DNA of 64,000 nt. Source: a virus. The notes under the pieces are model-generated. The model made no database searches and had not been told where the DNA came from. It worked only from the letters and a program-made list of their open reading frames with translations. The position numbers and the translations under genes were made by a program. This document shows positions 1 through 64,000 of this stretch, one piece after another. How positions within the stretch are numbered: the stretch's first letter is position 1; every line of letters starts with the position of its first letter. The stretch is from IMG/VR virus record IMGVR_UViG_3300043449_002510, positions 1-64,000 of that record; one strand, 5' to 3'.

Positions 1-332
1 TCGTCCCGCTTGGCCCACCAAGCCAGAATCTCTTCTGTCTCGTCCTTCTCCATATGAACGGCACGGGTGACAGTGGCGTTGCCTTCTTCCGTCACCGTCA
101 CCTCGTCCCAAGTGACAATGAACTTGACGAACAGTTCCTTGGGAATCAGGAAGTCGATGCCGTGACCTTCGACAATGACCTCGCCGCCCATCTCATAGAG
201 CCCCCAAGTATTCGCCCGATGCCCCTTCTCATAGGTGTGAGGACCAGACATGAAGTTTACCTTGTAGTCGCTGCCGAGAATGGCGACGTGTTTTTCGTTC
301 TTGATGACCGGAGCGTTCATTTCATTTTTCAT
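1..332 (-). CDS. Small acidic early protein, 3' end cut by window edge
   Basis: The minus-strand frame opens at an ATG at 330-332 and runs off the left edge with no stop, giving at least 110 residues. The start reads MKNEMNAPVIKNEK and the visible end is ILAWWAKRD. I do not recognise the family. The protein is rich in Asp/Glu with alternating hydrophobic residues, suggesting a small beta-rich cytoplasmic protein. The start is chosen because a sigma70-like promoter ends six bases before this ATG, as at several neighbours; a second ATG four codons in is possible. No Shine-Dalgarno site is present, so the message is probably leaderless. Codons are GC-richer than in the late genes. Confidence 0.65.
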   Translation of the reverse strand, partial: MKNEMNAPVIKNEKHVAILGSDYKVNFMSGPHTYEKGHRANTWGLYEMGGEVIVEGHGIDFLIPKELFVKFIVTWDEVTVTEEGNATVTRAVHMEKDETEEILAWWAKRD

Positions 333-368
333 GTCCAAAGTATCGGCTAAAGTTCACAAGGAAGCAAG
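333..368 (-). promoter_or_regulatory. Early sigma70-like promoter (leaderless type)
   Basis: On the minus strand: -35 TTGCTT (362-367), 17-bp spacer, -10 GATACT (339-344), then six bases to the ATG. Upstream lie two A-tracts about one helical turn apart, like an UP element. Near-identical layout to the promoters at 1068 and 1607. Confidence 0.75.
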
Positions 369-396
369 AAGTTTTTTCGACTTTTTTCAGGTCATG

Positions 397-449
397 AAGC
401 AGGTCCTGTGCCAAGCAAGTTTCTTTTTGGGTTGGCACGGACCTTGCTT
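397..449. repeat. Hairpin of two inverted 17-bp half-sites
   Basis: Left arm AGCA-N6-GTGCCAA and right arm TTGGCAC-N6-TGCT form an imperfect inverted repeat with a T-rich loop. Same design as the hairpins at 1163, 1300, 1673, 1811, 1857, 1904 and 2828. It lies just upstream of the promoter at 333-368. Confidence 0.8.
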
Positions 450-461
450 TGGGTTGCTTGT

Positions 462-539
462 GTAAGTCGTTGAGTATCAACCACTTACAGGGCCCTCCCC
501 CCTACCCCCCACGTAAGTCCTTGATTATCAAGGGTTTAC
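462..539. repeat. Paired 27-bp palindromes, copy 1
   Basis: Two near-palindromes, 462-488 and 513-539, each of the form GTAAGTC-STTGA-N3-TCAAS-N-CTTAC, separated by a GC-rich spacer beginning GGGCCC. The second is followed directly by GTAAGCT. The same paired arrangement recurs at 1224-1289 and 1735-1800. Confidence 0.85.
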
Positions 540-564
540 GTAAGCTTTGCGAACAGCAAAAAGC

Positions 565-596
565 GTGCCACGTCAAGTTTTTTCTTGACTTGGCAC
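565..596 (-). terminator. Probable intrinsic terminator after the 614-808 gene
   Basis: A 13-bp stem with one mismatch (GTGCCA..GTCAAG and its complement) encloses a six-base homopolymer loop. On the minus strand it is followed by GCTTTTTG, a short U-tract, 18 bases after the stop of the upstream gene. Its outer arms are also TTGGCAC-N6-TGCT half-sites. Confidence 0.6.
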
Positions 597-613
597 AGAG
601 TGTGCTAGGGAGC

Positions 614-808
614 CTACTCCCTATCGGCCACCGGGAACCACTTGCCGGTGTCGGGGTCCTGCTCCCACTCGCTGGAGTGGCGACTCTGGTAGCGGCTGTA
701 ACGCCGACGCGCAGAGTATTGCTGAAGCCCCTCTTGCCAAGTAAGCGGGCGAGGGGCGGGAGTCTGGTTGTTGCTGCTGCTGCTGTTGTTGTTGCTTTCG
801 TTTTGCAT
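614..808 (-). CDS. Small Asn/Ser- and Arg-rich orphan protein
   Basis: A 64-residue protein, unrecognised. Residues 1-20 are a low-complexity MQNESNNN..SSNNQTPAP stretch. The middle is basic (YSARRRYSRYQSR) and the C-terminus is aromatic and acidic (EWEQDPDTGKWFPV). The longer upstream extension of this frame overlaps the promoter and the neighbouring gene, so it is not used; the chosen ATG sits six bases after the -10 box. Shares the initial MQN with the gene at 930-1067, which may reflect a shared cassette start rather than homology. Probably cytoplasmic; function unknown. Confidence 0.6.
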   Translation of the reverse strand: MQNESNNNSSSSNNQTPAPRPLTWQEGLQQYSARRRYSRYQSRHSSEWEQDPDTGKWFPVADRE

Positions 809-843
809 GTGTAAAGAGTAGTTCAGGATTCGGCTTTGGTCAA
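809..843 (-). promoter_or_regulatory. Early sigma70-like promoter (leaderless type)
   Basis: Minus strand: -35 TTGACC (838-843), 17-bp spacer, -10 TACTCT (815-820), six bases, then ATG. An A-tract (GAAAAAAA) lies just upstream of the -35 box. Same spacing as the other early promoters in this region. Confidence 0.7.
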
Positions 844-852
844 GGATTTTTT

Positions 853-918
853 TCAGATTTTTTTGTATTCTCCCACGGTCGCCAGCAGGAAGAATGCCAA
901 CATGATGAGAATGAACAT
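853..918 (-). CDS. Candidate 21-residue single-span membrane micropeptide
   Basis: An ATG 11 bases after the stop of the 930-1067 gene opens a 22-codon frame. It begins MFILIMLAFFLLATVG and ends EYKKI: one hydrophobic helix followed by a short charged tail. It ends in the A-tract upstream of the next gene's promoter and could be cotranscribed with 930-1067. There is no Shine-Dalgarno site. The hydrophobic-then-charged layout is typical of small membrane proteins, but the frame is short enough to arise by chance. Function unknown. Confidence 0.4.
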   Translation of the reverse strand: MFILIMLAFFLLATVGEYKKI

Positions 919-929
919 GGGCACAGTTT

Positions 930-1067
930 TTAGTTGCCCTTGTTAAGCTCTTCGCGAAGCTCGCACTCGGCGAGCCACTGTTGGTATTCCTCATGTTCTT
1001 CCGGCGTGAACTGCGCGAAGGAGTAGGTTTCGCTTTGCGGGTCAAGGTTGCTGTTCGTGTTTTGCAT
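930..1067 (-). CDS. Small acidic orphan protein, 45 aa
   Basis: Begins MQNTNSNLDPQSETYSF. The C-terminal half is strongly acidic and probably helical (TPEEHEEYQQWLAECELREE). The family is not recognised. The start is the ATG placed six bases downstream of a GATACT -10 box; the in-frame extension upstream runs through that promoter and is rejected. A candidate membrane micropeptide follows after an 11-base gap. Probably an early, host-directed accessory protein given its size and region, but that is inference. Confidence 0.6.
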   Translation of the reverse strand: MQNTNSNLDPQSETYSFAQFTPEEHEEYQQWLAECELREELNKGN

Positions 1068-1102
1068 GTAAGGAGTATCGTCTGAACTGCGCCCGGACGC
1101 AA
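1068..1102 (-). promoter_or_regulatory. Early sigma70-like promoter (leaderless type)
   Basis: Minus strand: -35 TTGCGT (1097-1102), 17-bp spacer, -10 GATACT (1074-1079), six bases, ATG. A short A-tract and AT-rich stretch lie upstream. Confidence 0.75.
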
Positions 1103-1141
1103 GAGATTTTTCGCACTCTTCGAAAATTTTTTCCTTGACGG

Positions 1142-1213
1142 TTGGCACGCCAGGTGCTAGCTAGCAGGCTCCGTGCCAAGTGAGATTTTTTTTGGGTTGG
1201 CACAGGTCTTGTT
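1142..1213. repeat. Cluster of three TTGGCAC half-sites
   Basis: TTGGCAC-N6-TGCT at 1142, its inverted copy at 1163-1179, and another at 1197-1213. The first pair meets tail to tail at CTAGCTAG. The second pair is the usual hairpin with a T-rich loop. The minus-strand copy points at the promoter of the 930-1067 gene. Confidence 0.75.
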
Positions 1214-1223
1214 TTTAGCGTGT

Positions 1224-1289
1224 GTAAGTCGTTGATTATCAACCACTTGTGGGGCCCCCCGCGTAAGTCGTTGATAGTCAAGCACTTAC
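1224..1289. repeat. Paired 27-bp palindromes, copy 2
   Basis: Palindromes at 1224-1250 and 1263-1289 separated by GGGGCCCCCCGC. They match copy 1 and copy 3 in sequence and order, and the second is again followed by GTAAGCT. Confidence 0.85.
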
Positions 1290-1299
1290 GTAAGCTGCT

Positions 1300-1340
1300 A
1301 AGAAACAGTGTGCCAACGGTAGCTTGGCACAGATTCTGCT
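1300..1340. repeat. Inverted half-site hairpin downstream of 1346-1606 gene
   Basis: GTGCCAA (1310-1316) and TTGGCAC (1324-1330) flank a seven-base loop, and the right unit ends in TGCT. It begins a few bases after the stop of the minus-strand gene at 1346, so it may act as its terminator, though the following T-run is weak. Confidence 0.6.
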
Positions 1341-1345
1341 ATCTT

Positions 1346-1606
1346 TTACCGGCGAGCCACTCGGCGGGGCTTGTCAAACTTTCCGGCCATGATGATGTCG
1401 AAACAACGCACCACGAACTCTTCGGCCTCTTCGTAAAGGTCCGTCCGGTCATCGCCTTCCTTGTCTTCGACGCTAAGGATTTCAACCTCGTCCCCTTCCT
1501 CTTCCCACTCGTCATCGGGACCGTTTTCAGCAGGAACAAGGGTAAAGGTGACGCGCATAACTTCGTAGATGTCCGGTCCGAGTTCGATGTAGAATTGTTT
1601 TTGCAT
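1346..1606 (-). CDS. Acidic orphan protein, 86 aa
   Basis: Starts MQKQFYIELGPDIYEVMRV. Residues 1-25 look like beta strands, 26-60 are very acidic (EWEEEGDEVEIL), and the C-terminus is a helix ending in a basic RRVARR tail. No known family recognised. The ATG is set by the promoter at 1607-1641; 79 in-frame upstream codons run through repeats and the promoter and are rejected. Stop TAA at 1346-1348, then a hairpin. Acidic small proteins are common among phage early host-takeover genes; the role here is unknown. Confidence 0.65.
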   Translation of the reverse strand: MQKQFYIELGPDIYEVMRVTFTLVPAENGPDDEWEEEGDEVEILSVEDKEGDDRTDLYEEAEEFVVRCFDIIMAGKFDKPRRVARR

Positions 1607-1641
1607 GCCCAAAGTATCGTCGAGAGTTCGCATGGACACAA
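1607..1641 (-). promoter_or_regulatory. Early sigma70-like promoter (leaderless type)
   Basis: Minus strand: -35 TTGTGT (1636-1641), 17-bp spacer, -10 GATACT (1613-1618), six bases, ATG. Two phased A-tracts (CTGAAAAAAAACTGAAAAAAA) lie upstream. The 39 bases up to the ATG align without gaps with the promoter at 333-368. Confidence 0.8.
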
Positions 1642-1672
1642 GGATTTTTTTCAGTTTTTTTTCAGAGGGTGA

Positions 1673-1723
1673 AGCATGTCCCATGCCAAGCGAGATTCTT
1701 TTTAGATTGGCACGGGTTTTGTT
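1673..1723. repeat. Inverted half-site hairpin
   Basis: AGCA-N6-ATGCCAA at 1673-1689 and TTGGCAC-N6-TGTT at 1707-1723, with an AT-rich loop. It stands upstream of the promoter of the 1346-1606 gene. Confidence 0.8.
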
Positions 1724-1734
1724 TTGGAACATTT

Positions 1735-1800
1735 GTAAGTCCTTGATTATCAAGCACTTAGGCGGGGGGCCCCATAACATGTTGATACTCAAGCACTTAC
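1735..1800. repeat. Paired 27-bp palindromes, copy 3
   Basis: Palindromes at 1735-1761 and 1774-1800 around GCGGGGGGCCCC. The second is less symmetrical at its left end than in the other copies. GTAAGCT follows at 1801-1807, as in copies 1 and 2. Confidence 0.8.
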
Positions 1801-1810
1801 GTAAGCTTCT

Positions 1811-1955
1811 AACAAGTATCATGCCAACCGTGCCTTGGCACAAGAGCTGCTCCCCCAGCAGGTATCATGCCAAGCTTGCGTTGGCATAGAAACTGCTTCC
1901 CCTAGCAGAGAGTATGCCAAGCCCACTTTTTTGTGAGCTTGGCACGGAGGCTGCT
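1811..1955. repeat. Three tandem half-site hairpins
   Basis: Units at 1811-1851, 1857-1897 and 1904-1955, each a left ANCA-N6-ATGCCAA and a right TTGGCAY-N6-TGCT. The first two loops are seven bases; the third has a longer stem and a T-tract loop. The array ends four bases before the stop of the minus-strand gene at 1959, so the last hairpin may terminate that gene. Confidence 0.8.
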
Positions 1956-1958
1956 AAC

Positions 1959-2207
1959 TTAGCGGGATTCCTCCCATGCGATGCGTGCGTTTCTAGCATC
2001 TTCCTCTGCGCGTTCGCGCAGGTAGTCCTGCTCCTCTTCCATCCACTCTTGCGCCACCTCATGGAGTTCGGGGTAGCTAACACCCTTGACGGTGACGCCT
2101 TCCAGCTCGAAGGCGTATTCGTCGACATCCCAAGTGACATCAACATAGAGGGTGCAGAGGACGTAGTCGCCTTCCTTGGTCTGGAGTTCAATCTTTTCTA
2201 GTTTCAT
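1959..2207 (-). CDS. Acidic orphan protein, 82 aa
   Basis: Begins MKLEKIELQTKEGDYVLCTL. Residues 1-45 alternate hydrophobic and charged residues (beta-rich, YVDVTWDVDEYAFELEG); residues 50-82 are a long charged helix (EWMEEEQDYLRERAEED). No family recognised. The layout, a strand-rich half then an acidic helix, resembles the 1346-1606 product in outline, but there is no clear sequence identity. The start is set by the promoter ending seven bases upstream; no Shine-Dalgarno site. Three tandem hairpins follow the stop. Confidence 0.65.
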   Translation of the reverse strand: MKLEKIELQTKEGDYVLCTLYVDVTWDVDEYAFELEGVTVKGVSYPELHEVAQEWMEEEQDYLRERAEEDARNARIAWEESR

Positions 2208-2242
2208 TGGAGACAGTGTAGCACCCCGGAGAGAGAGTGCAA
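2208..2242 (-). promoter_or_regulatory. Early sigma70-like promoter
   Basis: Minus strand: -35 TTGCAC (2237-2242), 16-bp spacer, -10 TACACT (2215-2220), seven bases, ATG. Preceded by two A-tracts. No half-site hairpin lies upstream here. Confidence 0.65.
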
Positions 2243-2287
2243 GAGATTTTTTTGTTTTTTTTGAGATTTATTTGATTGACAAGCGGA

Positions 2288-2503
2288 TTAGTAGTCGTCA
2301 CAGAATGACTCCACTTTCTTGGCGCTGCATTCTTCGCCAATCTTTTTTGCGTCAGCGATTAGACCTTCAAAGTATTCGGCAACCGCGTCTTTGCCTTCAC
2401 TTCTGCAACGTTCAGCCGTTGCAATTAGCGCGCCACTAAGGCGAGCGATTGCGCTATGCATGTCCCAGAATTGCTTATCAGAGAGCTTGTAGCCTTCTTT
2501 CAT
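2288..2503 (-). CDS. Small helical orphan protein, 71 aa
   Basis: Begins MKEGYKLSDKQFWDMHSAI and is predicted almost wholly helical with mixed charge; two Cys occur in the second half (AERCRSEG and EECSAKK). No family recognised. The start lies directly after a 27-base TG/CA microsatellite that fills the gap to the upstream gene at 2534-2752, so the two are probably cotranscribed. A weak -10-like ATACT touches the start codon. No Shine-Dalgarno site. Confidence 0.6.
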   Translation of the reverse strand: MKEGYKLSDKQFWDMHSAIARLSGALIATAERCRSEGKDAVAEYFEGLIADAKKIGEECSAKKVESFCDDY

Positions 2504-2507
2504 AGTA

Positions 2508-2534
2508 TGTGTGTGTGTGTGTGTGTGTGTGTGT
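2508..2534. repeat. TG/CA dinucleotide microsatellite
   Basis: About 13 uninterrupted TG units fill the whole gap between the 2534-2752 and 2288-2503 genes. Its right end touches the upstream stop codon and its left end is four bases from the downstream start. Such tracts slip readily. Confidence 0.9.
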
Positions 2535-2752
2535 TACCAGACCCGGGCAACGACCTTTTCATAGAGCCACTGCGGTTCAGTAGAGGTAAGCCACTCCAGC
2601 TCCCCTTCCGTCAATTCCCGGAAGGATTTGCCGTCTTCGCTCATGTAGATGCCAGCGGAAAAGTAGGCGTCCGAAAACTCGGGGGCGTCTTTGAAGTCGA
2701 TGCCGTCCACTTCAAGGTCTTTGATGCGTTTCCAATCTAGGTTGTATTTCAT
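2534..2752 (-). CDS. Acidic orphan protein, 72 aa
   Basis: Begins MKYNLDWKRIKDLEVDGID and ends LYEKVVARVW. It contains two short acidic segments (DFKDAPEFSD, ELTEGELEWL). No family recognised. The upstream in-frame extension would run through the promoter and a hairpin, so the internal Met is taken as the start. The promoter leaves a leader of about eight bases, slightly longer than at the other early genes. It is the first gene of a likely two-gene unit with 2288-2503 and sits at the right edge of the GC-rich region. Confidence 0.6.
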   Translation of the reverse strand: MKYNLDWKRIKDLEVDGIDFKDAPEFSDAYFSAGIYMSEDGKSFRELTEGELEWLTSTEPQWLYEKVVARVW

Positions 2753-2796
2753 ATTTAAGATACCAAGAGTATCGGTGAGAGTTAGCTTGGGCGCAA
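2753..2796 (-). promoter_or_regulatory. Early sigma70-like promoter with short leader
   Basis: Minus strand: -35 TTGCGC (2791-2796), 17-bp spacer, -10 GATACT (2768-2773), then 15 bases to the ATG. Two A-tracts lie upstream, as at the other early promoters. Confidence 0.75.
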
Positions 2797-2827
2797 GTTT
2801 TTTTTCAATTTTTTTTCGGAGGGGGAG

Positions 2828-2894
2828 AGCAGATGCCATGCCAACCACCCCCCATTTTTGAAAAAATTTTTTCGAGTTTGGCACGCGGGCTGCC
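2828..2894. repeat. Inverted half-site hairpin at the composition boundary
   Basis: AGCA-N6-ATGCCAA at 2828-2844 and TTGGCAC-N6-TGCC at 2878-2894. The loop contains its own A/T palindrome (GAAAAAATTTTTTC). This is the last early-type repeat before the sequence turns AT-rich. Confidence 0.75.
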
Positions 2895-3102
2895 GGGGGG
2901 GCTTATATATGAGTCTCCCCAAATAAATTAAACCAAACATAATAATAATAATAATAATAATAATATAAAATAATAATTAAATACTATATCTCTTTATACC
3001 TCCCCCTATTTCCCAAAAAAGTTAAAGAAATTAAAATAAATTAAAATTAACGAGGCTAAAAAAATCCCGGGACCCCTTTTTTCCTAGACTATTTTCTTGC
3101 AA
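2895..3102. other. AT-rich gene-free spacer between divergent early and late regions
   Basis: Together with the flanking promoter and hairpin, 2753-3139 has no gene. It contains an AAT-type trinucleotide run, polypyrimidine stretches and CCCGGG flanked by A and T runs near 3059-3082. No open frame of note and no RNA gene recognised. Minus-strand early genes diverge from plus-strand late genes here. Confidence 0.6.
2939..2965. repeat. AAT trinucleotide microsatellite
   Basis: About nine uninterrupted ATA/AAT units in the spacer between divergent regions. Non-coding in either direction as far as can be seen. Confidence 0.85.
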
Positions 3103-3119
3103 AGTGTAAAATAATATAG
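3103..3119 (+). promoter_or_regulatory. Putative late promoter AGTGTAAAATAATATAG
   Basis: First instance of the AGTGTA motif, 31 bases before the PhoH-like gene. A CTAGACTATTTT/AAAATAATATAG imperfect inverted repeat (3084-3095 and 3108-3119) brackets it. Confidence 0.55.
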
Positions 3120-3139
3120 GCACAGGTTAACAAATCTTA

Positions 3140-3886
3140 ATGAAAAAAAATAAAAAAAACAAAAATATCGATAAATCTCCATATGTTCATCAAGACGAAA
3201 AGTTAAAAGGCAAACTCCAATTTAAAAATAAAATTCAATGGACAGAAAAACAAAGAAAATTCCTTGAATTAGCCTCTAACAAAGACACTAAAGTTATTTT
3301 TGTAAAAGGGCCTGCTGGCTCTAGCAAGTCTATTCTTACAGTTTTTGCCGCGCTTCAAATGTTAGACGATAAAAAAGTATCAGAAGTGATGTATATCCGT
3401 TCTGCTGTTGAAAGCTCTGAGTCTAAAATAGGCTATCTCCCCGGCACAAATGATGAAAAAATGATGTATTACAATTTACCTTTCATGGAAAAATTAAGCG
3501 AACTTCTTTATAGTCCCGACATTGAAATGCTTAAAAAAGAAGAGCGGGTAACTTGTTTTTCAACAAATTTCGCTCGTGGCATGAGCTGGAATGCCAAAGC
3601 TATTATAATGGACGAAACCCAAAACTCGTCCCGTAAAGAAATTATTACCATTTTAACCAGAATAGGGCAGTTTTCTAGATGTTTTGTACTTGCCGACCCT
3701 CTTCAAACAGACCTTACCAATGGTAAATGCGGCGGATTTGAAGAATTATTTCAACTTTTTAACAATCAAGAAGGGCGCGATAATGGTATTTATACTTTTG
3801 AGTTTACTGAAGAAGACATTATGCGCTCCGAACTTGTAAAATATATAGTTAAAAGAGTGGGGCAGCTCCCAATTAAGAAAATTTAA
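3140..3886 (+). CDS. phoH: PhoH-like P-loop ATPase
   Basis: A 248-residue PhoH-family protein. Walker A is GPAGSSKS at residues 57-64 and Walker B is AIIMDETQN at about 154-162, followed by the family's sensor-type segment LADPLQTD near 190. A basic N-terminal tail (KKNKKNKN) precedes the ATPase core. PhoH proteins are nucleic-acid-linked ATPases widespread in phages; their role in infection is not settled. The start ATG has an AT-rich upstream region with no strong Shine-Dalgarno site and a late-type motif 31 bases away. Its last 14 bases overlap the convergent gene at 3873-4322. Confidence 0.9.
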   Translation: MKKNKKNKNIDKSPYVHQDEKLKGKLQFKNKIQWTEKQRKFLELASNKDTKVIFVKGPAGSSKSILTVFAALQMLDDKKVSEVMYIRSAVESSESKIGYLPGTNDEKMMYYNLPFMEKLSELLYSPDIEMLKKEERVTCFSTNFARGMSWNAKAIIMDETQNSSRKEIITILTRIGQFSRCFVLADPLQTDLTNGKCGGFEELFQLFNNQEGRDNGIYTFEFTEEDIMRSELVKYIVKRVGQLPIKKI

Positions 3887-4322
3887 TTTTATTAATTAAT
3901 TCTTCTTTATTATATATTCTAGGATTGCCATTTTTAACTAATAAAAGATATTTAATTTTATCTTCATTTGTTTCTTTGATAAATTTTAAAGTATCTTCCC
4001 ATTTTCGACAAGCTACAAAATCAAGACTAACCGCATTGTAATTAGGGTTAGGCTCCTTATAAGCATTTTTTATTAATTCATTATTAATATCTTTTGGATC
4101 TTCTATGAAAATATGATTCCATAGAACAAAAACATAATCATCGCAATAAAAATATCCTTTATACCTTTTTATTTGATTATAAAATGTCTCTATTGCTTCT
4201 TGCAAATTGTTTTCCCTTATTAAAAATTGACTATCTGGATAATATTTTATTAATAATTTTTGACAATTAACAAAAAAATCGACTTTTTCTTCGATTGATA
4301 AAGAATTAAAAAGTTTTTTCAT
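3873..4322 (-). CDS. Orphan protein on the opposite strand, 149 aa
   Basis: The only convincing minus-strand gene in the AT-rich part of the window. It begins MKKLFNSLSIEEKVDFFVN and ends KEELINKIKFS. It is mixed helix and strand, rich in Tyr, Phe, Lys and Asp, with a segment FYCDDYVFVLWNHIF in the middle. No family recognised and no catalytic motif seen. It overlaps phoH tail to tail by 14 bases and diverges from the zinc-ribbon gene. Codon use matches its neighbours, so it is not an obvious recent insertion. Confidence 0.6.
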   Translation of the reverse strand: MKKLFNSLSIEEKVDFFVNCQKLLIKYYPDSQFLIRENNLQEAIETFYNQIKRYKGYFYCDDYVFVLWNHIFIEDPKDINNELIKNAYKEPNPNYNAVSLDFVACRKWEDTLKFIKETNEDKIKYLLLVKNGNPRIYNKEELINKIKFS

Positions 4323-4325
4323 AAA

Positions 4326-4337
4326 AGTGTAAATTAT
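4326..4337 (+). promoter_or_regulatory. Putative late promoter AGTGTAAATTAT
   Basis: AGTGTA motif 46 bases before the zinc-ribbon gene. The AT-only stretch AAATTATTT within it recurs inverted (AAATAATTT) next to the ATG. Confidence 0.5.
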
Positions 4338-4377
4338 TTAATGTATTACGGTCTTTTTATTATAAAATAATTTAAAT

Positions 4378-4812
4378 ATGAACATCAAAAATAAATATTG
4401 TCATAATTGCGGAATTAAATTGGTTTCAACCGCAAAATTTTGCACAGACTGCGGAACTTCACAAGCTTCACTTTCTGCAAAGCCGCCGCAGCCCGAAGAA
4501 TCAGCACCTAGACCCTTACAAAAAAATTTACAAAGACCTCAAAATACTTTTACACCAGTTTCAAACATCGACGATGATGACGAAGATAGTTATATAGATC
4601 ATATTGATCATTTGGAAGTTTCTATTTCTTCTCTTGATGTTGATTTTGGTAGATCAAATTCTAGAAAAGAAACAGTTGGTCAATTAATGAACGAAGGTTC
4701 AGCTTTGCCTCCAAATGCCGAAAACTTTACAAGAGCTAATCCTGCTGCGGTAGATGAAAAAGCATTCTTAGAGCAATTTAGAAATGAAGCTGGCACATTA
4801 AGAAACAAATAA
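4378..4812 (+). CDS. Zinc-ribbon protein
   Basis: 144 residues. Residues 8-25 form a zinc ribbon: C8-x2-C11 and C22-x2-C25, of the type found in small DUF-style zinc-ribbon proteins. A proline-rich linker follows (AKPPQPEESAPRPL), then a very acidic stretch (DDDDED) and a mostly disordered C-terminus. It stops one base before the start of the sigma-like factor, so the two are coexpressed; a role in transcription or packaging is possible but not shown. No enzyme motif seen. Confidence 0.6.
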   Translation: MNIKNKYCHNCGIKLVSTAKFCTDCGTSQASLSAKPPQPEESAPRPLQKNLQRPQNTFTPVSNIDDDDEDSYIDHIDHLEVSISSLDVDFGRSNSRKETVGQLMNEGSALPPNAENFTRANPAAVDEKAFLEQFRNEAGTLRNK

Positions 4813-4813
4813 A

Positions 4814-5494
4814 ATGTCCAAAATTAAACGCCCAAAATTTGAAGACTGTTTAGATTTAATAAATATAGAAATAAATAAAAGAAAATCAAAATGGAATTTG
4901 TCTTCCATTGCTTGGATGGACTTTGATGATGTTTCTCAAATTATTAGATTTCATATACATCAAAAGTGGAAGCAATACAATCCTGAAAAACCATTACAAC
5001 CATGGGTTAGCATAATAATAACTAATCAGTTAAGAAATTTAATAAGAAATCATTATACAAATTATGCTAGACCATGTTTAAGATGTGATGCCGCTATTGA
5101 TAGTGATGGTTGCAAAATTTATAAAGAACAATGCGAATCTTGTCCACTTTATTCTCATTGGAAAAAACATAAACAACCTGCTACTTTTGTAAAACTTCCC
5201 GTTTCAATAGAAAATCACAATTATGAAGTTCATAGCATAGAAGACAATCATTCATATGGAGCAGAAGATATTCAAAAACTTCATGATATAATGAAAAAAA
5301 TATTAAAACCAATAGAATATCAAGTTTACAAAGGTTTATATATTGACCATTTGGATGAAGCTGCCGTTGCTAAAAAATTAGGTTTTATTTCAAATGAAAA
5401 AGGAAGGTCTCCCGGCTATAGACAAATTAAAAATATAACTAAATCAATAATCATAAAAGCAAAAACTTATATAGAAAAAGAAGGTTTAGATTAA
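4814..5494 (+). CDS. Sigma-70-like factor with Cys-rich insert
   Basis: 226 residues. Residues 36-80 resemble sigma region 2: an acidic DFDDVSQ segment, then KPLQPWVSIIITNQLRNLIRN, like the core-binding and -10 helices of phage late sigma factors such as T4 gp55. Residues 88-115 insert a probable zinc site (C-L-R-C, then C and C-x2-C-P-L-Y). The C-terminal part, LKPIEYQVY..LDEAAVAKKLG, looks like a region 4 helix-turn-helix. It is the obvious candidate to read the AGTGTA late motif. Tightly coupled to the genes on both sides (one-base gaps). The assignment rests on pattern recognition, so a structural check would be decisive. Confidence 0.6.
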   Translation: MSKIKRPKFEDCLDLINIEINKRKSKWNLSSIAWMDFDDVSQIIRFHIHQKWKQYNPEKPLQPWVSIIITNQLRNLIRNHYTNYARPCLRCDAAIDSDGCKIYKEQCESCPLYSHWKKHKQPATFVKLPVSIENHNYEVHSIEDNHSYGAEDIQKLHDIMKKILKPIEYQVYKGLYIDHLDEAAVAKKLGFISNEKGRSPGYRQIKNITKSIIIKAKTYIEKEGLD

Positions 5495-5495
5495 T

Positions 5496-6602
5496 ATGGA
5501 AACTCCAAAAGAATTAGAGCTAACTCCAGAACAAGAAAAACAAATGCTAGATCTTTGGAATAAAAATCCAAGTTCTCCCCCAGGATTAAAAGAAATTACG
5601 AAAGAAATTTTTGGTGGCGATTTTGACGGCAGAAGCGCTCAAGGAAGAGCGGTAAAAAAATCATTGTTAAAATTTAATCTTCGAGCAAAAGCAACAAGCG
5701 ATTATACTCCTAAAACGGCGGAATTTCAATTAACAGAAGATCAGAAACAATTTATTATTAATAATGTTTCTACAATGAATTCTTTAGAGATTTCAAAAAT
5801 TCTTTTTCAAAATCCAACCCTCACTAATTTAAATGTTGAAACTCGTGCTGTAAATGATTTTGTAAAAACTCTAGATACAAAAGTTGTTTACAATCAAAGT
5901 CAAAATGAAGATATTCCAACCGAGGATTATCAGCCGCCTGCTACCTTAGAAAAAGTATTAAGAAGAGTTAATAAATATGTTAATTGCAATTTAGATAAAG
6001 AAAAACTCAATAATAATCAAAAAAAAGGATTAGAGGCCTTAATTAACTATCTTCATACATTTAGATTCATCAAACAAATGAATACTTATGATAGTCAAGA
6101 TGATAGAACCCTTTGTGAAGATGCTTTTATTCGTTATACTTACGATAAACCAGATTTAAATCAAGAAGAGGTAGATCAATATATTGAACTTTCTAATCAA
6201 GTTGTTCAAGGATTTAAAGTTCTCAGAAGAAGTGAAAGAATGCAATTCGCGCTTGAACAAATCACCGGTAATGACCCAGAAACAATGAAGGTTTCTATGG
6301 GTCTTGTAGAAGCAATTGGAAAAGCTAGTACTGAATACGATCAATGTATTAAACGCCAACAAAAATTATTAGAAGATTTAAAAGAAAAAAGAAGTACAAG
6401 ACTTTCAAAACAAATAAAAGAAACCGCATCCATTTTAAATCTTGTTCAACTATGGCGAGACGAAGAGGAACGGATAAAGATGATAAAATATGCTGAGATT
6501 GAACAACAAGCCATAGCTCAAGAAGTTGAAAAATTAACTAGTATGGATGAAATAAAAGCTAGAATATTTGGATTAGATAAAAATGAAATTCTAAATGGCT
6601 AA
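5496..6602 (+). CDS. Possible small terminase / DNA-binding protein
   Basis: 368 residues, mostly helical. Residues 1-60 and 80-125 each look like a helix-turn-helix (first copy FDGRSAQGRAVKKSL, second MNSLEISKILFQNPTL), followed by a long helical and coiled-coil region (residues 270-350). It lies two genes upstream of the large terminase in one tight operon, where a small terminase would be expected. I saw no ATPase or nuclease motif. The alternative is another sequence-specific DNA-binding protein. Overlaps the next gene by eight bases. Confidence 0.4.
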   Translation: METPKELELTPEQEKQMLDLWNKNPSSPPGLKEITKEIFGGDFDGRSAQGRAVKKSLLKFNLRAKATSDYTPKTAEFQLTEDQKQFIINNVSTMNSLEISKILFQNPTLTNLNVETRAVNDFVKTLDTKVVYNQSQNEDIPTEDYQPPATLEKVLRRVNKYVNCNLDKEKLNNNQKKGLEALINYLHTFRFIKQMNTYDSQDDRTLCEDAFIRYTYDKPDLNQEEVDQYIELSNQVVQGFKVLRRSERMQFALEQITGNDPETMKVSMGLVEAIGKASTEYDQCIKRQQKLLEDLKEKRSTRLSKQIKETASILNLVQLWRDEEERIKMIKYAEIEQQAIAQEVEKLTSMDEIKARIFGLDKNEILNG

Positions 6603-7524
6603 TATGGAAGTTATATGCAAGATTTGTCAATTAAAGTTTGATAGCGATTTATCTTTCCATGCCCATTTAAAATCTCATAAAATTAGACAGGCTGAATATT
6701 ATCAAACTCATTATCCTAGATATGATAAATTTGATAAATCAATTATAAAATTTAAAAATAAAGAACAATATTTTAATACTGAGTTTAATTCAAGATTATC
6801 TTTTAAAAATTGGATTTTATCTGCTTCTTCAATAATTGCAGAATCTTATTCAAAAGAAGTTCTTTTAAAAAGAAAAGAAAAAGGCAAAATAAAATTTGCT
6901 CCCACTCAAGTTGAACTAAAAACAATGATGATGCCGGGAATTAAATTTATTAACGAAAAAATAAAAAATTATAATAACTTTTGTAAAGAGTTGGGGCTTG
7001 AAATTAAATTCTCAAAAGAATCTTTAAATGAAAATAATTTTAAAAATATAACTAATAAATATATTTTTACAGATTCGAGAGAACAAAAAGCTTTGGAGTT
7101 TGATAATCGTACAAGAGTCAAGGGTATGTCTTTTGGTGATTATAGAATGAAAGATTCTTCTATTTATATAGAAAGAAAATCAATAAATGATGCTTGGGGA
7201 ACTTTAACTGGAGGATATGAAAGATTTGAAAAGGAAATTATTAGAGCGAAAGAAGCTGAAGGTTATTTAGTTATTTTAGTTGAAGGTCCGTTTAATGAAT
7301 TAGAAAAATTTCCGACTCAAAGACAAGTTTATGGAAAAATTAAAATTCCTGTAGAATTTTTATATCATAATATTAGAGAGCTTTGTCAAAAATATAATCA
7401 TATTCAATTTTTATTTGTTAAAAATAGAGAAGAAGCAAGTAGAGTTATACAAAAAATTTTTGCAGCTGACGAACAAGTTAAAGATGTTGATCTTCAATAT
7501 CTTTACGACATAGGAAAATTATAA
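6595..7524 (+). CDS. ERCC4-type nuclease with N-terminal C2H2 finger
   Basis: 309 residues. A C2H2 zinc finger occupies residues 8-28 (C8, C11, H24, H28). The C-terminal half is an ERCC4/XPF-type nuclease: D160-S-R-E-Q, then E193-R-K-S-I-N-D, matching the family's GDx(n)ERKxxxD active site, followed by YERFEKEI and a LVILVEG strand. ERCC4 nucleases cut branched or structured DNA. Placed directly before, and overlapping by one base, the large terminase gene, so resolving replication branches before packaging is a reasonable idea, though inferred. The second Met (residue 4) is an alternative start. Confidence 0.75.
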   Translation: MANMEVICKICQLKFDSDLSFHAHLKSHKIRQAEYYQTHYPRYDKFDKSIIKFKNKEQYFNTEFNSRLSFKNWILSASSIIAESYSKEVLLKRKEKGKIKFAPTQVELKTMMMPGIKFINEKIKNYNNFCKELGLEIKFSKESLNENNFKNITNKYIFTDSREQKALEFDNRTRVKGMSFGDYRMKDSSIYIERKSINDAWGTLTGGYERFEKEIIRAKEAEGYLVILVEGPFNELEKFPTQRQVYGKIKIPVEFLYHNIRELCQKYNHIQFLFVKNREEASRVIQKIFAADEQVKDVDLQYLYDIGKL

Positions 7525-9368
7525 TGTGGTATAGTCCTCCTAAATACGAAAAAAATATAATAGATGTAAATAAAGATTTTTTAAATCTAAAGGGTGAGCT
7601 TGACGAAAAACAAGCTAGAATAACTTTAGCAAAATTTCTTTATAGAAATATTGGCTTTACGACAGAGCTTTTAACAGGAATAAAACTTTATCCAGATCAA
7701 GTTATCAACATCAAAGGAATGTTGAACAGCAACTATACTATGTGTGTTTGGGGACGTGGTTTAGGAAAAACATTTTCAGCGGCAATGTTTTGTATTTTAC
7801 AAAGTATATTCTTTCCAAAGTCAAAAATTCTTATAGCTGGCCCCACATTTAGAACTGCGCGTTTTATATTCAATTATATTGAAAAAACTTGTGATAGCCC
7901 TGGGGCTCAAATGTTATTTCAAGCAATGGGAGTTAAATCAAAGAGAAATGATGAATTTAGATGGAATATTAATGGTGGAGAAATCGTCGCGATCCCTCTT
8001 AATGGAGAAAAGATTCGTGGTTTTCGTGCGAATGTACTTGTTATTGATGAATTTCTTTTAATGAGCGAAGATATCGTGGAGAAAGTTTTAATGCCATTCC
8101 TTTTAGCTCCACAAGATATTGATGAAAGACAAAGAATACGCAGAAAAGAAGATGAATTAATTAGAAGGGGTCTTTTAAAAGAAGAGGATAAAATGAAATT
8201 TCCTAATAAGGCAAAATTCATTGGACTTTCTTCCGCCAGCTATACTTGCGAATTTTTATATAAAAAATATGACGAATTCATAAAAAAAATATATGATCCA
8301 AGTATGCCAGAAACTGGAGAAAAATATTTTATTAGTCAGTTAGCTTGGAATGCTATTCCAGAAGATCGTATAGATAAATCAATTATTGAATTAGCGAGTA
8401 GTAATGAATCTAATCAAGCAACTTTCAAACGCGAATATGGCGCTCAATTTATTGATGGTTCTGATAGTTATTTTTCAATGAAGAAAATGTTGGAATGTTC
8501 AGTTCCAGATGGTGAATCTCCTTCTATACAAATTAAAGGAGAAAAAGATAAAAAATATATTTTAGCAATTGATCCAAACTTTTCCAATTCTCCTACTGCC
8601 GACCATTTTGCAATGTGTTTAATAGAAATGGATGAAGATCCAAATAAAATTTCTGGAACAGTTATCCATAATTATGCAAAAGCAGGAAAAGATTTAAAAG
8701 ATCATATTAAATATTTTTATTATTTAATAAAAAATTTTAATATAGAAATGATTATTATTGATTATGCTGGTTATCAATTCATTGAATCAGCTAATGAAAG
8801 CGAATGGTTTAAAAAAGATAAAATAGAAATTAAAATTTTTGAATTTTATGCAGAAAAAGACGGATCTGAATTAGAAGATCAATTAAAAAATGCAAGAAGG
8901 CTTTATAATAAAGAAATTAATAGAATTGCTTTTACTCAATATTTTACTACTGACTTTATTAGAAAAGGTAACGAATGGTTGCAAGGATCTATCGATTATA
9001 AAAAAATATGGTTTGGCTCTAATATAAAAGCCGATGCTTCAACTTTTGATAAAGCAATATCTACAGAGATGGGAGAAGATTTAAAATTGGTTGATGAAGA
9101 TTCCTTGGGAGATTTAATAGATGAACAAGAAGTTTTAATGAGGCAAACAAAATATCAATGCGCGTCTATAGAAGTAAAATCTACGGCAAAAGGTACTCAA
9201 AGCTTTGATCTTCCACAAATCATGAAAAGAGATCATTCTGCCAACAGAATGAGAAGAGATAGTTATACTGCCTTAATGTTGGGTTGTTGGGGAATGAAGT
9301 GCTATAAAGACATTACCAAAGTCACTGAAAATGATTCTCAATCGACATTTGAACCTATTTTTCTTTAA
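7524..9368 (+). CDS. terL: Terminase large subunit
   Basis: 614 residues, a normal length. The ATPase has Walker A WGRGLGKT (ending at residue 83) and Walker B VLVIDEF (171-177). The C-terminal RNase H-like nuclease shows ILAIDPNFS (Asp350) and IIIDYAG (Asp413), the first two metal-binding acids of the family. The protein drives DNA into the prohead through the portal and cuts concatemers. The start overlaps the stop of the ERCC4 gene (taATGtgg type coupling). The portal gene is separated from it by an inserted fibre gene, which is unusual. Confidence 0.9.
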   Translation: MWYSPPKYEKNIIDVNKDFLNLKGELDEKQARITLAKFLYRNIGFTTELLTGIKLYPDQVINIKGMLNSNYTMCVWGRGLGKTFSAAMFCILQSIFFPKSKILIAGPTFRTARFIFNYIEKTCDSPGAQMLFQAMGVKSKRNDEFRWNINGGEIVAIPLNGEKIRGFRANVLVIDEFLLMSEDIVEKVLMPFLLAPQDIDERQRIRRKEDELIRRGLLKEEDKMKFPNKAKFIGLSSASYTCEFLYKKYDEFIKKIYDPSMPETGEKYFISQLAWNAIPEDRIDKSIIELASSNESNQATFKREYGAQFIDGSDSYFSMKKMLECSVPDGESPSIQIKGEKDKKYILAIDPNFSNSPTADHFAMCLIEMDEDPNKISGTVIHNYAKAGKDLKDHIKYFYYLIKNFNIEMIIIDYAGYQFIESANESEWFKKDKIEIKIFEFYAEKDGSELEDQLKNARRLYNKEINRIAFTQYFTTDFIRKGNEWLQGSIDYKKIWFGSNIKADASTFDKAISTEMGEDLKLVDEDSLGDLIDEQEVLMRQTKYQCASIEVKSTAKGTQSFDLPQIMKRDHSANRMRRDSYTALMLGCWGMKCYKDITKVTENDSQSTFEPIFL

Positions 9369-9370
9369 AA

Positions 9371-9382
9371 AGTGTATTTACA
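9371..9382 (+). promoter_or_regulatory. Putative late promoter AGTGTATTTACA
   Basis: AGTGTA motif two bases after the terminase stop and 42 bases before the collagen-like fibre gene. GTGTA-TT-TACAC is itself a short palindrome. Confidence 0.5.
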
Positions 9383-9418
9383 CATAAATTAATATAATAA
9401 ATTGGACTAAGGAATCAA

Positions 9419-11863
9419 ATGGATAGTTTAATTAGATTAAATCAAATTTATCAACCAGAATTATCTGGATACATTGCCAGTATAGTAAATTCTTTGTTGA
9501 CTTTTAACACTTCTGGTGATATAATTCCTTCTGGATCTGGAATAAAAAATCTCGGATCCGAAACGAATTATTATAAAAATCTTTATGTTAATGGAATTTC
9601 CGTCCCTTCTGGTAGTGGAATTACAATTGGAAATACTTTCTTTACTGCTTATTCTTCTGGCGGAGCAGGAATAGTTCAAGTTGGTGATTATAAAATAACT
9701 TCTTCTGGAAATTTTATTTCTATTCAAGGACCACAAGGTATTCAAGGTCCAACTGGCGCAACTGGAGAAAAAGGAGCAACGGGAATAGGAATAACTGGCG
9801 TTAATTATAATCAATTAAATTATGAATTAACTTTTAATTTATCAAATAATACAAATCAAATAGTCAATATTCCTCCATTAAGTGGAGCAACTGGAATTAG
9901 TATAACTGGTTTTTATAAAAGTGGTAATTTCATTTATCCTCAATTTGATAATTTTAAAGGAATTGGAGAGGCTATAGAATTACCGAGTGGGGCGCAAGGG
10001 ATTCAAGGTGCCCCGGGGACAGTCACTTTATATTTTAATTCTGGAACAGGATTAAATTCAGGTTCTTTTTCCGAGGTTGAGTTTCCTAAATTTGTACAAA
10101 TAAAAGAATATTATACTGAAGATCCATATCCTCCAATTTCTTTGATGAGAGGAATGTCTTATACATTTAATTCTTCTGGATTGTATACTCATCAAATAAC
10201 TGAATTAGATTATATATTAATAACTGGAATTTTAAATAATCCAAATGTGCCAATTGATATAATTGGCTCTTTAGTAAATTATTATTCTGACCCACTAAAC
10301 GGAACTGGATATTGGAGGGTTTCTTTTTTCGATTCTGGAGCTGCAACTGGAATATATAGCGGCTTGTACGATAGTGAAACAGGATTTTTTAACGCGATAT
10401 CTGGGAAAAATAATGAAATATATGGAAGCGATTTCTATACTGACATCTATAGAACTTCATTAACTTTTAATACAAAATTCACAGCAAAAGATCAATACAA
10501 ATATGGTTTCGTTGTTTATTCATTAGGAGAATTAGGGGATGAGGCATTAAACAACGGATCAATTGAAGGTTCCAAATCGATAGCTATAATTGTTGGTGAC
10601 ACTTATGTTTCTTCTGGAGTTGGACCTAGAGGCCCAATTGGACCTCAAGGCACAGAAGGTCCTCCGGGAACTGGAGTGGGTCCAAAAGGAGACCCAGGAG
10701 CCGGAATTATAGCTATAAATCAAGGAGATTTTCAAATACAATTTGTTTTTGCGGACGATACTGTTTCCGACTGGATTAATTTGCCTCAAGGTGGTCCTTC
10801 TGGCGCACAAGGCCCACCGGGATCTTTAATAAATTATTTCAGTGGAGAATACTCTTCAAATATTATTTATAAGTTGAACGACACAGTATCTAGACTTGGT
10901 TCTACATACATATATACAGGTTCATCTCCTCAATCTGGATACATTCCAGAGAATGGAATTAATTGGCAATTACTTGCAAAAAGTGGAGAAAAAGGTCAAA
11001 CAGGCGCGACTGGAGAAAGAGGAATTGCTGATAAGTATAGTTCAAGTTTTAATGTAGTTTCTGGATTTCCGACTGGAATTGAAAGTTATCAATTCAATAT
11101 AACTGGGATTACGGTTGATGGAGTATCTCTTAGTGGAACTGGAGCTATTTTTAAAGTTGGACAAAAAATTTCATTTAAAAACTCTGGAATAAATGGATAT
11201 TCTTATACTCCATATCAAAACATAGTCGTTTCTTCAAACTCTATTAATAATTCATATTTTTATGGATCTATTAATAACTACAATTCTAATAGTGGAATTA
11301 TTAGTTTTACAGTGCTTTCTGGAGGAACTGGAATAATTAATTCTACAATATCTGGAGATTATTATTTATGGTACAATTATCAACATTCTACCATTAATTT
11401 AGGGGCTAATTTAATGAGTGGGGCAGTTGGTCCACAAGGTCCAATTGGCCCCCAAGGTCCAGCTGGAAATCCATCTTTATTAAGAAACTCTGGAATTTTA
11501 TATTTAGATCGCAATGTGGGAGGAAATTTTATTTTAAATCCTTCTGGTTTTGATGTATTTAATATTACAATAACTGGAGATGATACCGCTGGAAACACTC
11601 CGATAGGAATTGATTTTGATTGGGATTATTTTCAAACTGGAAAATGCGTTTTAGTTAGAATAAGAAATAGTGGTATTTCTAATGGAAACATTGATCCTCC
11701 TTTATTTTATTTTACGGGAGTAAATGGAGCTTCAATAAAATGGCCGGGTGAAATTTATACTAGACCTAATAGTGGAGAATTTTATATTTATTCAATATTA
11801 AGGTTTATGGACGAAGACGATCAATCTTTATGTTTTGGAACTTATTCTAATCCATATAAATAA
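9419..11863 (+). CDS. Collagen-like tail fibre / virion fibre
   Basis: 814 residues. Five Gly-X-Y collagenous segments interrupt beta-rich domains: codons near 9729-9780, 10621-10702, 10795-10820, 10982-11020 and 11422-11465 (for example GPQGPIGPQGPAG). Such stretches form trimeric helices in phage fibres. Residues 13-19, PELSGYI, match the N-terminus of the fibre gene at 23251, suggesting a shared virion-attachment tag. A Shine-Dalgarno-like AAGGA precedes the ATG. The position between large terminase and portal is odd for a fibre; a head fibre is therefore possible. Receptor unknown. Confidence 0.75.
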   Translation: MDSLIRLNQIYQPELSGYIASIVNSLLTFNTSGDIIPSGSGIKNLGSETNYYKNLYVNGISVPSGSGITIGNTFFTAYSSGGAGIVQVGDYKITSSGNFISIQGPQGIQGPTGATGEKGATGIGITGVNYNQLNYELTFNLSNNTNQIVNIPPLSGATGISITGFYKSGNFIYPQFDNFKGIGEAIELPSGAQGIQGAPGTVTLYFNSGTGLNSGSFSEVEFPKFVQIKEYYTEDPYPPISLMRGMSYTFNSSGLYTHQITELDYILITGILNNPNVPIDIIGSLVNYYSDPLNGTGYWRVSFFDSGAATGIYSGLYDSETGFFNAISGKNNEIYGSDFYTDIYRTSLTFNTKFTAKDQYKYGFVVYSLGELGDEALNNGSIEGSKSIAIIVGDTYVSSGVGPRGPIGPQGTEGPPGTGVGPKGDPGAGIIAINQGDFQIQFVFADDTVSDWINLPQGGPSGAQGPPGSLINYFSGEYSSNIIYKLNDTVSRLGSTYIYTGSSPQSGYIPENGINWQLLAKSGEKGQTGATGERGIADKYSSSFNVVSGFPTGIESYQFNITGITVDGVSLSGTGAIFKVGQKISFKNSGINGYSYTPYQNIVVSSNSINNSYFYGSINNYNSNSGIISFTVLSGGTGIINSTISGDYYLWYNYQHSTINLGANLMSGAVGPQGPIGPQGPAGNPSLLRNSGILYLDRNVGGNFILNPSGFDVFNITITGDDTAGNTPIGIDFDWDYFQTGKCVLVRIRNSGISNGNIDPPLFYFTGVNGASIKWPGEIYTRPNSGEFYIYSILRFMDEDDQSLCFGTYSNPYK

Positions 11864-11871
11864 TAAAATTT

Positions 11872-13986
11872 ATGAAAAAGAAAAAATCTTTAAAAAAGAT
11901 AGAAACAAATGCTGCTGAATCCAATGAATCTTCATTGGAGAACAAAAAAATAATTAAGAGAAATAAAAAAAGCAAAAGCTTTAATCCAGAAATGGTGGCT
12001 GAAGCTTCAGCTAATACAGATATGCGTCGTAATATATCTTCGACAATAGAGAGAACGGATAGGTTCAAAAATATTGATGATGGACTAGTTCCCTTTAGAA
12101 ATTCCAATGCTATATATGGCCCAGATAAATCAGCCGTAGACATTAGAGATGCCGTTATTTTGTGTCAAAAATGTTATTATAATTTTGCTCTTTTTAGAAA
12201 CATTATTGATTTAATGACTGAATTTTCTATTGATAATATTTACTTCAAAGGAGGAAATAAGCAATCAAGAGCCTTTTTTGATGCGTTATTTAAAAAAATA
12301 AACATTTGGGATCTCCAAGATAAATTTTATCGTGAGTATTATCGTAGTGGAAATGTTTTTATATATCGTTTTGATGCAGAAGTAAAACCTAACGATATTA
12401 GGAAATTAATTCAGAGTGTCGCTGCCAAAAAAGATCCATATGCCGACAAACGTGTTAGTCCAATTGGAGATCCAGTTTTAGATCAAAACAAAATAATGGG
12501 AGATCCAGGGTTAGACAAAAATAATCAAATGGGTTATCCAACCGGCTATCCAACCAACAAAAAAGCTCCAGAAAATCCTCTTTTACAACAGGGAGATGTT
12601 GAGTTGGAAATTGAGCCAATGAAAATGCCAGCCAGATATATAATTTTAAATCCTGCTGACATTAATATGTTGGGTACAGCGAACTTTTCTTATGGTATTT
12701 ATTATAAAATTTTAACTGAGTATGAAGTTTCTAGACTTCGCAATCTTCAAACAGAAGAAGATATTGAAGTTTTTAATTCTTTACCGACTTTTACAAAAGA
12801 TCAAATTCGTGCGGGTGTTCGTAGCGTTTATATACCATTAGATACTAAAAAAGTAAAAATAGTTTTTTATAAAAAACAAGACTATGAACCATTTGCAGTT
12901 CCAATGGGATATCCAGTTCTCGAAGATATAAATGCTAAAATTGAATTACGTCGTATTGATATGGCAATTTCAAGAACAATGCAGCAAATTATTTTATTAG
13001 TTACCGCTGGAACTGAACCAGAAAAAGGCGGTATCAATCAAAAAAATCTTGAAGCATTAAAAACTCTTTTCACTAATCAATCTGTTGGAAGAGTTTTGAT
13101 TGCTGATTATACAACAAAAGCGGAATTTATAGTTCCCAAAATTGCTGAACTTTTAGATCCTAAAAAATATGAAATTATTGATAAAGATATTAACGTTGGC
13201 CTCAATAATATTTTCTTGGGTGGAGAAAAATTTGCCAACCAACAAAAGAAAATAGAAATTTTTGTTAAAAGACTTGAGCAAGCAAAACAGGCTTTTTTAA
13301 ATAATTTCTTAATACCAGAAATTAAAAGAATATCAAAATCTCTTAATTTTAAAAGTTATCCAACTCCTTATTATGACGATACTCTTCAAAAGGATGATCC
13401 AGCTTATACCAAAATATATTCTCATCTCTTAGATATTGGTATATTGACTCCAGAGCAAGGTATCGAAGCAATACAAACCAATCGTTTACCAGAAATAGAC
13501 GAATTAGAAGAGGGTCAAAAAAGATATAAAAATCAGAGAGACGCTGGTCTTTATACTCCTTTGATTGGGGGTTCAAAAATGGGAGAGGCTGGTCGTCCAA
13601 CAGGCTCTTCTGCACCACAAACTACCAAAAAAGTTTCTCCAATGGGATCAAAAGCCAATGAAGAAAAGCCAGAAATGCAATTTAGTCTTTCTAAATTAAA
13701 AGACAATATGGCTTATTCTCAAAAAATCGAACAAGAAATTATTTCTTTTTTAAAGAAAAAACATAAAATTAAAAAATTATCTGAAACGCAATTATCAATT
13801 GCTTCAGAAGTTTTAAATGTCATTATTGCCAATGAGGAAGTTGAAAATTGGAAAAACTGTGTTGAAAAATACTGCAATGATCCGACCGACAAAAATCAAG
13901 AAAGAATAAATAAAATTCTTTCTATAGCTGCCGAACATCAAGTTGATACCTATATGGCTGCACTTTTATATGCAAGCAAAAAATGA
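11872..13986 (+). CDS. Portal protein
   Basis: 704 residues. The Lys-rich N-terminus (KKKKSLKKI) leads into a helical core with the portal-type segment CYYNFALFRNIIDLMTEFSI near residues 103-122, a FYREYYRSGNVFIYRFD motif near 150, and a long C-terminal helical region with RRIDMAISRTMQQIILLV typical of the portal crown approach. Its place, after the large terminase and before protease-scaffold and capsid, supports the call. Forms the dodecameric DNA channel at one capsid vertex. The 3' end (stop TGA) abuts the next ATG with no gap. Confidence 0.75.
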   Translation: MKKKKSLKKIETNAAESNESSLENKKIIKRNKKSKSFNPEMVAEASANTDMRRNISSTIERTDRFKNIDDGLVPFRNSNAIYGPDKSAVDIRDAVILCQKCYYNFALFRNIIDLMTEFSIDNIYFKGGNKQSRAFFDALFKKINIWDLQDKFYREYYRSGNVFIYRFDAEVKPNDIRKLIQSVAAKKDPYADKRVSPIGDPVLDQNKIMGDPGLDKNNQMGYPTGYPTNKKAPENPLLQQGDVELEIEPMKMPARYIILNPADINMLGTANFSYGIYYKILTEYEVSRLRNLQTEEDIEVFNSLPTFTKDQIRAGVRSVYIPLDTKKVKIVFYKKQDYEPFAVPMGYPVLEDINAKIELRRIDMAISRTMQQIILLVTAGTEPEKGGINQKNLEALKTLFTNQSVGRVLIADYTTKAEFIVPKIAELLDPKKYEIIDKDINVGLNNIFLGGEKFANQQKKIEIFVKRLEQAKQAFLNNFLIPEIKRISKSLNFKSYPTPYYDDTLQKDDPAYTKIYSHLLDIGILTPEQGIEAIQTNRLPEIDELEEGQKRYKNQRDAGLYTPLIGGSKMGEAGRPTGSSAPQTTKKVSPMGSKANEEKPEMQFSLSKLKDNMAYSQKIEQEIISFLKKKHKIKKLSETQLSIASEVLNVIIANEEVENWKNCVEKYCNDPTDKNQERINKILSIAAEHQVDTYMAALLYASKK

Positions 13987-14739
13987 ATGTCATTTCAAAC
14001 ATTTAATTTATTTAACTTTTTCCAACAGCCAAATACTGGAAAAATTCCAGAGCCTAATTCTTTTGTAACAATTCCTTCAATTGATTCTATAAAGAGTGGA
14101 AAAGTTGCTGATTATAACTGGTCTTTCCCTTATATAAACAGAAGTATACCAGAAGCAATCTTTAAATCAAATCAAGAAGGTGTATTTCCAATAAGTTTAT
14201 TTTCAGATGCACTTTTTGAAGGTTTAATTGGAATAAGAAGACCATTAATTTTTAATAATATATCAGGTGGATTCTATGAAGACATAAACAAAGAATTTTA
14301 TAATTTAAATATTTCTGGATATTTTTTCCCACATGAAAAAGACTTTTCTAATTCAAAAATTATTTTGTCTGGTCAAATAAAAGAAGACCCATCTCAATTA
14401 AATCTATTTAAAAATTATATTAGTGGGGAAATTTTAAGTGGCGGTTCTGACTTTAATATTTTAAATCAAAAAATATCCGGAGAAATAATTGATGCAAAAA
14501 CAAACTTTGGTAAATCTGAGATTAAAATTTCTGGCAAAATAAACGACGAAAGACCTTTTAAAAATATTAATTTTTTTAAAATAAGTGGAAATTTTTTCCC
14601 ATTACAAAAGGATTCAGCAAATATTGAATATGAAATAACTGGATATTCGGTTGGAATAAGTCCTCCTAAATATAACGTTGAAAAATCTGATGAAATTACT
14701 TCTTTAAATTATTATATAAGCGAGTATAGCGTAGAATAA
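13987..14739 (+). CDS. Virion-associated protein with ISG beta repeats
   Basis: 250 residues, not recognised. From about residue 90 it is built of roughly eight short repeats, each with [IL]SG-x-[IF] (NISGYFFP, ILSGQI, YISGEI, KISGEI, KISGKI, KISGNFFP) spaced about 20-25 residues, suggesting a stacked beta structure. It starts directly after the portal stop codon, so translation is likely coupled. A structural role near the portal or neck is plausible; no enzymatic motif seen. Confidence 0.6.
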   Translation: MSFQTFNLFNFFQQPNTGKIPEPNSFVTIPSIDSIKSGKVADYNWSFPYINRSIPEAIFKSNQEGVFPISLFSDALFEGLIGIRRPLIFNNISGGFYEDINKEFYNLNISGYFFPHEKDFSNSKIILSGQIKEDPSQLNLFKNYISGEILSGGSDFNILNQKISGEIIDAKTNFGKSEIKISGKINDERPFKNINFFKISGNFFPLQKDSANIEYEITGYSVGISPPKYNVEKSDEITSLNYYISEYSVE

Positions 14740-14755
14740 TAATTTAATATTAATT

Positions 14756-14767
14756 AGTGTATTTATA
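14756..14767 (+). promoter_or_regulatory. Putative late promoter AGTGTATTTATA
   Basis: The motif ends only four bases before the next ATG, so a transcript started from it would have almost no leader. TATAAAA overlaps its 3' end. Confidence 0.6.
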
Positions 14768-14771
14768 AAAA

Positions 14772-17546
14772 ATGAATTATAATTTAAATCTTGGATTAAA
14801 AGGGGAATATAAAGTAGATATTTATAGTGGCAAAAAGTTTGTAGAAACTACTGATTGGTTTTCTAATGATATAACTAATTGGGGACTGACTTATCCTTTT
14901 ACGTATTCTTTCGCAAGATGCTTTATGTTTCTTTCTTTAGGAAGCGTGGCTGGAACAAATAATCAAACTGGGACAGGTTTATTGAATCCTATAAAAGAGT
15001 TTGATGTTGTTTCAAATAATGGAGAAGGGCAATTAAAAAAACAATCAGGTCAATACATAGGTTGGGAAGGTTACGAAATCGGAGCAGATAAAAATTCTTC
15101 TTTGGATGAAGTTGGAGCAACAACTTGCGGTACAATTATAACTAATAAAGGCGTAAGAATGTATCGGGGCTGGACTATTCCAACTGGAAATTCTTCTGAG
15201 GAAAACGTAATTGGAGGAAATGGATTAACTATAAATCAATTTATGGTTTCTCCTTCGAGCGGTTCAGATGAAAAGGGGAATAAAGCTTTTAGTTTAGTAA
15301 ATAGAGAAATTGTTATTCCTTCTGGATATTCAGCAACTATTACTTATCAGTTAAGTATTGATTTTATAAATTATTCTGATCCTTATACATTTTTTTCTGG
15401 AAAAAATGTCGCAGGAACTAATGGATTTTTTGACACAGGAAAAGCTGTTACTGGAGTTAATGGGTCAAATGAAATAGAACTTTTAAGTAGTTGGAGTAAT
15501 TTAAGTGGAATTTTTCGTCAAGTGTCCCCAGGATTTGAAATTGTAGATGGAGTTGGAGCATGTATTCGTCCAACCAACATGGGAAATGATTTAGAGCCTT
15601 ATAGGGTAAATTGTTCTAATACATTTTTTTATTTATCTCCAGATATTTCTCAATTTTGTTTAAATAAAATTGGAACATATTCAGATCAATTAAAGGCATA
15701 TAATTCAATTGGTTTAATGGCAAATTATTATGAATTTGCAAGCGAAAATAATTATATATTGAGTATCAGTTCTAATTCTCAAAATGCTTCCGCTTATGTA
15801 AATCCAGAAGAATGGTTTTATTCTGGAGAATCAATCGGATCAGTAAATAGAGCTACGACAACTGAATTTGCAATGCCAGAAAATCCCCGTTTAAATGGAA
15901 TTATTAATATTAGTAATTACGCAACTGGAGAATTAGACCCAAATGGATTAACTTATAAAACAAAAAATTATACTGGAGCAAAAAATTTCCCCGTAGCATT
16001 TGCAACTCCAGGGAAAATTGGATTCAACGCTTCTTTTCCGGATTTTGGTCAAAAATTTGTTAGATCTACTTCTTTAAAAAGGCTTCCGATAGATCCAGTT
16101 ATAAAAGGGACCGGAACAAGATTCAAATACGTAACTAAAAAAGCAATTATTTCTCCTCTTTATTGTTATGGTACTAATAGTAGATATGGATCTTTGACTC
16201 TCGGATACAATAGTCAAAATACAAATGATATAGACGAACTTTCAATTTATCCATATATAGACTTTTTGTTTTTTGACAATGAAGGTCGTGGTGCAAATAT
16301 GGCGCATTATAGATATGTTCCAACTATTTATTTAAAAGATAGAGGAACTGGAATAGCAAAAATAAGGTTTGATATAATTGGAGAAGATGGAAATAAACCA
16401 GATTCAATAAACAGATTTTATTCTGTTTATGGATTTATGGGAAGCGGAGTCAATACAAATATAAATTCAAGTGGATTAGATCAAAGTAACCCTTTAATAT
16501 CTCTGGATAATATAATGCAAGACGGCGGCGATTTTGTGCCACCTGGCCCCAAAACTAGTGGATTTTTATTTCCAGGTCAAGTATTAAATGAAAATGTTCC
16601 GGGAGACATAAATTATAATAATGGAACTGGATATGGATCAGTATATGGAATAATTGCAAATAGTGGATTTTACACTTATTCATATGATCTTTGTCTTCTT
16701 GACATCCCAAATTGGAGTGGTTTAAATGGAAACCCAAGTGGAACTATAATTTATAATTTTTCTGGATCAACAGGTTTTACTGGAAATTTATGTTGGCCAC
16801 ATTATTCTAAAAAAATAAAATTAAAATTTGAAGAATTAGAATATATAAATCAATTTTCTGGAATAAGCAATTTAGGAAACATTTCTGATTCAGGGGGGAG
16901 CTTTGGAGAGCCAAATAAAAAATTAATTTTTGACATAACTGGAACGGGGCTAGATTACAGTAGTTTATTTAACAATAATAATTATACTAATACGAAAAGA
17001 ATTTGGATAGCGACTGGAAATGGAACTTCAATTAATGATGTACTAAGAACCGTTGATGTTGCGTCATATACAAATCTTAATTTTATATTTTCTGGTTCTT
17101 TGAATAGAGTTTGCACTGGATATATGACAACCGGAGCTTCTGGTAATTATATTTTCTTTTCTGGATTTAAAGATAATTTTCCATTATCTGGAAGAGGTAG
17201 TGGGTTAGGATTTTCAAATAGTGATATAAATGGATTTTTTATTTCAGGAATAAATACTACGGCTTTAAAACCAATATCATTGTTATATGGTTCACCTATT
17301 TCTTTACAGAAGCTTCCATATTCAGCAATAAAATGCGTCTCAGATAATTTAAAACGTCCAGAAGCTTATATTTATCATGTAGAAACCACTGGAGGTAATA
17401 TAGGATATAGAATATTACCAAATTATGCTATTGCAAATACTGGAAATTCAAATAAATACAATGCTGTAACTGGAGGAACTTTTCCGGGCTTGAGTATTGA
17501 AAATGGCATGGAATTATATTTAACATTATCTTGGACTGGAGTTTAA
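14772..17546 (+). CDS. Large virion protein, paralogue of next gene
   Basis: 924 residues, beta-rich, Gly/Ser/Asn-rich. The N-terminal 60 residues align with the 17551 product: LKGEYKVDIYSG / LQGQFRFDLYDISG, and WGLTYPFTYSFARCFMFLS / SGLVYPLHFAFADCFRFLS. Both then carry a GW or GWTxP segment (MYRGWTIPTGN / LYRGWTLPNN). No known family or catalytic motif recognised. It forms a unit with its paralogue four bases downstream. Probably a large tail or head-surface structural protein; the conserved N-terminus may be the virion docking domain and the diverged remainder the exposed part. Confidence 0.65.
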   Translation: MNYNLNLGLKGEYKVDIYSGKKFVETTDWFSNDITNWGLTYPFTYSFARCFMFLSLGSVAGTNNQTGTGLLNPIKEFDVVSNNGEGQLKKQSGQYIGWEGYEIGADKNSSLDEVGATTCGTIITNKGVRMYRGWTIPTGNSSEENVIGGNGLTINQFMVSPSSGSDEKGNKAFSLVNREIVIPSGYSATITYQLSIDFINYSDPYTFFSGKNVAGTNGFFDTGKAVTGVNGSNEIELLSSWSNLSGIFRQVSPGFEIVDGVGACIRPTNMGNDLEPYRVNCSNTFFYLSPDISQFCLNKIGTYSDQLKAYNSIGLMANYYEFASENNYILSISSNSQNASAYVNPEEWFYSGESIGSVNRATTTEFAMPENPRLNGIINISNYATGELDPNGLTYKTKNYTGAKNFPVAFATPGKIGFNASFPDFGQKFVRSTSLKRLPIDPVIKGTGTRFKYVTKKAIISPLYCYGTNSRYGSLTLGYNSQNTNDIDELSIYPYIDFLFFDNEGRGANMAHYRYVPTIYLKDRGTGIAKIRFDIIGEDGNKPDSINRFYSVYGFMGSGVNTNINSSGLDQSNPLISLDNIMQDGGDFVPPGPKTSGFLFPGQVLNENVPGDINYNNGTGYGSVYGIIANSGFYTYSYDLCLLDIPNWSGLNGNPSGTIIYNFSGSTGFTGNLCWPHYSKKIKLKFEELEYINQFSGISNLGNISDSGGSFGEPNKKLIFDITGTGLDYSSLFNNNNYTNTKRIWIATGNGTSINDVLRTVDVASYTNLNFIFSGSLNRVCTGYMTTGASGNYIFFSGFKDNFPLSGRGSGLGFSNSDINGFFISGINTTALKPISLLYGSPISLQKLPYSAIKCVSDNLKRPEAYIYHVETTGGNIGYRILPNYAIANTGNSNKYNAVTGGTFPGLSIENGMELYLTLSWTGV

Positions 17547-17550
17547 TAAT

Positions 17551-19395
17551 ATGTCTGCTGGCTTAAAATTGCAGGGTCAATTTAGATTTGATTTATATGA
17601 TATAAGCGGAAATTTATTAAAGAGTCATGACTATGTAAATAATTTCATAACTAATTCTGGATTAGTTTATCCTCTTCATTTCGCATTTGCAGACTGTTTT
17701 CGTTTTTTAAGCGTTGGGTCAGGAGATGCACAAAATTCAATAATTGACTTGGGAACAACTGGATTAGATATACCAATTCCAGAACTTTCTTATGTTGGAA
17801 GTAGAAACGACTTTTATAATTCTAATTCCACAAATTACGCTCCAGTTCCTTCTTGTGGTTATAGGTTTCCAAATTCAAACATCGTTGAATTATATAGAGG
17901 ATGGACTTTGCCAAATAATTCGGGGGGAGAAGATGGAGTATTTAAAACTGAAGGAACTTTTAAAGAATTTATGGTTACTCCCGGTAGACCATACGAAACT
18001 GGAGAGAATGGAGTAAAATATTGTTCCTGTAACGAACCTTTCCAAATAGGGAAAGATTGCTCTTCTATTGCTGATTATTATGTTTATGTAAGTAGTTTAA
18101 ATTCAAAAAGATTGAATATTTGCGATGCGACAAATGCATTTGCAAGAGTTGTTTTAAATGATCCAATTAATTATGTTTCAGGAAGTGTTTTAAATGTAAC
18201 TTATAAATTAACTATATCTATAAACACTGGTTTACGTTATCAAGAAATGTATTATTCTAATCCTGGATCAGAAAATTTTAATGGAAATTGGAGTCTTGTA
18301 CAAGGAATAACTCAACCCGGAATAAAATTAATAAATGACGGATTTATAAATAGCAAACAGCCATACGCTCCAAATAATCAGTTAAGATTACAACATTTCA
18401 AATATGATAATTCAAGTTATGTGTATGATTTTACAAAGGAATATGGAGAATCTTTTATTCCTGCTCATGGAATTCCATTAGAGCCCTCTATTCATAATTT
18501 TCCAGAAGCCAACGAAAATGGAATTAACTCTTTTCATAGTATAGTTTATTATTTTTCTCAAGATAATATCCAATTTTTAGTTTCAGAAAGCGGTGGAAAA
18601 TTTAATCAAACAGGAGAATTTGCCCCTTGGAATATCTATTCGTCTGGAAAAATTTATTCTTCTGGAGATTATGCTTATACTGGAAATCTCACATACAAAT
18701 ATATAAATCAAACTTCTGCATCTGGAATTCCATTTGAAAGTGGAACACATTGGGAAAATTTAGGATATTTAAAAGTGATTTCTGTTTTAAATAGTGGAAT
18801 AAAAAAATACAAAAATGACACAGAAAAAGCTTTATCTGATTCATATTTATATTGGTATAACAATCCAAGCGAATTTAACATTAGATATAATAATAAAAAA
18901 ATACCTTATTTTGAAAACGTTTTACAAGAAGTTAATTTTTCAAATTCTCCCGCAAGGAATTTCAGCAGAGGTGGAGTTTTAACTGGTTTTAATGTAAGCG
19001 AAAGAACTGTTGTTTTAAACAGGGCAATTAACTTTTTCCAATATCCTTTTGCTCAAGATTTTTATATTAAAAGTTTCGTGGCGGCTTACAGAGATGCACC
19101 AATTGGAGTAAACAATGGTTATGGTGGCGGAGATAGCGGTAATTTTATACCGTTTTTAGATTGTATATTTTCAGGAAGTGGAGAAAATATTTTTATTCCA
19201 CAAGTTATAACTGGTCAGAAAGATTATGATCCAGATTTCGAAGTATATAATGATACTGGCGCTTTTATTTCAGGATCAAATAGTAATGAATATTTTTATT
19301 TAAATTCCAATATTCCAAAATATCCAATATTAACTCCTACATTAAAATGGAGTTCAAATTGTCCTTCAAGTGTATTAGGATGTCCTTCTTCATAA
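17551..19395 (+). CDS. Virion protein, shorter paralogue
   Basis: 614 residues; shares the N-terminal domain and GWT motif of the 924-residue upstream protein and then diverges. It holds several Cys pairs unusual for this window (CSCNEP, DCSS, and a C-terminal SNCPSSVLGCPSS). A Cys-rich end in a virion protein could bind metal or form disulfides outside the cell. The gene follows its paralogue after four bases, consistent with tandem duplication and divergence. Function unknown. Confidence 0.65.
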   Translation: MSAGLKLQGQFRFDLYDISGNLLKSHDYVNNFITNSGLVYPLHFAFADCFRFLSVGSGDAQNSIIDLGTTGLDIPIPELSYVGSRNDFYNSNSTNYAPVPSCGYRFPNSNIVELYRGWTLPNNSGGEDGVFKTEGTFKEFMVTPGRPYETGENGVKYCSCNEPFQIGKDCSSIADYYVYVSSLNSKRLNICDATNAFARVVLNDPINYVSGSVLNVTYKLTISINTGLRYQEMYYSNPGSENFNGNWSLVQGITQPGIKLINDGFINSKQPYAPNNQLRLQHFKYDNSSYVYDFTKEYGESFIPAHGIPLEPSIHNFPEANENGINSFHSIVYYFSQDNIQFLVSESGGKFNQTGEFAPWNIYSSGKIYSSGDYAYTGNLTYKYINQTSASGIPFESGTHWENLGYLKVISVLNSGIKKYKNDTEKALSDSYLYWYNNPSEFNIRYNNKKIPYFENVLQEVNFSNSPARNFSRGGVLTGFNVSERTVVLNRAINFFQYPFAQDFYIKSFVAAYRDAPIGVNNGYGGGDSGNFIPFLDCIFSGSGENIFIPQVITGQKDYDPDFEVYNDTGAFISGSNSNEYFYLNSNIPKYPILTPTLKWSSNCPSSVLGCPSS

Positions 19396-19430
19396 TTTAA
19401 ATTTTAAGTGTAATTATATTAAATTATGAA
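19389..19430 (+). promoter_or_regulatory. Late promoter inside a 12-bp perfect inverted repeat over a start codon
   Basis: AGTGTAATTATA (19407-19418) is flanked by TTCATAATTTAA (19389-19400) and its exact complement TTAAATTATGAA (19419-19430), which contains the ATG of the protease-scaffold gene. Read-through RNA can hide the start codon; RNA begun at the promoter lacks the left arm. Confidence 0.65.
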
Positions 19431-20961
19431 TTTTAAGAATCTGCCATTTAGACAATCATTTTCGTCTGTCGTAAAGCCAGTTGTTTCTAAAGAAAAGGAT
19501 GAATTACTTGCCATCGCTTCATTAAACGAGCTTTCTCATTTTATACCTAACATAGATGCCTCTCAGCACATTGACCTTCTTCCAATAGCTTTTAATGCTT
19601 GTGTCGTTAATAGAGTAAATAAAAATGGAGATGTTATAAATACAGAGACAGCTTTAGCTATTTATAAAAATTTTATTAATAAATTCATTGACACAGAGCA
19701 CAATAGACAAAAGGTAATCGGAGTTATTTTAACTTCTTCGTTGAGCGAATTTGGAACAGATAAGCCATTAACAGAAAGTGAAGTAATTGGAACAGATAGA
19801 CCATTTAATATTACATTAGGTGGAGTGGTTTGGAAAGCTGTTAATGAAAATCTTTGTGATTTAATTGAAGAATCTAATGACCCAACTTCAGAACATTATT
19901 TAAATATAGCAGCCAGTTGGGAATTAGGATTTTCTGGATATAAAATTATTGAACTTGAAGCTGGAGAAAAAAATTTAGTAAATCCAGTAGAAATAACTGA
20001 TCCAGAACACAAAGAAACTATTAAAAAATATTTAAAATGCTTTGGTGGAGTTGGTGTTAAAGATGGAAAAAATTATTATCGTATGCCTCATGAAGATGTT
20101 ATACCCATGGGAGTCGCTCTAACTGAAAAACCAGCGGCAGATGTTGTCGGTGTTGCCATAAATAAAACTGAAACAAATGCTAGCATTTCTGAAGTTAATG
20201 CCAGTTCATCAGAAGAAAATATTTCACATTTAAATAAAAATAATGTAAATCAAGAAAGAATAACTATTATGAAAATTACGTCCATTCAAGATATAACCGA
20301 CGAGAATTTAAAGCAATGTACTGCTTCAGCAGTTACAGAATTCATTGCTTCTGAAATTAAAAAAGCTAGCGAAGTTTATGCAACTGAGAAAGCTGAAAAA
20401 GAAGATATGCATAAGAAATTGCAATCTCAACACGAAGAGCTTTCCAAAAGTGTTGCGCAAATGCAAGATGTAATTGCAGCTCTTAATAAAGAAAAAGAAG
20501 AGCGTGTCGCAATGGATACTTTTAATGCTCGCATGGGAGAAGTTTGTGGTAAATATGATCTTCCTCATGACGTAGCCAAAGTTGTCGCTGAAGATGTTAA
20601 ATCTTGCGCCAATGAAGACATGTATGCCACTTGGCAATCTAAGGCTGAAGCTCTTCTTAGACCTTATTTAAAGAAGGCTAAAGCTGAAGATATGGAAGTA
20701 GAAGCATCTGCCTCCACTGAAAATAATTCAGAAACTAAAGTTGAGAAGACTGAAGAATCTAAGGCTTCCGTTGAACAATCAAAAGAAGAGATTAAGGAAG
20801 AAAAGAAAGAGGAAGCTATTGCAAATGTTGTCGAAGAAGTTTTAGACAATGCAAAAGAAGAAAAAGCTGGGGTTCCAAATACTTCTAGCGCGAGTGCGCC
20901 GGGATTAAAAGAAAGATTCCAAGCCGCTTTTGCTGAAGAAAATTTTGTTATTAAATTATAA
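19426..20961 (+). CDS. Prohead protease-scaffold fusion
   Basis: 511 residues. Residues 45-180 resemble phage prohead proteases: NRVNKNGDVIN, then TEH92NRQKVIG as the likely catalytic His, and AAS164WELGFSGY as the likely Ser region. After a low-complexity linker (about 245-280) comes a coiled-coil, Glu/Lys-rich scaffold half with FNARMGEVCGKYDLP and an acidic tail (about 430-495), ending ERFQAAFAEENFVIKL. Scaffold guides capsid assembly and is then digested by the protease. The order before decoration and capsid genes fits. An internal in-frame Met282 could yield free scaffold. The start lies in a hairpin around a late-type motif. Confidence 0.65.
   Translation: MNFKNLPFRQSFSSVVKPVVSKEKDELLAIASLNELSHFIPNIDASQHIDLLPIAFNACVVNRVNKNGDVINTETALAIYKNFINKFIDTEHNRQKVIGVILTSSLSEFGTDKPLTESEVIGTDRPFNITLGGVVWKAVNENLCDLIEESNDPTSEHYLNIAASWELGFSGYKIIELEAGEKNLVNPVEITDPEHKETIKKYLKCFGGVGVKDGKNYYRMPHEDVIPMGVALTEKPAADVVGVAINKTETNASISEVNASSSEENISHLNKNNVNQERITIMKITSIQDITDENLKQCTASAVTEFIASEIKKASEVYATEKAEKEDMHKKLQSQHEELSKSVAQMQDVIAALNKEKEERVAMDTFNARMGEVCGKYDLPHDVAKVVAEDVKSCANEDMYATWQSKAEALLRPYLKKAKAEDMEVEASASTENNSETKVEKTEESKASVEQSKEEIKEEKKEEAIANVVEEVLDNAKEEKAGVPNTSSASAPGLKERFQAAFAEENFVIKL
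20269..20961 (+). other. Possible internal start for free scaffold protein
   Basis: In-frame ATG (Met282) at the exact domain border between protease and coiled-coil scaffold. It is preceded by AAGAAAG about nine bases upstream, and the following MKITSIQDITDEN looks like a natural N-terminus. Lambda makes scaffold Nu3 from inside protease gene C in the same way. Would give a 230-residue product. Confidence 0.4.
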
Positions 20962-20977
20962 AAAACAAACAAAAAAC

Positions 20978-20983
20978 AAGGAG
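20978..20983 (+). promoter_or_regulatory. Strong Shine-Dalgarno site AAGGAG
   Basis: Seven bases before the ATG of the decoration-type gene. Strong sites like this are rare in the window and mark genes expected to be made in large amounts. Confidence 0.8.
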
Positions 20984-20990
20984 ATAAATT

Positions 20991-21548
20991 ATGCCATTAT
21001 TAAAACCATTTAGAGATTACAGCGAAAAGGATGTAATCAATCTTTATACCTTTTCTGGACAAACATCCAAAGAACAAATTATCAACAAGGGTACCCTTGT
21101 TAAGGTTGTTGGAGAAGGATGGAGACCAGATGTTGAGCCAACTGAGTTGCTTGGCAGCTATGGTGATTTTAGCGTAAACAACGTTCAAGCTCAACGCTAT
21201 GGAACACCAGCTAAAGTTACTTTTTGCGGAACCGGCGCAACTGATTATCCAATCGGATTAACACTTTTTGATATTCGTGAGCTTGATGAAAACGGTATTC
21301 CACTCAAGTATAACCCACGTAAAGCTGCTGAATTAGAGGCTTGTATTTCTGGTCAAACAGTTCCAATTGTTACCCATGGTATTTTCCTTTATAGCGGTTT
21401 AACTGGAGCAATAACCCCAGGAGCCCCAATTTATGCTGAAACAAACGGCGGAATTTCTGCCACTCAAAAGGGTAGCGGAAAACAAGTAGGCGTTGCACTT
21501 GGCGTCACTGGAGTCGATGGTTCATGCTTAATCAGACTTAGCTTATAA
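20991..21548 (+). CDS. Putative capsid decoration protein
   Basis: 185 residues, beta-rich. The N-terminal part contains ISN-type strands with NKGTLVKVVGEG, then GTGATDYPIGLTLFDIRE, and ends with a GKQVGVALGVTGVDGSC segment. This is the pattern of small head proteins encoded just upstream of major capsid proteins. No catalytic motif. A strong Shine-Dalgarno site and codons richer in preferred forms than in the fibre genes suggest high expression. Trimeric decoration protein or capsid stabiliser is the best guess. Confidence 0.55.
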   Translation: MPLLKPFRDYSEKDVINLYTFSGQTSKEQIINKGTLVKVVGEGWRPDVEPTELLGSYGDFSVNNVQAQRYGTPAKVTFCGTGATDYPIGLTLFDIRELDENGIPLKYNPRKAAELEACISGQTVPIVTHGIFLYSGLTGAITPGAPIYAETNGGISATQKGSGKQVGVALGVTGVDGSCLIRLSL

Positions 21549-21562
21549 TTTAAATAAAAATA

Positions 21563-21568
21563 AAGGAG
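21563..21568 (+). promoter_or_regulatory. Strong Shine-Dalgarno site AAGGAG
   Basis: Seven bases before the ATG of the major capsid gene, in the same form as the site before the decoration-type gene. Confidence 0.8.
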
Positions 21569-21575
21569 ACAATTT

Positions 21576-22766
21576 ATGGAAATCAAATTAAAAAATACAC
21601 CAGAGCAAGTAGAGCTTATCAAGGCAATGGGTTCAAAGAACTCTGCCGTTGCCCGTGAAGCTACTGAAGCAATTGCCGCTTTCTTAGCGCCAGTTGTCAA
21701 GAAAGTTCTTTTAACTGCTGGAACAGCCTCCACAGTTTATCGCGATGTTGAATTCGATGAGGATTCTGATCCTTCGATTCCACTCGATCTTTTCTACAAT
21801 GAAGGAGCTGGATATGTTACCGTTTGGAGCCAAACCCAAGCTGGTGGACTTCCAACTTCGCAAGTAGAAGGCATGAAGGAAGTTAAGTTCGGTACTTACC
21901 GCCTTGACTCTGCCGTTTCTTTCAACAAAAAGTATGCTCGTAAGAGCCGCCTCGATGTTGTAAGCAAAGCTATTGAGCGTATGGTTAACGAAGTTCTCGT
22001 TAAGCAAGAGCGCAATGCTTGGGCAGTTATTCTCAAGGCTCTTGCCGAAGCTTCTACTCCAATTTATGCTGGTGCCGCTGGAACTACTGCCGCAACTTAT
22101 CAACATACAATCAACTCTGTTGCTTTAAAGAAGTTCCTTTTACAAGATTTAAATAATCTTATTGTTCGTATTAAGAGAATTAATGAATCTTACTCTGGAA
22201 ACACCCCAATTCAACCATATTCTCATGGTATTACTGATTTGTATGTTTCTCCAGAAGTTAAGGCTCAAATTCGCGCTTTTGCTTATAATCCAATTGCTAC
22301 TGATGGCAGTGCAGATAGTTTAGCAAAAACTCAATTCTTAAGTGATAATCTCCGTGATGAGATTTTCAAGAGCGCTGGTATGCAAAGCATTTATGGGGTT
22401 AATATCGTTGAATTAGTCGAATTTGGTCTTAGCCAAAAATATAATACTTTATTCGGTACATTCACAAATGCTACTAATCAAAATGGTGGATCAGGAGTAT
22501 ATGATACAGATCCTGGAGATGGTGGAAAATGGACAAGTACTTCAGGTTCTCAAATCTGTGTCGGTATTGATAATACTCGCGGAGCTTACGTTCGTCCAGT
22601 TGCTGTTCAAGCTGAGTCAGGTGGAACATTCTCTGTTCTTCCAGATGGTCAATTTGATATGTATGGATCCAGAGTCCAAAAGGTTGGATTCTACGGCTTC
22701 CTCGAAGAAGGTCGTGTTTGTTTAGATGCCCGTTCTACAGTCGGCATCATAATCAACGAAGCTTAA
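21576..22766 (+). CDS. Major capsid protein (HK97 fold)
   Basis: 396 residues, typical length. A helical N-arm (TPEQVELIKAMG) leads to DVEFDEDSDPSIPLDLF, an E-loop-like GLPTSQVEGMKEVKFGTYRL stretch, the long spine-helix candidate VVSKAIERMVNEVLVKQERNAWAVILKAL, and an A-domain ending in GRVCLDARSTVGIIIN. Placement after protease-scaffold and decoration genes, a strong ribosome binding site, and an efficient terminator directly downstream all fit the most abundant virion protein. The fold is inferred from layout, not from a search. Confidence 0.8.
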   Translation: MEIKLKNTPEQVELIKAMGSKNSAVAREATEAIAAFLAPVVKKVLLTAGTASTVYRDVEFDEDSDPSIPLDLFYNEGAGYVTVWSQTQAGGLPTSQVEGMKEVKFGTYRLDSAVSFNKKYARKSRLDVVSKAIERMVNEVLVKQERNAWAVILKALAEASTPIYAGAAGTTAATYQHTINSVALKKFLLQDLNNLIVRIKRINESYSGNTPIQPYSHGITDLYVSPEVKAQIRAFAYNPIATDGSADSLAKTQFLSDNLRDEIFKSAGMQSIYGVNIVELVEFGLSQKYNTLFGTFTNATNQNGGSGVYDTDPGDGGKWTSTSGSQICVGIDNTRGAYVRPVAVQAESGGTFSVLPDGQFDMYGSRVQKVGFYGFLEEGRVCLDARSTVGIIINEA

Positions 22767-22789
22767 TTATAAAATTAAAACATCGACAA

Positions 22790-22820
22790 ACGGGGAGCCT
22801 AAAAACTCCCCGTTTTTTTA
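22790..22820 (+). terminator. Intrinsic terminator after major capsid gene
   Basis: An 8-bp perfect GC-rich stem (ACGGGGAG / CTCCCCGT) with loop CCTAAAAA is followed by seven T. It closes the portal-to-capsid transcription unit. Confidence 0.92.
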
Positions 22821-22865
22821 TTTTCATTTTAAACAAAAACAACTATAATAAATAAAGGATAAAAT

Positions 22866-23219
22866 ATGCCCAAAAAGAAAAACCAAAAATTAAACTCTCT
22901 TTCTCAAACTCATGCCAAAGTTGAAACTAAAGAATTAACTTCTCTTGATCAGGTATGGGGATTTAATGAACTTTCAAGATATGGCACTCTTGATGAAAAT
23001 GAATATCAACAACGTCTCATAAATATGACTCGTTCAGATTTGGAAAATCATGCCCGCAGTATGGGCGCTCTTGTTGTGGAAAGTTCTGACAGATTAAGAG
23101 ATCTTCTTTTAAAACAATTTCGCGCTTATATTCTTTCTTTAAATAAGCCAGCTTCTCAAAATCCATCTAAAACTAAATTATCTCCAGAAGCCGAAAAAGT
23201 TTTACGAGAAGGTCGCTAA
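22866..23219 (+). CDS. Orphan small protein after the capsid gene
   Basis: 117 residues. A basic, Gln/Ser-rich N-terminus (PKKKNQKLNSLSQ) is followed by a helical domain, DQVWGFNELSRYGTLDENEY, then DLENHARSMGALVVESSDRLRDLLLKQF. The last part looks like a SAP- or Rho-N-like helix-extended-helix fold (L-x2-HARSMG-x6-S-x3-LRDLLLKQF), which would suggest nucleic-acid binding; that is inference. It lies between the capsid terminator and the first fibre gene, with a GGA site before the start but no AGTGTA motif. Confidence 0.5.
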   Translation: MPKKKNQKLNSLSQTHAKVETKELTSLDQVWGFNELSRYGTLDENEYQQRLINMTRSDLENHARSMGALVVESSDRLRDLLLKQFRAYILSLNKPASQNPSKTKLSPEAEKVLREGR

Positions 23220-23257
23220 TATTTATACTATTTTAGTGTAAATATAAAATATGGCGA
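23213..23257 (+). promoter_or_regulatory. Late promoter inside an imperfect inverted repeat over a start codon
   Basis: AGTGTAAATATA (23235-23246). Left arm TCGCTAATATTTATA (23213-23227) pairs with TATAAAATATGGCGA (23243-23257) over about 11 bp with one bulge. The right arm holds the ATG of the 23251 fibre gene. Confidence 0.5.
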
Positions 23258-26200
23258 CTTATGACAGTACAGTAAGGCTAAGGCAGTTAAATAAACCAGA
23301 ACTTTCAGGATATATAGTAGAAGTAATAGGAGAAATTCCTAATACTGGAAATTTAACTGGTTCATTTTATCCATTAAACTCTAATCCAAGTGGGTTTGTT
23401 ACAACTAGTCAAACTGGGGATTTTATAACTCAAATTGATTTAGATAGTAATTATTACAATACATTAGTTTATGTAGGTCAAAATTATTATCCATCAAATA
23501 ATCCAAGTGGATATGTCGCTAATTTATCTCCAATAGTTTATGCAACTGGAAATCAAACGATTTCTGGTGTTAAAAATTTTAATTCTCGCCCCCTTGTAAA
23601 TGGAGTCCCAGTTTTGATTTATGGAGAGGGTTCTGGATCCGGATCTCTTTCTGGAGCAGTTTTATTGGTAGGAGATCAAACAATTAGTGGAGTAAAAACA
23701 TTTGCAAATCAAGTCAATGTTTTAGGAAGTTTTGTCGTAGGAAATCAAATATTTGAAGTAGATAATGTAGGAAATGTATCAATTCTTGACACAGTAATTG
23801 ATCAAAATTCTTTTCAATTTACAAATGGATCATCTTTTAATATTTTAGGAATAAGTGGGACTTCAATACAACTTTATGAAAGTTTGATTACTGGATTTAA
23901 AAATATTTCAGCTACAAATATTTATAAAAGTGGATATCCAGTTATAGCCTCAAATCAATTGACTGGCGGAACTGGAATAAAAATAGAACAAATAAACAAT
24001 CTCATAAAAATTTCTGTAACTGGAATTCAAGGGGGTAGCACAGTTGTTTCAGGAATTCAAAACGTTGTCTATACAACTGGTCAACAGATAATAAGTGGAG
24101 CAAAAACTTTTGTTAATCAAATAAATATTCCTTCTTTAGATGAAAATTCAATGCTCATTGCTGTCCCTGGGGCTATTACTATTTATGATAGCACTTTAAG
24201 TAAAAATATTTTTGAATTTGATGAAATTGGTGAAAGCTTTAATCTTTTTGGAAAAGACTATACAGCAATTAAACTTTATGACAAAATAATTACAGGTTTT
24301 AATAATGTTTCATCAAAAGACATAGAAGTAACTGGAAATTTATATGTAAGCGGAAATATTATTGGAGGAAATGTTCAAAATGTCGTTTTTACAACTGGTC
24401 AACAAACGATAAGTGGTTATAAAACTTTTAATAGCGGAGCAAATTTCTTAACAGCACTTTATTACAACAGTAATCAAGTAGTTACTGGAAGTGTAGTGCG
24501 TCCGTCTGATATTTCTGATGTTGTATATTTAACTGGAGTTCAAACAATAACTGCGCAAAAGAACTTTTCTAATGGAGCTAATTTTTCTGGAAGGCTTCAA
24601 CTCAGTGGAAATTCAGTAATTACTGGTGCCGAAAATTTAGGGAATGGAGAAAAAATATTTACGGGAATAAATAGTAAAAGCGAAATAAAATTAAGAACTT
24701 TGAGGGCCGGTAGTGGAATAAGAATAACTGGAAATTCAAATGAATTATTTATTGATTTTACTGGATCATTTTCTGGTGAAATAGTTATTCCTCCTGTAGA
24801 AAATGTGGTTTATACAACAAATGTGAATCAAACAATTAGTGGAGAAAAAACTTTTGTTGGAAAATTAATCACCAATCAAATATATAATAATTCTTCTAAT
24901 TATGTTTATTCAAATTACATAGGAACAAATGCTGGAATTGGAGATATTTCGGCGACAAATTATAATTCAAATTATATTGGATATTATTCTGCAAATAATA
25001 ATTATGGAACAAATGATTACTCTAATATAATTGGTAACTTTGCAGGAGCAAATTCTTATTATTTAGATAATTCAAATTATATAGGAAATTATGCGGGATA
25101 TTATACATTTGAATGTTTTTATTCTAATTTTATAGGATCAAATGCTGGGGCAAATTCTGTAAGTTGTAATTTTTCTAATTTCATTGGAAATGATGCTGGT
25201 GTTAATGCTAACACTTGCCAGCTTTCAAATTTTATAGGATATAGGGCTGGATATGATACAGATTTATCTGATCATTCTAATTTTATAGGAAGAGAAGCGG
25301 GAGTTAGTGCTGATCAAAGTAATGACTCTAATTTTATTGGAACTAAAGCCGGATATTTAGGATTAAATTCTTCAAAATCAAATTTTATAGGTTATAGTGC
25401 TGGAGAGTCTGCTTTAAATGCAAAAAATAGCATCTTTATAGGAACAAATGCTGGATACAGCAATAATTTAAATAATGGAGAAAATGATTTTTCGATATTA
25501 ATTGGTAATTATACAAGCGGCAAGAAAAATAGTATTGCAATAGGTCAAGGTGCAGCTAATAGTTATGAAAAACAATTAAACATTGGAAATGTCATATATG
25601 CTAGTGGAATAAATACTGGAATAAATCCATCTTCTTCTCCAGCTTTAGGAAGAGTTGGCGTTCTAGTTGAAAGTCCACTTTATACTTTAGATGTTAATGG
25701 TTCTGGAAATTTTAGAAGCGGACTTTTTGTTAGTGGAATTTCGGTATTAACTGGAATAAATACTAGTTCATTTATAACTACAAGTCAAACTGGTAATTTT
25801 GTAAATCTTAATACTTCGCAAGTTATAAGCGGAATTAAAACATTTTTAACGGGAGTTGTTGTAAGCGGAGTCTTATCTGGAAAAAATATTATTAGTGAGA
25901 ATCGGGGATATGGTGCTGGAATTTACACATTCCAAAAAGAATTATCATCAAATACTAGTGGAGATATTTTTAAAATTGAAAATCTTGGTATTGATTATTC
26001 TAGTATAGTATGTGATGTAATGATTAATTCTTCATGGTATGTTGGCAAAAAATATTCAGTTATATATAATCCGTTAAACTTAGATGGTCCTGCTACATCT
26101 TCTTTGACTTTAAATAATGGCCCAATCACAAGCATTGGTTATACACATGATTTTGATGTAAAATTTCAAGGACTATACGCCGGAAATGGGTTTAAAATGA

Positions 26201-26301
26201 ATATAAAAAATACCGGTAATTATCCTCAACCAACAAATTATTTGATTACATTATTTTTGGGAGGTATTTACGACAGATTAAATGTAACAGATTATTCTTA
26301 A
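23251..26301 (+). CDS. Modular trimeric tail fibre
   Basis: 1016 residues. The N-terminal PELSGYI (16-22) matches the 9419 fibre. The body has seven or so copies of a VVYTTGxQTISGxKTF-type module, each opening a repeat domain, then (about residues 553-740) ten degenerate copies of an SNFIGxxAG repeat, and an LDVNGSGNF segment typical of phage fibres ahead of the tip. The last 140 residues form a separate beta domain. Such repeats form trimeric beta-rolls related in style to YadA-like heads. Likely a host-contacting side or tail fibre. Confidence 0.7.
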   Translation: MATYDSTVRLRQLNKPELSGYIVEVIGEIPNTGNLTGSFYPLNSNPSGFVTTSQTGDFITQIDLDSNYYNTLVYVGQNYYPSNNPSGYVANLSPIVYATGNQTISGVKNFNSRPLVNGVPVLIYGEGSGSGSLSGAVLLVGDQTISGVKTFANQVNVLGSFVVGNQIFEVDNVGNVSILDTVIDQNSFQFTNGSSFNILGISGTSIQLYESLITGFKNISATNIYKSGYPVIASNQLTGGTGIKIEQINNLIKISVTGIQGGSTVVSGIQNVVYTTGQQIISGAKTFVNQINIPSLDENSMLIAVPGAITIYDSTLSKNIFEFDEIGESFNLFGKDYTAIKLYDKIITGFNNVSSKDIEVTGNLYVSGNIIGGNVQNVVFTTGQQTISGYKTFNSGANFLTALYYNSNQVVTGSVVRPSDISDVVYLTGVQTITAQKNFSNGANFSGRLQLSGNSVITGAENLGNGEKIFTGINSKSEIKLRTLRAGSGIRITGNSNELFIDFTGSFSGEIVIPPVENVVYTTNVNQTISGEKTFVGKLITNQIYNNSSNYVYSNYIGTNAGIGDISATNYNSNYIGYYSANNNYGTNDYSNIIGNFAGANSYYLDNSNYIGNYAGYYTFECFYSNFIGSNAGANSVSCNFSNFIGNDAGVNANTCQLSNFIGYRAGYDTDLSDHSNFIGREAGVSADQSNDSNFIGTKAGYLGLNSSKSNFIGYSAGESALNAKNSIFIGTNAGYSNNLNNGENDFSILIGNYTSGKKNSIAIGQGAANSYEKQLNIGNVIYASGINTGINPSSSPALGRVGVLVESPLYTLDVNGSGNFRSGLFVSGISVLTGINTSSFITTSQTGNFVNLNTSQVISGIKTFLTGVVVSGVLSGKNIISENRGYGAGIYTFQKELSSNTSGDIFKIENLGIDYSSIVCDVMINSSWYVGKKYSVIYNPLNLDGPATSSLTLNNGPITSIGYTHDFDVKFQGLYAGNGFKMNIKNTGNYPQPTNYLITLFLGGIYDRLNVTDYS
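24910..25460 (+). repeat. Coding repeat, SNFIGxxAG type, about 10 copies
   Basis: Degenerate version of the 51-bp repeat in the 32655 fibre (SNYIGNYAG, SNFIGSNAG, SNFIGREAG, IFIGTNAG). Copies have diverged more here, suggesting an older expansion. Confidence 0.75.
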
Positions 26302-26341
26302 AATAAAAATATATTTTCGTTTGTTTTTTTATAAAATATAT

Positions 26342-26353
26342 AGTGTAATTAAA
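26342..26353 (+). promoter_or_regulatory. Putative late promoter AGTGTAATTAAA
   Basis: Five bases before the next ATG. A 9-bp AT-only inverted repeat (ATATATTTT at 26309, AAAATATAT at 26352) also reaches the start codon, but its sequence is too simple to weigh heavily. Confidence 0.55.
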
Positions 26354-26358
26354 AATAT

Positions 26359-26613
26359 ATGAATATTGAATCAAAAACAATAACAGACTCAAGAACAATA
26401 AACATGACTTTCACTTTAAATACTTTGAGTGATTTTCATGTAACTAGCGACGATCCCTTTAGGAAGATTTTAAGAGTCTCTCTTAGCGAAGCTAACCCTC
26501 CCCAACAAGTATCAGTCACAGGTAATGATTATGATACCCTCGGCCAATGGACTGATCAATCATTAAACGACTATTTAATAAACAAGTATGGATTAGTTGT
26601 AATTAATCCATAA
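26359..26613 (+). CDS. Small orphan virion-region protein, 84 aa
   Basis: Begins MNIESKTITDSRTINMTF; predicted mostly beta (TFTLNTLSDFHVTSDD, ILRVSLSEA) with a helical end (WTDQSLNDYLINKYG). No family recognised. It stands alone between a fibre gene and an Ig-like tail gene, with a late-type motif of its own. A small tail-tip or fibre-associated protein is possible. Confidence 0.55.
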   Translation: MNIESKTITDSRTINMTFTLNTLSDFHVTSDDPFRKILRVSLSEANPPQQVSVTGNDYDTLGQWTDQSLNDYLINKYGLVVINP

Positions 26614-26636
26614 TCTTAATAAAAAAATAAACAGTA

Positions 26637-26678
26637 ATATACGTTTGCCGTGTAATTATATATATGGCAAACGTATAT
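26637..26678 (+). promoter_or_regulatory. Late promoter inside a 13-bp perfect hairpin over a start codon
   Basis: ATATACGTTTGCC (26637-26649) and its exact complement GGCAAACGTATAT (26666-26678) flank GTGTAATTATATATAT. The right arm begins at the G of the ATG of the 26664 gene. Best case of the late-promoter hairpin layout, with GC pairs in the stem. Confidence 0.75.
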
Positions 26679-27005
26679 GATATTTCTATAGAGCAGGGGT
26701 CTAGTTTTAACTTAACTTTAACTGCTAAAGATTCCAATGGAACACCTCTTAATCTTAGTGGTTATAATGCTAGAGGATGGATGAAGTATGGATATGGTTC
26801 TACCGGATATCTTATAAATTTAAATCCAATTGTTCATCCGAGTTATATTAGTGGTTTAATAACAGTTTCTCTTTCAGCTTCTGGGACTTCATCTTTGCCA
26901 GTTACAAAAGCTGTATATGATATTGAAGTATATAACGAAAATAATTATACATTCAAAGCGATAAGAGGATACGCAAACATAATTCCAGAAGTAACCAATT
27001 TCTAA
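26664..27005 (+). CDS. Beta-sandwich tail/baseplate protein
   Basis: 113 residues, beta-rich. It begins MANVYDISIEQGSSFNLTLT and continues KDSNGTPLNLSGYNARGWM, a pattern common to small Ig-like phage tail proteins of T4-like and cyanophages (QG-x-x-F-x-LTLT then LxGYxARG). It ends with VYDIEVYNENNYTFKAIRGYANIIPEV. Likely an attachment or capping domain in the fibre assembly. The start codon is inside a hairpin carrying the late motif; the first five codons form its right arm. Confidence 0.6.
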   Translation: MANVYDISIEQGSSFNLTLTAKDSNGTPLNLSGYNARGWMKYGYGSTGYLINLNPIVHPSYISGLITVSLSASGTSSLPVTKAVYDIEVYNENNYTFKAIRGYANIIPEVTNF

Positions 27006-27009
27006 AATT

Positions 27010-28698
27010 ATGCCAGATATTGAAGTAACAGTAACAACAACTCCTATTGATGTATATATCAATAGTGATCCTACTGTTTATATTGATACTGCTAATCAAG
27101 GGATACAGGGGCCTGCTGGTCCCACTGGCGATTTTGTATTAAAGTCTGAGACGGGAATTTTTGTTAATAAATCAGAAACAGGATTATTTTATCCTGCAAG
27201 TAATCCAAGCGGTTTTGTTCCAAGTAGCCAGCCAATATTTGAAATTAGGCCTCAAGTAGAACAAGGAGGCGGAGAGTTATTAGGTTTAGCTTATGTTACT
27301 GAGGTTGGAGATAAATTACCAATTGCTACATATCCATCAGAAGTAGTAAAATGGAATGGTACAGAATGGATATCTCAAAAAATAGACTATTCAGAAATAG
27401 AAAATCCTCCAGTAATTCCTCCTGACAGATTACCTTTAACAGCGAATGATGGAGATGCTTTATTCTGGGATAATTCTTTTGAGATTTGGACGAATCGACC
27501 AGTAACAACTGGAGATGTAAATGGTTTAAATACTTTATTAGGAAATTATTTTCAAATTGGTGGTGATTCAAAAGGTCAATCTTTAATTTTAGGAACAAAT
27601 GATCCTTATGATTTAAATTTTGAAACAAGTGGTACAACTAAAATGTCCATTTCTAAAAATGGACTTGTAACAGTTGGTGGCACAGGTTCTCAAAGAATTT
27701 ATATTGATACAACTATAGATGGATCTCCACAAATTAGATGGTCTGGCTCAATACCAAATAAAGGCTCAAGATTAACTTCGAAAGATGGCGGCGGTTATTG
27801 GGTAACCTTAGATCGCGTCGATGGATCTGCAGAAAATTTAAATGTAGCTGGTAATCTTCAGGTTGGTTCTGGTTCTGGAATACAAGCTCAAAGACTTTAT
27901 GTTCGTGGTAACGCTTTAATCACCAACGATTTAACAGTAAACACAAGTGGAAATTTTCTTAGTGGTCTTTTTGTCAATAGGATTCCTGTTTTAACTGGAA
28001 CAAGCGGCACTCAATCTCAAATCAATAATTTATCAATAAGTCTCTCTGGAGCTTATGTTACTTTAGGAACAAATCAAACAATTTCTGGCGACAAAACTTT
28101 TGTCAATGCTTTAATCCTTCAATCTCAAGCAACTGGAAATAATCAAGCTGTAAGAGCAGACAGAAACATTTTTGCTGGCAGCGGTTTAGTTGGAGGCGGA
28201 GATTTAACAACAGATAGAACATTTGATATAGGTCAAGGTTATGGAATATCTGTTTTAAATGATTCTATTGCAGTTAATACGAATGACGTTGTAGTAACTG
28301 CGGGTTATCAACAAATTTATGGTAATAAAGTCTTTGAAGATCAAGCAAATTTTAATTCAACACTAAATGTAGGTTATGTAGATTTGCAAGCTAGTTATAC
28401 ATTAATGGCTGGACCAAGTCAATTTTATATAGCAGATTATGCTAACGAAAAATATGCATTAAAATTTGTTGATGGTACATTTTTTAATTTAAATGGTAAT
28501 GGATCAACTCAAATTAGATTTTATGAAAGCGGCGCTTCTGGATCTTTAATTACTGGTTTTGACAATATTTCTGCTACAAATTTACAAATTAATGGAGATG
28601 GTAATTTTTCCAATAATTTATATATTAATAACTCAAGAGTAGCCACAGAAGCTGAATTAACTAAAAAAATGATAGCTTTTGCCATTGCTTTAGGTTAA
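27010..28698 (+). CDS. Tail fibre with short collagenous and TISG modules
   Basis: 562 residues. An N-terminal beta segment (IEVTVTTTPIDVYINSD) is followed by a short collagen run QGIQGPAGPTG, a NPSGFVPSSQP segment also seen in the 23251 fibre, and two modules of the NQTISGDKTF class. The C-terminus has the FYESGASGSLITGFDNISATNL block shared with the 23251 and 32655 fibres. It starts four bases after the Ig-like gene. A fibre subunit built from the same modules as its neighbours. Confidence 0.65.
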   Translation: MPDIEVTVTTTPIDVYINSDPTVYIDTANQGIQGPAGPTGDFVLKSETGIFVNKSETGLFYPASNPSGFVPSSQPIFEIRPQVEQGGGELLGLAYVTEVGDKLPIATYPSEVVKWNGTEWISQKIDYSEIENPPVIPPDRLPLTANDGDALFWDNSFEIWTNRPVTTGDVNGLNTLLGNYFQIGGDSKGQSLILGTNDPYDLNFETSGTTKMSISKNGLVTVGGTGSQRIYIDTTIDGSPQIRWSGSIPNKGSRLTSKDGGGYWVTLDRVDGSAENLNVAGNLQVGSGSGIQAQRLYVRGNALITNDLTVNTSGNFLSGLFVNRIPVLTGTSGTQSQINNLSISLSGAYVTLGTNQTISGDKTFVNALILQSQATGNNQAVRADRNIFAGSGLVGGGDLTTDRTFDIGQGYGISVLNDSIAVNTNDVVVTAGYQQIYGNKVFEDQANFNSTLNVGYVDLQASYTLMAGPSQFYIADYANEKYALKFVDGTFFNLNGNGSTQIRFYESGASGSLITGFDNISATNLQINGDGNFSNNLYINNSRVATEAELTKKMIAFAIALG

Positions 28699-28709
28699 GT
28701 GTATTTATA
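28698..28709 (+). promoter_or_regulatory. Putative late promoter AGTGTATTTATA
   Basis: Its first base is the last base of the upstream stop codon. TTG start 19 bases downstream. Confidence 0.6.
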
Positions 28710-28728
28710 ATAAAATAAGAAGAAAAAA

Positions 28729-29307
28729 TTGAAAACATTAATAACAGGTTATTTTTTTAATGCCACGGGCCAAAAGGTTATTCTCACTGATTATCCACAA
28801 GTGAGTCTGGAAAGCCTTTTATTAATTACCAATGTAACAAACAATCAAATAATATATAATTTTGCAGATCCATTGGCGGGGGGCTCAGTATCTGGAAATT
28901 CAATTACTCTAGATTATAATACTTCTGGAATGAATAATTCTGATTGTTTGCAGATTTATTATGATACCCCCTATACTCCAGCAACTAATGAAACTTTAAA
29001 TATAATGAGCGGCCAGCTTCAAGCATTGCAAGAACAAAATCTTTTAATGCGTAGAATGCTAAAAGTCACTGAATCTTTATCAATTATTGATACCAACCAA
29101 AGACAAAGGGTTAATATTGATTCATGGGGATTGGGTGGAGGTACTACTTTGGGAAATGTAATTCCAAGAGATGCTGGTAATACAGCAGTAAATAATATTA
29201 ACGGAAATTCTTTTACTTCATCTTTTGCAGCCCCAGATGTTTGGAGAACAATCGATATAGCCAGAAATACTTATCAAAACGCTATAAGAAACAATTTACT
29301 ATTTTAA
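28729..29307 (+). CDS. Virion-region protein with TTG start
   Basis: 192 residues from a TTG (MKTLITGYFFNATGQK); an AAGAAG run lies nearby but there is no clear Shine-Dalgarno site, and no ATG nearby preserves the conserved-looking N-terminal beta region. Residues 90-115 form a probable coiled coil (MSGQLQALQEQNLLMRRML), and the end has a WRTIDIARNTYQNAIRNN helix. No family recognised. Precedes a large beta-repeat tail protein after 15 bases; possibly its partner. Confidence 0.55.
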   Translation: MKTLITGYFFNATGQKVILTDYPQVSLESLLLITNVTNNQIIYNFADPLAGGSVSGNSITLDYNTSGMNNSDCLQIYYDTPYTPATNETLNIMSGQLQALQEQNLLMRRMLKVTESLSIIDTNQRQRVNIDSWGLGGGTTLGNVIPRDAGNTAVNNINGNSFTSSFAAPDVWRTIDIARNTYQNAIRNNLLF

Positions 29308-29322
29308 AAACAATTAAAACAT

Positions 29323-32220
29323 ATGCCAGTCACATCAAATTTAAAAAAACAAGTAGATTTGCCTATATACGAGTGGTTAAGACCAGTACCAACTGCCACG
29401 ACTGCAATTTCTTCTTCAACAAGTTCTAGCGCTTTAGCTGGTAGATATTTGTATTATGTTGTTTCTACTCTTTTTTATAGATATGATACTTATTCAGATT
29501 CTTGGCATTTATTAGCGAGTCCAATAACAACTTTAGCAACATTAACAGAAATTCAATATAACTCTTCTTTAGGTTATTATGGTCAAGCAATAGGGCCTGG
29601 AACTGGAAGTAATACAATTGAAATGGCTGCATTTAATGGTAAATCATTAGTTGGTTACAAAATTAGAATTTTATCAGGAAAAGGCGCTGGTCAAGAAAGA
29701 ACAATTACAGATGTAAGTGATCCAATAATAAAAGATAGAGGAATTATAACTACTGTTTCTCAATTGGTTATAACTGACGCCAGCACTGGAGTAAATGCAA
29801 AACAATGGAAGAGTAATGAATACAAAAATTATCAAGTAAGAATAGATTATGGAGCGGGCGTCAATTACGTTCGTAAAATTTTATATAATAATGCTACAAC
29901 ATTAACTATTTATGATCCCGCTTGGACATGTGTTACTCCTTGGTGGGGCGGTGTATTCCCTGTTGCAACTAGTACAACTAACACTTCCTATACTAATTAT
30001 CAAATAGAATCTAATGTCGTAACAGTAGATTCTGCTTGGGATATAAATCCAGATTCAACTTCTAAATTTGTTGTTTTATCTGGAGGAATTTGGTGTGTAT
30101 CTTCGCAAGGTGGAAATCCTTATTTTAACCTTCAATACTATGATGTTATTGCAGATACATGGTATAGAAAATCTGTTCAAGCAGGTCATCTTACTGGAGG
30201 TTTAGGCACAGATATAAGTTTTGAAAGATTTAATGAAAATGGTGGACCTATTACTTCTGGAACTTCCACAAGTATAACTTCTAGAGCTTTATATAATACC
30301 GGAATTTTGATGGAAACTGGAAGATATGCAAATCTTCAATTAAGAATAAAAAATGGTTCTGGCAATGGTCAATTTAGAACAATTTTAACAAATACTTCTA
30401 CTGGAATTTATTTAACTAGAGATTGGGATATAACTCCAAATCAAAACTCTAATTACGAAATTTATAGAGATATAGAAAGTATTTATATGATTGGACATGG
30501 CATTTCTACAATGTTCCAATATAATTTATCTACAGATCAATGGACTCCATCTAAACAATTAGACTTTGGAGTCGCTAGAAATATATCTTATTTTATAAGC
30601 GGAGAGAATGATCCAATTGGTATTTCCAGCATCGCAAGAACTACAAACGGAATATATAGTGCAAGCGTCAATCCTATAAGTGGTGGAACTGGCTATTTAC
30701 TTGATCAAGTTCTTACAATTGCTGGAGGCTCGACAAATGGAACAGCAAGGATAACTTCAGTTAATCTTTCTGGGGCAGTTTTATCTATATCTATGCAAAC
30801 TCCTGGAGCTGGATATACTTCTACTGGAGCAAAAACTACTACAGTAAATCCATTAGGTGGTGCTGGATGCGCTATTGATATAATTTCAACCGGAGATGTA
30901 GGCACTATAACCACCGCCATTAATCATAATGCAAAAATTGATGATGTTATTTTTATAACTGGCGTAACTGGTGCTGCTGGATTTGAAGTTTATAATGGAT
31001 ATAAAAGAGTAGTTGGATCTTTGAATAGCTCGTCTACTGTATTTTATATTACTGGAAATTTTCCAGTTGGAACTCCATTATCAGACGCTCAATCTACAAC
31101 TAGATTAGTAGATGTTAATAAAAATTGGATTTCTGGAGAACATGTTGGGAAGCTTGTTCAAATAGCTGGGGCTGGTCCAGATTCAATTGCTCAAGCTAGG
31201 AGAATTTTATCTAATACTCAAAATGCATTAACTTTTGCAACAGCAACCGCGCCAACAAATGGTGTTTCTAAATATGTTATTCATGATGTGAAACTATTTG
31301 GTACTGATAGAAGTATTATTAGTAAAAAATCTGGAAGTGGTAGAGCAGGAATTGCAACGGGAGGAACAACTACTTCTTTAACTGATTCAACTAAAAATTG
31401 GCCGTCTTTTTATTGGGCTAATACTTCTCCATCTGGAGCTAGTAATACTGGAAGAAAAGTTCGTATAGTTTCTGGAACTGGCGCAGGAAATGAAATGATT
31501 ATTCTTTCTAATGATAGTAATACATTATATTTTGCAGCCCAATCTTTTGTTCCTGATCAAACTTCTGTTTATGTAATAATGGAAAATTTTGGAACCGTAA
31601 CAAGTGGATCTGCAACGACATTAGTAGATACAACTCAAAATTGGATTACAAATTATTGGGTTGGAAAAAGAGTCAGAATAACTTCTGGAACAGGTCAAGC
31701 TAACGAATATCTTATCACAGCTAATACCCAAACAACTTTAACTTTTGGTTCTGCAACTGCTCCAGACTCAACTTCAACGTATGCAATTTTAGATATGGCA
31801 CCAAGAGGTGCTGGAATTCATATTGATGCAATAACAAATTCAAGCGATTCAACATTAAACAATAAATATCTTTATTTCTGGCGCGGTGGCGCAACTACTG
31901 AATTAGCAAGATATAATTATATAACCGAAGATATTGAGTACATTACTTATGTGCCATATGGTGAAACTTTAAGTACTGGTTCAATGTATGTTTATGATGG
32001 TGGCGATAGAATTTATTTTACAAAAGATGCAACTGGCCGTGTTTATTATTTTGATATTACAAAAAATATAGTAGTACCATCTACAACTATTCCTTATGGT
32101 ATGGGTTCTGCAATAATTGGTAATAGAATAGAAATTATTCAAACAGAAGATGGCTTAAAATATCTTTATATAATGCGTCACAGCAGCCAAGAGTTTTGGA
32201 GAACCTTATTATATTTATAA
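29323..32220 (+). CDS. Large tail protein with repeated beta domains
   Basis: 965 residues. Contains at least five copies of a 50-65 residue unit with a VRI-x-SGTGxG core, then a TTLTF strand and a PDxTSxYxI end (for example GRKVRIVSGTGAGNEMIIL and GKRVRITSGTGQANEYLIT). The middle holds a kelch-like or propeller-like stretch with dispersed Trp. Related repeats occur in large tail proteins of many long-tailed phages. The C-terminal 120 residues are a separate domain (RYNYITEDIEYITYVPYGE). Probably a structural shaft or baseplate-rim protein. Confidence 0.6.
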   Translation: MPVTSNLKKQVDLPIYEWLRPVPTATTAISSSTSSSALAGRYLYYVVSTLFYRYDTYSDSWHLLASPITTLATLTEIQYNSSLGYYGQAIGPGTGSNTIEMAAFNGKSLVGYKIRILSGKGAGQERTITDVSDPIIKDRGIITTVSQLVITDASTGVNAKQWKSNEYKNYQVRIDYGAGVNYVRKILYNNATTLTIYDPAWTCVTPWWGGVFPVATSTTNTSYTNYQIESNVVTVDSAWDINPDSTSKFVVLSGGIWCVSSQGGNPYFNLQYYDVIADTWYRKSVQAGHLTGGLGTDISFERFNENGGPITSGTSTSITSRALYNTGILMETGRYANLQLRIKNGSGNGQFRTILTNTSTGIYLTRDWDITPNQNSNYEIYRDIESIYMIGHGISTMFQYNLSTDQWTPSKQLDFGVARNISYFISGENDPIGISSIARTTNGIYSASVNPISGGTGYLLDQVLTIAGGSTNGTARITSVNLSGAVLSISMQTPGAGYTSTGAKTTTVNPLGGAGCAIDIISTGDVGTITTAINHNAKIDDVIFITGVTGAAGFEVYNGYKRVVGSLNSSSTVFYITGNFPVGTPLSDAQSTTRLVDVNKNWISGEHVGKLVQIAGAGPDSIAQARRILSNTQNALTFATATAPTNGVSKYVIHDVKLFGTDRSIISKKSGSGRAGIATGGTTTSLTDSTKNWPSFYWANTSPSGASNTGRKVRIVSGTGAGNEMIILSNDSNTLYFAAQSFVPDQTSVYVIMENFGTVTSGSATTLVDTTQNWITNYWVGKRVRITSGTGQANEYLITANTQTTLTFGSATAPDSTSTYAILDMAPRGAGIHIDAITNSSDSTLNNKYLYFWRGGATTELARYNYITEDIEYITYVPYGETLSTGSMYVYDGGDRIYFTKDATGRVYYFDITKNIVVPSTTIPYGMGSAIIGNRIEIIQTEDGLKYLYIMRHSSQEFWRTLLYL

Positions 32221-32224
32221 AATT

Positions 32225-32383
32225 ATGACTATAGACGAATTATTATCAATTTTAAATAATAAAATGAATAATCTAGTATCACAAAAAGGCAATGCTTTTC
32301 TTTCTGGTGATGCAGAAACAGTTTTAAAAATTGAATCTGAAATTGCAAATTTGCAATTAATTATCGATAAATTAAAATCTTAA
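32225..32383 (+). CDS. Small coiled-coil protein, 52 aa
   Basis: ATG at 32225, stop TAA at 32381. The product begins MTIDELLSILNNKMNNLVSQ and ends LQLIIDKLKS: two amphipathic helices joined by a GNAFLSGDAE turn. It lies four bases after the 965-residue tail protein and one base before the next gene, and codon use matches, so it is real despite its length. Small helical hairpins of this kind are often found in phage tail operons; the role is unknown. Confidence 0.65.
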   Translation: MTIDELLSILNNKMNNLVSQKGNAFLSGDAETVLKIESEIANLQLIIDKLKS

Positions 32384-32384
32384 T

Positions 32385-32651
32385 ATGCCATACACTTCTC
32401 CACAAGCAGCTTTAGTAAAATCAGTTGGTGGATTTGGTTCTATTTTTGTAAATACGACCGGTCTTTATACTGGAAATTTTTGCGCTATTCAAGCGGTGGA
32501 AGATTGTAGATTTTTATCTTTAGTTTGTCCAGAAATGGAAAATGCAAGCGGTTGGGTAACAAGCAATCAACTTTTGCCAGCAGGAATGATGATAGCTTCA
32601 AACTTTACTTCTGTTAGTATTACTGGTGTTGCAGTACTTTACAAACATTAA
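32385..32651 (+). CDS. Small virion-region protein, 88 aa
   Basis: Begins MPYTSPQAALVKSVGGFGS and ends VSITGVAVLYKH; beta-rich with three Cys (CAIQ, CRFL, CPEM). No family recognised. It stands directly upstream (three-base gap) of the giant fibre and may be a tip, cap or chaperone for that protein. No signal peptide or membrane span. Confidence 0.55.
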   Translation: MPYTSPQAALVKSVGGFGSIFVNTTGLYTGNFCAIQAVEDCRFLSLVCPEMENASGWVTSNQLLPAGMMIASNFTSVSITGVAVLYKH

Positions 32652-32654
32652 TAT

Positions 32655-35600
32655 ATGATAGGAATTTCCAGTTCAAATGTAGGATATTCGAGATCTGCTG
32701 TTGACGCAAAAATCGCAGCAATACCAAAGGTTTCTGGAGTTGTTTATACAACTGGAAATCAAAGCATTAGTGGGTCTAAAACATTTTTAAATGGCTTAAA
32801 TGTTTCTGGAACTGAGGTTATTAGTTCAACAGGTGTATCAAATGTACCCTTAATTGTATCTGGAGTCAGCGGTCAAAGCGCCCACTTATTTAGGACGATA
32901 AACGGAGCAAATGGAAGAATATTGACTTCATCAAGAAGTGATGGAACTCTTGCCGCCAATAAATTAGTTTTATTTAGAGATTCATATGGAAGTGATTTAG
33001 ACATTATTACGATGTCTATTAAAGATAATAATCAAGGTTTGTTAATTTATACTTATGGATCATATTATTGTTTTTCAAATCAAACTCCTGGAAAATTAGT
33101 CTCTGTTGGCGGATATATCGGCGGAACTGGAGATGAAGGATATTTTGCTTTAGGCGGGACAACCGTAACTCCAACTACAAATGGAGATGTATTTTTAAGG
33201 CGTGATGCAGCAAATATTTTTGCTCAACAAAATGGTGTAAATTCCCAGACTTTTAGAGTCTACAATACTTATACCAATACAAATAATTTTGAAAGAGCCA
33301 AAGTTGGCTGGAATAATAACGCCTTAGAAATTGGCACAGAGCAGGGTTCTACAGGTGGGCTTCCTAGAGACATAAAATTTTTGACGAGTGGAGTAGAAAG
33401 AGGTTATTTATCTGCGGATGGTTCATTATTTGCAGTGTCAGGAGTTTTGCAAGCTGGAGTCGGAAACAATAATAGCGCTCCGCAGATAAGAATGGGTGGA
33501 GTTTCTTCTAGCCAATATGCAGGATTTTCAAGAGGAAGTGGCGGCGGAGGCAATGGAGACATACTTGTCTGGAATGGTGGAGTAATGAAAACAGTTTTTT
33601 CTTATCAAGGAGTTTTAATTTCCTCTGATAATGCTTTAATGTTTTCAGATGGAACAAATCCAATTGGTATAAATTCAAAAAATGTTACACTCAGAAGAGA
33701 TGGAAATGGAATCTTGGCTCTAAGAAGTCATACTTTTGATACTAATAATACTCCACAACAATTTAGAATTTATAAAGATGTAAGTGCTACTACTGGCCAA
33801 TTTGGATTAGCAGGTTGGTCTGGTGATAATTTTGTTTTAGGGGCGCAGGCTTTTACTGGCGGAGTTGTATGGAATACAATTATTACTGGTAATTCAATTA
33901 ATTTACTTCCAAAGACTGGGATAGTTAATGTTAGTGGTCAAATTTTGACTAATCAGCGTCCATTGGTCAATGGAACAGGAGTTCTTCTTAGCGGCGAAGC
34001 AGCATCTTTGCCAACTACAATTGTTTATACCACTGGCAGCCAAACCATCTCTGGAAACAAAACTTTCACCGCAGATTTAAAAGCCAGTTCTCTTATCATA
34101 GAACCAGGAAGTTTTAGAATTTTTGATAATGTATTTTCTGGAGACGTTTTGAGTTTAACAGAAGGTTCATCTTTTGTTTTGGGAGCTGGCGCTTCTCAAA
34201 TCGATATATATAATCAAACAATTACTGGTTTTGGAATCTATTCTGATAACATTTATCAAAATGGAAACTTAGTAATAACAACTGCTGATACTGGAAACTT
34301 TTTAACAACATCATCTAATGTTGTTTATACTACTGGATCACAAAATATTACTGATTTAAAAACATTTGAATCTATTCGAATAGGAAATGATGCTGGAATA
34401 TATTTAACTGGTGGAAATAGTCAAATTATTTTCTATGATTCTTATTCTCCATTAGAAGCTCTTAGACTTGAACAAGAATTATTTGATTTAAAAGGGCCAG
34501 GTAATCAAATAATTAGAGTATATAATGGATTAATTGCAGGATTTAGTGAAATTTATTCTGAATATGTATATGGAGATAATTTAGTTTATTTAACCGGCAA
34601 CCAAACAATAACTGGAACTAAATATTTTAATAATGTTTACGCCAATAATCTTTATGTAAATGGTACTGAAACTATTGTTAACACAACTAGTTTAAATGTT
34701 GCAGATAATTTTATCTATTTAAATGCCACTGGAGGAGTAAGAGATGCTGGAATATTTATTAATTTTGCCTCTGATTCAGGAAGCGGCGCTTATATTGGTT
34801 GGGATATACCATCCAACTCATGGAGATTTGGAAGTGGAGTTTCTGAAACTGATTTAGGAACTTTAGATTACATTGCTTCTCAAAGCTGGGTAATAGGTCA
34901 ATCTTATGTAAATACTGGTCAAACTGGTATATTTTTAACTGCTGCTTCTAACGTAGTATATACCACTGGAAATCAAAATATAAGTGGAGTTAAAATTTTT
35001 AATGATGAAGTTATCGCTACTGGATCTTTGACTTTATCTGGAAATGGTGCCCTTTTAAAAGAGGCGGGAACATTTGGAGTACGTTTAGTACCGGCTTACG
35101 GCAGTAGCGCTTGGAGAGTTTCTCTTAACAACGTTCCCAACAATACATATTGCTATTTTGGTTATCATGGTGGCTTTAGAAATGGTTTTTGGAATAATTA
35201 TCTCGGAACTTTTGGGTGGACAGCAGATGGTAATGCTGCTAATACACCAGATACACTTTTAAGTAGAGATGCTGCTGGTATAATAGCTCAACAAAATGGA
35301 GTAAACGCCCAAACATTTAGGGTTTATAATACATACTCCACAACTGGAAGTTTCGAAAGAGCTAAATTAGGTTGGAACTCTAATGTTCTTGAAATTGGTA
35401 CTGAGCAAGGTTCTACTGGCGGAGTTGCAAGAAATTTAGCTTTAGTAACCAGCGGTCAACAAAGAGTTACTGTTGATACTATTGGCAGAGTTGGCATCAA
35501 TACAACTTCTCCTTCGGAAAGATTAAGTGTTAATGGTAACATATTAGTAACTGAATATATAATTAATGCCTCCAATTTAAGCGGCTTAAACACAAATTCT

Positions 35601-38600
35601 ATAGGCGTCAATGCGGGAATCAATGCAACAGGAGCAACTTATTCAAATTTCTTAGGAAATTATGCTGGTTATCAAGCGACCAACGCATTAAAATCAAACT
35701 TTTTAGGTGGATATGCTGGAAACGCTGCAATAAATTCTTCACAAAGTAATTTCTTGGGATATTATGCTGGATTTGGAGCAACAAATGCGAATGATTCAAA
35801 TTTTATTGGTCAACAAGCTGGTCAAAATGCAAATAACGCCAATAATTCTAACTTTTTAGGAAATTATGCTGGTGGTTTTGCAGTTAGTGCATCTAACTCA
35901 ACTTTTATAGGATCATTAGCTGGTTATGAAGCTGTCAGTGGAAACGATAGTAATTTTCAAGGAAATAGAGCTGGTTATCAAGCAAGCGGCGCGAATAATT
36001 CAAACTTTTTAGGTTATCAAGCTGGTTATCAAGCTTCATTAGCAAGGAATAGTAATTTTCAAGGTTATCAAGCTGGTTATCAAGCGACAAGTGGAAACGA
36101 TAGTAATTTCCAAGGATATCGCGCTGGTTATCAAGCTACTAGCGCTAATCGCTCTAACTTTTTAGGATATCAAGCTGGATATCAAGCAACAAATGCATTT
36201 GAATCAAACTTTTTTGGTTATTATGCTGGTTTATCAGCAACAACTGCTAATAATTCTAATTTCTTGGGAACTTTCGCTGGATGGAATGCAGTGAATGGTA
36301 ATAATTCTAACTTTTTTGGATATGCTGCCGGTACTGCTGCAACAAATGCATATCGTTCAAACTTTTTAGGATATTATGCTGGATATGCAGCAACAAATGC
36401 TTATAACTCAAATTTCTTAGGATTTTATGCTGGATATCAAGCTATAAATACTATTAATTCTAATTTCTTGGGATCAGAAGCTGGATATCAAGCAAGTGGT
36501 GCTGACAATAGTAATTTCCAGGGTTTCCAGGTGGGCTATCAGGCAACGAATGCTAATAGTTCTAGTTTTTTTGGTTATCGTGCCGGTTACCAAGCTGCGA
36601 GCGCTAATAACTCTAATTTCTTGGGACAAGAAGCAGGCTATCAAGCTTCTGGCGCTAATAGAAGCAATTTTCAAGGTTATCGTGCTGGTTACCAAGCGGC
36701 AAGCGCAAATCAATCAAATTTCTTGGGATATCAGGCTGGATATGTTGCGACAAATGCATATAGCTCTAACTTTTTTGGATTTCTTGCTGGTTATAATGCT
36801 ATAAATGCAAACAATTCTATTTTTATAGGAGATTATGCTGGTTATAGTTCTACAAATGCAAATAACTCTAATTTCTTAGGAAAACAAGCTGGAAGAGAAA
36901 CTAATGTAGTTTACTCAAACTTTTTAGGAGCTTCAGCTGGATATTTAGCTGCTAGCGCTAGTTATTCTAATTTCTTAGGAAATTACGCTGGATATTCTGG
37001 AGCACTCGCAAGTAATTCTAACTTCTTAGGAAATAACGCTGGGTATTTGGCAGTATATGCATATTACTCAAATTTCTTAGGCTATAGGGCTGGAAATCTT
37101 GCATCGAACGCTGATAATTCCAATTTCTTAGGACAAGATGCAGGATATCAAGCAACAAGCGGCAATAATAGTAATTTTCAAGGTTATCAAGCGGGATATC
37201 AAGCGACTGGCGCTAATAATTCAAATTTCTTAGGAAATCAAGCTGGATATCAAGCGACAAGTAGTAACAATTCAAACTTTTTAGGATATAGAGCGGGTTA
37301 TCAAGCTACAAGTGCTAGTAATTCTAATTTCGTTGGAAATACCGCAGGTCAATCTGCGCCAAATGCTAATCGTTCAAATTTCTTTGGACAACAAGCTGGA
37401 TATTTTGCAACAAGCGGTAATGATTCTAACTTTTTAGGATATCAAGCTGGAAGAGAAGCAGTAAGCGCTAATAACTCAAATTTCTTTGGGTATCAGGCCG
37501 GTTATCAAGCAACAAATGCTTTTAATTGTAATTTCTTGGGACAATATGCAGGGTATCAAGCAAGCGGCTTAAAACAATCAAACTTTTTAGGTAATGCTGC
37601 TGGTCAAAATGCAACTAATGCTGAATTTTCAAACTTTTTGGGTGCTAGTGCCGGTTTTAATTCTACAAATGCATATCATTCAAATTTCTTTGGAAGCAAT
37701 GCGGGTAGAGATGCAGCAACTGGACAATATTCAAACTTCTTTGGATTTAACGCTGGTAGAGAAGCGGTAAATGCTAATAATTCAAACTTTTTCGGATGGT
37801 TTGCGGGTTATCAAGCAAGTGGAGCTAGTAATTCTAATTTCTTAGGAAATTATGCTGGACAACAAGCCACAAATGCAAATAGATCAAATTTCTTTGGCTT
37901 AAATGCTGGTAATGGAGCGAGAAATGCAGCTGATTCAAATTTCTTTGGAAATTTAGCTGGCCAAAGTGCAATAGCTGCTGTATATTCTAACTTTTTAGGA
38001 TTTCAAGTTGGTTATCAAGCGAGTGGTGCAGAAATTTCTAATTTCTTAGGATATCAAGCAGGATATCAAGCAAGCGGCGCAAGTCATTCATTCTTTGCTG
38101 GTTACAGAGCTGGATATCAAGCTCCCAACGCCAATAACAGCATCTTCATTGGTCGAAGTGCTGGTGTTAATGATACAGTTAACAATGCAACTAATAAATC
38201 CTCCATTCTCATTGGTAACTATACTTCTACCAGCGGATATTCTGACAGTATTGCAATTGGTCAAGGTGTTGCAAACAGTGCAACACAACAGTTAAACATT
38301 GGAAATGTTTTATACGCAACAAATATAAACAATGCAACTACTCCAACTTCAACTCCTGTATTAGGAAGAGTTGGTGTGCGCGTAGCAAATCCTCAATATA
38401 CTCTTGACATAAATGGCTCTGGCAATTTCTCCAGCGGCATTTATGTAAGTGGTAATTCTACTTTCTACAACAATTTATCGATAAGCGGCCACTTATCTGC
38501 AACATCCAAAGCATTCAAAATAAATCATTTATCCAAGCCAGGAAAATATTTAATTCACGGCGCTTCTGAAGCTCCAGAGTGGACTGTTTTCGTCAGAGGG

Positions 38601-38825
38601 AAAACGGATGAACCAATAATCAGCTTACCAGATTACTGGTCATGGCTTGTTCACGAAAATTCTGTCACTTGCACAATAACGCCAATTGGCAAGCCAATGA
38701 ACTTATACATTGTAGAACAAACAAATGAAAAAATAGTAATTGGCGGCTTGGAAGCTGGCGGCAGCTACAATTATATTGTTTACGGCGAAAGAAAAGATAT
38801 TGACAAATTAATTCCTGAAATTTAA
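32655..38825 (+). CDS. Giant repeat tail fibre, 2056 aa
   Basis: Residues 1-1000 alternate VVYTTGNQxISGxKTF modules with two QNGVNxQTFRVYNTY domains shared with the 43664 fibre. Residues about 996-1836 are some 50 copies of a 17-residue repeat, consensus SNFLGYQAGYQATSANN. Then an IAIGQG, LDINGSGNF segment and a C-terminal domain (KPGKYLIHGASEAPEW, LPDYWSWLV, IVYGERKDID) of a type seen at the end of other phage fibres. The repeat should form a long trimeric beta-roll. Likely the main long fibre, with the C-terminal domain at its tip or as a trimer-maturation domain. Confidence 0.75.
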   Translation: MIGISSSNVGYSRSAVDAKIAAIPKVSGVVYTTGNQSISGSKTFLNGLNVSGTEVISSTGVSNVPLIVSGVSGQSAHLFRTINGANGRILTSSRSDGTLAANKLVLFRDSYGSDLDIITMSIKDNNQGLLIYTYGSYYCFSNQTPGKLVSVGGYIGGTGDEGYFALGGTTVTPTTNGDVFLRRDAANIFAQQNGVNSQTFRVYNTYTNTNNFERAKVGWNNNALEIGTEQGSTGGLPRDIKFLTSGVERGYLSADGSLFAVSGVLQAGVGNNNSAPQIRMGGVSSSQYAGFSRGSGGGGNGDILVWNGGVMKTVFSYQGVLISSDNALMFSDGTNPIGINSKNVTLRRDGNGILALRSHTFDTNNTPQQFRIYKDVSATTGQFGLAGWSGDNFVLGAQAFTGGVVWNTIITGNSINLLPKTGIVNVSGQILTNQRPLVNGTGVLLSGEAASLPTTIVYTTGSQTISGNKTFTADLKASSLIIEPGSFRIFDNVFSGDVLSLTEGSSFVLGAGASQIDIYNQTITGFGIYSDNIYQNGNLVITTADTGNFLTTSSNVVYTTGSQNITDLKTFESIRIGNDAGIYLTGGNSQIIFYDSYSPLEALRLEQELFDLKGPGNQIIRVYNGLIAGFSEIYSEYVYGDNLVYLTGNQTITGTKYFNNVYANNLYVNGTETIVNTTSLNVADNFIYLNATGGVRDAGIFINFASDSGSGAYIGWDIPSNSWRFGSGVSETDLGTLDYIASQSWVIGQSYVNTGQTGIFLTAASNVVYTTGNQNISGVKIFNDEVIATGSLTLSGNGALLKEAGTFGVRLVPAYGSSAWRVSLNNVPNNTYCYFGYHGGFRNGFWNNYLGTFGWTADGNAANTPDTLLSRDAAGIIAQQNGVNAQTFRVYNTYSTTGSFERAKLGWNSNVLEIGTEQGSTGGVARNLALVTSGQQRVTVDTIGRVGINTTSPSERLSVNGNILVTEYIINASNLSGLNTNSIGVNAGINATGATYSNFLGNYAGYQATNALKSNFLGGYAGNAAINSSQSNFLGYYAGFGATNANDSNFIGQQAGQNANNANNSNFLGNYAGGFAVSASNSTFIGSLAGYEAVSGNDSNFQGNRAGYQASGANNSNFLGYQAGYQASLARNSNFQGYQAGYQATSGNDSNFQGYRAGYQATSANRSNFLGYQAGYQATNAFESNFFGYYAGLSATTANNSNFLGTFAGWNAVNGNNSNFFGYAAGTAATNAYRSNFLGYYAGYAATNAYNSNFLGFYAGYQAINTINSNFLGSEAGYQASGADNSNFQGFQVGYQATNANSSSFFGYRAGYQAASANNSNFLGQEAGYQASGANRSNFQGYRAGYQAASANQSNFLGYQAGYVATNAYSSNFFGFLAGYNAINANNSIFIGDYAGYSSTNANNSNFLGKQAGRETNVVYSNFLGASAGYLAASASYSNFLGNYAGYSGALASNSNFLGNNAGYLAVYAYYSNFLGYRAGNLASNADNSNFLGQDAGYQATSGNNSNFQGYQAGYQATGANNSNFLGNQAGYQATSSNNSNFLGYRAGYQATSASNSNFVGNTAGQSAPNANRSNFFGQQAGYFATSGNDSNFLGYQAGREAVSANNSNFFGYQAGYQATNAFNCNFLGQYAGYQASGLKQSNFLGNAAGQNATNAEFSNFLGASAGFNSTNAYHSNFFGSNAGRDAATGQYSNFFGFNAGREAVNANNSNFFGWFAGYQASGASNSNFLGNYAGQQATNANRSNFFGLNAGNGARNAADSNFFGNLAGQSAIAAVYSNFLGFQVGYQASGAEISNFLGYQAGYQASGASHSFFAGYRAGYQAPNANNSIFIGRSAGVNDTVNNATNKSSILIGNYTSTSGYSDSIAIGQGVANSATQQLNIGNVLYATNINNATTPTSTPVLGRVGVRVANPQYTLDINGSGNFSSGIYVSGNSTFYNNLSISGHLSATSKAFKINHLSKPGKYLIHGASEAPEWTVFVRGKTDEPIISLPDYWSWLVHENSVTCTITPIGKPMNLYIVEQTNEKIVIGGLEAGGSYNYIVYGERKDIDKLIPEI
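35640..38160 (+). repeat. About 50 tandem 51-bp coding repeats
   Basis: Each unit encodes SN-F-[LFQVI]-G-x2-AG-Y-x-A-x5, 17 residues; one unit near 36900 has 16. Neighbouring units differ by many silent changes, so expansion is not recent, but near-identical GYQAGYQA stretches recur. Adjacent units could recombine and change fibre length. Confidence 0.9.
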
Positions 38826-38831
38826 AAAAAT

Positions 38832-39107
38832 ATGAACTACGAAAATAGACAATATATGATATTTAATGTTAGTGAATTATCTAATATTAATTTTTCGGAA
38901 GTTTTAGAAACTTCTTCGGAAACAGTCCGAAAAAGCGTGGATGGTAGTAAAACTTTTGTTAAATGGGATGGCGAAAATACTCCACCCTCTGTTGAAGCTT
39001 TAGTTACAAAAGAGGGGCCATATACTTACTCAGAAATTTTGTCAATTTTGCAAACTCCAGAATGGACGCCGCCCGCCACAATTGGAGAATTAGCAAATGG
39101 CAACTAA
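38832..39107 (+). CDS. Small fibre-region protein, 91 aa
   Basis: Begins MNYENRQYMIFNVSELSNI, then SSETVRKSVDGSKTFVKWDGE and a C-terminal TPEWTPPATIGELANGN. The FNVSEL..DGSKTFVKW pattern recurs in small proteins beside tail fibres of other large phages, in my recollection. Role unknown. Its last 11 bases overlap the first LamG gene, so they are translationally coupled. Six-base gap after the giant fibre. Confidence 0.55.
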   Translation: MNYENRQYMIFNVSELSNINFSEVLETSSETVRKSVDGSKTFVKWDGENTPPSVEALVTKEGPYTYSEILSILQTPEWTPPATIGELANGN

Positions 39108-39759
39108 TTACTCGCCTTCAATTGTTAAAGATGGATTGGTGCTTCATTTAGATGCAGCAAGCCCAAAAAGTTATGCTAGTGGAAGTGTCGTTTGGTATGA
39201 TTTAAGTAAAAATGGAGTTAATGGCGCTTTAACGAATGGTCCAACTTTTGATTCAAGTAACGCAGGAAATATAACTTTTGATGGATCTAATGATTATGTT
39301 AATTTCGGAACATATTCTCCTAATATTAATACAGTCGATGTATGGTTTAAATTATATGGTACAAATTCAATTGTTTGTCTTGGTAATGATGCAAATGACT
39401 CTAGCCAGTGGAGTTGGAGTATTTTTAGATACATAAATTCATTATATATTAGAGGAAATCCAGGTGGTATGGGAAGTATAAGTATAGATGTTTCTAATAT
39501 TTTATCTAAATGGACAAATGTAGTAATGATAAGAAGAAGAGCGTCTGACAGTAAATGTGCAGCATATATAAATGGCAAATTTTATAATTCGTCAAATGAC
39601 TCTACACTAACTGATACATATCCAAATTTAAGAATTGGAAAAGGTGGTACAAATTATACAAGCATGTCATTAAGTTGTTTAAGATTATACAATAGAGAAT
39701 TATCAGAATCAGAAATTTTTCAAAATTATAATGCCACCAAAGGGAGATTCAATTTATAA
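39097..39759 (+). CDS. LamG/concanavalin-like lectin domain protein, copy 1
   Basis: 220 residues, one LamG-type beta-sandwich. Hallmarks: LVLHLDAASPKSY at the start, WYDLSKNGVNG, ITFDGSNDYVNFG, IYINGKF-type strand (AAYINGKFYN) and the family end LRLYNRELSESEIFQNYNATKGRF. Such domains bind sugars. First of three tandem paralogues. Likely a glycan-binding virion protein attached to a fibre. Overlaps the previous gene by 11 bases. Confidence 0.85.
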   Translation: MATNYSPSIVKDGLVLHLDAASPKSYASGSVVWYDLSKNGVNGALTNGPTFDSSNAGNITFDGSNDYVNFGTYSPNINTVDVWFKLYGTNSIVCLGNDANDSSQWSWSIFRYINSLYIRGNPGGMGSISIDVSNILSKWTNVVMIRRRASDSKCAAYINGKFYNSSNDSTLTDTYPNLRIGKGGTNYTSMSLSCLRLYNRELSESEIFQNYNATKGRFNL

Positions 39760-39761
39760 TT

Positions 39762-40439
39762 ATGGCAACAATAGGAGGCCCCCCAATTATAACAAATGGA
39801 TTGGTTTTGCATTTGGATGCAGCCAATGAAAAAAGCTTTAAATCGGGGAATACTATTTGGCGTGACTTGAGTAAAAATGGCAATAATGGAACATTAACTA
39901 ATGGGCCGACTTTTAGTTCTGCTAATAATGGAAGTATTGTTTTTGATGGAGTTGATGATTATGTAACTGGAAGCATTTCATCGATATCTAATTGGACATT
40001 GAATATATGGCTTTTATCAACAAATATTTCATCTAAGTTTGTATATTATCCATTTTCATGTGCAATTAATTCAAGTACTACATATGGTGCGGGAATAGGT
40101 TTTGGAGGAACTTTTGATAGTATTGTACAAAATAAATGGTATTTTTATGATGGAAATATATCGTTTAGTAGCGATGCAACTTCAGTAGTTATTAACAAAT
40201 GGTATAATTTAGTAGTAACTAAAAATTCAACTTCTTATAATTTATATACAAATGGATTATTTTCTTTAAATGCAACCGGAGTTAACTTGACATGTAGCCA
40301 ATATTCATTAGGTAGACGATTAGATGGTATATGGAATTCAGTTGGATCAATATCTCAAGCGATGATTTATAATAGAGAATTGACAGCGCAAGAAGTATTA
40401 CAAAATTATAACTCAACCAAAGGAAGATTTAATTTATAA
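39762..40439 (+). CDS. LamG/concanavalin-like lectin domain protein, copy 2
   Basis: 225 residues. Same ends as copy 1 (LVLHLDAANEKSFKSG; YNRELTAQEVLQNYNSTKGRF) and the shared WRDLSKNGNNGTLTNGPTF core, but the central strands that would form the ligand face differ strongly. The start is two bases after the stop of copy 1. Diversified recognition by duplicated lectins is a reasonable inference. Confidence 0.85.
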   Translation: MATIGGPPIITNGLVLHLDAANEKSFKSGNTIWRDLSKNGNNGTLTNGPTFSSANNGSIVFDGVDDYVTGSISSISNWTLNIWLLSTNISSKFVYYPFSCAINSSTTYGAGIGFGGTFDSIVQNKWYFYDGNISFSSDATSVVINKWYNLVVTKNSTSYNLYTNGLFSLNATGVNLTCSQYSLGRRLDGIWNSVGSISQAMIYNRELTAQEVLQNYNSTKGRFNL

Positions 40440-40442
40440 AAT

Positions 40443-41168
40443 ATGGCCTTTAAACATTCACCAACGATCATCACAGATGGGCTCGTCTTATGTTTGGACG
40501 CGGCCAGTCCAAAAAGCTATACCAGTGGTAGCGCCACTTGGTATGACTTAAGCAGAAACGGCAACAATGGCACTTTAACAAATGGCCCGACTTTTAGTTC
40601 TGAAAACAGGGGAAGTATTGTATTTGATGGGACAAATGATTATGGAAGTGTTCCATGTTCAAAATTTCAATCTGGCAATAACGAATTTTCTATGGCAGTC
40701 TGGTTTAAATGGAGAGGAGATGGATCGGCTAATATAGATGGTATTTTCGGTTATGGATTGGATGCGCCGGGAGGTGGTCAATGCGCAGTTATAGCTATAG
40801 ATGCTTCTAGTTTTTTAGCATTTGATTTCGGGTCTGGGGCTGGGTTGGTTAAAAGTTTATCAACTATGTCTCAAAATATTTGGTATTATGCAATTTATGT
40901 TTATGATAAAAGTACATCAAAATTATATTTAAATGGAAAAATAGAAAATTTTACAAATTACTCTTCTGCAAATGTAAACTTAACCGGAAGTAATGGCGCA
41001 AATGCTGGAATAGGTTGTCTTTTTAGTCCTTATGGCAACGTTTCTAGTCCTCAACGATATGGCACATTTAATGGAAATATTTCTATAATTAAATATTATA
41101 ATCGTGCTTTATCAGCGTCTGAAGTTCTCCAAAATTATAATGCAACTAAAGGTAGATTTAATTTATAA
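40443..41168 (+). CDS. LamG/concanavalin-like lectin domain protein, copy 3
   Basis: 241 residues, the longest of the three. It begins MAFKHSPTIITDGLVLCLDAA and ends YYNRALSASEVLQNYNATKGRF. The 5' part of the gene has visibly more GC-rich codons than copies 1 and 2, which may mean a different history. Central region holds GGQCAVIAIDASSFL and a final GCLFSPYG loop. Three bases separate it from copy 2. Confidence 0.85.
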   Translation: MAFKHSPTIITDGLVLCLDAASPKSYTSGSATWYDLSRNGNNGTLTNGPTFSSENRGSIVFDGTNDYGSVPCSKFQSGNNEFSMAVWFKWRGDGSANIDGIFGYGLDAPGGGQCAVIAIDASSFLAFDFGSGAGLVKSLSTMSQNIWYYAIYVYDKSTSKLYLNGKIENFTNYSSANVNLTGSNGANAGIGCLFSPYGNVSSPQRYGTFNGNISIIKYYNRALSASEVLQNYNATKGRFNL

Positions 41169-41184
41169 AATAAACCATTAAAAA

Positions 41185-41196
41185 AGTGTAAAATAT
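41185..41196 (+). promoter_or_regulatory. Putative late promoter AGTGTAAAATAT
   Basis: AGTGTA motif eight bases before the ATG of the 41205 fibre, followed by an alternating TA run. Confidence 0.6.
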
Positions 41197-41204
41197 ATAT
41201 ATAA

Positions 41205-43274
41205 ATGCCCAACATTTTAATTAATCCAAGCTCAGGAATACTGGAATTCAATACAGGAATAGCCGGTGGATCATCTTTTTCTTCACTTTCTGGCGCGTCG
41301 AGGTTTACTTTTAATAGCGGCGAGATTAATCTTGCCAGTTACGCAACTGGCGTAAAAGACCGTTTTACTATTGATGGTTCGGCTGGCCGCTTATTTTCTG
41401 TCTCTGATGCATTAACGGGCACAATTTTTTCTGTTAACGATATAGCGGGCCTTCCGCTTATTGAAGTTGTTTCAACCAGCGGCGACACCATTACAATGGG
41501 GCCTTATAATACCAGCACTTTTGTAATAAAAGATACCAAAGTTGGCATTGGAACTGGAAATCCATCTTATATTTTAGATGTAAATGGATCAGCAAAAATC
41601 TTATCAATTTATGCAGATGGAGATAATGGAACTAGAATGGGAGCTATTGCAGAAGGTTTTGTAACAAATAGAACTTTATCTGTTGGAACTGTTACCTCTG
41701 GTCCTAATTATGCAAATTGTCAAGCTGTTATTATAGGTACAACTTCGACAAGGCATGCTTTAGTTGTTCAAGGATTAGATTCAACTTATACAGCAAATCT
41801 TTTGAGATTTAGAGTCGGAACAAATGTTGTTGGATTTATTAATTCTGGAGCTAACTTTTTTGCAATGGGTGGTACAGGAAATACTTCTGCCGCCATTAAA
41901 AGTTCTGGAATCTCTATTCAGGCAAGATTAGCTGATGATAGTGATTTTGCAGATTTTCAAGCAAAAAATATAACAGCAAATTCAAGCGGTATATTCGGAA
42001 GTGGATTTTTTAGAAGTGGCTTGTCTGCCAGTGGAACTTCAACATTTTATAATCAATTAAATGTTTCTGGAATAAAGTATGATGTATTGACGGGAACACA
42101 AATCCCACCAGCTTATCAAGAAGGTTTCTCTTGGTATGATGATGATAATAAAGCTTTATCTTATTATAATGATGTAAATGGAGTTCCAGTTCATATGGGA
42201 CAACAGCAGCTTGTAAGAGGAACTAATAATCTTCCATTTACTTTAACAAAAGGACAAGTAGTTTATATAACAGGCGCGGGTGGAGGAGACAAGTTCCCAG
42301 GTTTTAGTTTGGCTTTAGCTACTGGCGACAATACCTCCGCAAGAACTATTGGAGTAATTGCAAACGACATTACTTCAAATGGAAAAGGTTATGCAATTTC
42401 ATTCGGCAAATTGGAAGGAATAGATACGAGCGCATATAACGTTGGAGATACTCTTTATCTTTCTTGGACATCTAGCGGAAGTTTTACTGGAGCTAAACCT
42501 CAAGCACCATATCACATGGTCAGAGTCGGCACTGTTTTAAGACAAGGCAACTCTTCCAATGGAGTTATCTTTGTTACCATTCAAAACGGTTATGAATTAG
42601 AAGAATTACATGATGTAAGAATTACCAATCCGCAAAATAATCAAGCAATATTATGGAATTCAACAAGCGGAGTTTGGGCAAATGAACAAATAAGTACTGG
42701 AGACATAAATGGAATTAATAATTTGGTTACCGTTAGTGGAAATCAAACAATTTATGGAAATAAAACATTTGCCGCTGACTTAAATGCAAGCTCTCTTATT
42801 ATAGAACCAGGAAATTTAAGAATTTTTGATAGCGTACTTTCTGGTGATGTTTTTAATTTAACCGAAGGTTCAAATTGCATTGTAAATGGAATTGGTTGTC
42901 AAATTGATTTGTATAGTCAAGTAATTAGCGGATTTGAAATTTATTCTCAAAACATCTACCAAAATGGAAGCTTGGTTATTACTTCAAACGATACTGGTGA
43001 CTTTTTATCAGTATATTCTAATGTAGTTTATACTACTGGAAACCAAACAATCAATGGAATTAAAAATTTTACAAATTCTGTCGGAATTAATAATATATCT
43101 CCATCATATACATTTGACGTAAATGGAAGCGGCAATTTCACTAGTGGCATTTTGACAAGTGGAAATTTTGAATCTTCAACTGCTTCCAATGGAATAATAT
43201 TAAAGTCCCCAAATGGTTCCAGATACAAAATAACAGTAAATAACGATGGATCTTTAAGTACAACATTAATATAA
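41205..43274 (+). CDS. Modular tail fibre, 689 aa
   Basis: Begins MPNILINPSSGILEFNTG. Has a KVGIGTGNPSYILDVNGSA segment near residue 115, a central domain (GTQIPPAYQEGFSWYDDDN, then LPFTLTKGQVVYITGAGG, a chitin-binding-like or phage-fibre domain seen in many tail proteins), and a C-terminal half nearly copying part of the 32655 fibre: ASSLIIEPGNLRIFDSV, YQNGSLVITSNDTGDFL, NVVYTTGNQTINGIKNF. Ends in a second LDVNGSGNF-type block (FDVNGSGNF). Another fibre of the same modular family; receptor unknown. Confidence 0.7.
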   Translation: MPNILINPSSGILEFNTGIAGGSSFSSLSGASRFTFNSGEINLASYATGVKDRFTIDGSAGRLFSVSDALTGTIFSVNDIAGLPLIEVVSTSGDTITMGPYNTSTFVIKDTKVGIGTGNPSYILDVNGSAKILSIYADGDNGTRMGAIAEGFVTNRTLSVGTVTSGPNYANCQAVIIGTTSTRHALVVQGLDSTYTANLLRFRVGTNVVGFINSGANFFAMGGTGNTSAAIKSSGISIQARLADDSDFADFQAKNITANSSGIFGSGFFRSGLSASGTSTFYNQLNVSGIKYDVLTGTQIPPAYQEGFSWYDDDNKALSYYNDVNGVPVHMGQQQLVRGTNNLPFTLTKGQVVYITGAGGGDKFPGFSLALATGDNTSARTIGVIANDITSNGKGYAISFGKLEGIDTSAYNVGDTLYLSWTSSGSFTGAKPQAPYHMVRVGTVLRQGNSSNGVIFVTIQNGYELEELHDVRITNPQNNQAILWNSTSGVWANEQISTGDINGINNLVTVSGNQTIYGNKTFAADLNASSLIIEPGNLRIFDSVLSGDVFNLTEGSNCIVNGIGCQIDLYSQVISGFEIYSQNIYQNGSLVITSNDTGDFLSVYSNVVYTTGNQTINGIKNFTNSVGINNISPSYTFDVNGSGNFTSGILTSGNFESSTASNGIILKSPNGSRYKITVNNDGSLSTTLI

Positions 43275-43280
43275 TTTTTC

Positions 43281-43292
43281 AGTGTAATTAAA
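43281..43292 (+). promoter_or_regulatory. Putative late promoter AGTGTAATTAAA
   Basis: AGTGTA motif 23 bases before the ATG of the 43316 gene; TATAATAAATATA lies between. Confidence 0.55.
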
Positions 43293-43315
43293 ATAAACAA
43301 CAATATAATAAATAT

Positions 43316-43651
43316 ATGCCATTACCATTACCAAACCCAGTAGTTATACCTTCAACTCAAGAAAAGCAATATGATACAGCTTGGATTTATAATTTAAGCG
43401 TTCATGCGCCCGCCAACAATGCTGGCCGCATAAGTATAGAAGTGTTGCCATACAATCAACAAACCCAAGAAATAGCGCCCGGTTCTTACGTTCAAACAAT
43501 ACACACTGATAAGTTGTTTGAAGCAATGGCTGCTGTTCCAGAAGTTCAACAAGCTTTTGGCGCAATTCTTAACGCCATTGAACCATTAAGAACTTGGATT
43601 GCTGCGCAACAAACTCCTGCCCCTGCTCCAGAGCCAACTCCAGAGCCATAA
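43316..43651 (+). CDS. Small orphan protein, 111 aa
   Basis: Begins MPLPLPNPVVIPSTQEKQYDT, has a beta-rich middle (AGRISIEVLPYN), a helical stretch (LFEAMAAVPEVQQAFGAIL) and a Pro/Ala/Glu-rich C-terminus (TPAPAPEPTPEP). The Pro-rich tail looks like an unstructured linker. No family recognised. Sits between two fibres, 12 bases before the next; possibly a linker or chaperone. Confidence 0.55.
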   Translation: MPLPLPNPVVIPSTQEKQYDTAWIYNLSVHAPANNAGRISIEVLPYNQQTQEIAPGSYVQTIHTDKLFEAMAAVPEVQQAFGAILNAIEPLRTWIAAQQTPAPAPEPTPEP

Positions 43652-43663
43652 TAGGAACATAAA

Positions 43664-45505
43664 ATGCCGCGCCACATAATTGATTCAGGAATTCAGTTCA
43701 TTAATGCCATAAATACATCAGGGGTTCCCTTGACTATTTCTGGCGTTAGTGGACAGAGTTCCAATTTGCTTAGAACAATAAACGGCGCAGATGGATCAGT
43801 TTTAACTTCTTTAAGAAGCAATGGATATGTTGGCTCAAAAGGTTTAAAAATAACAAATGATTCAAATGCTGATATAATAACTCTTTCATTATATAATAAT
43901 TATGGATTAATGGTTGATTGTTACGGTGGTCAAACATTTTTTAGCAATTCAAATGGAACAATAGTAACATTAGGTGGTTATATAGGTGGAACAACTAATG
44001 GATACTTTGCATTAGGAGCAACTACCTTAAATAATAGTGTTAATGCTGGTCAAGACACGATTTTTTATCGTGACGCCGCTGGAATATTCGCCCAAAGAAA
44101 TGGTGTAAATTCTCAAACTTTTAGAGTTTATAATACTTATTCAACAACTGGCAATTTTGAAAGAGGCAAAATAGGTTGGAACAACAACGCTTTTGAAATT
44201 GGAACCGAACAAGGTACAACTGGTGGAGTTGCAAGAGATTTGCGCTTTTTAACTAGCGGCTCTGGAAGAATGACGATTACTAGTGGCGGAAATGTAGGAA
44301 TAGGTACAATTAATCCTACAGCTAATTTAGATGTAGATGGTAGTGTAAAAATTGCTAGCGCCAGAAATAATCAATTTCCTCTTTCTATTTACGGAGGTAA
44401 TAGTTCCGCTCAAGCGTGTCATATAATATTGTACAACAATGTTCCTGTTGGAGTTATTAAAGCAGGTGGCAATGGTACAGTTGGGCAAGGATTCGCTAAT
44501 TCAAGTTATAATTACCAACTTTTTGTTAGATGGTCAGATGGTAATGTTGGAATAAATACAACATCACCAAATTATACTTTAGATGTCAATGGCTCTGGAA
44601 TTTTCCAAAGTGGTTTATCAGTTAGCGGTCAAATCATAACAAATCAACGTCCATTAATAAATGGCACCCCAGTTCTTCTCAGCGGAGAGGGCGGCGGAGC
44701 TACTCCAGCAAATTTAGTTTATACAACTGGTACCCAAACAATAGCTGGAGAAAAAACTTTCAGTAATAAAGCCAATTTTTATTCTGGTTTTTCTGTTGGT
44801 AATAATTATTTAAACGCTGACTTTAATAGTTTCGAAATTTTCGATGATCCAAATTTCCTTACTGTAATGAAGTATGCTGAAAATACTGAATTTTATTTTG
44901 AAGGGCCATCTGGAGCAAAAGTTGATGTATGGAATAGCAATGTTTCTAATTTTGATAAAATTTCTTCAAATTTAATTTCTGGCACTAACCTCAGTTTAGA
45001 AAGTGGAATTAAATTTAACGGAGGCATTTCTAATAAAAGCTTCGAGATCTATAAAGATGACAAAACTTACAATTTTAGCATGGGGCCTACTGGAACTTGG
45101 GGCGCTTTTGGTTCAACTTTAATTTCTTTAACTAGTGGTGGCCCAAACATTAGTAATAATTTTACTCCATCTTTTAAATTAATAGATCAATCAAATTCTC
45201 AATTTTTTGAAATTGGTGGATATTCTGATGATGAACAATATGGTTCATTTAGCACTTTTAGAATGGGGAGCGAGGGGCTTGGATATTGGAGTGCAGGTGG
45301 TGGAATTTTTGCTGTAAGAGGAACAAATGTAGGTATAGGTACTGCTTATCCTGGTCATAAATTAGATGTAGATGGTAATATTAATGCCACTAGTTTTTCT
45401 TCAAGTGGAAACGCAGGAATGACAACTTCCGTCTCTGTTATAGATAATAGCAACAATGTAATTACATTAAACTTTGAGAACGGATTACTTATATCAATAA
45501 CTTAA
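43664..45505 (+). CDS. Modular tail fibre, 613 aa
   Basis: Begins MPRHIIDSGIQFINAINTSG. Contains VPLTISGVSGQSSNLLRTING, an RNGVNSQTFRVYNTYSTTG domain and a NQRPLINGTPVLLSGEG block, all close to blocks in the 32655 fibre; then NLVYTTGTQTIAGEKTF. LDVNGSG and LDVDGNI segments flank the end, and the C-terminus is a short NNVITLNFENGLLISIT strand. Fibre subunit of the same family; exchange of modules with 32655 looks likely. Confidence 0.7.
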   Translation: MPRHIIDSGIQFINAINTSGVPLTISGVSGQSSNLLRTINGADGSVLTSLRSNGYVGSKGLKITNDSNADIITLSLYNNYGLMVDCYGGQTFFSNSNGTIVTLGGYIGGTTNGYFALGATTLNNSVNAGQDTIFYRDAAGIFAQRNGVNSQTFRVYNTYSTTGNFERGKIGWNNNAFEIGTEQGTTGGVARDLRFLTSGSGRMTITSGGNVGIGTINPTANLDVDGSVKIASARNNQFPLSIYGGNSSAQACHIILYNNVPVGVIKAGGNGTVGQGFANSSYNYQLFVRWSDGNVGINTTSPNYTLDVNGSGIFQSGLSVSGQIITNQRPLINGTPVLLSGEGGGATPANLVYTTGTQTIAGEKTFSNKANFYSGFSVGNNYLNADFNSFEIFDDPNFLTVMKYAENTEFYFEGPSGAKVDVWNSNVSNFDKISSNLISGTNLSLESGIKFNGGISNKSFEIYKDDKTYNFSMGPTGTWGAFGSTLISLTSGGPNISNNFTPSFKLIDQSNSQFFEIGGYSDDEQYGSFSTFRMGSEGLGYWSAGGGIFAVRGTNVGIGTAYPGHKLDVDGNINATSFSSSGNAGMTTSVSVIDNSNNVITLNFENGLLISIT

Positions 45506-45538
45506 GTGTAATTATAAATATATGAAAGTTGTTGACAT
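45491..45538 (+). promoter_or_regulatory. Late promoter in the loop of a start-adjacent hairpin
   Basis: ATATCAATAACTT (45491-45503) pairs with AAGTTGTTGACAT (45526-45538) in 12 of 13 positions, one a G-T pair. AGTGTAATTATAAATA and the ATG of the 45522 gene sit in the loop, and codons 2-6 form the right arm. Confidence 0.55.
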
Positions 45539-46031
45539 TGCCAACGAAATTTATCTTGAAAACGCCCAACCATCCGACACGAGCATTCCCGCCATTGCTT
45601 TTTGGATTAGATCAAATATTGGCAAATTAAATAATTTAATTTATACAAATTATTCAATTAATCAAACTAATTTAGAAGTAGTTGATTCTTCTGGTAACGA
45701 AATTGATATTTTAGCCGCCGCAATAGTAAAAACAATGTATAAAGTTTATAGAGTTGAACTTGACATAAGAGGTATATTGGGAGGTATAGGAGTTGATTCA
45801 GTTCTCGAAGCAAGAGATCAAGACTTTTCAGTCAAGAAAATAAACAAAAGTGAATTATTAAAAACAATGACGGCTTTCAAAAAAGACTCACTCAAAGAAC
45901 TTCATGATTTAGTTCATAACTACAGAAGTTACAATGGTTCGCCTTCTCAAGTCGCTGGAGATGATACTGTCGTTGGTTATTATGCAGGTATAACTTCTCA
46001 ATATGTAAGATCAAGCGTTGGCGGAACTTAA
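45522..46031 (+). CDS. Putative head-tail connector
   Basis: 169 residues, mostly helical, with the start of the protein (MKVVDIANEIYLENAQPSD) resembling gp6-type head-tail adaptors: an N-terminal helix, then SIPAIAFWIRSNIGKLNNLI. First gene of the connector block that leads to the tail tube, and its order (connector, closure, completion, terminator, tube) follows other siphophages. No catalytic motif. Assignment is by position and helical pattern. Confidence 0.5.
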   Translation: MKVVDIANEIYLENAQPSDTSIPAIAFWIRSNIGKLNNLIYTNYSINQTNLEVVDSSGNEIDILAAAIVKTMYKVYRVELDIRGILGGIGVDSVLEARDQDFSVKKINKSELLKTMTAFKKDSLKELHDLVHNYRSYNGSPSQVAGDDTVVGYYAGITSQYVRSSVGGT

Positions 46032-46043
46032 TGAAAAATATTT

Positions 46044-46502
46044 ATGCCAAGTTTAGTTTCAAATTCAGAAAAACAGATTCTTACGGGTTTGTATAGAGAT
46101 ACATTTGATACTTTCTCCCGCGATATAGTCATTTTTAAAGAGCCAATAAAACAACAATTAATAACTGGTCCATCTAATCCGGGGCTTTTTGGTTTTGGAG
46201 ACGGGCAAATTCAACAAGAATACACTTACATTCCTGTAAGCGGAGTTTTTCCAGCAATTGTTCGTTATATTAATTTTAAAGGAAATATTTCAAGTAAAGA
46301 AGTGATTGATGAAACAAATGCTTTTATGCCATTTGGCGAAGTTATTATAAAAATAAAGCCAGATTGTCATGAATTTATTCAAAACGGAAAAACAGAGAAA
46401 TTTTCTTTTGATGATAGAGATTTTTATTTTGACGGTGAAGCAAAAGCCATGCCATTCTTAGGCGCCCTTTATTATACATATCAATTAAAAGCAAAATCAT
46501 AA
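46044..46502 (+). CDS. Putative head-closure / neck protein
   Basis: 152 residues. Helix LYRDTFDTFSRDIVIFKEP at the start, then beta-rich (EYTYIPVSGVFPAIVRYINF, EVIIKIKPDCHEFI) and a final FLGALYYTYQLKAKS. The layout is that of head-closure or stopper proteins, second in the connector series. Small gap before the next gene (one base). Confidence rests mostly on gene order. Confidence 0.45.
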   Translation: MPSLVSNSEKQILTGLYRDTFDTFSRDIVIFKEPIKQQLITGPSNPGLFGFGDGQIQQEYTYIPVSGVFPAIVRYINFKGNISSKEVIDETNAFMPFGEVIIKIKPDCHEFIQNGKTEKFSFDDRDFYFDGEAKAMPFLGALYYTYQLKAKS

Positions 46503-46503
46503 A

Positions 46504-47121
46504 ATGTCTAACGTTTCATTTAAAGTTAATTATATTGAATTGGGAAAAATCTTTGAACAAAAGATTGATTCTGATTCAAGGGTTGGCAATTTAGTGGACA
46601 ATTATATCAAAAATTTTTTTCAAAAGAATAAAAATTTATTAATCTCAGAATTTAATAATCATAAAATTACTGTTGAATTAAGAAATGGTCCTGGGGCTTC
46701 AAATATTAGTAATACATTAGGTGGATATGGTAATTTATTTTCATTTTTTGGATTCTTTCAATCTAAAAATCCAACAAAAGAATTAGAAGATTTATTGTCT
46801 TCGATGTCTATAAGAAAAACAACAAGAAAAGGTAGAGTTTTTTATTATACAATCAACTTACCAACAAAATCTCAAATAGCGGAAGCAACAAGAATGGATT
46901 GGGGTTCTGGGACAAGTTGGGCTTATGCCGTTGAAAGCGGTGGATTTGGTGGAGATGCAGATTTATCACATTATATTTATAAAACTTGGTTAAAAGGCAG
47001 ATCGAAAAAAGGTGTTCAAATTAAAGCAAATTATTCAGAAAAAAACTTTTCTCCAAAACCTTATCTTACTCCTATTTTTGAAAATTTTCAAAAAAGAATC
47101 AATGCTAATATACAAGTGTAA
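46504..47121 (+). CDS. Putative tail-completion protein (gp10-like)
   Basis: 205 residues. Helical N-terminus (LGKIFEQKIDSDSRVGNLV), a beta-rich middle with WGSGTSWAYAVESGGFGG, and a C-terminal YLTPIFENFQKRI helix of the type ending HK97 gp10-like tail-completion proteins (often with a terminal PFLxPA). Third of the connector genes. Its stop codon overlaps the late-type motif for the next gene. Confidence 0.5.
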   Translation: MSNVSFKVNYIELGKIFEQKIDSDSRVGNLVDNYIKNFFQKNKNLLISEFNNHKITVELRNGPGASNISNTLGGYGNLFSFFGFFQSKNPTKELEDLLSSMSIRKTTRKGRVFYYTINLPTKSQIAEATRMDWGSGTSWAYAVESGGFGGDADLSHYIYKTWLKGRSKKGVQIKANYSEKNFSPKPYLTPIFENFQKRINANIQV

Positions 47122-47126
47122 TTAAT
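47115..47126 (+). promoter_or_regulatory. Putative late promoter AGTGTAATTAAT
   Basis: The motif contains the upstream stop codon (gTGTAA) and lies five bases before the ATG of the 47132 gene. Confidence 0.55.
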
Positions 47127-47131
47127 TTAAT

Positions 47132-47965
47132 ATGCACCCGCAATTAGATAATAAAATAATAACAAGCTTCCTTTTGTATATTGATAATAGAATTCAACAA
47201 GTGGGAGAAGCGTATTATAATACAAATGGATTATTTTATCCAACAATAAGCAATGTAAATGGTTTATATGCTTATACTTGCCCATATAAACAATTATGTA
47301 ATGATCTTTCGGTATCAAATGCAACAGTAATGTCTGGCGTTTATTTAAATAATACATATGTTTCTGTTGGACAATCTGGTTTAGTAGCTATAAATCATTA
47401 TGATGGAGCCGTTTATTTTAATTCAGGTTTACCCAAAAATACTATTGTAAGTGGAAATTTCGGAATTAAAGAATTTTCTGTCTATTTATCTGATCAACCT
47501 GATTATAAATTATTATTTGAAACCAAATATTATCCAAATCCCAGATATGGAAATATACCCAAGAGTGGACTTGCTTTAGATACAAAAACAGCTCCCGCTG
47601 TATATTTAACAATAAAAAGTCAAGAAAATAAACCTCTTGCTTTTGCTGGTTTAGATGATAATTCAATACAATTAAGGGCAGTTATTGTTGCCGAAAATGT
47701 TTATCAAAAGATTGCTGTTTGTAATATATTAAAAAATTTATATATGCGACCATTTAAATTAATAGAATCTACTCCAATTGATTATTTGGGCAATATGACT
47801 GGAATTAATTATAATTATGCCGAACTTCCGGCTAGTACTTTTTATAAACCATTAGTATTAAAAAGTAAAGTTTCTGAAATTAATCTTGATGGTGAGTTTT
47901 TGGATATGAAAAAGCAATTTGCCTTTGTTGACTTTGATATCTCCACTTGGAATGGTAATGTTTAA
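47132..47965 (+). CDS. Putative tail-terminator region protein
   Basis: 277 residues, beta-rich with an N-terminal helix (LDNKIITSFLLYIDNRIQQVG), many YN and SGxY strands, and a helix AENVYQKIAVCNILKNLYM in the second half. No family recognised. It lies between completion and tail-tube genes where a tail terminator usually is, but it is longer than typical terminators, so another neck or tail-tip protein is possible. Confidence 0.45.
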   Translation: MHPQLDNKIITSFLLYIDNRIQQVGEAYYNTNGLFYPTISNVNGLYAYTCPYKQLCNDLSVSNATVMSGVYLNNTYVSVGQSGLVAINHYDGAVYFNSGLPKNTIVSGNFGIKEFSVYLSDQPDYKLLFETKYYPNPRYGNIPKSGLALDTKTAPAVYLTIKSQENKPLAFAGLDDNSIQLRAVIVAENVYQKIAVCNILKNLYMRPFKLIESTPIDYLGNMTGINYNYAELPASTFYKPLVLKSKVSEINLDGEFLDMKKQFAFVDFDISTWNGNV

Positions 47966-48051
47966 AAAGGATATTTTTTCACATAAGTTATTAAAAAATG
48001 TATCTATAATTAGATTTAAGATTTTAAAATCATTATAAAAAATTAATAAAT

Positions 48052-48057
48052 AAAGGA
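48052..48057 (+). promoter_or_regulatory. Shine-Dalgarno site AAAGGA
   Basis: Seven bases before the tail-tube ATG; like the capsid genes, this abundant product has a clearer ribosome site than its neighbours. The gap 47966-48064 upstream holds only AT-rich sequence with a GATTTTAAAATC palindrome. Confidence 0.65.
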
Positions 48058-48064
48058 ATTTTAT

Positions 48065-48991
48065 ATGCCAACATCAATACCAAGAGTCGCTTATTTTGCA
48101 CAATCTGGAAAGTTAGTTCTTCCAAGAACTGGAATCGGTCAATCTGGAGAAACTATTTATGTTTTACCAGTTAATTCTGCAAATATTGAAGTAACTAGGC
48201 CAATTGAAGCCGTAACTGCTTTCGGACAATTTGATTCTTTAAATACTGCCCAAACTAATATTACCACTTGCAAGAGCACTCTCAAAGTTTATTTGGGAAC
48301 AGGAAATTTAATTTCTGGGTTAACAAGTACTCTTCTTGATGAATTAATTTCGACAACTCAAAGTGGAAAAATTGGAATTATAGTTGAACCTGCCGGTTTT
48401 AAAATGACTGGAATTCTTTCCAGTATTGGAATCGATATTTCTCTTGGAAGCTTTGCAATGGCAGATTTAAGCTTCGATGGAGTAGGAAACCCAGAAATTA
48501 CTGATGGCACATCGTCTGCTACAAGTCCAGGAACCAGAGCTATGACAATTGCTCCTGTCACCACTTTGTCTATTGGCAGTGGTCAAGCTTTATCTGGAAT
48601 TTTTGCTACTTCAATAAAATTCTCTTATGATCTTCCAACTGAAACCCTTGGCGCCCTTGGAGAAAATCCAAACGCAATTCAATCAGAAATGAGAAGTATC
48701 ATTGCTACTAAAGCGCCATATAAATCAAGTATTACTGTTGAAGGATATGGAATTGATCTTTCTAGCGGAAGACTTGATACTAGTATTACTGGAGTTTTCG
48801 GAATTGGAAATATAGGGGTTTCTCTTCCAAAGGCAAAGATTAGTTCTAAATCGTTAAATAACGCCGCCGGTCAAGTTAGTGCAACATTTAGTATTACTGC
48901 TGAAGACGTTGGAGCTACATTTAGTACAATTGGTGTCTCGGGTTACGCTCAAAACTTCTCACAATCTGGTCTTCCAATGTACGGCGGTTAA
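48065..48991 (+). CDS. Major tail tube protein
   Basis: 308 residues, beta-rich. Features: VLPVNSANIEVTRPIEAVTAFG near residues 36-57, then alternating strands with SGKIGIIVEPAG, ISLGSFAMADLSFDG and an immunoglobulin-like C-terminal part ending in ITAEDVGATFSTIGVSGYAQ. Its position ahead of the chaperone and tape-measure genes, a good ribosome site and an intrinsic terminator directly downstream mark it as the abundant tube protein. No sheath-like gene adjoins it. Confidence 0.65.
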   Translation: MPTSIPRVAYFAQSGKLVLPRTGIGQSGETIYVLPVNSANIEVTRPIEAVTAFGQFDSLNTAQTNITTCKSTLKVYLGTGNLISGLTSTLLDELISTTQSGKIGIIVEPAGFKMTGILSSIGIDISLGSFAMADLSFDGVGNPEITDGTSSATSPGTRAMTIAPVTTLSIGSGQALSGIFATSIKFSYDLPTETLGALGENPNAIQSEMRSIIATKAPYKSSITVEGYGIDLSSGRLDTSITGVFGIGNIGVSLPKAKISSKSLNNAAGQVSATFSITAEDVGATFSTIGVSGYAQNFSQSGLPMYGG

Positions 48992-49023
48992 TATTGAAAT
49001 TATATTTAATATTAAAAACATTA

Positions 49024-49056
49024 AACCCCAAATTATTTTGGGGTTTTTTGTTTTTA
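49024..49056 (+). terminator. Intrinsic terminator after tail-tube gene
   Basis: 9-bp perfect stem AACCCCAAA / TTTGGGGTT with loop TTAT, followed by TTTTTG and more T. Closes the connector-to-tube unit. Confidence 0.9.
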
Positions 49057-49068
49057 TGTGTATATCCT
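49057..49068 (+). promoter_or_regulatory. Putative late promoter TGTGTATATCCT
   Basis: A weaker variant (TGTGTA) directly after the terminator and 17 bases before the 49086 gene, where a new promoter is needed. Confidence 0.4.
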
Positions 49069-49085
49069 TTTAAGGAAAAAGGATT

Positions 49086-49364
49086 ATGGTGGAAAACAAT
49101 CTCATCTCTCTTCAGATAGAGAAGGAAATAACTTCTCTCTTCAAATTTTATTTAGAAGAACTTGAGCAACTCAAGTTAGATCCAGAAAAACACGAAATAC
49201 TCCGCAAAAAAATATTAGACCATGGTAATGATACTATAAGAAATACTTTAATTTTCTTGGGATATTTTGATTTTACAATAAATACCAAAAAAGTAGAAGA
49301 AGCTTCAAAAAATAGAATTGTTTATAAAAAAACCATTATTTCTAATCCGATTTTTATAAAATAA
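49086..49364 (+). CDS. Small helical tail-region protein, 92 aa
   Basis: Begins MVENNLISLQIEKEITSLF; helical, with LEELEQLKLDPEKHEIL and a DTIRNTLIFLGYFDF segment. No family recognised. It opens the unit that carries two chaperone-like genes and the tape measure and is separated from the next gene by four bases. Could be a small assembly factor. The GGA-containing AAAAAGGATT lies just upstream of the ATG. Confidence 0.5.
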   Translation: MVENNLISLQIEKEITSLFKFYLEELEQLKLDPEKHEILRKKILDHGNDTIRNTLIFLGYFDFTINTKKVEEASKNRIVYKKTIISNPIFIK

Positions 49365-49368
49365 ATAT

Positions 49369-50199
49369 ATGGAAAAAGAAAAGCAAAAATACATCTACGA
49401 AACAACTGTAAAAAAAGAAGTTTTTGAAAAGGTAACTGAAGAACGCGAAGAAAATGGACAAAAAATTCAAGTTACAAAAGAAGTAAAAAAAGAAAAGCCA
49501 GCAAAAATAGCTATTTTAAAACCAGATCGTAAAAAATATAAAGAAGCTGAAATTTTTTACGCAAAAACTCTTTCTAATTATTTAAAAGAAGGCTTGCTTC
49601 CTCATTCATTAGTTTCTAAAAGATATATAAACGATGGTGGTCCATTAACTGAAAGTGAAAAGAAAACTCTTAATGCAATGCGTGATAGATATAACGAATT
49701 GCAAGAAGAATATTTTAAAATGGAGAATCCATTAACTGATGAACAAAACAAAAGACGTGGAGAAATTATTCTCGAAATGAGCGAAATTAATCGTTTAGTA
49801 AAAGAAATTAAAAATTCTTATTCTGATATTTTTGAAAATACTGCAGAAGCTAAAGCTAAAAATGACACCATTGAATGGTGGGTTTTAAATTTGAGCTTAA
49901 TTAATGAAGATAATTCTGAGTACAAGTTATTTTATGGTGATGGAGATTTAGATTCTAAAATTAATTCTTTGGAAAATATTGAATCAAAAGATGACCCTTT
50001 TTATAACGAAGTAATAAAAAAATTATCTTATTTTATTAGCTTTTGGTATGCTTCTGGTGCTAATGCTAGTTTAGAAGATTTTAAATCAGCAGAAGAACAC
50101 TATAATTTAAATATTTCAACCTACTTAAAAGAAGAAATTACCCCCTCTGAAATAGATAAAAAAGTAGAAGAATTAAAAAAGGAAGATAAAAATTCTTAA
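49369..50199 (+). CDS. Putative tail assembly chaperone, copy 1
   Basis: 276 residues, charged and helical. Begins MEKEKQKYIYETTVKKEVFEK, with a segment EGLLPHSLVSKRYIN followed by GPLTESEKKTLNAMRDRY that is repeated, diverged, in the next gene (EGVPHESEVLENSLK, GEWTKEKENKILELKF). Genes between tail tube and tape measure are normally assembly chaperones that coat the tape measure. The residue pattern and location support this, with no conserved family motif seen. A late A-AAA-AAG run is not a working frameshift site here. Confidence 0.5.
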   Translation: MEKEKQKYIYETTVKKEVFEKVTEEREENGQKIQVTKEVKKEKPAKIAILKPDRKKYKEAEIFYAKTLSNYLKEGLLPHSLVSKRYINDGGPLTESEKKTLNAMRDRYNELQEEYFKMENPLTDEQNKRRGEIILEMSEINRLVKEIKNSYSDIFENTAEAKAKNDTIEWWVLNLSLINEDNSEYKLFYGDGDLDSKINSLENIESKDDPFYNEVIKKLSYFISFWYASGANASLEDFKSAEEHYNLNISTYLKEEITPSEIDKKVEELKKEDKNS

Positions 50200-50208
50200 A
50201 TTTGAAAA

Positions 50209-51069
50209 GTGGACAATAAAGAAGAATTAAATATTTCAGAAGTAGACGAATTAAAACTTTTTTATTATGAAATTTTGAATGGTTCGTCTTTTATTTCAGA
50301 CAATTCTTTTTTTATAAAACACTTCTCAGAAAGAGAAAGTTATTTAATTCAAAAAAAGAAAATTGAGCTTTTCTATTACTACGCAAAAGAGGGGGTTCCT
50401 CATGAATCTGAAGTTTTAGAAAATTCTTTAAAAAATGGGGAATGGACAAAAGAAAAAGAAAACAAAATCCTTGAATTAAAATTTGCTATTTCTGATAACG
50501 AAAGAAATATTCAAAATATAATAATCGAACAGCGACCTTTGATTCAGGCCGCTATAGATGAGAATAAAAAAGAATTATCTGAATTAATTATTGAAAGAAA
50601 ACAAGTTTTAGGTAAAAGTGTTGAAGATTTAGTTGATGATGATATAAATGACTATATTTCTTTTATATCCTTTTTTAAAGATGAAAAATGTAAAATCTCA
50701 GCATTTGAATCTTTCGAAGAATTTGAAAAAATTGATTTTTATCAAATTTTAAAATTAAACAAAATCCTTTCTTCTCATTATGAGAAAATATCAGAATTAG
50801 TTATTAAGAAAATAGCTGCAATGCCATTTTTTTTAAATAAATTTTCTTATGCAAAAGAAGATATAAGTTCTTTTTTGGGAGTTCCATTAAATGATTTAAC
50901 TCATAATCAAAATCATTTATTTTCTATTGGAATAAGAAATTTAAATGTTTTATCCAATACAAACGGGAATCCTCCAGATTTATCATTGGGAGCAAAACCA
51001 ATAAACTTAGTAAATTGGTACGATATTCAAAATTCTATACTTATTTCAAAAAGAAATCAATCAAAATAA
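50209..51069 (+). CDS. Putative tail assembly chaperone, copy 2, GTG start
   Basis: 286 residues from GTG. It aligns with copy 1 in the middle (EGVPHESEVLENS..NGEWTKEKENKILEL) and is also charged and helical (FYEILNGSSFI, KKIAAMPFFLNKFSY). It is in the same frame as copy 1, past two stops, so it is a separate gene and not a frameshift product. Tandem duplication of a chaperone is likely. No Shine-Dalgarno site before the GTG; translational coupling to the stop 9 bases upstream is probable. Confidence 0.5.
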   Translation: MDNKEELNISEVDELKLFYYEILNGSSFISDNSFFIKHFSERESYLIQKKKIELFYYYAKEGVPHESEVLENSLKNGEWTKEKENKILELKFAISDNERNIQNIIIEQRPLIQAAIDENKKELSELIIERKQVLGKSVEDLVDDDINDYISFISFFKDEKCKISAFESFEEFEKIDFYQILKLNKILSSHYEKISELVIKKIAAMPFFLNKFSYAKEDISSFLGVPLNDLTHNQNHLFSIGIRNLNVLSNTNGNPPDLSLGAKPINLVNWYDIQNSILISKRNQSK

Positions 51070-51080
51070 GTGTAATTTAC
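51069..51080 (+). promoter_or_regulatory. Putative late promoter AGTGTAATTTAC
   Basis: Begins with the last A of the upstream stop and lies 32 bases before the tape-measure ATG. Confidence 0.55.
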
Positions 51081-51102
51081 TTTATAGTTATAAACTATAA
51101 AG
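51080..51102 (+). repeat. Perfect 9-bp inverted repeat before the tape-measure gene
   Basis: CTTTATAGT - TATAA - ACTATAAAG, with the right arm ten bases before the ATG. In RNA it would form a hairpin between the late motif and an AAAGGTAAAAG ribosome site. It could be an operator or an RNA stabiliser. Confidence 0.7.
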
Positions 51103-51112
51103 GTAAAAGAAT

Positions 51113-54100
51113 ATGGCAATGCAATTAAATGTTACGGTTAATCCCGTATTTAATAATTCTCAATTTACGGCAGCAGGAGTTCAGGCAGGATCTAATTTTG
51201 CTAATGGATTAAATTCTGCTATTTCTAAATCTCAACCATTAGGCAGAATAACTGGTCAAGTCTCTGAATTTGAAAAATCAATGGAAGCTGCAAACGCTCG
51301 CGTTTTAGCTTTCGGTGCTTCTGCTGGATCTATTTACTTGATAAAAAGCGCATTTGATAAATTGTTTTTCTCTACAGTTCAAGTTGAAAAAGCTTTAGCT
51401 GACATTAATGCGATTCTTGGAGTTGGAAGTTCTCTTTTAAAATCTTTTTCTAACGAAATATTCAAAGCCGCCTCTTTTACTGGTCAAACATTCGAAACGG
51501 CGGCAAAAGTAGCTCTTGAATTTGCTCGCCAAGGTGCTGGAGCGGAAGAAGCTGCAAAAAGGATGAAGGCTGCCCTAGAATTAATGAGAATTTCAGGTTT
51601 AAACGCAGATGAAGCCGTCAATTCTATAACTTCTTCCTTAAATGCTTTTTCAAAAGAAGCTTTAACAGCAGAAGATGTTGTAAATAGATTAACCGCTGTT
51701 GATACTAAATTCGCAGTTAGTTCAAAAGACTTGGCTAATGCACTTCAGCGTGTTGGGGCCGTTGCTAGTGACGCCGGAATTCAATTTAATGAACTCTTAG
51801 GTTTAGTTACCGCCGCTCAAACTATAACTGCTCGCGGTGGAGCAGTTATTGGTAACGCATTTAAATCTATTTTTACTAGATTAGCTAGACCTCAAGTTTT
51901 AGATGACTTGGAGGCCGTGGGAGTTACAACAAGAAATGCTTCTGGACAAATTCTTCCAATGATAAGCGTTTTAAAAAATCTTGCTAATCAATACAACTCT
52001 CTTGGTTCAGCACAGAAATCTTTTATATCTGAATCTGTTGGCGGAGTTTATCAAGTCAATATTTTAAAAGCGGCCTTGGCTGATTTAGGTGATGGCATTT
52101 CTATTTTTGATAAAGCAACAATTGCGGCAGGTCAATCTACTGGATTAATTCAAAAAAGAATGGAAGAGCTTAATGAAACAATTTCTTCCAAACTTAATAC
52201 TTCTGCTGTGGAATTGACAAAATTATTCGCTGATCTTGGACAAAAAGCTTTTGGTTCAAGCGCAAAAGGAGCAATAGACGCCTTTAATAAAAATATATCA
52301 TTTTTAAGTAATGCATTAAGTGACGTAGAGCCAGATGATAATGTTGGAGAACAAATAGGTAAAACCATTGCTCAAGGAATTGTTAAAGGAATAGGGGGAA
52401 TTATATCTGGCCCAGGAGTTCAAATCGCAGCAGTTTTATTAACAAAAATGTTTTCCAACATCGGGAAGTTTGCCATTGAGGCTTCTCGTGATTTTATGGG
52501 AGCAAATGAGGCTTTAAAAAAGCAGGAAAGTATTGTTAGTAGCATTCAAAACTTCTTAAGTAAAAATCCAACTATCCTCCAAGCAATAAAAGCTGGACAA
52601 TTAAATGTAAATCAAGCTCATTTAATTTATTTACAGCAGTTGCAACAAGAAAATCAACTTAGGGCTCAGAATGCTGCTATAGCTACAACAATTGCGACTA
52701 ATGCTGCACCTTATATAACTACTTCTAAAAAACAAACTCCTGGAGCTGGTTATATTCCTAATTTTGCCCAAGATGAAAGTAGTACTGAAAAAAGAATTGC
52801 TCTTAATCATGGATATGCTCCAGGCCCCACTTATAAAAAAATAATTCATGATGGAAAAGGTGGAGCTTTTTTAACTACAGTAAATGGAGCAGAAAATATA
52901 TATAACTTTACTAATAAAAAGGGTTATAAAGCTACAATGGTTGTTCCACCTAATGGATTTGGAGAAAACACAATGATGGCTGGCTCTGGTTTTATTCCAA
53001 ATTTTGCTAAAATTTCTCGAACTGGAACACAAATATCAAATAATAAAAGTTTTTCAACATTAATTAGTGGAAAACATGCAAATGGAATAGATACATTTAG
53101 TGCAAGCTATAATTTATTTACTTTAAATGAAACTAATAAACAGATTGAGAGAGAAGCGAAGGCAAAAAATATAAGTAAAGGAAGATTAACTGAATTAAAG
53201 GCAATTGAATATTTAAAGAAAAAATCTCCAAACAAAAAAGCCAATGACCTTAATGAAATTAATAGTACATATCCTTTTGATTTAGAACAGGGTGGTAATT
53301 TTTATGAAGTAAGGGGAAGAAGAAATGTTGGAGCGACCGCTCTCGTAGCAAAAGCTGCAAGATATAAAATAAATAAAAATAATAAATTTAATAATGTTAC
53401 TTTTGATTCTCCTCCCAAAAAACAATCAGAAGAATTAGGAAATTTTAATTTAATAACTTTAAAAAATTCTATATTAGCTAGCGAATTCTTAAATAAAGGA
53501 AGTGGATTTATTCCAAATTTCGCAGAGTCTTCTTTGCCGCCAATTCCATTTCAAATAGTTGGATTAAATAAAAAATTAAAAAATCTCAAAGAAAAAGCAA
53601 AACAAGATCCAAAACTTTGGGATCAATTTAGAATGGCGTATCAAGACCATGCCATAAAAATTTTTGAAAAAAAATTAACACAATTATATCCGGGAACAGT
53701 AATAAAAAGTTCTACTCCAACTGCAAACATTAGTGGAGCTGGACTTGGATTCACTGGTAAAAAAAGTTTTCCTGGATTCGATGGAGTTACAGAAATACAA
53801 ACAGTTAATCCAGATTTATTACAAATATTAGGATGGCCACCTAACAAAAATTCAGGAAAAATTCTTATTTCAGCAAAATCTGGATCTGAAAAAGGAGCAG
53901 ATGTAAGAGAACAATTCGGAAAAGGAGTAAGCGCTCTTTCTTCATCTGGATATTTAAAACCGGAAGAACCTTTTTATTCACTTGTAGCTGGACTTGTTCC
54001 TGGATCTGGTTTAAAACCAAATAATCCACTTCATCCTTTGGGACACGCCTATGCGTCTGGTTTTATTCCAAATTTTGTTTCTGAAAATGCAATTAATGCA

Positions 54101-57100
54101 CTGAGAGAAATTGCAAGTGGAAAGCGTGGTGGTACGAAAGCAGAAATTGCGAACGCACAAGAAAAAATAAATAAAATTTTAGGCTCAGATAAATTAAGTA
54201 AATCTTTAATATTAACGAACAGATCTTTATTTGGCAAAAAATTAGACTCTGATGCTTTGGCATATATTTCTAAAACTTCTCCAGAACAATTAACCAAAGA
54301 CTTAAAAAGTGGTTATTTAGAGGGATCAATTGGCCACGATCTTTCTAATTTTAGAAATTCAATATTTAGCGCTGGTTCTGGTTTTCTTCCAAATTTTGCT
54401 TATGGTTATTATTCTAAATATAGTTCTTCATATGGCAAACAAAGTGGATATAAACCTAGTAAAAGTTTACAAAAAGAAAAGGAAGAAAAGAGAAGACAAA
54501 AAGAATTATATGGAAATTATTATAAAAGCCCAGAAATAACAAGTAATCCTTGGTCAAAAAATTTCGGTAAAGATTTTTCTGCTTCAGGATTTCTACCAAA
54601 CTTTGGTTACTTAAAAAAAGTAATGGGATTAGAAAAAACTCTTAGCGGCAAGGAGCCAATTTTAGATACCACTACTGGTCCATTTCCTTTTATTAGGAAT
54701 ACAGACCAACCGAATTTTGCAGCAGCGGTCGCTGATCATGGAGGATTAAAAAATGCCTTAAAAGATTCTTCTAAAAATCAAAAAGCCGCTGGAATAATGG
54801 CTGGAGGTGGTTTTATTCCAAATTTTGGAGTAGAAGAAAGTTTAATGCTTGGCGTTGTTCAAGCTTTTTCTGGACAATTATCTTCAAAATTAAAACCTCT
54901 TTCTTTTGGATATGATAAACAAATTGAAGAAAGTCAAAAAGTAGTTTCTGCAGCTCAACCATTAGCCGACGCTTTTGACGAATTAAAAAATAAATTGGCT
55001 TCCGTAAGCAAACAATATAAAGAAGAAGCTAAAAAACGACAAACGCCAAAGAGAAGAGCCGAGCAACAAGCAAGAATCTCAGAAATGAAATCTGTCTCTG
55101 CAGAAATGCGTGTAAAACGAACTGAATATAAAAAAGAAACGGGATTAGATATTAACAGACAAAAAAGAGAAGATCAAGCTAAAAAATTTGTTGAATATGA
55201 ACAAAAATTAACAGGAACAAGAGAAAAAATACAGGGTATCAGTGGTATCGCTTCTATTGTTTCTCCAATGGCTGGAGGTATGGCGGCCTCTGCATTAAAA
55301 ACACTTGGAGTCTCACCAGATACCACAAAGGGAGTAGAAACTTTATTTGAAGGAGCAGGTATGGCTGGACAAGCATTAATGGCCATGCCTAATCCAATCG
55401 GAATAGCAGTTGCTGGACTTTTAGGCGTCACCAAAATAAACACAGCCTTAAATGAATTTACTTCTGGTCTTGAAAAGGCAAAAGCGTCTTATGAAAGAGA
55501 AATGCAATCAATAGAAAAAACAACTAATGCATTAAATTCAATTCAACAAAATTATCAAAATTTAGATAATATTTTAAAATCTGGAACCGCTTCTCTTTCT
55601 CAATTTTTATCTGCAAATAGAAAATTTTCAGAATCAATGGTTAAACTAGCTTCTGCTAATCCACAATTAGCAGAAAAAATGAGAAAAGCCACTACAGAAG
55701 AAGAAAGAATGGCAATTCAGAGTGAATTTTCAGAGGCTTCTGAATTAAAAAAGAGACAAAAAGAATTCGACGTAATGTACGCCGAGAGGAAAAAAGAAAC
55801 AAATGTTTTAGGGTCAAATGTTCTTGCGATGGGTCGTGAAAGAGGGAGATTTTCTGTTGGAATGTTTGCTGGAAAAGAAGAGGAAAAAAAAGTAGAAAGC
55901 GAATTAAAAGAAGCCGCAACATTAATTCAATCTGAAGTTATAGATGCTCTTTCAAAGAGTGAGAAAAAAGAAGAAAGAGATTTAGCGGCAGAAATAACCA
56001 GAGGTTTATCAAAAGGATACATTACTGAAGAAAACAAAAAAGAATTATTAAGTTATGCTGAATATGGAAGAGAAGGAAAACAGTATTCTGAAACTATTGG
56101 CAAAATGGATATTTATGCAGAAATAAAGGCTTCTTTACAAGAGTTATCTAAAATTCTCGATACTTTTGGAATGAGTGCAAGCAGTGTTGAACAATACGAA
56201 AATCTTCTAAAAGAACAAAACGAAATAACTAGTAAACAAAATGCAATAAGAAGAAAACATAACCAAGATTTACAAAACTCACTAAATAGAGGTATTACGC
56301 TTGGGATGATTGAAAATAAAAGACGCCAACAATCATTAGAACAAAAAGAAAGAGATACGGGCATGAAATATGCTTTTGAAGAATCTAATATAAATTTAGA
56401 GTCTTTGGTTTCTTCCGAAGCGGATATACGTTATAGACGCGGAGTTTCGAGACAAAATCAAATAATTGAAGAAGGACAATTAAAACAAGAAAAAACAAAG
56501 AGTGTCTTTGAAGAAAATCGTCTTGGACAATTAATGGAAGTAGTTAAACAACAAATGGAGGCAAAAAATGCTTCTTCATTAAAAAGTGGTAAAGATGTTT
56601 ATAGTATAGAGCCATCTAAAGAATCCCAATCCCTTGCTAATTTTTTAGAATCAAAATCTAAAGAATTTTCTGGAGGAAATGTTGGAAAATTAACTGAATT
56701 ATTAAAATTGACTCCAGAAAAATTTACTGAAGCTTTTCTTGGTCCAAAAGAGAAAGCGCAAAAAGATTTTGGAATTTCGAGTTCAACTTATGACACATTA
56801 TTTACAGATATACAAACCCTTACTCTTTCGGGAAAAAATACAGAAGAAACTAATAATTATTTAAATGATTTATTAAGAACCGCGCAAGAAACCAAGAATA
56901 ATGCTGAAAAAAATGCTTTAGAAACTCAAACTGCAATTAAAGAAATTAGTTTCAAAGAACTAAGTCAATCATTAGGCGGTTTAAGTTTGCTGGAAAGAGG
57001 TGGAGTTAGAAAAGAGCGTAGAGAAATAAGAAGAGCTGAATTTCTTGCTGAACGCGGAGCAACTCCAGAAGCTAGAGCTAGAGGAGCTGCTGCTTTATTA

Positions 57101-57946
57101 AAACGTATACCAGAAACCATGAGAGATGTTAGAAATCCAATGGTTGCTGATTTACTTAAAACAGTTGAATTAGGATTTCGATCTGGCAATGAAAAAGTTT
57201 TATCTGGAACTAAATTAGGTGCTTCTGGTTTAATGGGAAGTCCTGAACAAATGATTCTAGCTCAAACATATGGAAATATAAAAACATCTGGATTAGGAGA
57301 AGACTTCTTTAAGAAAGCGGGATTAACTATTGAAAAAGGAGAGATTGGTCGAGGTCAATTTCAAGAATTAAACACTGAGCCTTTACAACAATCCATAACA
57401 AAAATATCTTCATCTTTATATATTTGGGAAACAAATCTTTTAAACTCAATCAAATCAGTAAATTTTAATTCAGTAAAAACACAACTTTCTGATTTGGAAG
57501 AAGCTTCAAAAGGCGTGACTGACGAATTGAGAAATTTAAAAGAAAGCCTTACTCCGAAAACTCCAGTGGAATCAAAAGGTTCACCAAAAGCTATTCCAAC
57601 TAGTTTCGCTAATTTACAAGCGGTAGTAAGTAAAAACGCACCCTCTGAAACTTTAAATGTTACTCAATCAACTCCAAAAGTTAAAAAAACACCAGCAGGA
57701 AAAGAAGAGGAGTCTAAAAAGACAGAAAATAAATCAGAACAAGGAACGTCTGCATTAAATGAGGAATTAATTGAAAATATAAGATCATTAACTTCTGTCA
57801 TGAATGAAGCTGCAAATGCTTTTAAAGAATCTAAATCAACAATGAGCGCTGATGAACTTAAACGGGCTTTCGGTCCAACTAATGAAATTTTAGGCTCAAT
57901 TCTTGGCGCAACTCAGTCAGATAAAAATTTACCAGTTTCAGTATAA
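51113..57946 (+). CDS. Tail tape measure protein with FIPNF-bounded inserted domains
   Basis: 2277 residues. Residues 60-330 match the TP901-type tape-measure core (QVEKALADINAIL; GQTFETAAKVALEFARQG; ITARGGAVIGNAFKSIF). From 544 to 1239 the motif [AG]-[SAG]-G-[FY]-[IL]-P-N-F occurs at 544, 624, 796, 981, 1088, 1157 and 1231. Between copies are unlike domains, including a nuclease-like one (GRLTE694..PFD723..E732VR734). From 1240 there are coiled coils, hydrophobic stretches near 1380-1440, and charged helices to the C-terminus. It sets tail length and is ejected on infection. 2277 residues suggest a tail of roughly 340 nm at about 0.15 nm per residue. Confidence 0.85.
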   Translation: MAMQLNVTVNPVFNNSQFTAAGVQAGSNFANGLNSAISKSQPLGRITGQVSEFEKSMEAANARVLAFGASAGSIYLIKSAFDKLFFSTVQVEKALADINAILGVGSSLLKSFSNEIFKAASFTGQTFETAAKVALEFARQGAGAEEAAKRMKAALELMRISGLNADEAVNSITSSLNAFSKEALTAEDVVNRLTAVDTKFAVSSKDLANALQRVGAVASDAGIQFNELLGLVTAAQTITARGGAVIGNAFKSIFTRLARPQVLDDLEAVGVTTRNASGQILPMISVLKNLANQYNSLGSAQKSFISESVGGVYQVNILKAALADLGDGISIFDKATIAAGQSTGLIQKRMEELNETISSKLNTSAVELTKLFADLGQKAFGSSAKGAIDAFNKNISFLSNALSDVEPDDNVGEQIGKTIAQGIVKGIGGIISGPGVQIAAVLLTKMFSNIGKFAIEASRDFMGANEALKKQESIVSSIQNFLSKNPTILQAIKAGQLNVNQAHLIYLQQLQQENQLRAQNAAIATTIATNAAPYITTSKKQTPGAGYIPNFAQDESSTEKRIALNHGYAPGPTYKKIIHDGKGGAFLTTVNGAENIYNFTNKKGYKATMVVPPNGFGENTMMAGSGFIPNFAKISRTGTQISNNKSFSTLISGKHANGIDTFSASYNLFTLNETNKQIEREAKAKNISKGRLTELKAIEYLKKKSPNKKANDLNEINSTYPFDLEQGGNFYEVRGRRNVGATALVAKAARYKINKNNKFNNVTFDSPPKKQSEELGNFNLITLKNSILASEFLNKGSGFIPNFAESSLPPIPFQIVGLNKKLKNLKEKAKQDPKLWDQFRMAYQDHAIKIFEKKLTQLYPGTVIKSSTPTANISGAGLGFTGKKSFPGFDGVTEIQTVNPDLLQILGWPPNKNSGKILISAKSGSEKGADVREQFGKGVSALSSSGYLKPEEPFYSLVAGLVPGSGLKPNNPLHPLGHAYASGFIPNFVSENAINALREIASGKRGGTKAEIANAQEKINKILGSDKLSKSLILTNRSLFGKKLDSDALAYISKTSPEQLTKDLKSGYLEGSIGHDLSNFRNSIFSAGSGFLPNFAYGYYSKYSSSYGKQSGYKPSKSLQKEKEEKRRQKELYGNYYKSPEITSNPWSKNFGKDFSASGFLPNFGYLKKVMGLEKTLSGKEPILDTTTGPFPFIRNTDQPNFAAAVADHGGLKNALKDSSKNQKAAGIMAGGGFIPNFGVEESLMLGVVQAFSGQLSSKLKPLSFGYDKQIEESQKVVSAAQPLADAFDELKNKLASVSKQYKEEAKKRQTPKRRAEQQARISEMKSVSAEMRVKRTEYKKETGLDINRQKREDQAKKFVEYEQKLTGTREKIQGISGIASIVSPMAGGMAASALKTLGVSPDTTKGVETLFEGAGMAGQALMAMPNPIGIAVAGLLGVTKINTALNEFTSGLEKAKASYEREMQSIEKTTNALNSIQQNYQNLDNILKSGTASLSQFLSANRKFSESMVKLASANPQLAEKMRKATTEEERMAIQSEFSEASELKKRQKEFDVMYAERKKETNVLGSNVLAMGRERGRFSVGMFAGKEEEKKVESELKEAATLIQSEVIDALSKSEKKEERDLAAEITRGLSKGYITEENKKELLSYAEYGREGKQYSETIGKMDIYAEIKASLQELSKILDTFGMSASSVEQYENLLKEQNEITSKQNAIRRKHNQDLQNSLNRGITLGMIENKRRQQSLEQKERDTGMKYAFEESNINLESLVSSEADIRYRRGVSRQNQIIEEGQLKQEKTKSVFEENRLGQLMEVVKQQMEAKNASSLKSGKDVYSIEPSKESQSLANFLESKSKEFSGGNVGKLTELLKLTPEKFTEAFLGPKEKAQKDFGISSSTYDTLFTDIQTLTLSGKNTEETNNYLNDLLRTAQETKNNAEKNALETQTAIKEISFKELSQSLGGLSLLERGGVRKERREIRRAEFLAERGATPEARARGAAALLKRIPETMRDVRNPMVADLLKTVELGFRSGNEKVLSGTKLGASGLMGSPEQMILAQTYGNIKTSGLGEDFFKKAGLTIEKGEIGRGQFQELNTEPLQQSITKISSSLYIWETNLLNSIKSVNFNSVKTQLSDLEEASKGVTDELRNLKESLTPKTPVESKGSPKAIPTSFANLQAVVSKNAPSETLNVTQSTPKVKKTPAGKEEESKKTENKSEQGTSALNEELIENIRSLTSVMNEAANAFKESKSTMSADELKRAFGPTNEILGSILGATQSDKNLPVSV

Positions 57947-57961
57947 TATTTAAATAAATGT

Positions 57962-59752
57962 ATGTCATTTAAAGGTTTAATAACGGGAACATTAGGATAT
58001 GAATTAAGAAAAGATTTCTTAGCTAATTCTTTAATGTATCGTGAATTAGAAACTTTTAATTATGATATTTATAGCGTAGATTTTTCTGGACTTAGTGCTT
58101 TAGAAATTCAAAAACAAATAAAAAATGAATTTAATAACATTTATTCTGGTGATATAAACGTTAAAGTTTTTAATACAGCTAATGCTTTACAATATCCAAG
58201 CGACAGTATTAGAGCCGCACGTTATACAGTTAATGTAGAGATAGCCAAATCTCTTTCATATTCACTTTTAACTGGCCAATTTCCAGAGCTTGAAACAAGT
58301 TATTTTAAAGGTATAGATTCTTTGTTTTGGGCTAATAATGGAAAATATATATTAGATTTTAAAGAAGATTATGGTTTTGGAATAAATAGTAATGGTAATA
58401 GAGAATTTAATCACAATCTTTCGTTTTCTTTGAGAAGTGGGAAAATTTCAGATCAAATTGAAAGAAAAAATCTTGCTCAGAAGATCGCGACGGGAATATT
58501 TGATCAGGACAAAAATACAACATTTGGAATATCTTTGCTTTCTGGAGAGATTTCTTCAGTAGGAGATGCTTCAACTTTTAGAAATTATTATAATGAATCT
58601 TACGATTACTTCAAAAATTCTTATTCTTTTTCGAGACGTAGAGAATTATTACCTTTTTCTGATGCCAACACAATTTTTAATATAAATCAAACATTGACAA
58701 TGAATGAAAATGGAATCATTGACATTATTGAAAAAGGTTTTACTTTAGGAAAAATAAATTTTTCATTAGCTAAAAATGATTTAGAAAATACTTTATCTCA
58801 ATCTTATAATCGTTGTACTGGATTTTATTATAAATTTTATAATACTGGAATATTATTGCAAGATTCTCAATATAAAGATAATTTACCATTTAATTTTCTT
58901 CCATTAATTAACACTCCAGTAAAATTAGTAAAAAATTATGATGTAAATGTTCTAGCCGCAAATTATGAAGTTACATATACTAATAACCCCCAATTTTCTG
59001 GAGACGGAACGGTGACTTCCCAAACTGTTGAATTCAACATCAATGAATTTAATAAAGTTGAAGCAACTCATTCTTATGATTATACTTTAAATAAAATAAT
59101 TAAAAATTCAGATTATTTTGTTACGGGATTATTCAAATATACCACTGGAGAAAGTCCTTCCTTAATGTTTAATTATTATACAGGAATTTACTCAAATATA
59201 TTTTCAGTATATCCAAATTTAAATTTAACAAAATCTTCAGCTAATTTTCCTAATATAAAAACAAAAGCATCTGTTAGATTTACATATAATAATGATCCAA
59301 CTTATTTTGTAAATGTAAATGGAAAAGAGTTTAAAATTTTTGATGTAACAATTGACAAAAAAAATCCAACAGATATTGTAAGTGAATACAAAATTATAAA
59401 TCGAACAACAAAAGATAAAAAATCTATATTATCTTATGCTTATCAGACAGAAAAAGGAAGTATCATAATAAAAATTGTTGCAAATATAGGAAAATATAGT
59501 AAGCAATTCATTTCTGACGGAGTGGGAGACTTTTTATTAGTTGGATCAGATCATTCTTTTAAATTAAGCGAATATCTTGAAGCGATTTATAAATTTGCTG
59601 GACAAGCATTTTTTAATAATTTTGGACAACCAATGTCTGCTTTTAATTGGTTTATTGAAGATTCAAATTATTCTTTTAGTTCTGAAGGAATAATTGATGT
59701 CTCAATAACTTATGCTTATACATTAAAGAAAAGGAATTCAAACAATTTTTAA
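57962..59752 (+). CDS. Baseplate or distal-tail protein
   Basis: 596 residues, beta-rich. Begins MSFKGLITGTLGYELRKDFLA, followed by NTANALQYPSDSIRAARYTVN and a central HNLSFSLRSGKISD segment. No family recognised with confidence. Directly after the tape measure, where distal-tail and hub proteins lie. The repeated HNLS / RNYYNESYDYF alternation with many Tyr and Asn is shared in style with the next gene, suggesting related folds. No catalytic motif. Confidence 0.5.
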   Translation: MSFKGLITGTLGYELRKDFLANSLMYRELETFNYDIYSVDFSGLSALEIQKQIKNEFNNIYSGDINVKVFNTANALQYPSDSIRAARYTVNVEIAKSLSYSLLTGQFPELETSYFKGIDSLFWANNGKYILDFKEDYGFGINSNGNREFNHNLSFSLRSGKISDQIERKNLAQKIATGIFDQDKNTTFGISLLSGEISSVGDASTFRNYYNESYDYFKNSYSFSRRRELLPFSDANTIFNINQTLTMNENGIIDIIEKGFTLGKINFSLAKNDLENTLSQSYNRCTGFYYKFYNTGILLQDSQYKDNLPFNFLPLINTPVKLVKNYDVNVLAANYEVTYTNNPQFSGDGTVTSQTVEFNINEFNKVEATHSYDYTLNKIIKNSDYFVTGLFKYTTGESPSLMFNYYTGIYSNIFSVYPNLNLTKSSANFPNIKTKASVRFTYNNDPTYFVNVNGKEFKIFDVTIDKKNPTDIVSEYKIINRTTKDKKSILSYAYQTEKGSIIIKIVANIGKYSKQFISDGVGDFLLVGSDHSFKLSEYLEAIYKFAGQAFFNNFGQPMSAFNWFIEDSNYSFSSEGIIDVSITYAYTLKKRNSNNF

Positions 59753-59761
59753 AATAATTTT

Positions 59762-61411
59762 ATGCCATTAGATAGAAGACTTTATGTTTATTATGATGAC
59801 AAGGAGTTGTATCCAACTCCTTTAATTAATTATAGTTATCAACCAATAAATTTTGGCTATATTTATGGATATAATACAGAAATAACTCTAGAAGGGATAA
59901 TTACAGGAATAGATAATAAGGAATCTGGGATATCAGAGATAACTGGAATATTTGCAAAACAATTTTCTACTTTAAAAGTGGAAAACGAAAAACATAGTGG
60001 AATTTATCAATGGAATAATGTAACTGTTGACAATATAAGTTTTGAACAAAGTCAATATTTAAAAGGGAGTTTTGTAAAATATAACGTTAAATGTTTTGTT
60101 TATGATATACCAAGTGGAGTAATAGATCCTTCAAACGAATATTCTTTTACACAAAATGAAGATGGGACAGTAAACGTTAATCACAAAATTAGTGCGAGAG
60201 GTGTAAGAAATAATTTAGGAGCATTTCAAAATGCAATAAATTTTGTAAAATCTTTTACTGGAAAAGATCCTTTTTCAAATTGTGTGCCCTACTTTGTCCC
60301 TAGTGGATCTGGAGTTTTATTAAATTTATCTGAAAATATAAATAGAGCAGATGGAATTTATTCTGTTACTGAGGTATATAAGTATAATACGGGAGTTATT
60401 TCTGAAGCTTTACATATTACATCATTAGATATTGATGAAAGCTTGGGGTCTGAATATAGTTCAATAAGTTATAATTTAAAAGTTATTGGTTCTCCAATTT
60501 ATAAGAATACAGACTCAATTATAAGTAATTATTTAAATTATAATCTTTTAAATGATATTCAAAATGATTTTGGTTTAAATACATCTGGCTGGGTAAAAAA
60601 TACATATTCTGCCGCCGTTGATTCTGGAGCCGCAACAATTGATATAAAAGTCGAATATCTTTCTGGCGCAAATCCTAGTGGTTTTTTTGATTATGTTATA
60701 TCTTGCGACAAGGATCATTTAATGGGAATAGAAAATTGGAAGATAGAGGGAGAATTTAAATGTTTCGGTCCTTTAGATTATAAAATTAATCAATTAAACG
60801 CTTTCAAATCTACAAATAAGAATAATTCTTGGAGAACGTATTTAATTAATTTGATAACTAATTCGCAAATTTACAATTCTTTACATGATGTAGACAAAGT
60901 TTTTTCTATAAACACAAACGTTAATCAGGATGAAAATTTAAAAATCGGAGCTTTAAAGTTATCTCTTACTTTAAATATGGGATACGAGCCTGATGGACTT
61001 GCTGATTTAAAATATTCAATTAATGGAAGTCCAAGCAAATGGATCTACGAACTTATGCCATCGGTTAATATAGAAGGGGCTTATGTTGTTCAAAGTTTGG
61101 AGACAAAAACGAATGGCGTAATTGAATTAAATGTTTCAGCTAAATCTCTTCAAAAAGAAAATGGATTGAATCTATGCAATAGTTATATAAATAATTTGGC
61201 AAATACTTACATTGATTCTGGAAATGATTTGAATGTGAAAGCATTTTTGATTGAAGATTTTTATTCTACTGGAACATACGATGTTTCTTACTCAAAAAAA
61301 TTTATAGGAAATATAAAAGATATAGATTCAACTTTGGTTAATTTACAATGTTTTGGAACATTTGATTATTCAGTGCCAACAAGAATAAAAGGATATAATT
61401 TTGGTTACTAA
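59762..61411 (+). CDS. Baseplate or tail-tip protein
   Basis: 549 residues. Begins MPLDRRLYVYYDDKELYP, with a VNHKISARGVRNNLGAFQ segment like the HNLS segment of the upstream protein, and several GEFKCFGP / LQCFGTFDYS strands. No known family recognised; beta-rich. It follows the 57962 gene after nine bases and precedes a protein with a trypsin-like domain. Probable hub or tail-tip component. Confidence 0.5.
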   Translation: MPLDRRLYVYYDDKELYPTPLINYSYQPINFGYIYGYNTEITLEGIITGIDNKESGISEITGIFAKQFSTLKVENEKHSGIYQWNNVTVDNISFEQSQYLKGSFVKYNVKCFVYDIPSGVIDPSNEYSFTQNEDGTVNVNHKISARGVRNNLGAFQNAINFVKSFTGKDPFSNCVPYFVPSGSGVLLNLSENINRADGIYSVTEVYKYNTGVISEALHITSLDIDESLGSEYSSISYNLKVIGSPIYKNTDSIISNYLNYNLLNDIQNDFGLNTSGWVKNTYSAAVDSGAATIDIKVEYLSGANPSGFFDYVISCDKDHLMGIENWKIEGEFKCFGPLDYKINQLNAFKSTNKNNSWRTYLINLITNSQIYNSLHDVDKVFSINTNVNQDENLKIGALKLSLTLNMGYEPDGLADLKYSINGSPSKWIYELMPSVNIEGAYVVQSLETKTNGVIELNVSAKSLQKENGLNLCNSYINNLANTYIDSGNDLNVKAFLIEDFYSTGTYDVSYSKKFIGNIKDIDSTLVNLQCFGTFDYSVPTRIKGYNFGY

Positions 61412-61413
61412 TT

Positions 61414-61425
61414 TTGTGTAATTAT
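61414..61425 (+). promoter_or_regulatory. Putative late promoter TGTGTAATTATA
   Basis: TGTGTAATTATA two bases after the stop of the 59762 gene and 19 bases before the next ATG; AATTATAT pairs with ATATAATT in the upstream gene end. Confidence 0.5.
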
Positions 61426-61444
61426 ATTGGTAAAAAGGTAAAGA

Positions 61445-64000
61445 ATGAATAAGGATGTATTTTTAAATTGTTTGTCATATACTGGAATTAATACAGGAAT
61501 TTCAGTAATGGGTCTTTATTCTTTTTCTAGTGGTCTTTCTGGAGCTTGTTTCAATCAATTGTATTCATCTGGATATAATTATTTTAGTGGATTGCCGTAT
61601 GAAGGCGCTCTTCCATTAATTTATAATGGGGCTGGAAATCAAACTAGTGGTATTTTTTCTTCTAATCAGTCGTATCATATACCAATAAAAAATTTTAATA
61701 GTTTTGGTGCTTTAATTTCTTTAAATCATAGTGGCTGTTTAAATACTGGAAATACTAATTTAGTTTTATTCTCTACTGTTTCTGATTTCTCAGGAATAAA
61801 TTCTGGGATAGTATTGGGAATTACTCCTTCTAATAGGTTGTTTTTAAATGCTTCTGGATATCTTTCGACCATTTCAGAAGAAATAACTCCAAATGATTTT
61901 GTTTTCGTTAGTTTAGAAGAGAAAAGATTTGTTAATTTTGGAATATTTAACATAAAACATAATGAATTTTATAAAAAATCTTATGATTATAATTCTTCAG
62001 ATTTAATTATTGAGAAATTGTATTTTGGAGGGGTTTTGAAATATCCTTCTATTTATACGGGTTATTCTGGAAAATTAAATGAAATTTATTTTTTTAGTGG
62101 AGCTATAGATGATTTTTTGTTTAACTCTTGTATTGATTGCACTTATGCAACCGGATATTCTTATTCGCAATCAATAGATATTTTTAATCAAGTAAAAATA
62201 ACAGGTTCTTTCTGGAGTGGAATAAAAGAAACAAGAATTACTGGAAGCAAAAAAACAACGGGCACTTTTTTAAAAACCGATGGTTCAACTGGTAATTTTT
62301 ATTATGATTCTGGCTTAAGTGGAAGTGTAGAAGTTTATCAAAACTTATTTCCCGGAACAGGAATAGAAAATTTATATATAACAGGTAGTGGTATAGATTT
62401 TTATTTTGATTCTAGTAAAAAAATTTCTCAAACAAGTTTTGATTTATTTTTTGATCTGGGGTTAGATTCTGGAGATGTTCTGGAAATTTATACATATAAA
62501 AATTTTAATCCTAATGTTAACTTAAATATTATTGACGATTTTTTCCCATCTACAGATAATTATGTTCAATTATTTGCCAACGGTTTGGCCGAAACGAAGG
62601 ATGGAGAAAGTCAATATTTTTCAGATTTTTATACTGGTTTTAATAATAAAATTTATAATTTTGATTCGCAAGATATTCTTTCTTGTGATTTTACTACTGG
62701 AAATTCTATAACTATTCCTTACAATAATCAAGGTTGCATTACTGGTGAAGCCACTTCAAGCGAAGTGATTGATATATATCAAATAAACGCCTATCCCTTC
62801 TTCCCAGAGGTAAGTAGCGAAGAAGAAATTCCTCCTTTTATTTACGATCTTTATTTGAATGGCAAAAAATTAATAAGTGGTTTAGACTATATTATAACTG
62901 GAGTTCCGGGGGGTATTGATGGTTGGTCTAATCATATTTATCTTTCTGGAGATAATAGTTTGTTATTTAATTTAGAAAATCCTCAAGAATTTAAATTAGT
63001 TATATCTCAACCAAATTATGTAAGAAATTTATTTTATATAACTAAAGATACTCATTATTTAACTGGTTTGTCTGGATTTTCAGAGCAAATTTGGAAAAAT
63101 GGTATTCGTCAAAAAAATAAAATAGACTATTATATAAAGAATTCTTGTAATTTTTATTCTGGAGAATATTTAGATCCAAACTATTCTTTCCAATTATTAA
63201 ATTCTACAAATTCGTTTATTAATGATTTTACAAGTTTAGGTAATTATGTTTATAGAAATGCTCAACAACAAATAGAATCATTGACTCAAAATTCATCTGT
63301 TGATACGAAGAAAATTTTTTCAAATACTGATTTTATTAATTATGAAACTCAAACTTCTTTGCCTTCATGCGTTTTTAGTGGAAGTGGAGTAAATAAAAAT
63401 TTATACGTAACAAATATAAGCTCTGGAACAATAAAGAGTGGAATGTTTATATATGGGGCAAATTATCAAAATCAAATTATAACAGGATTTGTCCAAGGAA
63501 CCTATGGAAATACCGGTTTATATTCAACAAATACATCAGATAACTTTTCTCAAAAATTATTGACTGGCTATTCTATTCCAAATTTTGAAAGAAATACTGG
63601 TTGTTGGGTTTATCCTCTTGGAAAAGAATTGACATGTATCAGCCCATGGAATTCTCACAATTTATTTGAATCAAATACTAGAACTTGCACTTTAATAACT
63701 CCACAACATGTATTATGCGCCACTCACTTTCCACCAAATTCTGCCGGAAATACAATTGTTTTTGTAACGGAAGATAATCAAATAATTACAAGAAAAGTCG
63801 TAGATAATTCTTATGTCCAAAATTTCATGAGTGATTTACTTGTTATTTTGTTAGATTCTCCATTGCCAGATTCAATAAAACCATGTCTTTTATTACCTTC
63901 TAATTATTTAAATTATTTAAATTTTAAACCTATTATTAGTAACATTCAATATAGTTATAAACATACTTCTCCGGAAGTTTGCGGTCTTTTTTTAGACAAG
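61445..64000 (+). CDS. Virion protein entering a trypsin-like protease domain, cut by window edge
   Basis: The ATG at 61445 opens a frame with no stop to the window end (852 codons). The first 230 residues include LamG-like strands (KLNEIYFFSGAIDDFLF). Near the end is a trypsin-like start: CTLITPQHVLCATHF, where His is the expected catalytic His of a TAAHC-type motif, and NFMSDLLVILLDSPLP, where Asp fits the catalytic Asp. The catalytic Ser would lie beyond the edge. Such domains occur in baseplate proteins of other large phages and may process tail proteins or cut host surface proteins. Confidence 0.7.
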   Translation, partial: MNKDVFLNCLSYTGINTGISVMGLYSFSSGLSGACFNQLYSSGYNYFSGLPYEGALPLIYNGAGNQTSGIFSSNQSYHIPIKNFNSFGALISLNHSGCLNTGNTNLVLFSTVSDFSGINSGIVLGITPSNRLFLNASGYLSTISEEITPNDFVFVSLEEKRFVNFGIFNIKHNEFYKKSYDYNSSDLIIEKLYFGGVLKYPSIYTGYSGKLNEIYFFSGAIDDFLFNSCIDCTYATGYSYSQSIDIFNQVKITGSFWSGIKETRITGSKKTTGTFLKTDGSTGNFYYDSGLSGSVEVYQNLFPGTGIENLYITGSGIDFYFDSSKKISQTSFDLFFDLGLDSGDVLEIYTYKNFNPNVNLNIIDDFFPSTDNYVQLFANGLAETKDGESQYFSDFYTGFNNKIYNFDSQDILSCDFTTGNSITIPYNNQGCITGEATSSEVIDIYQINAYPFFPEVSSEEEIPPFIYDLYLNGKKLISGLDYIITGVPGGIDGWSNHIYLSGDNSLLFNLENPQEFKLVISQPNYVRNLFYITKDTHYLTGLSGFSEQIWKNGIRQKNKIDYYIKNSCNFYSGEYLDPNYSFQLLNSTNSFINDFTSLGNYVYRNAQQQIESLTQNSSVDTKKIFSNTDFINYETQTSLPSCVFSGSGVNKNLYVTNISSGTIKSGMFIYGANYQNQIITGFVQGTYGNTGLYSTNTSDNFSQKLLTGYSIPNFERNTGCWVYPLGKELTCISPWNSHNLFESNTRTCTLITPQHVLCATHFPPNSAGNTIVFVTEDNQIITRKVVDNSYVQNFMSDLLVILLDSPLPDSIKPCLLLPSNYLNYLNFKPIISNIQYSYKHTSPEVCGLFLDK

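What the first reader, a model, noticed from the sequence alone, without database searches (positions are those of the whole stretch)
26637..26678. Late promoter motif sits inside a 13-bp perfect hairpin that covers a start codon
The left arm ends directly at GTGTAATTATA and the right arm starts at the G of the ATG, with four GC-type pairs in the stem core. RNA reading through from upstream would bury the start region; RNA begun at the late motif lacks the left arm and is free. T4 gene e (lysozyme) is known to be silenced in early transcripts and expressed from a late promoter by this same arrangement.
Basis: partly seen in the sequence, partly recalled or inferred. Interest (0 to 1): 0.8.

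Follow-up and report, generated by a model that had tools for sequence, protein, structure and literature searches.

The report
Phage hairpin hiding a late start codon
In an uncultured bacterial virus, a promoter sits in the loop of a strong RNA hairpin that probably hides a structural gene's start codon in RNA read through from upstream but not in RNA begun at that promoter, a T4-like switch apparently combined here with mRNAs that start right at the start codon.

Summary
In detail: 13-bp perfect arms at 26637-26649 and 26666-26678 enclose GTGTAATTATATATAT and bury the ATG at 26664. It is the longest close perfect inverted repeat in the window; no arm of 13 bp or more with 5 or more GC pairs arose in 60 shuffles. 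GTGTAAT is a strand-biased motif directly before many structural-gene starts across a clade of uncultured phages that encode a conserved sigma-like protein. It lies 14 nt or more from the ATG and almost never with a Shine-Dalgarno, so these transcripts are probably leaderless and would lack the left arm. Computed cost of opening the start: 18.3 kcal/mol in read-through RNA, 1.2 in locally begun RNA. Near relatives keep the hairpin, and both synonymous changes seen in the right arm are matched in the left arm. Other lineages of the gene have unrelated-looking hairpins at the same place; many have none. The mechanism works like T4 genes e, soc and I-TevI, but the phage, promoter, sigma and gene differ. 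Transcription starts, timing and translation were not measured. I call it a new variant of a known kind.

The parts
26637..26649 (+). left arm of the hairpin (ATATACGTTTGCC), intergenic, begins 24 nt after the last base of the upstream stop codon
   Evidence: not in a + strand ORF of 40 aa or more
26650..26660 (+). promoter motif GTGTAATTATA (TGTAAT resembles a -10 hexamer), in the hairpin loop
26662..26664 (+). predicted transcription start, at or within about 2 nt of the A of ATG (inference from spacing)
   Evidence: motif-to-ATG distances never 13 and in the gene family most often 14; a single-element phage sigma starts RNA 6-8 bp downstream of its element in phiEco32
26666..26678 (+). right arm (GGCAAACGTATAT), starts at the G of the ATG, codons 1-5
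26664..27005 (+). regulated gene, 113 aa MANVYDISIEQG..., beside fibre-like genes
   Evidence: phrog_1084 E 2e-20 and phrog_3304 (L-shaped tail fiber protein assembly) E 4e-8
26343..26351 (+). upstream promoter motif whose transcript would read through the hairpin
26359..26613 (+). upstream 84-aa ORF; its stop leaves 23 nt before the left arm
22788..22815 (+). terminator-like hairpin with T run, the only convincing one found upstream in 22000-29000
19389..19430 (+). second case: 12-bp perfect arms 19389-19400 / 19419-19430 enclose the motif at 19408 and cover the ATG at 19426; left arm overlaps the upstream stop codon
   Evidence: start-opening p 0.028
23211..23259 (+). weaker case at fibre gene 23251: 8 pairs around the motif at 23236; left arm overlaps the end of the upstream ORF
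   Evidence: p 0.0033
45494..45535 (+). weaker case at gene 45522: 10 pairs (one G-U, read by eye) around the motif at 45506, covering codons 2-5
   Evidence: p 0.0033; pairing read from the sequence
4814..5494 (+). 226-aa sigma-70-like protein, candidate late sigma factor
   Evidence: Pfam Sigma70_r2 E 3.7e-5, 23.9 bits vs cut-off 24; TIGR02937 E 6e-7, below its cut-off; fold matches are mostly sigma factors, best E 0.012; conserved in relatives

Best explanation
A start-codon lock that depends on where the RNA began. RNA started upstream (for example at the motif at 26343) carries the left arm; it folds into a stem that includes the AUG and first codons, so the tail-fibre-adjacent gene is not translated from it. 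RNA started at the GTGTAAT promoter in the loop begins at or within about 2 nt of the AUG, lacks the left arm, leaves the start open, and is translated as a leaderless message. Shown by computation: the sequence, the fold, the motif's clade-wide position and strand bias, the pairing in relatives. Inferred: promoter function, the sigma-like protein at 4814-5494 as its reader, leaderless starts, late timing, translational silencing.
For: Opening the start costs 18.3 kcal/mol in read-through RNA and 1.2 in locally begun RNA, and 6.0 on average with the upstream 30 nt shuffled (p 0.0017, the smallest possible with 600 shuffles). Arms keep pairing in relatives: W/L001, L003/L004 (left G to A with right C to T, AAC to AAT) and L002 (left T to G with right A to C, GTA to GTC, plus a 2-nt left insertion); the left arms of W, L001, L002 and L003 each pair best, or equal best, with their own right arm. 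Across 28 left-arm clusters of the gene family own arms pair better than permuted arms (mean -4.93 vs -3.82, sd 0.32, 3 of 5000). After 80% collapse 12 of 41 family leaders bury the start at p<=0.05. In the window 4 of 8 motif-adjacent starts do so, against 2 of 32 other starts. Promoter and leaderless evidence: sense-strand bias 10 to 0; nothing at 13 nt, 51 of 81 family leaders at 14 nt; SD-like sequence at 2 of 105 motif-adjacent versus 367 of 1003 motif-free starts; sigma-like protein in 10 of 15 large related records.
Against: Nothing was measured: I know of no transcript ends, time course or translation data for this uncultured phage. The hairpin is missing in orthologues L005 and L006/L007, and 29 of 41 collapsed family leaders are not significant, so it is not essential to the gene. 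The recognised neighbours are structural, so why this gene must be kept off read-through RNA is unclear. L003 also has one left-arm change that breaks a pair. The low SD count is partly forced because the motif fills the SD position. The sigma assignment is below Pfam and NCBIfam cut-offs; the PDB sequence search found nothing.
Confidence: 0.7

Rival explanations
1. Mutational by-product: template switching between near-palindromic sequences at the promoter makes and repairs inverted repeats without selection on RNA.
For: Such copying would also yield matched changes (general knowledge); the hairpin is patchy in the family.
Against: Pairing recurs at the same place in lineages with unrelated arms, often imperfect with bulges and G-U pairs; other genes with the same promoter show only a weak excess (11 of 114 at p<=0.05).
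Confidence: 0.12
2. DNA operator: the arms are a palindromic site for a dimeric regulator that covers the promoter.
For: Promoter lies between two symmetric arms; T4 I-TevI binds over its own late promoter.
Against: Arm sequences differ between lineages and follow the coding sequence; L002 has a 2-nt insertion in one arm only, tolerable in RNA as a bulge but shifting a DNA half-site.
Confidence: 0.07
3. The hairpin is a terminator or a 3'-end/processing structure of the upstream 84-aa message.
For: The scan lists it as terminator-like, and it lies just after that gene.
Against: Tail GATATTTCTA is not a T run and is coding (YDIS); in relatives it changes with the codons. A far better terminator shape exists at 22788.
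Confidence: 0.08
4. Chance palindrome in an A+T-rich start region.
For: Many family members lack it; A+T-rich arms of 12 bp form elsewhere in the window.
Against: searches (shuffles; p 0.0017), matched changes in relatives, control starts.
Confidence: 0.03

Closest known systems
T4 gene e (lysozyme) start-codon occlusion, and T4 soc, 49, I-TevI (PMC3014915, passages read)
   Same: Longer upstream transcripts fold to hide the start; a late promoter inside the element makes RNA without the 5' arm, which is well translated (100-fold effect reported for e).
   Different: T4 hides SD and/or AUG and uses TATAAATA with gp55; here there is no SD to hide, the motif is GTGTAAT, RNA probably starts at the AUG, the gene is tail-fibre-adjacent, and the weak terminase matches are mostly to Bacillus phages.
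Homing endonuclease hairpins I-TevII, I-TevIII, segB, Aeh1 mobE (PMC2988022, passages read)
   Same: Same late-promoter-inside-hairpin plan on late genes in long polycistronic RNA.
   Different: Those are mobile endonuclease genes whose structure hides a ribosome binding site; no leaderless case in the passages read.
phiEco32 late promoters read by phage sigma gp36 (PMC8948821, passages read)
   Same: Phage sigma with a single-element promoter (tAATGTAtA); RNA starts 6-8 bp downstream.
   Different: Other motif; gp36 lacks region 4, whereas the model of this protein has parts matching both a sigma N-terminal domain and a -35-binding domain.

Membership tests
T4-type late-gene start occlusion | RNA stem that pairs the start codon region with upstream sequence | tested here: met
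T4-type late-gene start occlusion | promoter between the 5' arm and the start, so that local RNA lacks the 5' arm | tested here: inconclusive
   motif position and clade-wide spacing fit; start site not mapped
T4-type late-gene start occlusion | pairing kept in relatives | tested here: met
   L001, L002, L003/L004 keep it; L005, L006/L007 lack it, as some T4 relatives lack the e structure
T4-type late-gene start occlusion | reduced translation from upstream transcripts | not testable with these tools
   needs experiment
T4-type late-gene start occlusion | TATAAATA late promoter | tested here: not met
   motif is GTGTAATTATA; TATAAATA occurs 22 times on both strands against 13.0 expected in shuffles (mildly over-represented) but not at this start
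Sigma-70 family (protein 4814-5494) | passes a curated family cut-off | tested here: not met
   Sigma70_r2 23.9 vs 24 bits; TIGR02937 29.2 vs 42.9 bits
Sigma-70 family (protein 4814-5494) | region 2 and region 4 folds | tested here: inconclusive
   model pLDDT 70, pTM 0.38; top PDB matches are mostly sigma factors, none at E<=0.001, single-domain matches TMt 0.65 and 0.74
Leaderless mRNA | 5' end at the AUG | tested here: inconclusive
   spacing and SD statistics only

The most novel reading that the evidence does not exclude
A clade of uncultured phages runs a leaderless structural-gene regulon from a GTGTAAT promoter read by its own sigma-like factor, and the DNA just upstream of these promoters has repeatedly evolved to lock the AUG of read-through RNA, so that for some genes only RNA born at the AUG can be translated.
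Probability: 0.4. Interest if true: 0.78.

Novelty: new variant of a known kind. Interest (0 to 1): 0.6.

Why it matters
If true, the T4 lysozyme trick is not a T4 curiosity but evolved separately in an unrelated phage group, and is simpler there: with leaderless messages the same few bases serve as promoter loop, 5' end and start codon. It gives a sequence-only way to find genes that phages keep off read-through RNA, and a clean system to ask how leaderless and internal AUGs compete.

Tried and rejected
A loose pattern (GCCGTGTAA...ATGGC) returned 119 stretches, nearly all chance, but led to the second hairpin lineage (L029, L080). A profile search for the protein added no loci. A genome-contig scan found 0, so no host was assigned. 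The sigma-like protein and gene 45522 had no match in 50,697 phage records; terminase gave only weak matches, mostly Bacillus phages. Rfam: none. A paper search for the motif letters gave only unrelated papers in the 10 listed of 353. The arm test began the right region at the T of the ATG and so missed the 19408 case; searches replaced it. One search timed out; one search repeated it with fewer shuffles and without control starts from relatives, so the only motif-free control is the 32 window starts. In one search sixteen starts at 12 nt belong, by the prefixes printed, to one MK(T/N)MLxKxFG-type gene, judged mis-called (a second ATG lies at 21 nt).

Full report
What is there. Arms 26637-26649 and 26666-26678 are perfect 13-bp complements around a 16-nt loop that begins with GTGTAATTATA and ends with the AT of the start codon. 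The gene (26664-27005, 113 aa) matches phrog_1084 and, weaker, phrog_3304 (L-shaped tail fiber protein assembly) and lies among long fibre-like genes. The left arm is intergenic and starts 24 nt after the last base of the upstream stop codon, so a terminating ribosome would probably leave it free to fold (inference).

Is it chance? The fold beats all 200 shuffles. It is the longest perfect inverted repeat with a 3-30-nt loop in the window; 3 of 60 shuffled windows had any arm of 13 or more and 0 of 60 one as G-C rich. Unexpectedly, one of the three 12-bp repeats next in rank (19389-19430) also encloses this motif and covers a start codon, at 19426.

The motif. GTGTAATTA occurs 7 times in the window, always on the + strand. 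In the 124,148-base record the pattern GTGTAANT close to an ATG occurs 10 times forward and 0 reverse; most sites next to starts lie in the forward, structural part, with one at 88757 inside a mostly reverse block. SD-like sequence precedes 2 of 105 starts with the motif within 21 nt, 25 of 78 with the motif at 22-79 nt, and 367 of 1003 without it. The low first figure is partly forced, since the motif occupies the SD position; it still means that these starts have no SD. A phage sigma with a single-element promoter starts RNA 6-8 bp after its element (phiEco32, passages of PMC8948821). Together this points to RNA that begins at or within about 2 nt of the AUG. I did not map any 5' end.

Candidate reader. 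The 226-aa protein at 4814-5494 just misses the Pfam sigma region 2 cut-off and is below the NCBIfam cut-off. Its modest model (pLDDT 70, pTM 0.38) matches mostly sigma factors at the top of the PDB fold list, best E 0.012. It is present at 50-57% identity in 10 of 15 large related records; five, possibly fragments, gave no hit. Twenty loci were found in viral contigs and 16 proteins, the window's included, were aligned, with conserved cysteines.

Relatives. The protein search gave 9 loci. L001 has the same 13 bp. L003/L004: 12 of 13 pairs, with one matched change and one that breaks a pair. L002: 11 pairs around a 2-nt left insertion, with one matched change. Both changes inside the right arm are synonymous and both are matched on the left (pairs counted by eye). 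Swapping arms in silico weakens pairing: L002 -14.5 own against -10.8 with the window's right arm, L003 -12.6 against -8.2; only identical right arms tie. L005 and L006/L007 keep the motif without the arms; L008 lacks the motif; L009 is too distant.

Wider family. A pattern that requires motif and protein start but not the left arm returned 112 stretches; 97 distinct leaders were found in all loci then held, one of them with a truncated unrelated frame. A second lineage pairs TGTAGCC with GGCTACA, up to 14 pairs with a bulge (L140, L206). The first test, with a narrower right region, gave 11 of 95 family and 1 of 116 other sites at p<=0.01. With start-opening energy, raw counts at p<=0.05 were 30 of 93 family and 12 of 163 other sites; after 80% collapse 12 of 41 and 11 of 114. 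Own against permuted arms over 28 clusters: 3 of 5000 permutations as low; three clusters carry most of this. So the lock is specific to some lineages, not general.

Window-wide. Of 8 starts with the motif directly upstream, 4 (26664, 23251, 45522, 19426) are more buried than shuffled leaders at p<=0.05 (Fisher 1.4e-5; 4e-4 without 26664); of 32 other starts, 2 (Fisher 0.19). In the three weaker cases the left arm overlaps the end of the upstream ORF (read from coordinates), so upstream ribosomes may open it; only 26637-26678 is clear of this.

Comparison. T4 genes e, soc, 49 and I-TevI, and several homing endonucleases, use the same logic (passages of PMC3014915 and PMC2988022 read). It works like them. 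It is not a T4 late promoter, and the gene and phage are different. The AR9 paper remarks that phage transcripts are often leaderless (passage of PMC5312081), so leaderless RNA as such is not new; I saw no report of such a lock combined with leaderless late RNA in the searches (listings only, apart from the passages named).

Noticed in passing
1-2000: G+C is 0.51 here against about 0.3 in most of the window; a 46-bp tandem repeat lies at 1816-1922. Possibly foreign DNA or a join in the assembly.
   Followed up: partly
4814-5494: Conserved phage protein with sigma region 2 resemblance and five conserved cysteines (C88, C91, C100, C107, C110) in the middle, perhaps a zinc site; no match in 50,697 phage records.
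   Followed up: partly
L240:5555: A 9-bp perfect pairing AAGCTTCAT/ATGAAGCTT hides the start of a small hydrophobic protein behind a GTGTATTT site, opening cost 21.8 kcal/mol.
   Followed up: no
L172:851 and L283: The fibre gene MSAFDSTIRLRQ, similar at its start to the window gene at 23251, has its own start-hiding arms around the motif.
   Followed up: partly
L146, L199 and L006, just upstream of the motif: Some family members have a self-contained small hairpin before the motif (read by eye), perhaps another way to insulate the promoter.
   Followed up: no

What the first reader, a model, noticed from the sequence alone, without database searches (positions are those of the whole stretch)
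52742..54829. Tape measure carries seven FIPNF motifs that bound unrelated inserted domains
Seen directly: the motif [AG]-[SAG]-G-[FY]-[IL]-P-N-F occurs seven times (residues 544, 624, 796, 981, 1088, 1157, 1231) at irregular spacing of 69-185 residues. The sequences between the motifs share no obvious repeat, so the motif itself looks like the unit of modularity. The intervening pieces look like small globular domains rather than the coiled coil expected of a ruler. Known: tape measures are ejected through the tail into the host. Inference: the FIPNF motifs are junctions or docking peptides that let cargo domains be swapped into the tape measure, and those domains act in the host on entry. 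This is the strongest candidate for an undescribed system in the window.
Basis: partly seen in the sequence, partly recalled or inferred. Interest (0 to 1): 0.85.

Follow-up and report, generated by a model that had tools for sequence, protein, structure and literature searches.

The report
Tape measure with swappable domain cassettes
The protein that sets tail length in a family of uncultured phages also carries a row of exchangeable protein domains, each fenced off by the same short GFIPNFA peptide, so phages with almost identical tape measures carry different domains (one a confirmed nuclease family) that are probably delivered into the bacterium.

Summary
In detail: the 2277-aa tape measure (51113-57946, +) has seven G-[FY]-[IL]-P-N-F motifs at the stated places. 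Shuffles give none, and the rest of the 124-kb genome has none.

A scan of uncultured virus contigs gave 80 relatives. The 74 long tape measures hold 301 motifs (consensus A-[AS]-x-G-[FY]-I-P-N-F-A) delimiting 225 segments in 74 sequence clusters. Homology between relatives breaks at motifs: 48% of breakpoints lie within 5 residues of one (random 6%). Proteins with 99-100% identical N-termini carry different middle segments, and one gained a single 241-residue cassette. Codons at the motif vary like background, so the peptide, not the DNA, is conserved. A motif scan hit only this tape-measure family.

Cargo includes a Pfam-confirmed staphylococcal-nuclease domain, a PcfJ domain, Walker-A domains and many segments with an E-D-(D/E)xK nuclease-like signature. 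Structure search did not confirm the nuclease fold. The window's own cargo remains mostly unidentified.

Best reading: a cassette tape measure delivering interchangeable enzymes at entry. Modularity is shown; delivery and motif function are inferred.

The parts
51113..57946 (+). tape measure protein, 2277 aa
   Evidence: Pfam PhageMin_Tail 5.5e-25; twelve PHROG tape-measure families
51113..52741 (+). constant N-terminal part (residues 1-543), with PhageMin_Tail at 51479-52024
   Evidence: 53-58% identical in L002/L003; conserved in 150 contigs
52742..52765 (+). motif 1, GAGYIPNF
52766..52978 (+). segment 1, conserved entry segment of the array (cluster C17; same slot as C2, C4, C10)
   Evidence: phmmer 1e-15 to 1e-9 to L147, L026, L133, L097, L093
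52982..53005 (+). motif 2, GSGFIPNF; homology to L003 ends here
53006..53494 (+). segment 2, 163 aa, cargo; weak match to cluster C47 with E, D and EVR in register (possible PD-(D/E)XK relative)
   Evidence: hhalign probability 59-80%; no database hit
53498..53521 (+). motif 3, GSGFIPNF
53522..54049 (+). segment 3, 176 aa, cargo, orphan
   Evidence: no relatives found
54053..54076 (+). motif 4, ASGFIPNF
54077..54370 (+). segment 4, 98 aa, helical cassette (cluster C9) also found in L065/L068 in slot 3 and related to C48 of L043
   Evidence: phmmer 1e-9; hhalign C9-C48 100%
54374..54397 (+). motif 5, GSGFLPNF
54398..54577 (+). segment 5, 60 aa, Tyr/Lys/Ser-rich, orphan
54581..54604 (+). motif 6, ASGFLPNF
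54605..54799 (+). segment 6, 65 aa, conserved exit segment of the array (cluster C3)
   Evidence: 53-66% identical in at least 14 relatives; pLDDT 85-90
54803..54826 (+). motif 7, GGGFIPNF; homology to L003 resumes here
54827..57943 (+). C-terminal rod part after the last motif, proposed ruler
   Evidence: 26% identical to L003 over 1235-2036; rod length independent of cargo in relatives
50209..51069 (+). conserved upstream gene (286 aa), candidate tape-measure chaperone or motif partner
   Evidence: family present directly upstream in 68 of 69 loci; function not tested
49369..50199 (+). second conserved upstream gene (276 aa), candidate partner
   Evidence: 64 of 69 loci; no PHROG

Best explanation
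This is a cassette tape measure. A constant N-terminal part and a C-terminal rod flank a variable region built of protein cassettes, each bounded by the conserved peptide A-[AS]-x-G-[FY]-I-P-N-F-A. Cassettes are gained, lost, replaced and reordered as units, so phages with the same N-terminal part carry different cargo (shown). The peptide is kept by selection on the protein, so a partner reads it or it is a structural hinge (inferred from conservation). The cargo is partly enzyme-like, with nuclease-type signatures commonest, and is probably carried in the tail in an unfolded or narrow form, ejected with the tape measure, and folds in the host envelope or cytoplasm, where it helps takeover or counters defence (inferred). 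The rod after the last motif, not the cargo, probably sets tail length (inferred).
For: 301 motifs in 74 relatives delimit 225 segments in 74 clusters. Clean gain of one 241-aa cassette between L008 and L009; replacement between motifs in L055/L066, L050/L064/L082 and L054/L061. Breakpoints within 5 residues of a motif 48% against 6% random. N-termini 99-100% identical with different cargo. Same cassette in different slots (C7, C8, C9, C28). Motif constraint is on protein, not DNA, and the motif is confined to this family. Cargo: SNase 1.7e-9 over the cut-off with active-site residues, PcfJ 2.9e-7, E-D-[DE]xK invariant in 58 sequences, signature in 13 of 57 clusters against 0.36 in shuffles. 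Compact domain model at pLDDT 90.8. Rod lengths fall in two classes whatever the cargo.
Against: No structural match for the commonest cargo, so nuclease assignment rests on residue pattern. Window segments 2 and 3 are orphans and fold poorly. No evidence here that cargo reaches the cytoplasm. In some pairs the C-terminal part is also mosaic (41-47% identity with 95% N-termini), so exchange is not limited to cassettes. About a quarter of breakpoints are more than 15 residues from a motif, and pairs are not independent.
Confidence: 0.62

Rival explanations
1. The motif is a processing site: the tape measure is a polyprotein cut by a phage or host protease at each GFIPNFA, releasing cargo peptides before or during ejection. 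Cassette exchange would be the same; only the role of the motif differs.
For: Motif on both sides of every cassette, small residues and an invariant Gly before the aromatic, one motif flavour (F or Y) per phage as expected if each phage has one reader.
Against: The motif occurs in no other protein of the genome or of the scanned contigs, unlike general maturation-protease sites; no protease was identified near the gene (not searched exhaustively).
Confidence: 0.2
2. The variable region diversifies to escape host defences or superinfection-exclusion proteins that recognise tape measures (as SNIPE does, PMC13190303); the inserted domains are decoys without enzymatic action.
For: Tape measures are targeted by SNIPE; cargo differs between phages with otherwise identical N-termini.
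Against: Replacement is by whole unrelated domains with conserved catalytic-type residues (SNase, E-D-[DE]xK), not by point diversification; cassettes recur in distant relatives.
Confidence: 0.12
3. Ordinary mosaicism: the inserts are structural or envelope-penetrating domains of the tape measure, swapped by the usual illegitimate recombination of phage genomes with the motif as a simple flexible linker.
For: Many cargo clusters have no identified function; tape measures with wall-hydrolase domains are known; the C-terminal part is mosaic too.
Against: No wall hydrolase was recognised in 86 cargo segments; a simple linker would not keep G, P, N and F nearly invariant in 301 copies with free codons.
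Confidence: 0.2
4. The motif is a DNA recombination hot spot, with the peptide a by-product.
For: Four of seven copies in the window share the same 18 bases GGTTTTATTCCAAATTTT.
Against: Synonymous codon use at every motif position matches background across 69 phages while the amino acids are fixed.
Confidence: 0.03

Closest known systems
Polyvalent proteins (Iyer et al. 2017, PMC5512222)
   Same: Multi-domain virion-associated proteins with unrelated enzymatic domains, proposed to be injected with the DNA.
   Different: Those are mostly head, MuF or portal-linked or conjugative proteins; the text does not mention tape measures. Here the carrier is the tape measure itself and a fixed peptide delimits each domain.
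Polymorphic toxins (Zhang et al. 2012; from own knowledge)
   Same: Constant delivery part, hypervariable toxin-like part, shuffled between relatives.
   Different: Cargo is internal and multiple, in a phage structural protein; immunity genes were not looked for.
Tape-measure-like effectors of contractile injection systems, Sle1 and Tme (PMC13277306, PMC11126660)
   Same: Tape-measure-derived protein that carries exchangeable functional domains and is ejected.
   Different: Single C-terminal domain, bacterial injection system without genome, no repeated motif.
Tape measures with wall-hydrolase domains (TM4, SPbeta YomI and others)
   Same: Tape measure with an added enzymatic domain; N-terminal homology at about 25%.
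   Different: Single fixed domain thought to act on the wall (own knowledge); no GFIPNFA array was detected in isolated phages.

Membership tests
Phage tail tape measure protein | PhageMin_Tail domain in a very long ORF in a tail gene block | tested here: met
   88.9 bits, cut-off 33.2; twelve PHROG tape-measure families
Phage tail tape measure protein | Length sets tail length | not testable with these tools
   Needs electron microscopy; indirect hint from rod-length classes
Polyvalent proteins | Two or more domains with disparate biochemical activity in one polypeptide | tested here: inconclusive
   SNase in L074 and PcfJ in L024 confirmed, but two confirmed activities in one protein were not shown; window cargo unidentified
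Polyvalent proteins | Packaged in the virion and injected | not testable with these tools
   Follows from tape-measure biology only
Polymorphic toxin systems | Constant delivery part with hypervariable exchanged toxin part | tested here: met
   N-terminal identity 99-100% with different cargo, as exchange; toxicity itself not shown
Polymorphic toxin systems | Adjacent immunity gene for each toxin | not tested
   Neighbours that vary with cargo were not analysed; conserved neighbours only
PD-(D/E)XK nucleases (cargo cluster C1 superfamily) | E, D and (D/E)xK residues conserved in register | tested here: met
   E104 near invariant, D125 and K148 invariant in 58 sequences
PD-(D/E)XK nucleases (cargo cluster C1 superfamily) | Restriction-endonuclease-like fold | tested here: not met
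   Confident model (pLDDT 90.8) without a PDB or BFVD match; so it is not filed as a member
PD-(D/E)XK nucleases (window segment 2) | E, D and (D/E)xK residues | tested here: inconclusive
   E and D in register with C47/C25, but EVR in place of EVK; weak profile match
Staphylococcal nuclease (cargo of L074, cluster C15) | Pfam SNase over the cut-off, with active-site D, R and E residues | tested here: met
   38.5 bits, profile 3-106 of 107; DGDT, R28, D33, E36, R75 invariant in three members

The most novel reading that the evidence does not exclude
A widespread, undescribed delivery architecture in which the tail ruler is a multi-slot carrier: one universal adapter peptide lets a phage mount any of dozens of effector domains in the tape measure and inject several different enzymes per infection, exchanged between phages much as polymorphic toxins are between bacteria.
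Probability: 0.5. Interest if true: 0.9.

Novelty: new variant of a known kind. Interest (0 to 1): 0.77.

Why it matters
Tape measures are usually treated as rulers and membrane channels. Here a tape-measure family of uncultured phages, matched in 50,697 phage records only over its N-terminal part at about 25-30% identity, shows polymorphic-toxin-like cassette exchange inside the ruler. It makes testable which part of a tape measure is the ruler, how folded domains pass a tail tube, and what enzymes a phage injects first. A short peptide that lets foreign domains be tolerated inside a tail protein would also interest those who study contractile injection systems.

Tried and rejected
Chance occurrence of the motif: rejected by shuffles and by the control pattern. 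DNA recombination site: rejected by codon use. General virion cleavage motif: no motif elsewhere in the genome, and none in a non-family protein among 112 motif ORFs. Close relatives of window segments 2 and 3: none in viral contigs or phages, and none of segment 2 in plasmids; a profile scan with A3 returned only one of its own members. Pfam, PHROGs and PDB searches with window cargo segments: nothing convincing. AlphaFold of window residues 540-1245: poor and its fold search uninformative. Fold search of the commonest cargo in PDB and BFVD: no match. All-against-all hhalign of clusters timed out and was replaced by chosen queries. Kinase, ADP-ribosyltransferase and HAD readings of cassettes in L049, L051, L083 and L082 were made by eye and got no database support, so they are not claimed. 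Host assignment by genome bins: four multi-motif contigs lie in bins of unrelated phyla, not usable. No large-terminase match with PF17289. Literature searches for the motif and for modular tape measures found no description.
Full report
Observation. The ORF 51113-57946 is a 2277-aa tape measure (PhageMin_Tail E 5.5e-25 and twelve PHROG tape-measure families). It holds seven G-[FY]-[IL]-P-N-F motifs at the stated residues, none expected in shuffles, none elsewhere in the window or in the rest of the 124-kb record. The six inter-motif segments are unrelated to each other at the BLAST level.

Relatives. A first scan of viral contigs with the N-terminal part found L002/L003 (58% identity) and L004-L007 (36%). 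A profile from these (A1) found 150 relatives, of which 80 were kept (L008-L087). Isolated phages match only about the first 400 residues at about 25% identity, and the motif region and the conserved end segments have no match there. The family is therefore known here only from metagenomes.

The motif. In 74 tape measures longer than 1500 aa there are 301 motifs with consensus A-[AS]-x-G-[FY]-I-P-N-F-A. The search expression itself fixes G (or A) and P-N-F, but I (79%), F/Y (88%) and the following A (68%) were not fixed. In 84,980 prokaryote genomes the four ORFs with two or more motifs are the same family, while ten ORFs with a single copy look like chance. Codon entropy at motif positions equals that of the same amino acids elsewhere in these proteins, so the constraint is on the peptide. 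F or Y at the first aromatic position is shared within a protein more than chance (0.74 against 0.51, maximum of 500 permutations 0.59), which suggests one reader per phage, or homogenisation by exchange; the permutation does not remove shared ancestry.

Cassettes. The 225 segments form 74 clusters, 40 of them singletons. The first segment (motif 1 to 2) and the last one are conserved across much of the family; the middle ones vary in number and kind. Exchange is seen directly. L009 and L008 are 93.5% and 88% identical on the two sides of a clean 241-aa cassette present only in L009. L055 and L066 are 97% identical to residue 1228, then carry unrelated cassettes (161 and 95 aa), and are homologous again from the next motif. 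L050, L064 and L082 carry cassette C14, C29 and C14+C29 next to the same end segment. L054, L058, L060 and L062 have N-termini 99-100% identical and cargo sets that share only some members. C7, C8, C9 and C28 occur at different ordinal positions. Over 115 pairs with N-terminal identity of 70% or more, 48% of 243 homology breakpoints lie within 5 residues of a motif centre (random 6%) and 65% within 10 (12%); median 6 against 44 residues. Pairs overlap, so this is an effect size, not a P value. Some cassettes are more alike than their carriers (65% against 43%), as expected of transfer. The window protein obeys the same rule: against L003 it is homologous over 4-634 and from 1235 on, i.e. up to motif 2 and from motif 7, and its segment 4 recurs in L065/L068 in another slot.

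What the cargo is. Solid: a full SNase domain fills a cassette of L074 (38.5 bits, cut-off 21) with conserved active-site residues in three relatives; a PcfJ domain lies in L024 (30.8 bits, cut-off 25). P-loop cassettes (C7) have a clear Walker A sequence but score below Pfam cut-offs. Signature level: the commonest cargo superfamily (A5, 58 sequences down to 13% identity) keeps E104, D125 and [DE]xK148, the residue pattern of PD-(D/E)XK nucleases, and a similar pattern is found in 13 of 57 cluster representatives against 0.36 in shuffles (the expression was written after reading the sequences, so this is not an independent test). The AlphaFold model of this superfamily is confident and compact (pLDDT 90.8), so this cargo is a globular domain, but Foldseek finds no relative in PDB or BFVD, so the fold remains unassigned and I do not file it as PD-(D/E)XK. 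Window segment 2 shows a weak profile match to cluster C47 with E, D and EV[KR] in register; segment 3 is an orphan.

Mechanism. Shown: modular exchange of protein cassettes at a conserved peptide inside a tape measure. Inferred: because tape measures leave the tail during infection, the cassettes are delivered; because some are enzyme families, they act on host or competitor molecules; because the peptide is conserved as protein, a partner reads it or it is a required hinge. Two gene families directly upstream of the tape measure are near universal (68 and 64 of 69 loci) and are candidates for that partner. In the L043-L068 group the part after the last motif has one of two lengths (about 1190-1240 or 1430-1450 aa) whatever the cargo, which suggests that the rod and not the cargo is the ruler. 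The C-terminal part is itself divergent between some phages with near-identical N-termini, so the cassettes are not the only mosaic part.

Relation to known systems. Polyvalent proteins (PMC5512222) are the nearest concept; that paper's text does not mention tape measures. The tape-measure-like effectors Sle1 and Tme of contractile injection systems (PMC13277306, PMC11126660) show that tape-measure scaffolds can carry exchangeable domains, which supports the plausibility of the reading. SNIPE (PMC13190303) shows that hosts target tape measures, the basis of the escape rival. I found no description of the GFIPNFA motif, in a library that lacks most subscription papers.

Verdict. The finding is real, and the modularity claim survives a direct test in relatives. 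Docking by the motif and action of the cargo in the host remain inference.

Noticed in passing
49086-51069: Three genes directly upstream of the tape measure belong to families conserved next to it in 45, 64 and 68 of 69 loci, without a PHROG match for the one tested; candidates for tape-measure chaperones.
   Followed up: partly
L217:15707-16474 (about 118.7-119.5 kb of the record, outside the window): Gene with a pseudopilin-type N-terminus [26 protein letters not shown], which from own knowledge is typical of the Planctomycetes-Verrucomicrobia group; a weak host hint.
   Followed up: no
23251-26301, 41205-43274, 43664-45505: Three large proteins with BppL_N matches (lower baseplate, receptor-binding type), suggesting several receptor-binding proteins.
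   Followed up: no
32655-38825: A 2056-aa protein with known family matches mainly at its last 200 residues (PHROG 17490, function unknown).
   Followed up: no
A5 (L030:10310-10879 and 57 relatives): Confident compact model (pLDDT 90.8) with invariant E, D and K and no structural neighbour in PDB or BFVD: possibly a new fold or a strongly altered nuclease fold.
   Followed up: partly
L220, L227, L229, L241: Contigs with this tape-measure family sit in genome bins labelled Paceibacterota, uncultured bacterium, Verrucomicrobiales and Flavobacteriaceae; probably binned phage contigs, so not host evidence.
   Followed up: partly
L097:2633-2908, L093:1890-2150: Some relatives (L097) carry PNY in place of PNF (GYIPNYA, GFVPNYV), so the motif counts given are lower bounds.
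   Followed up: no
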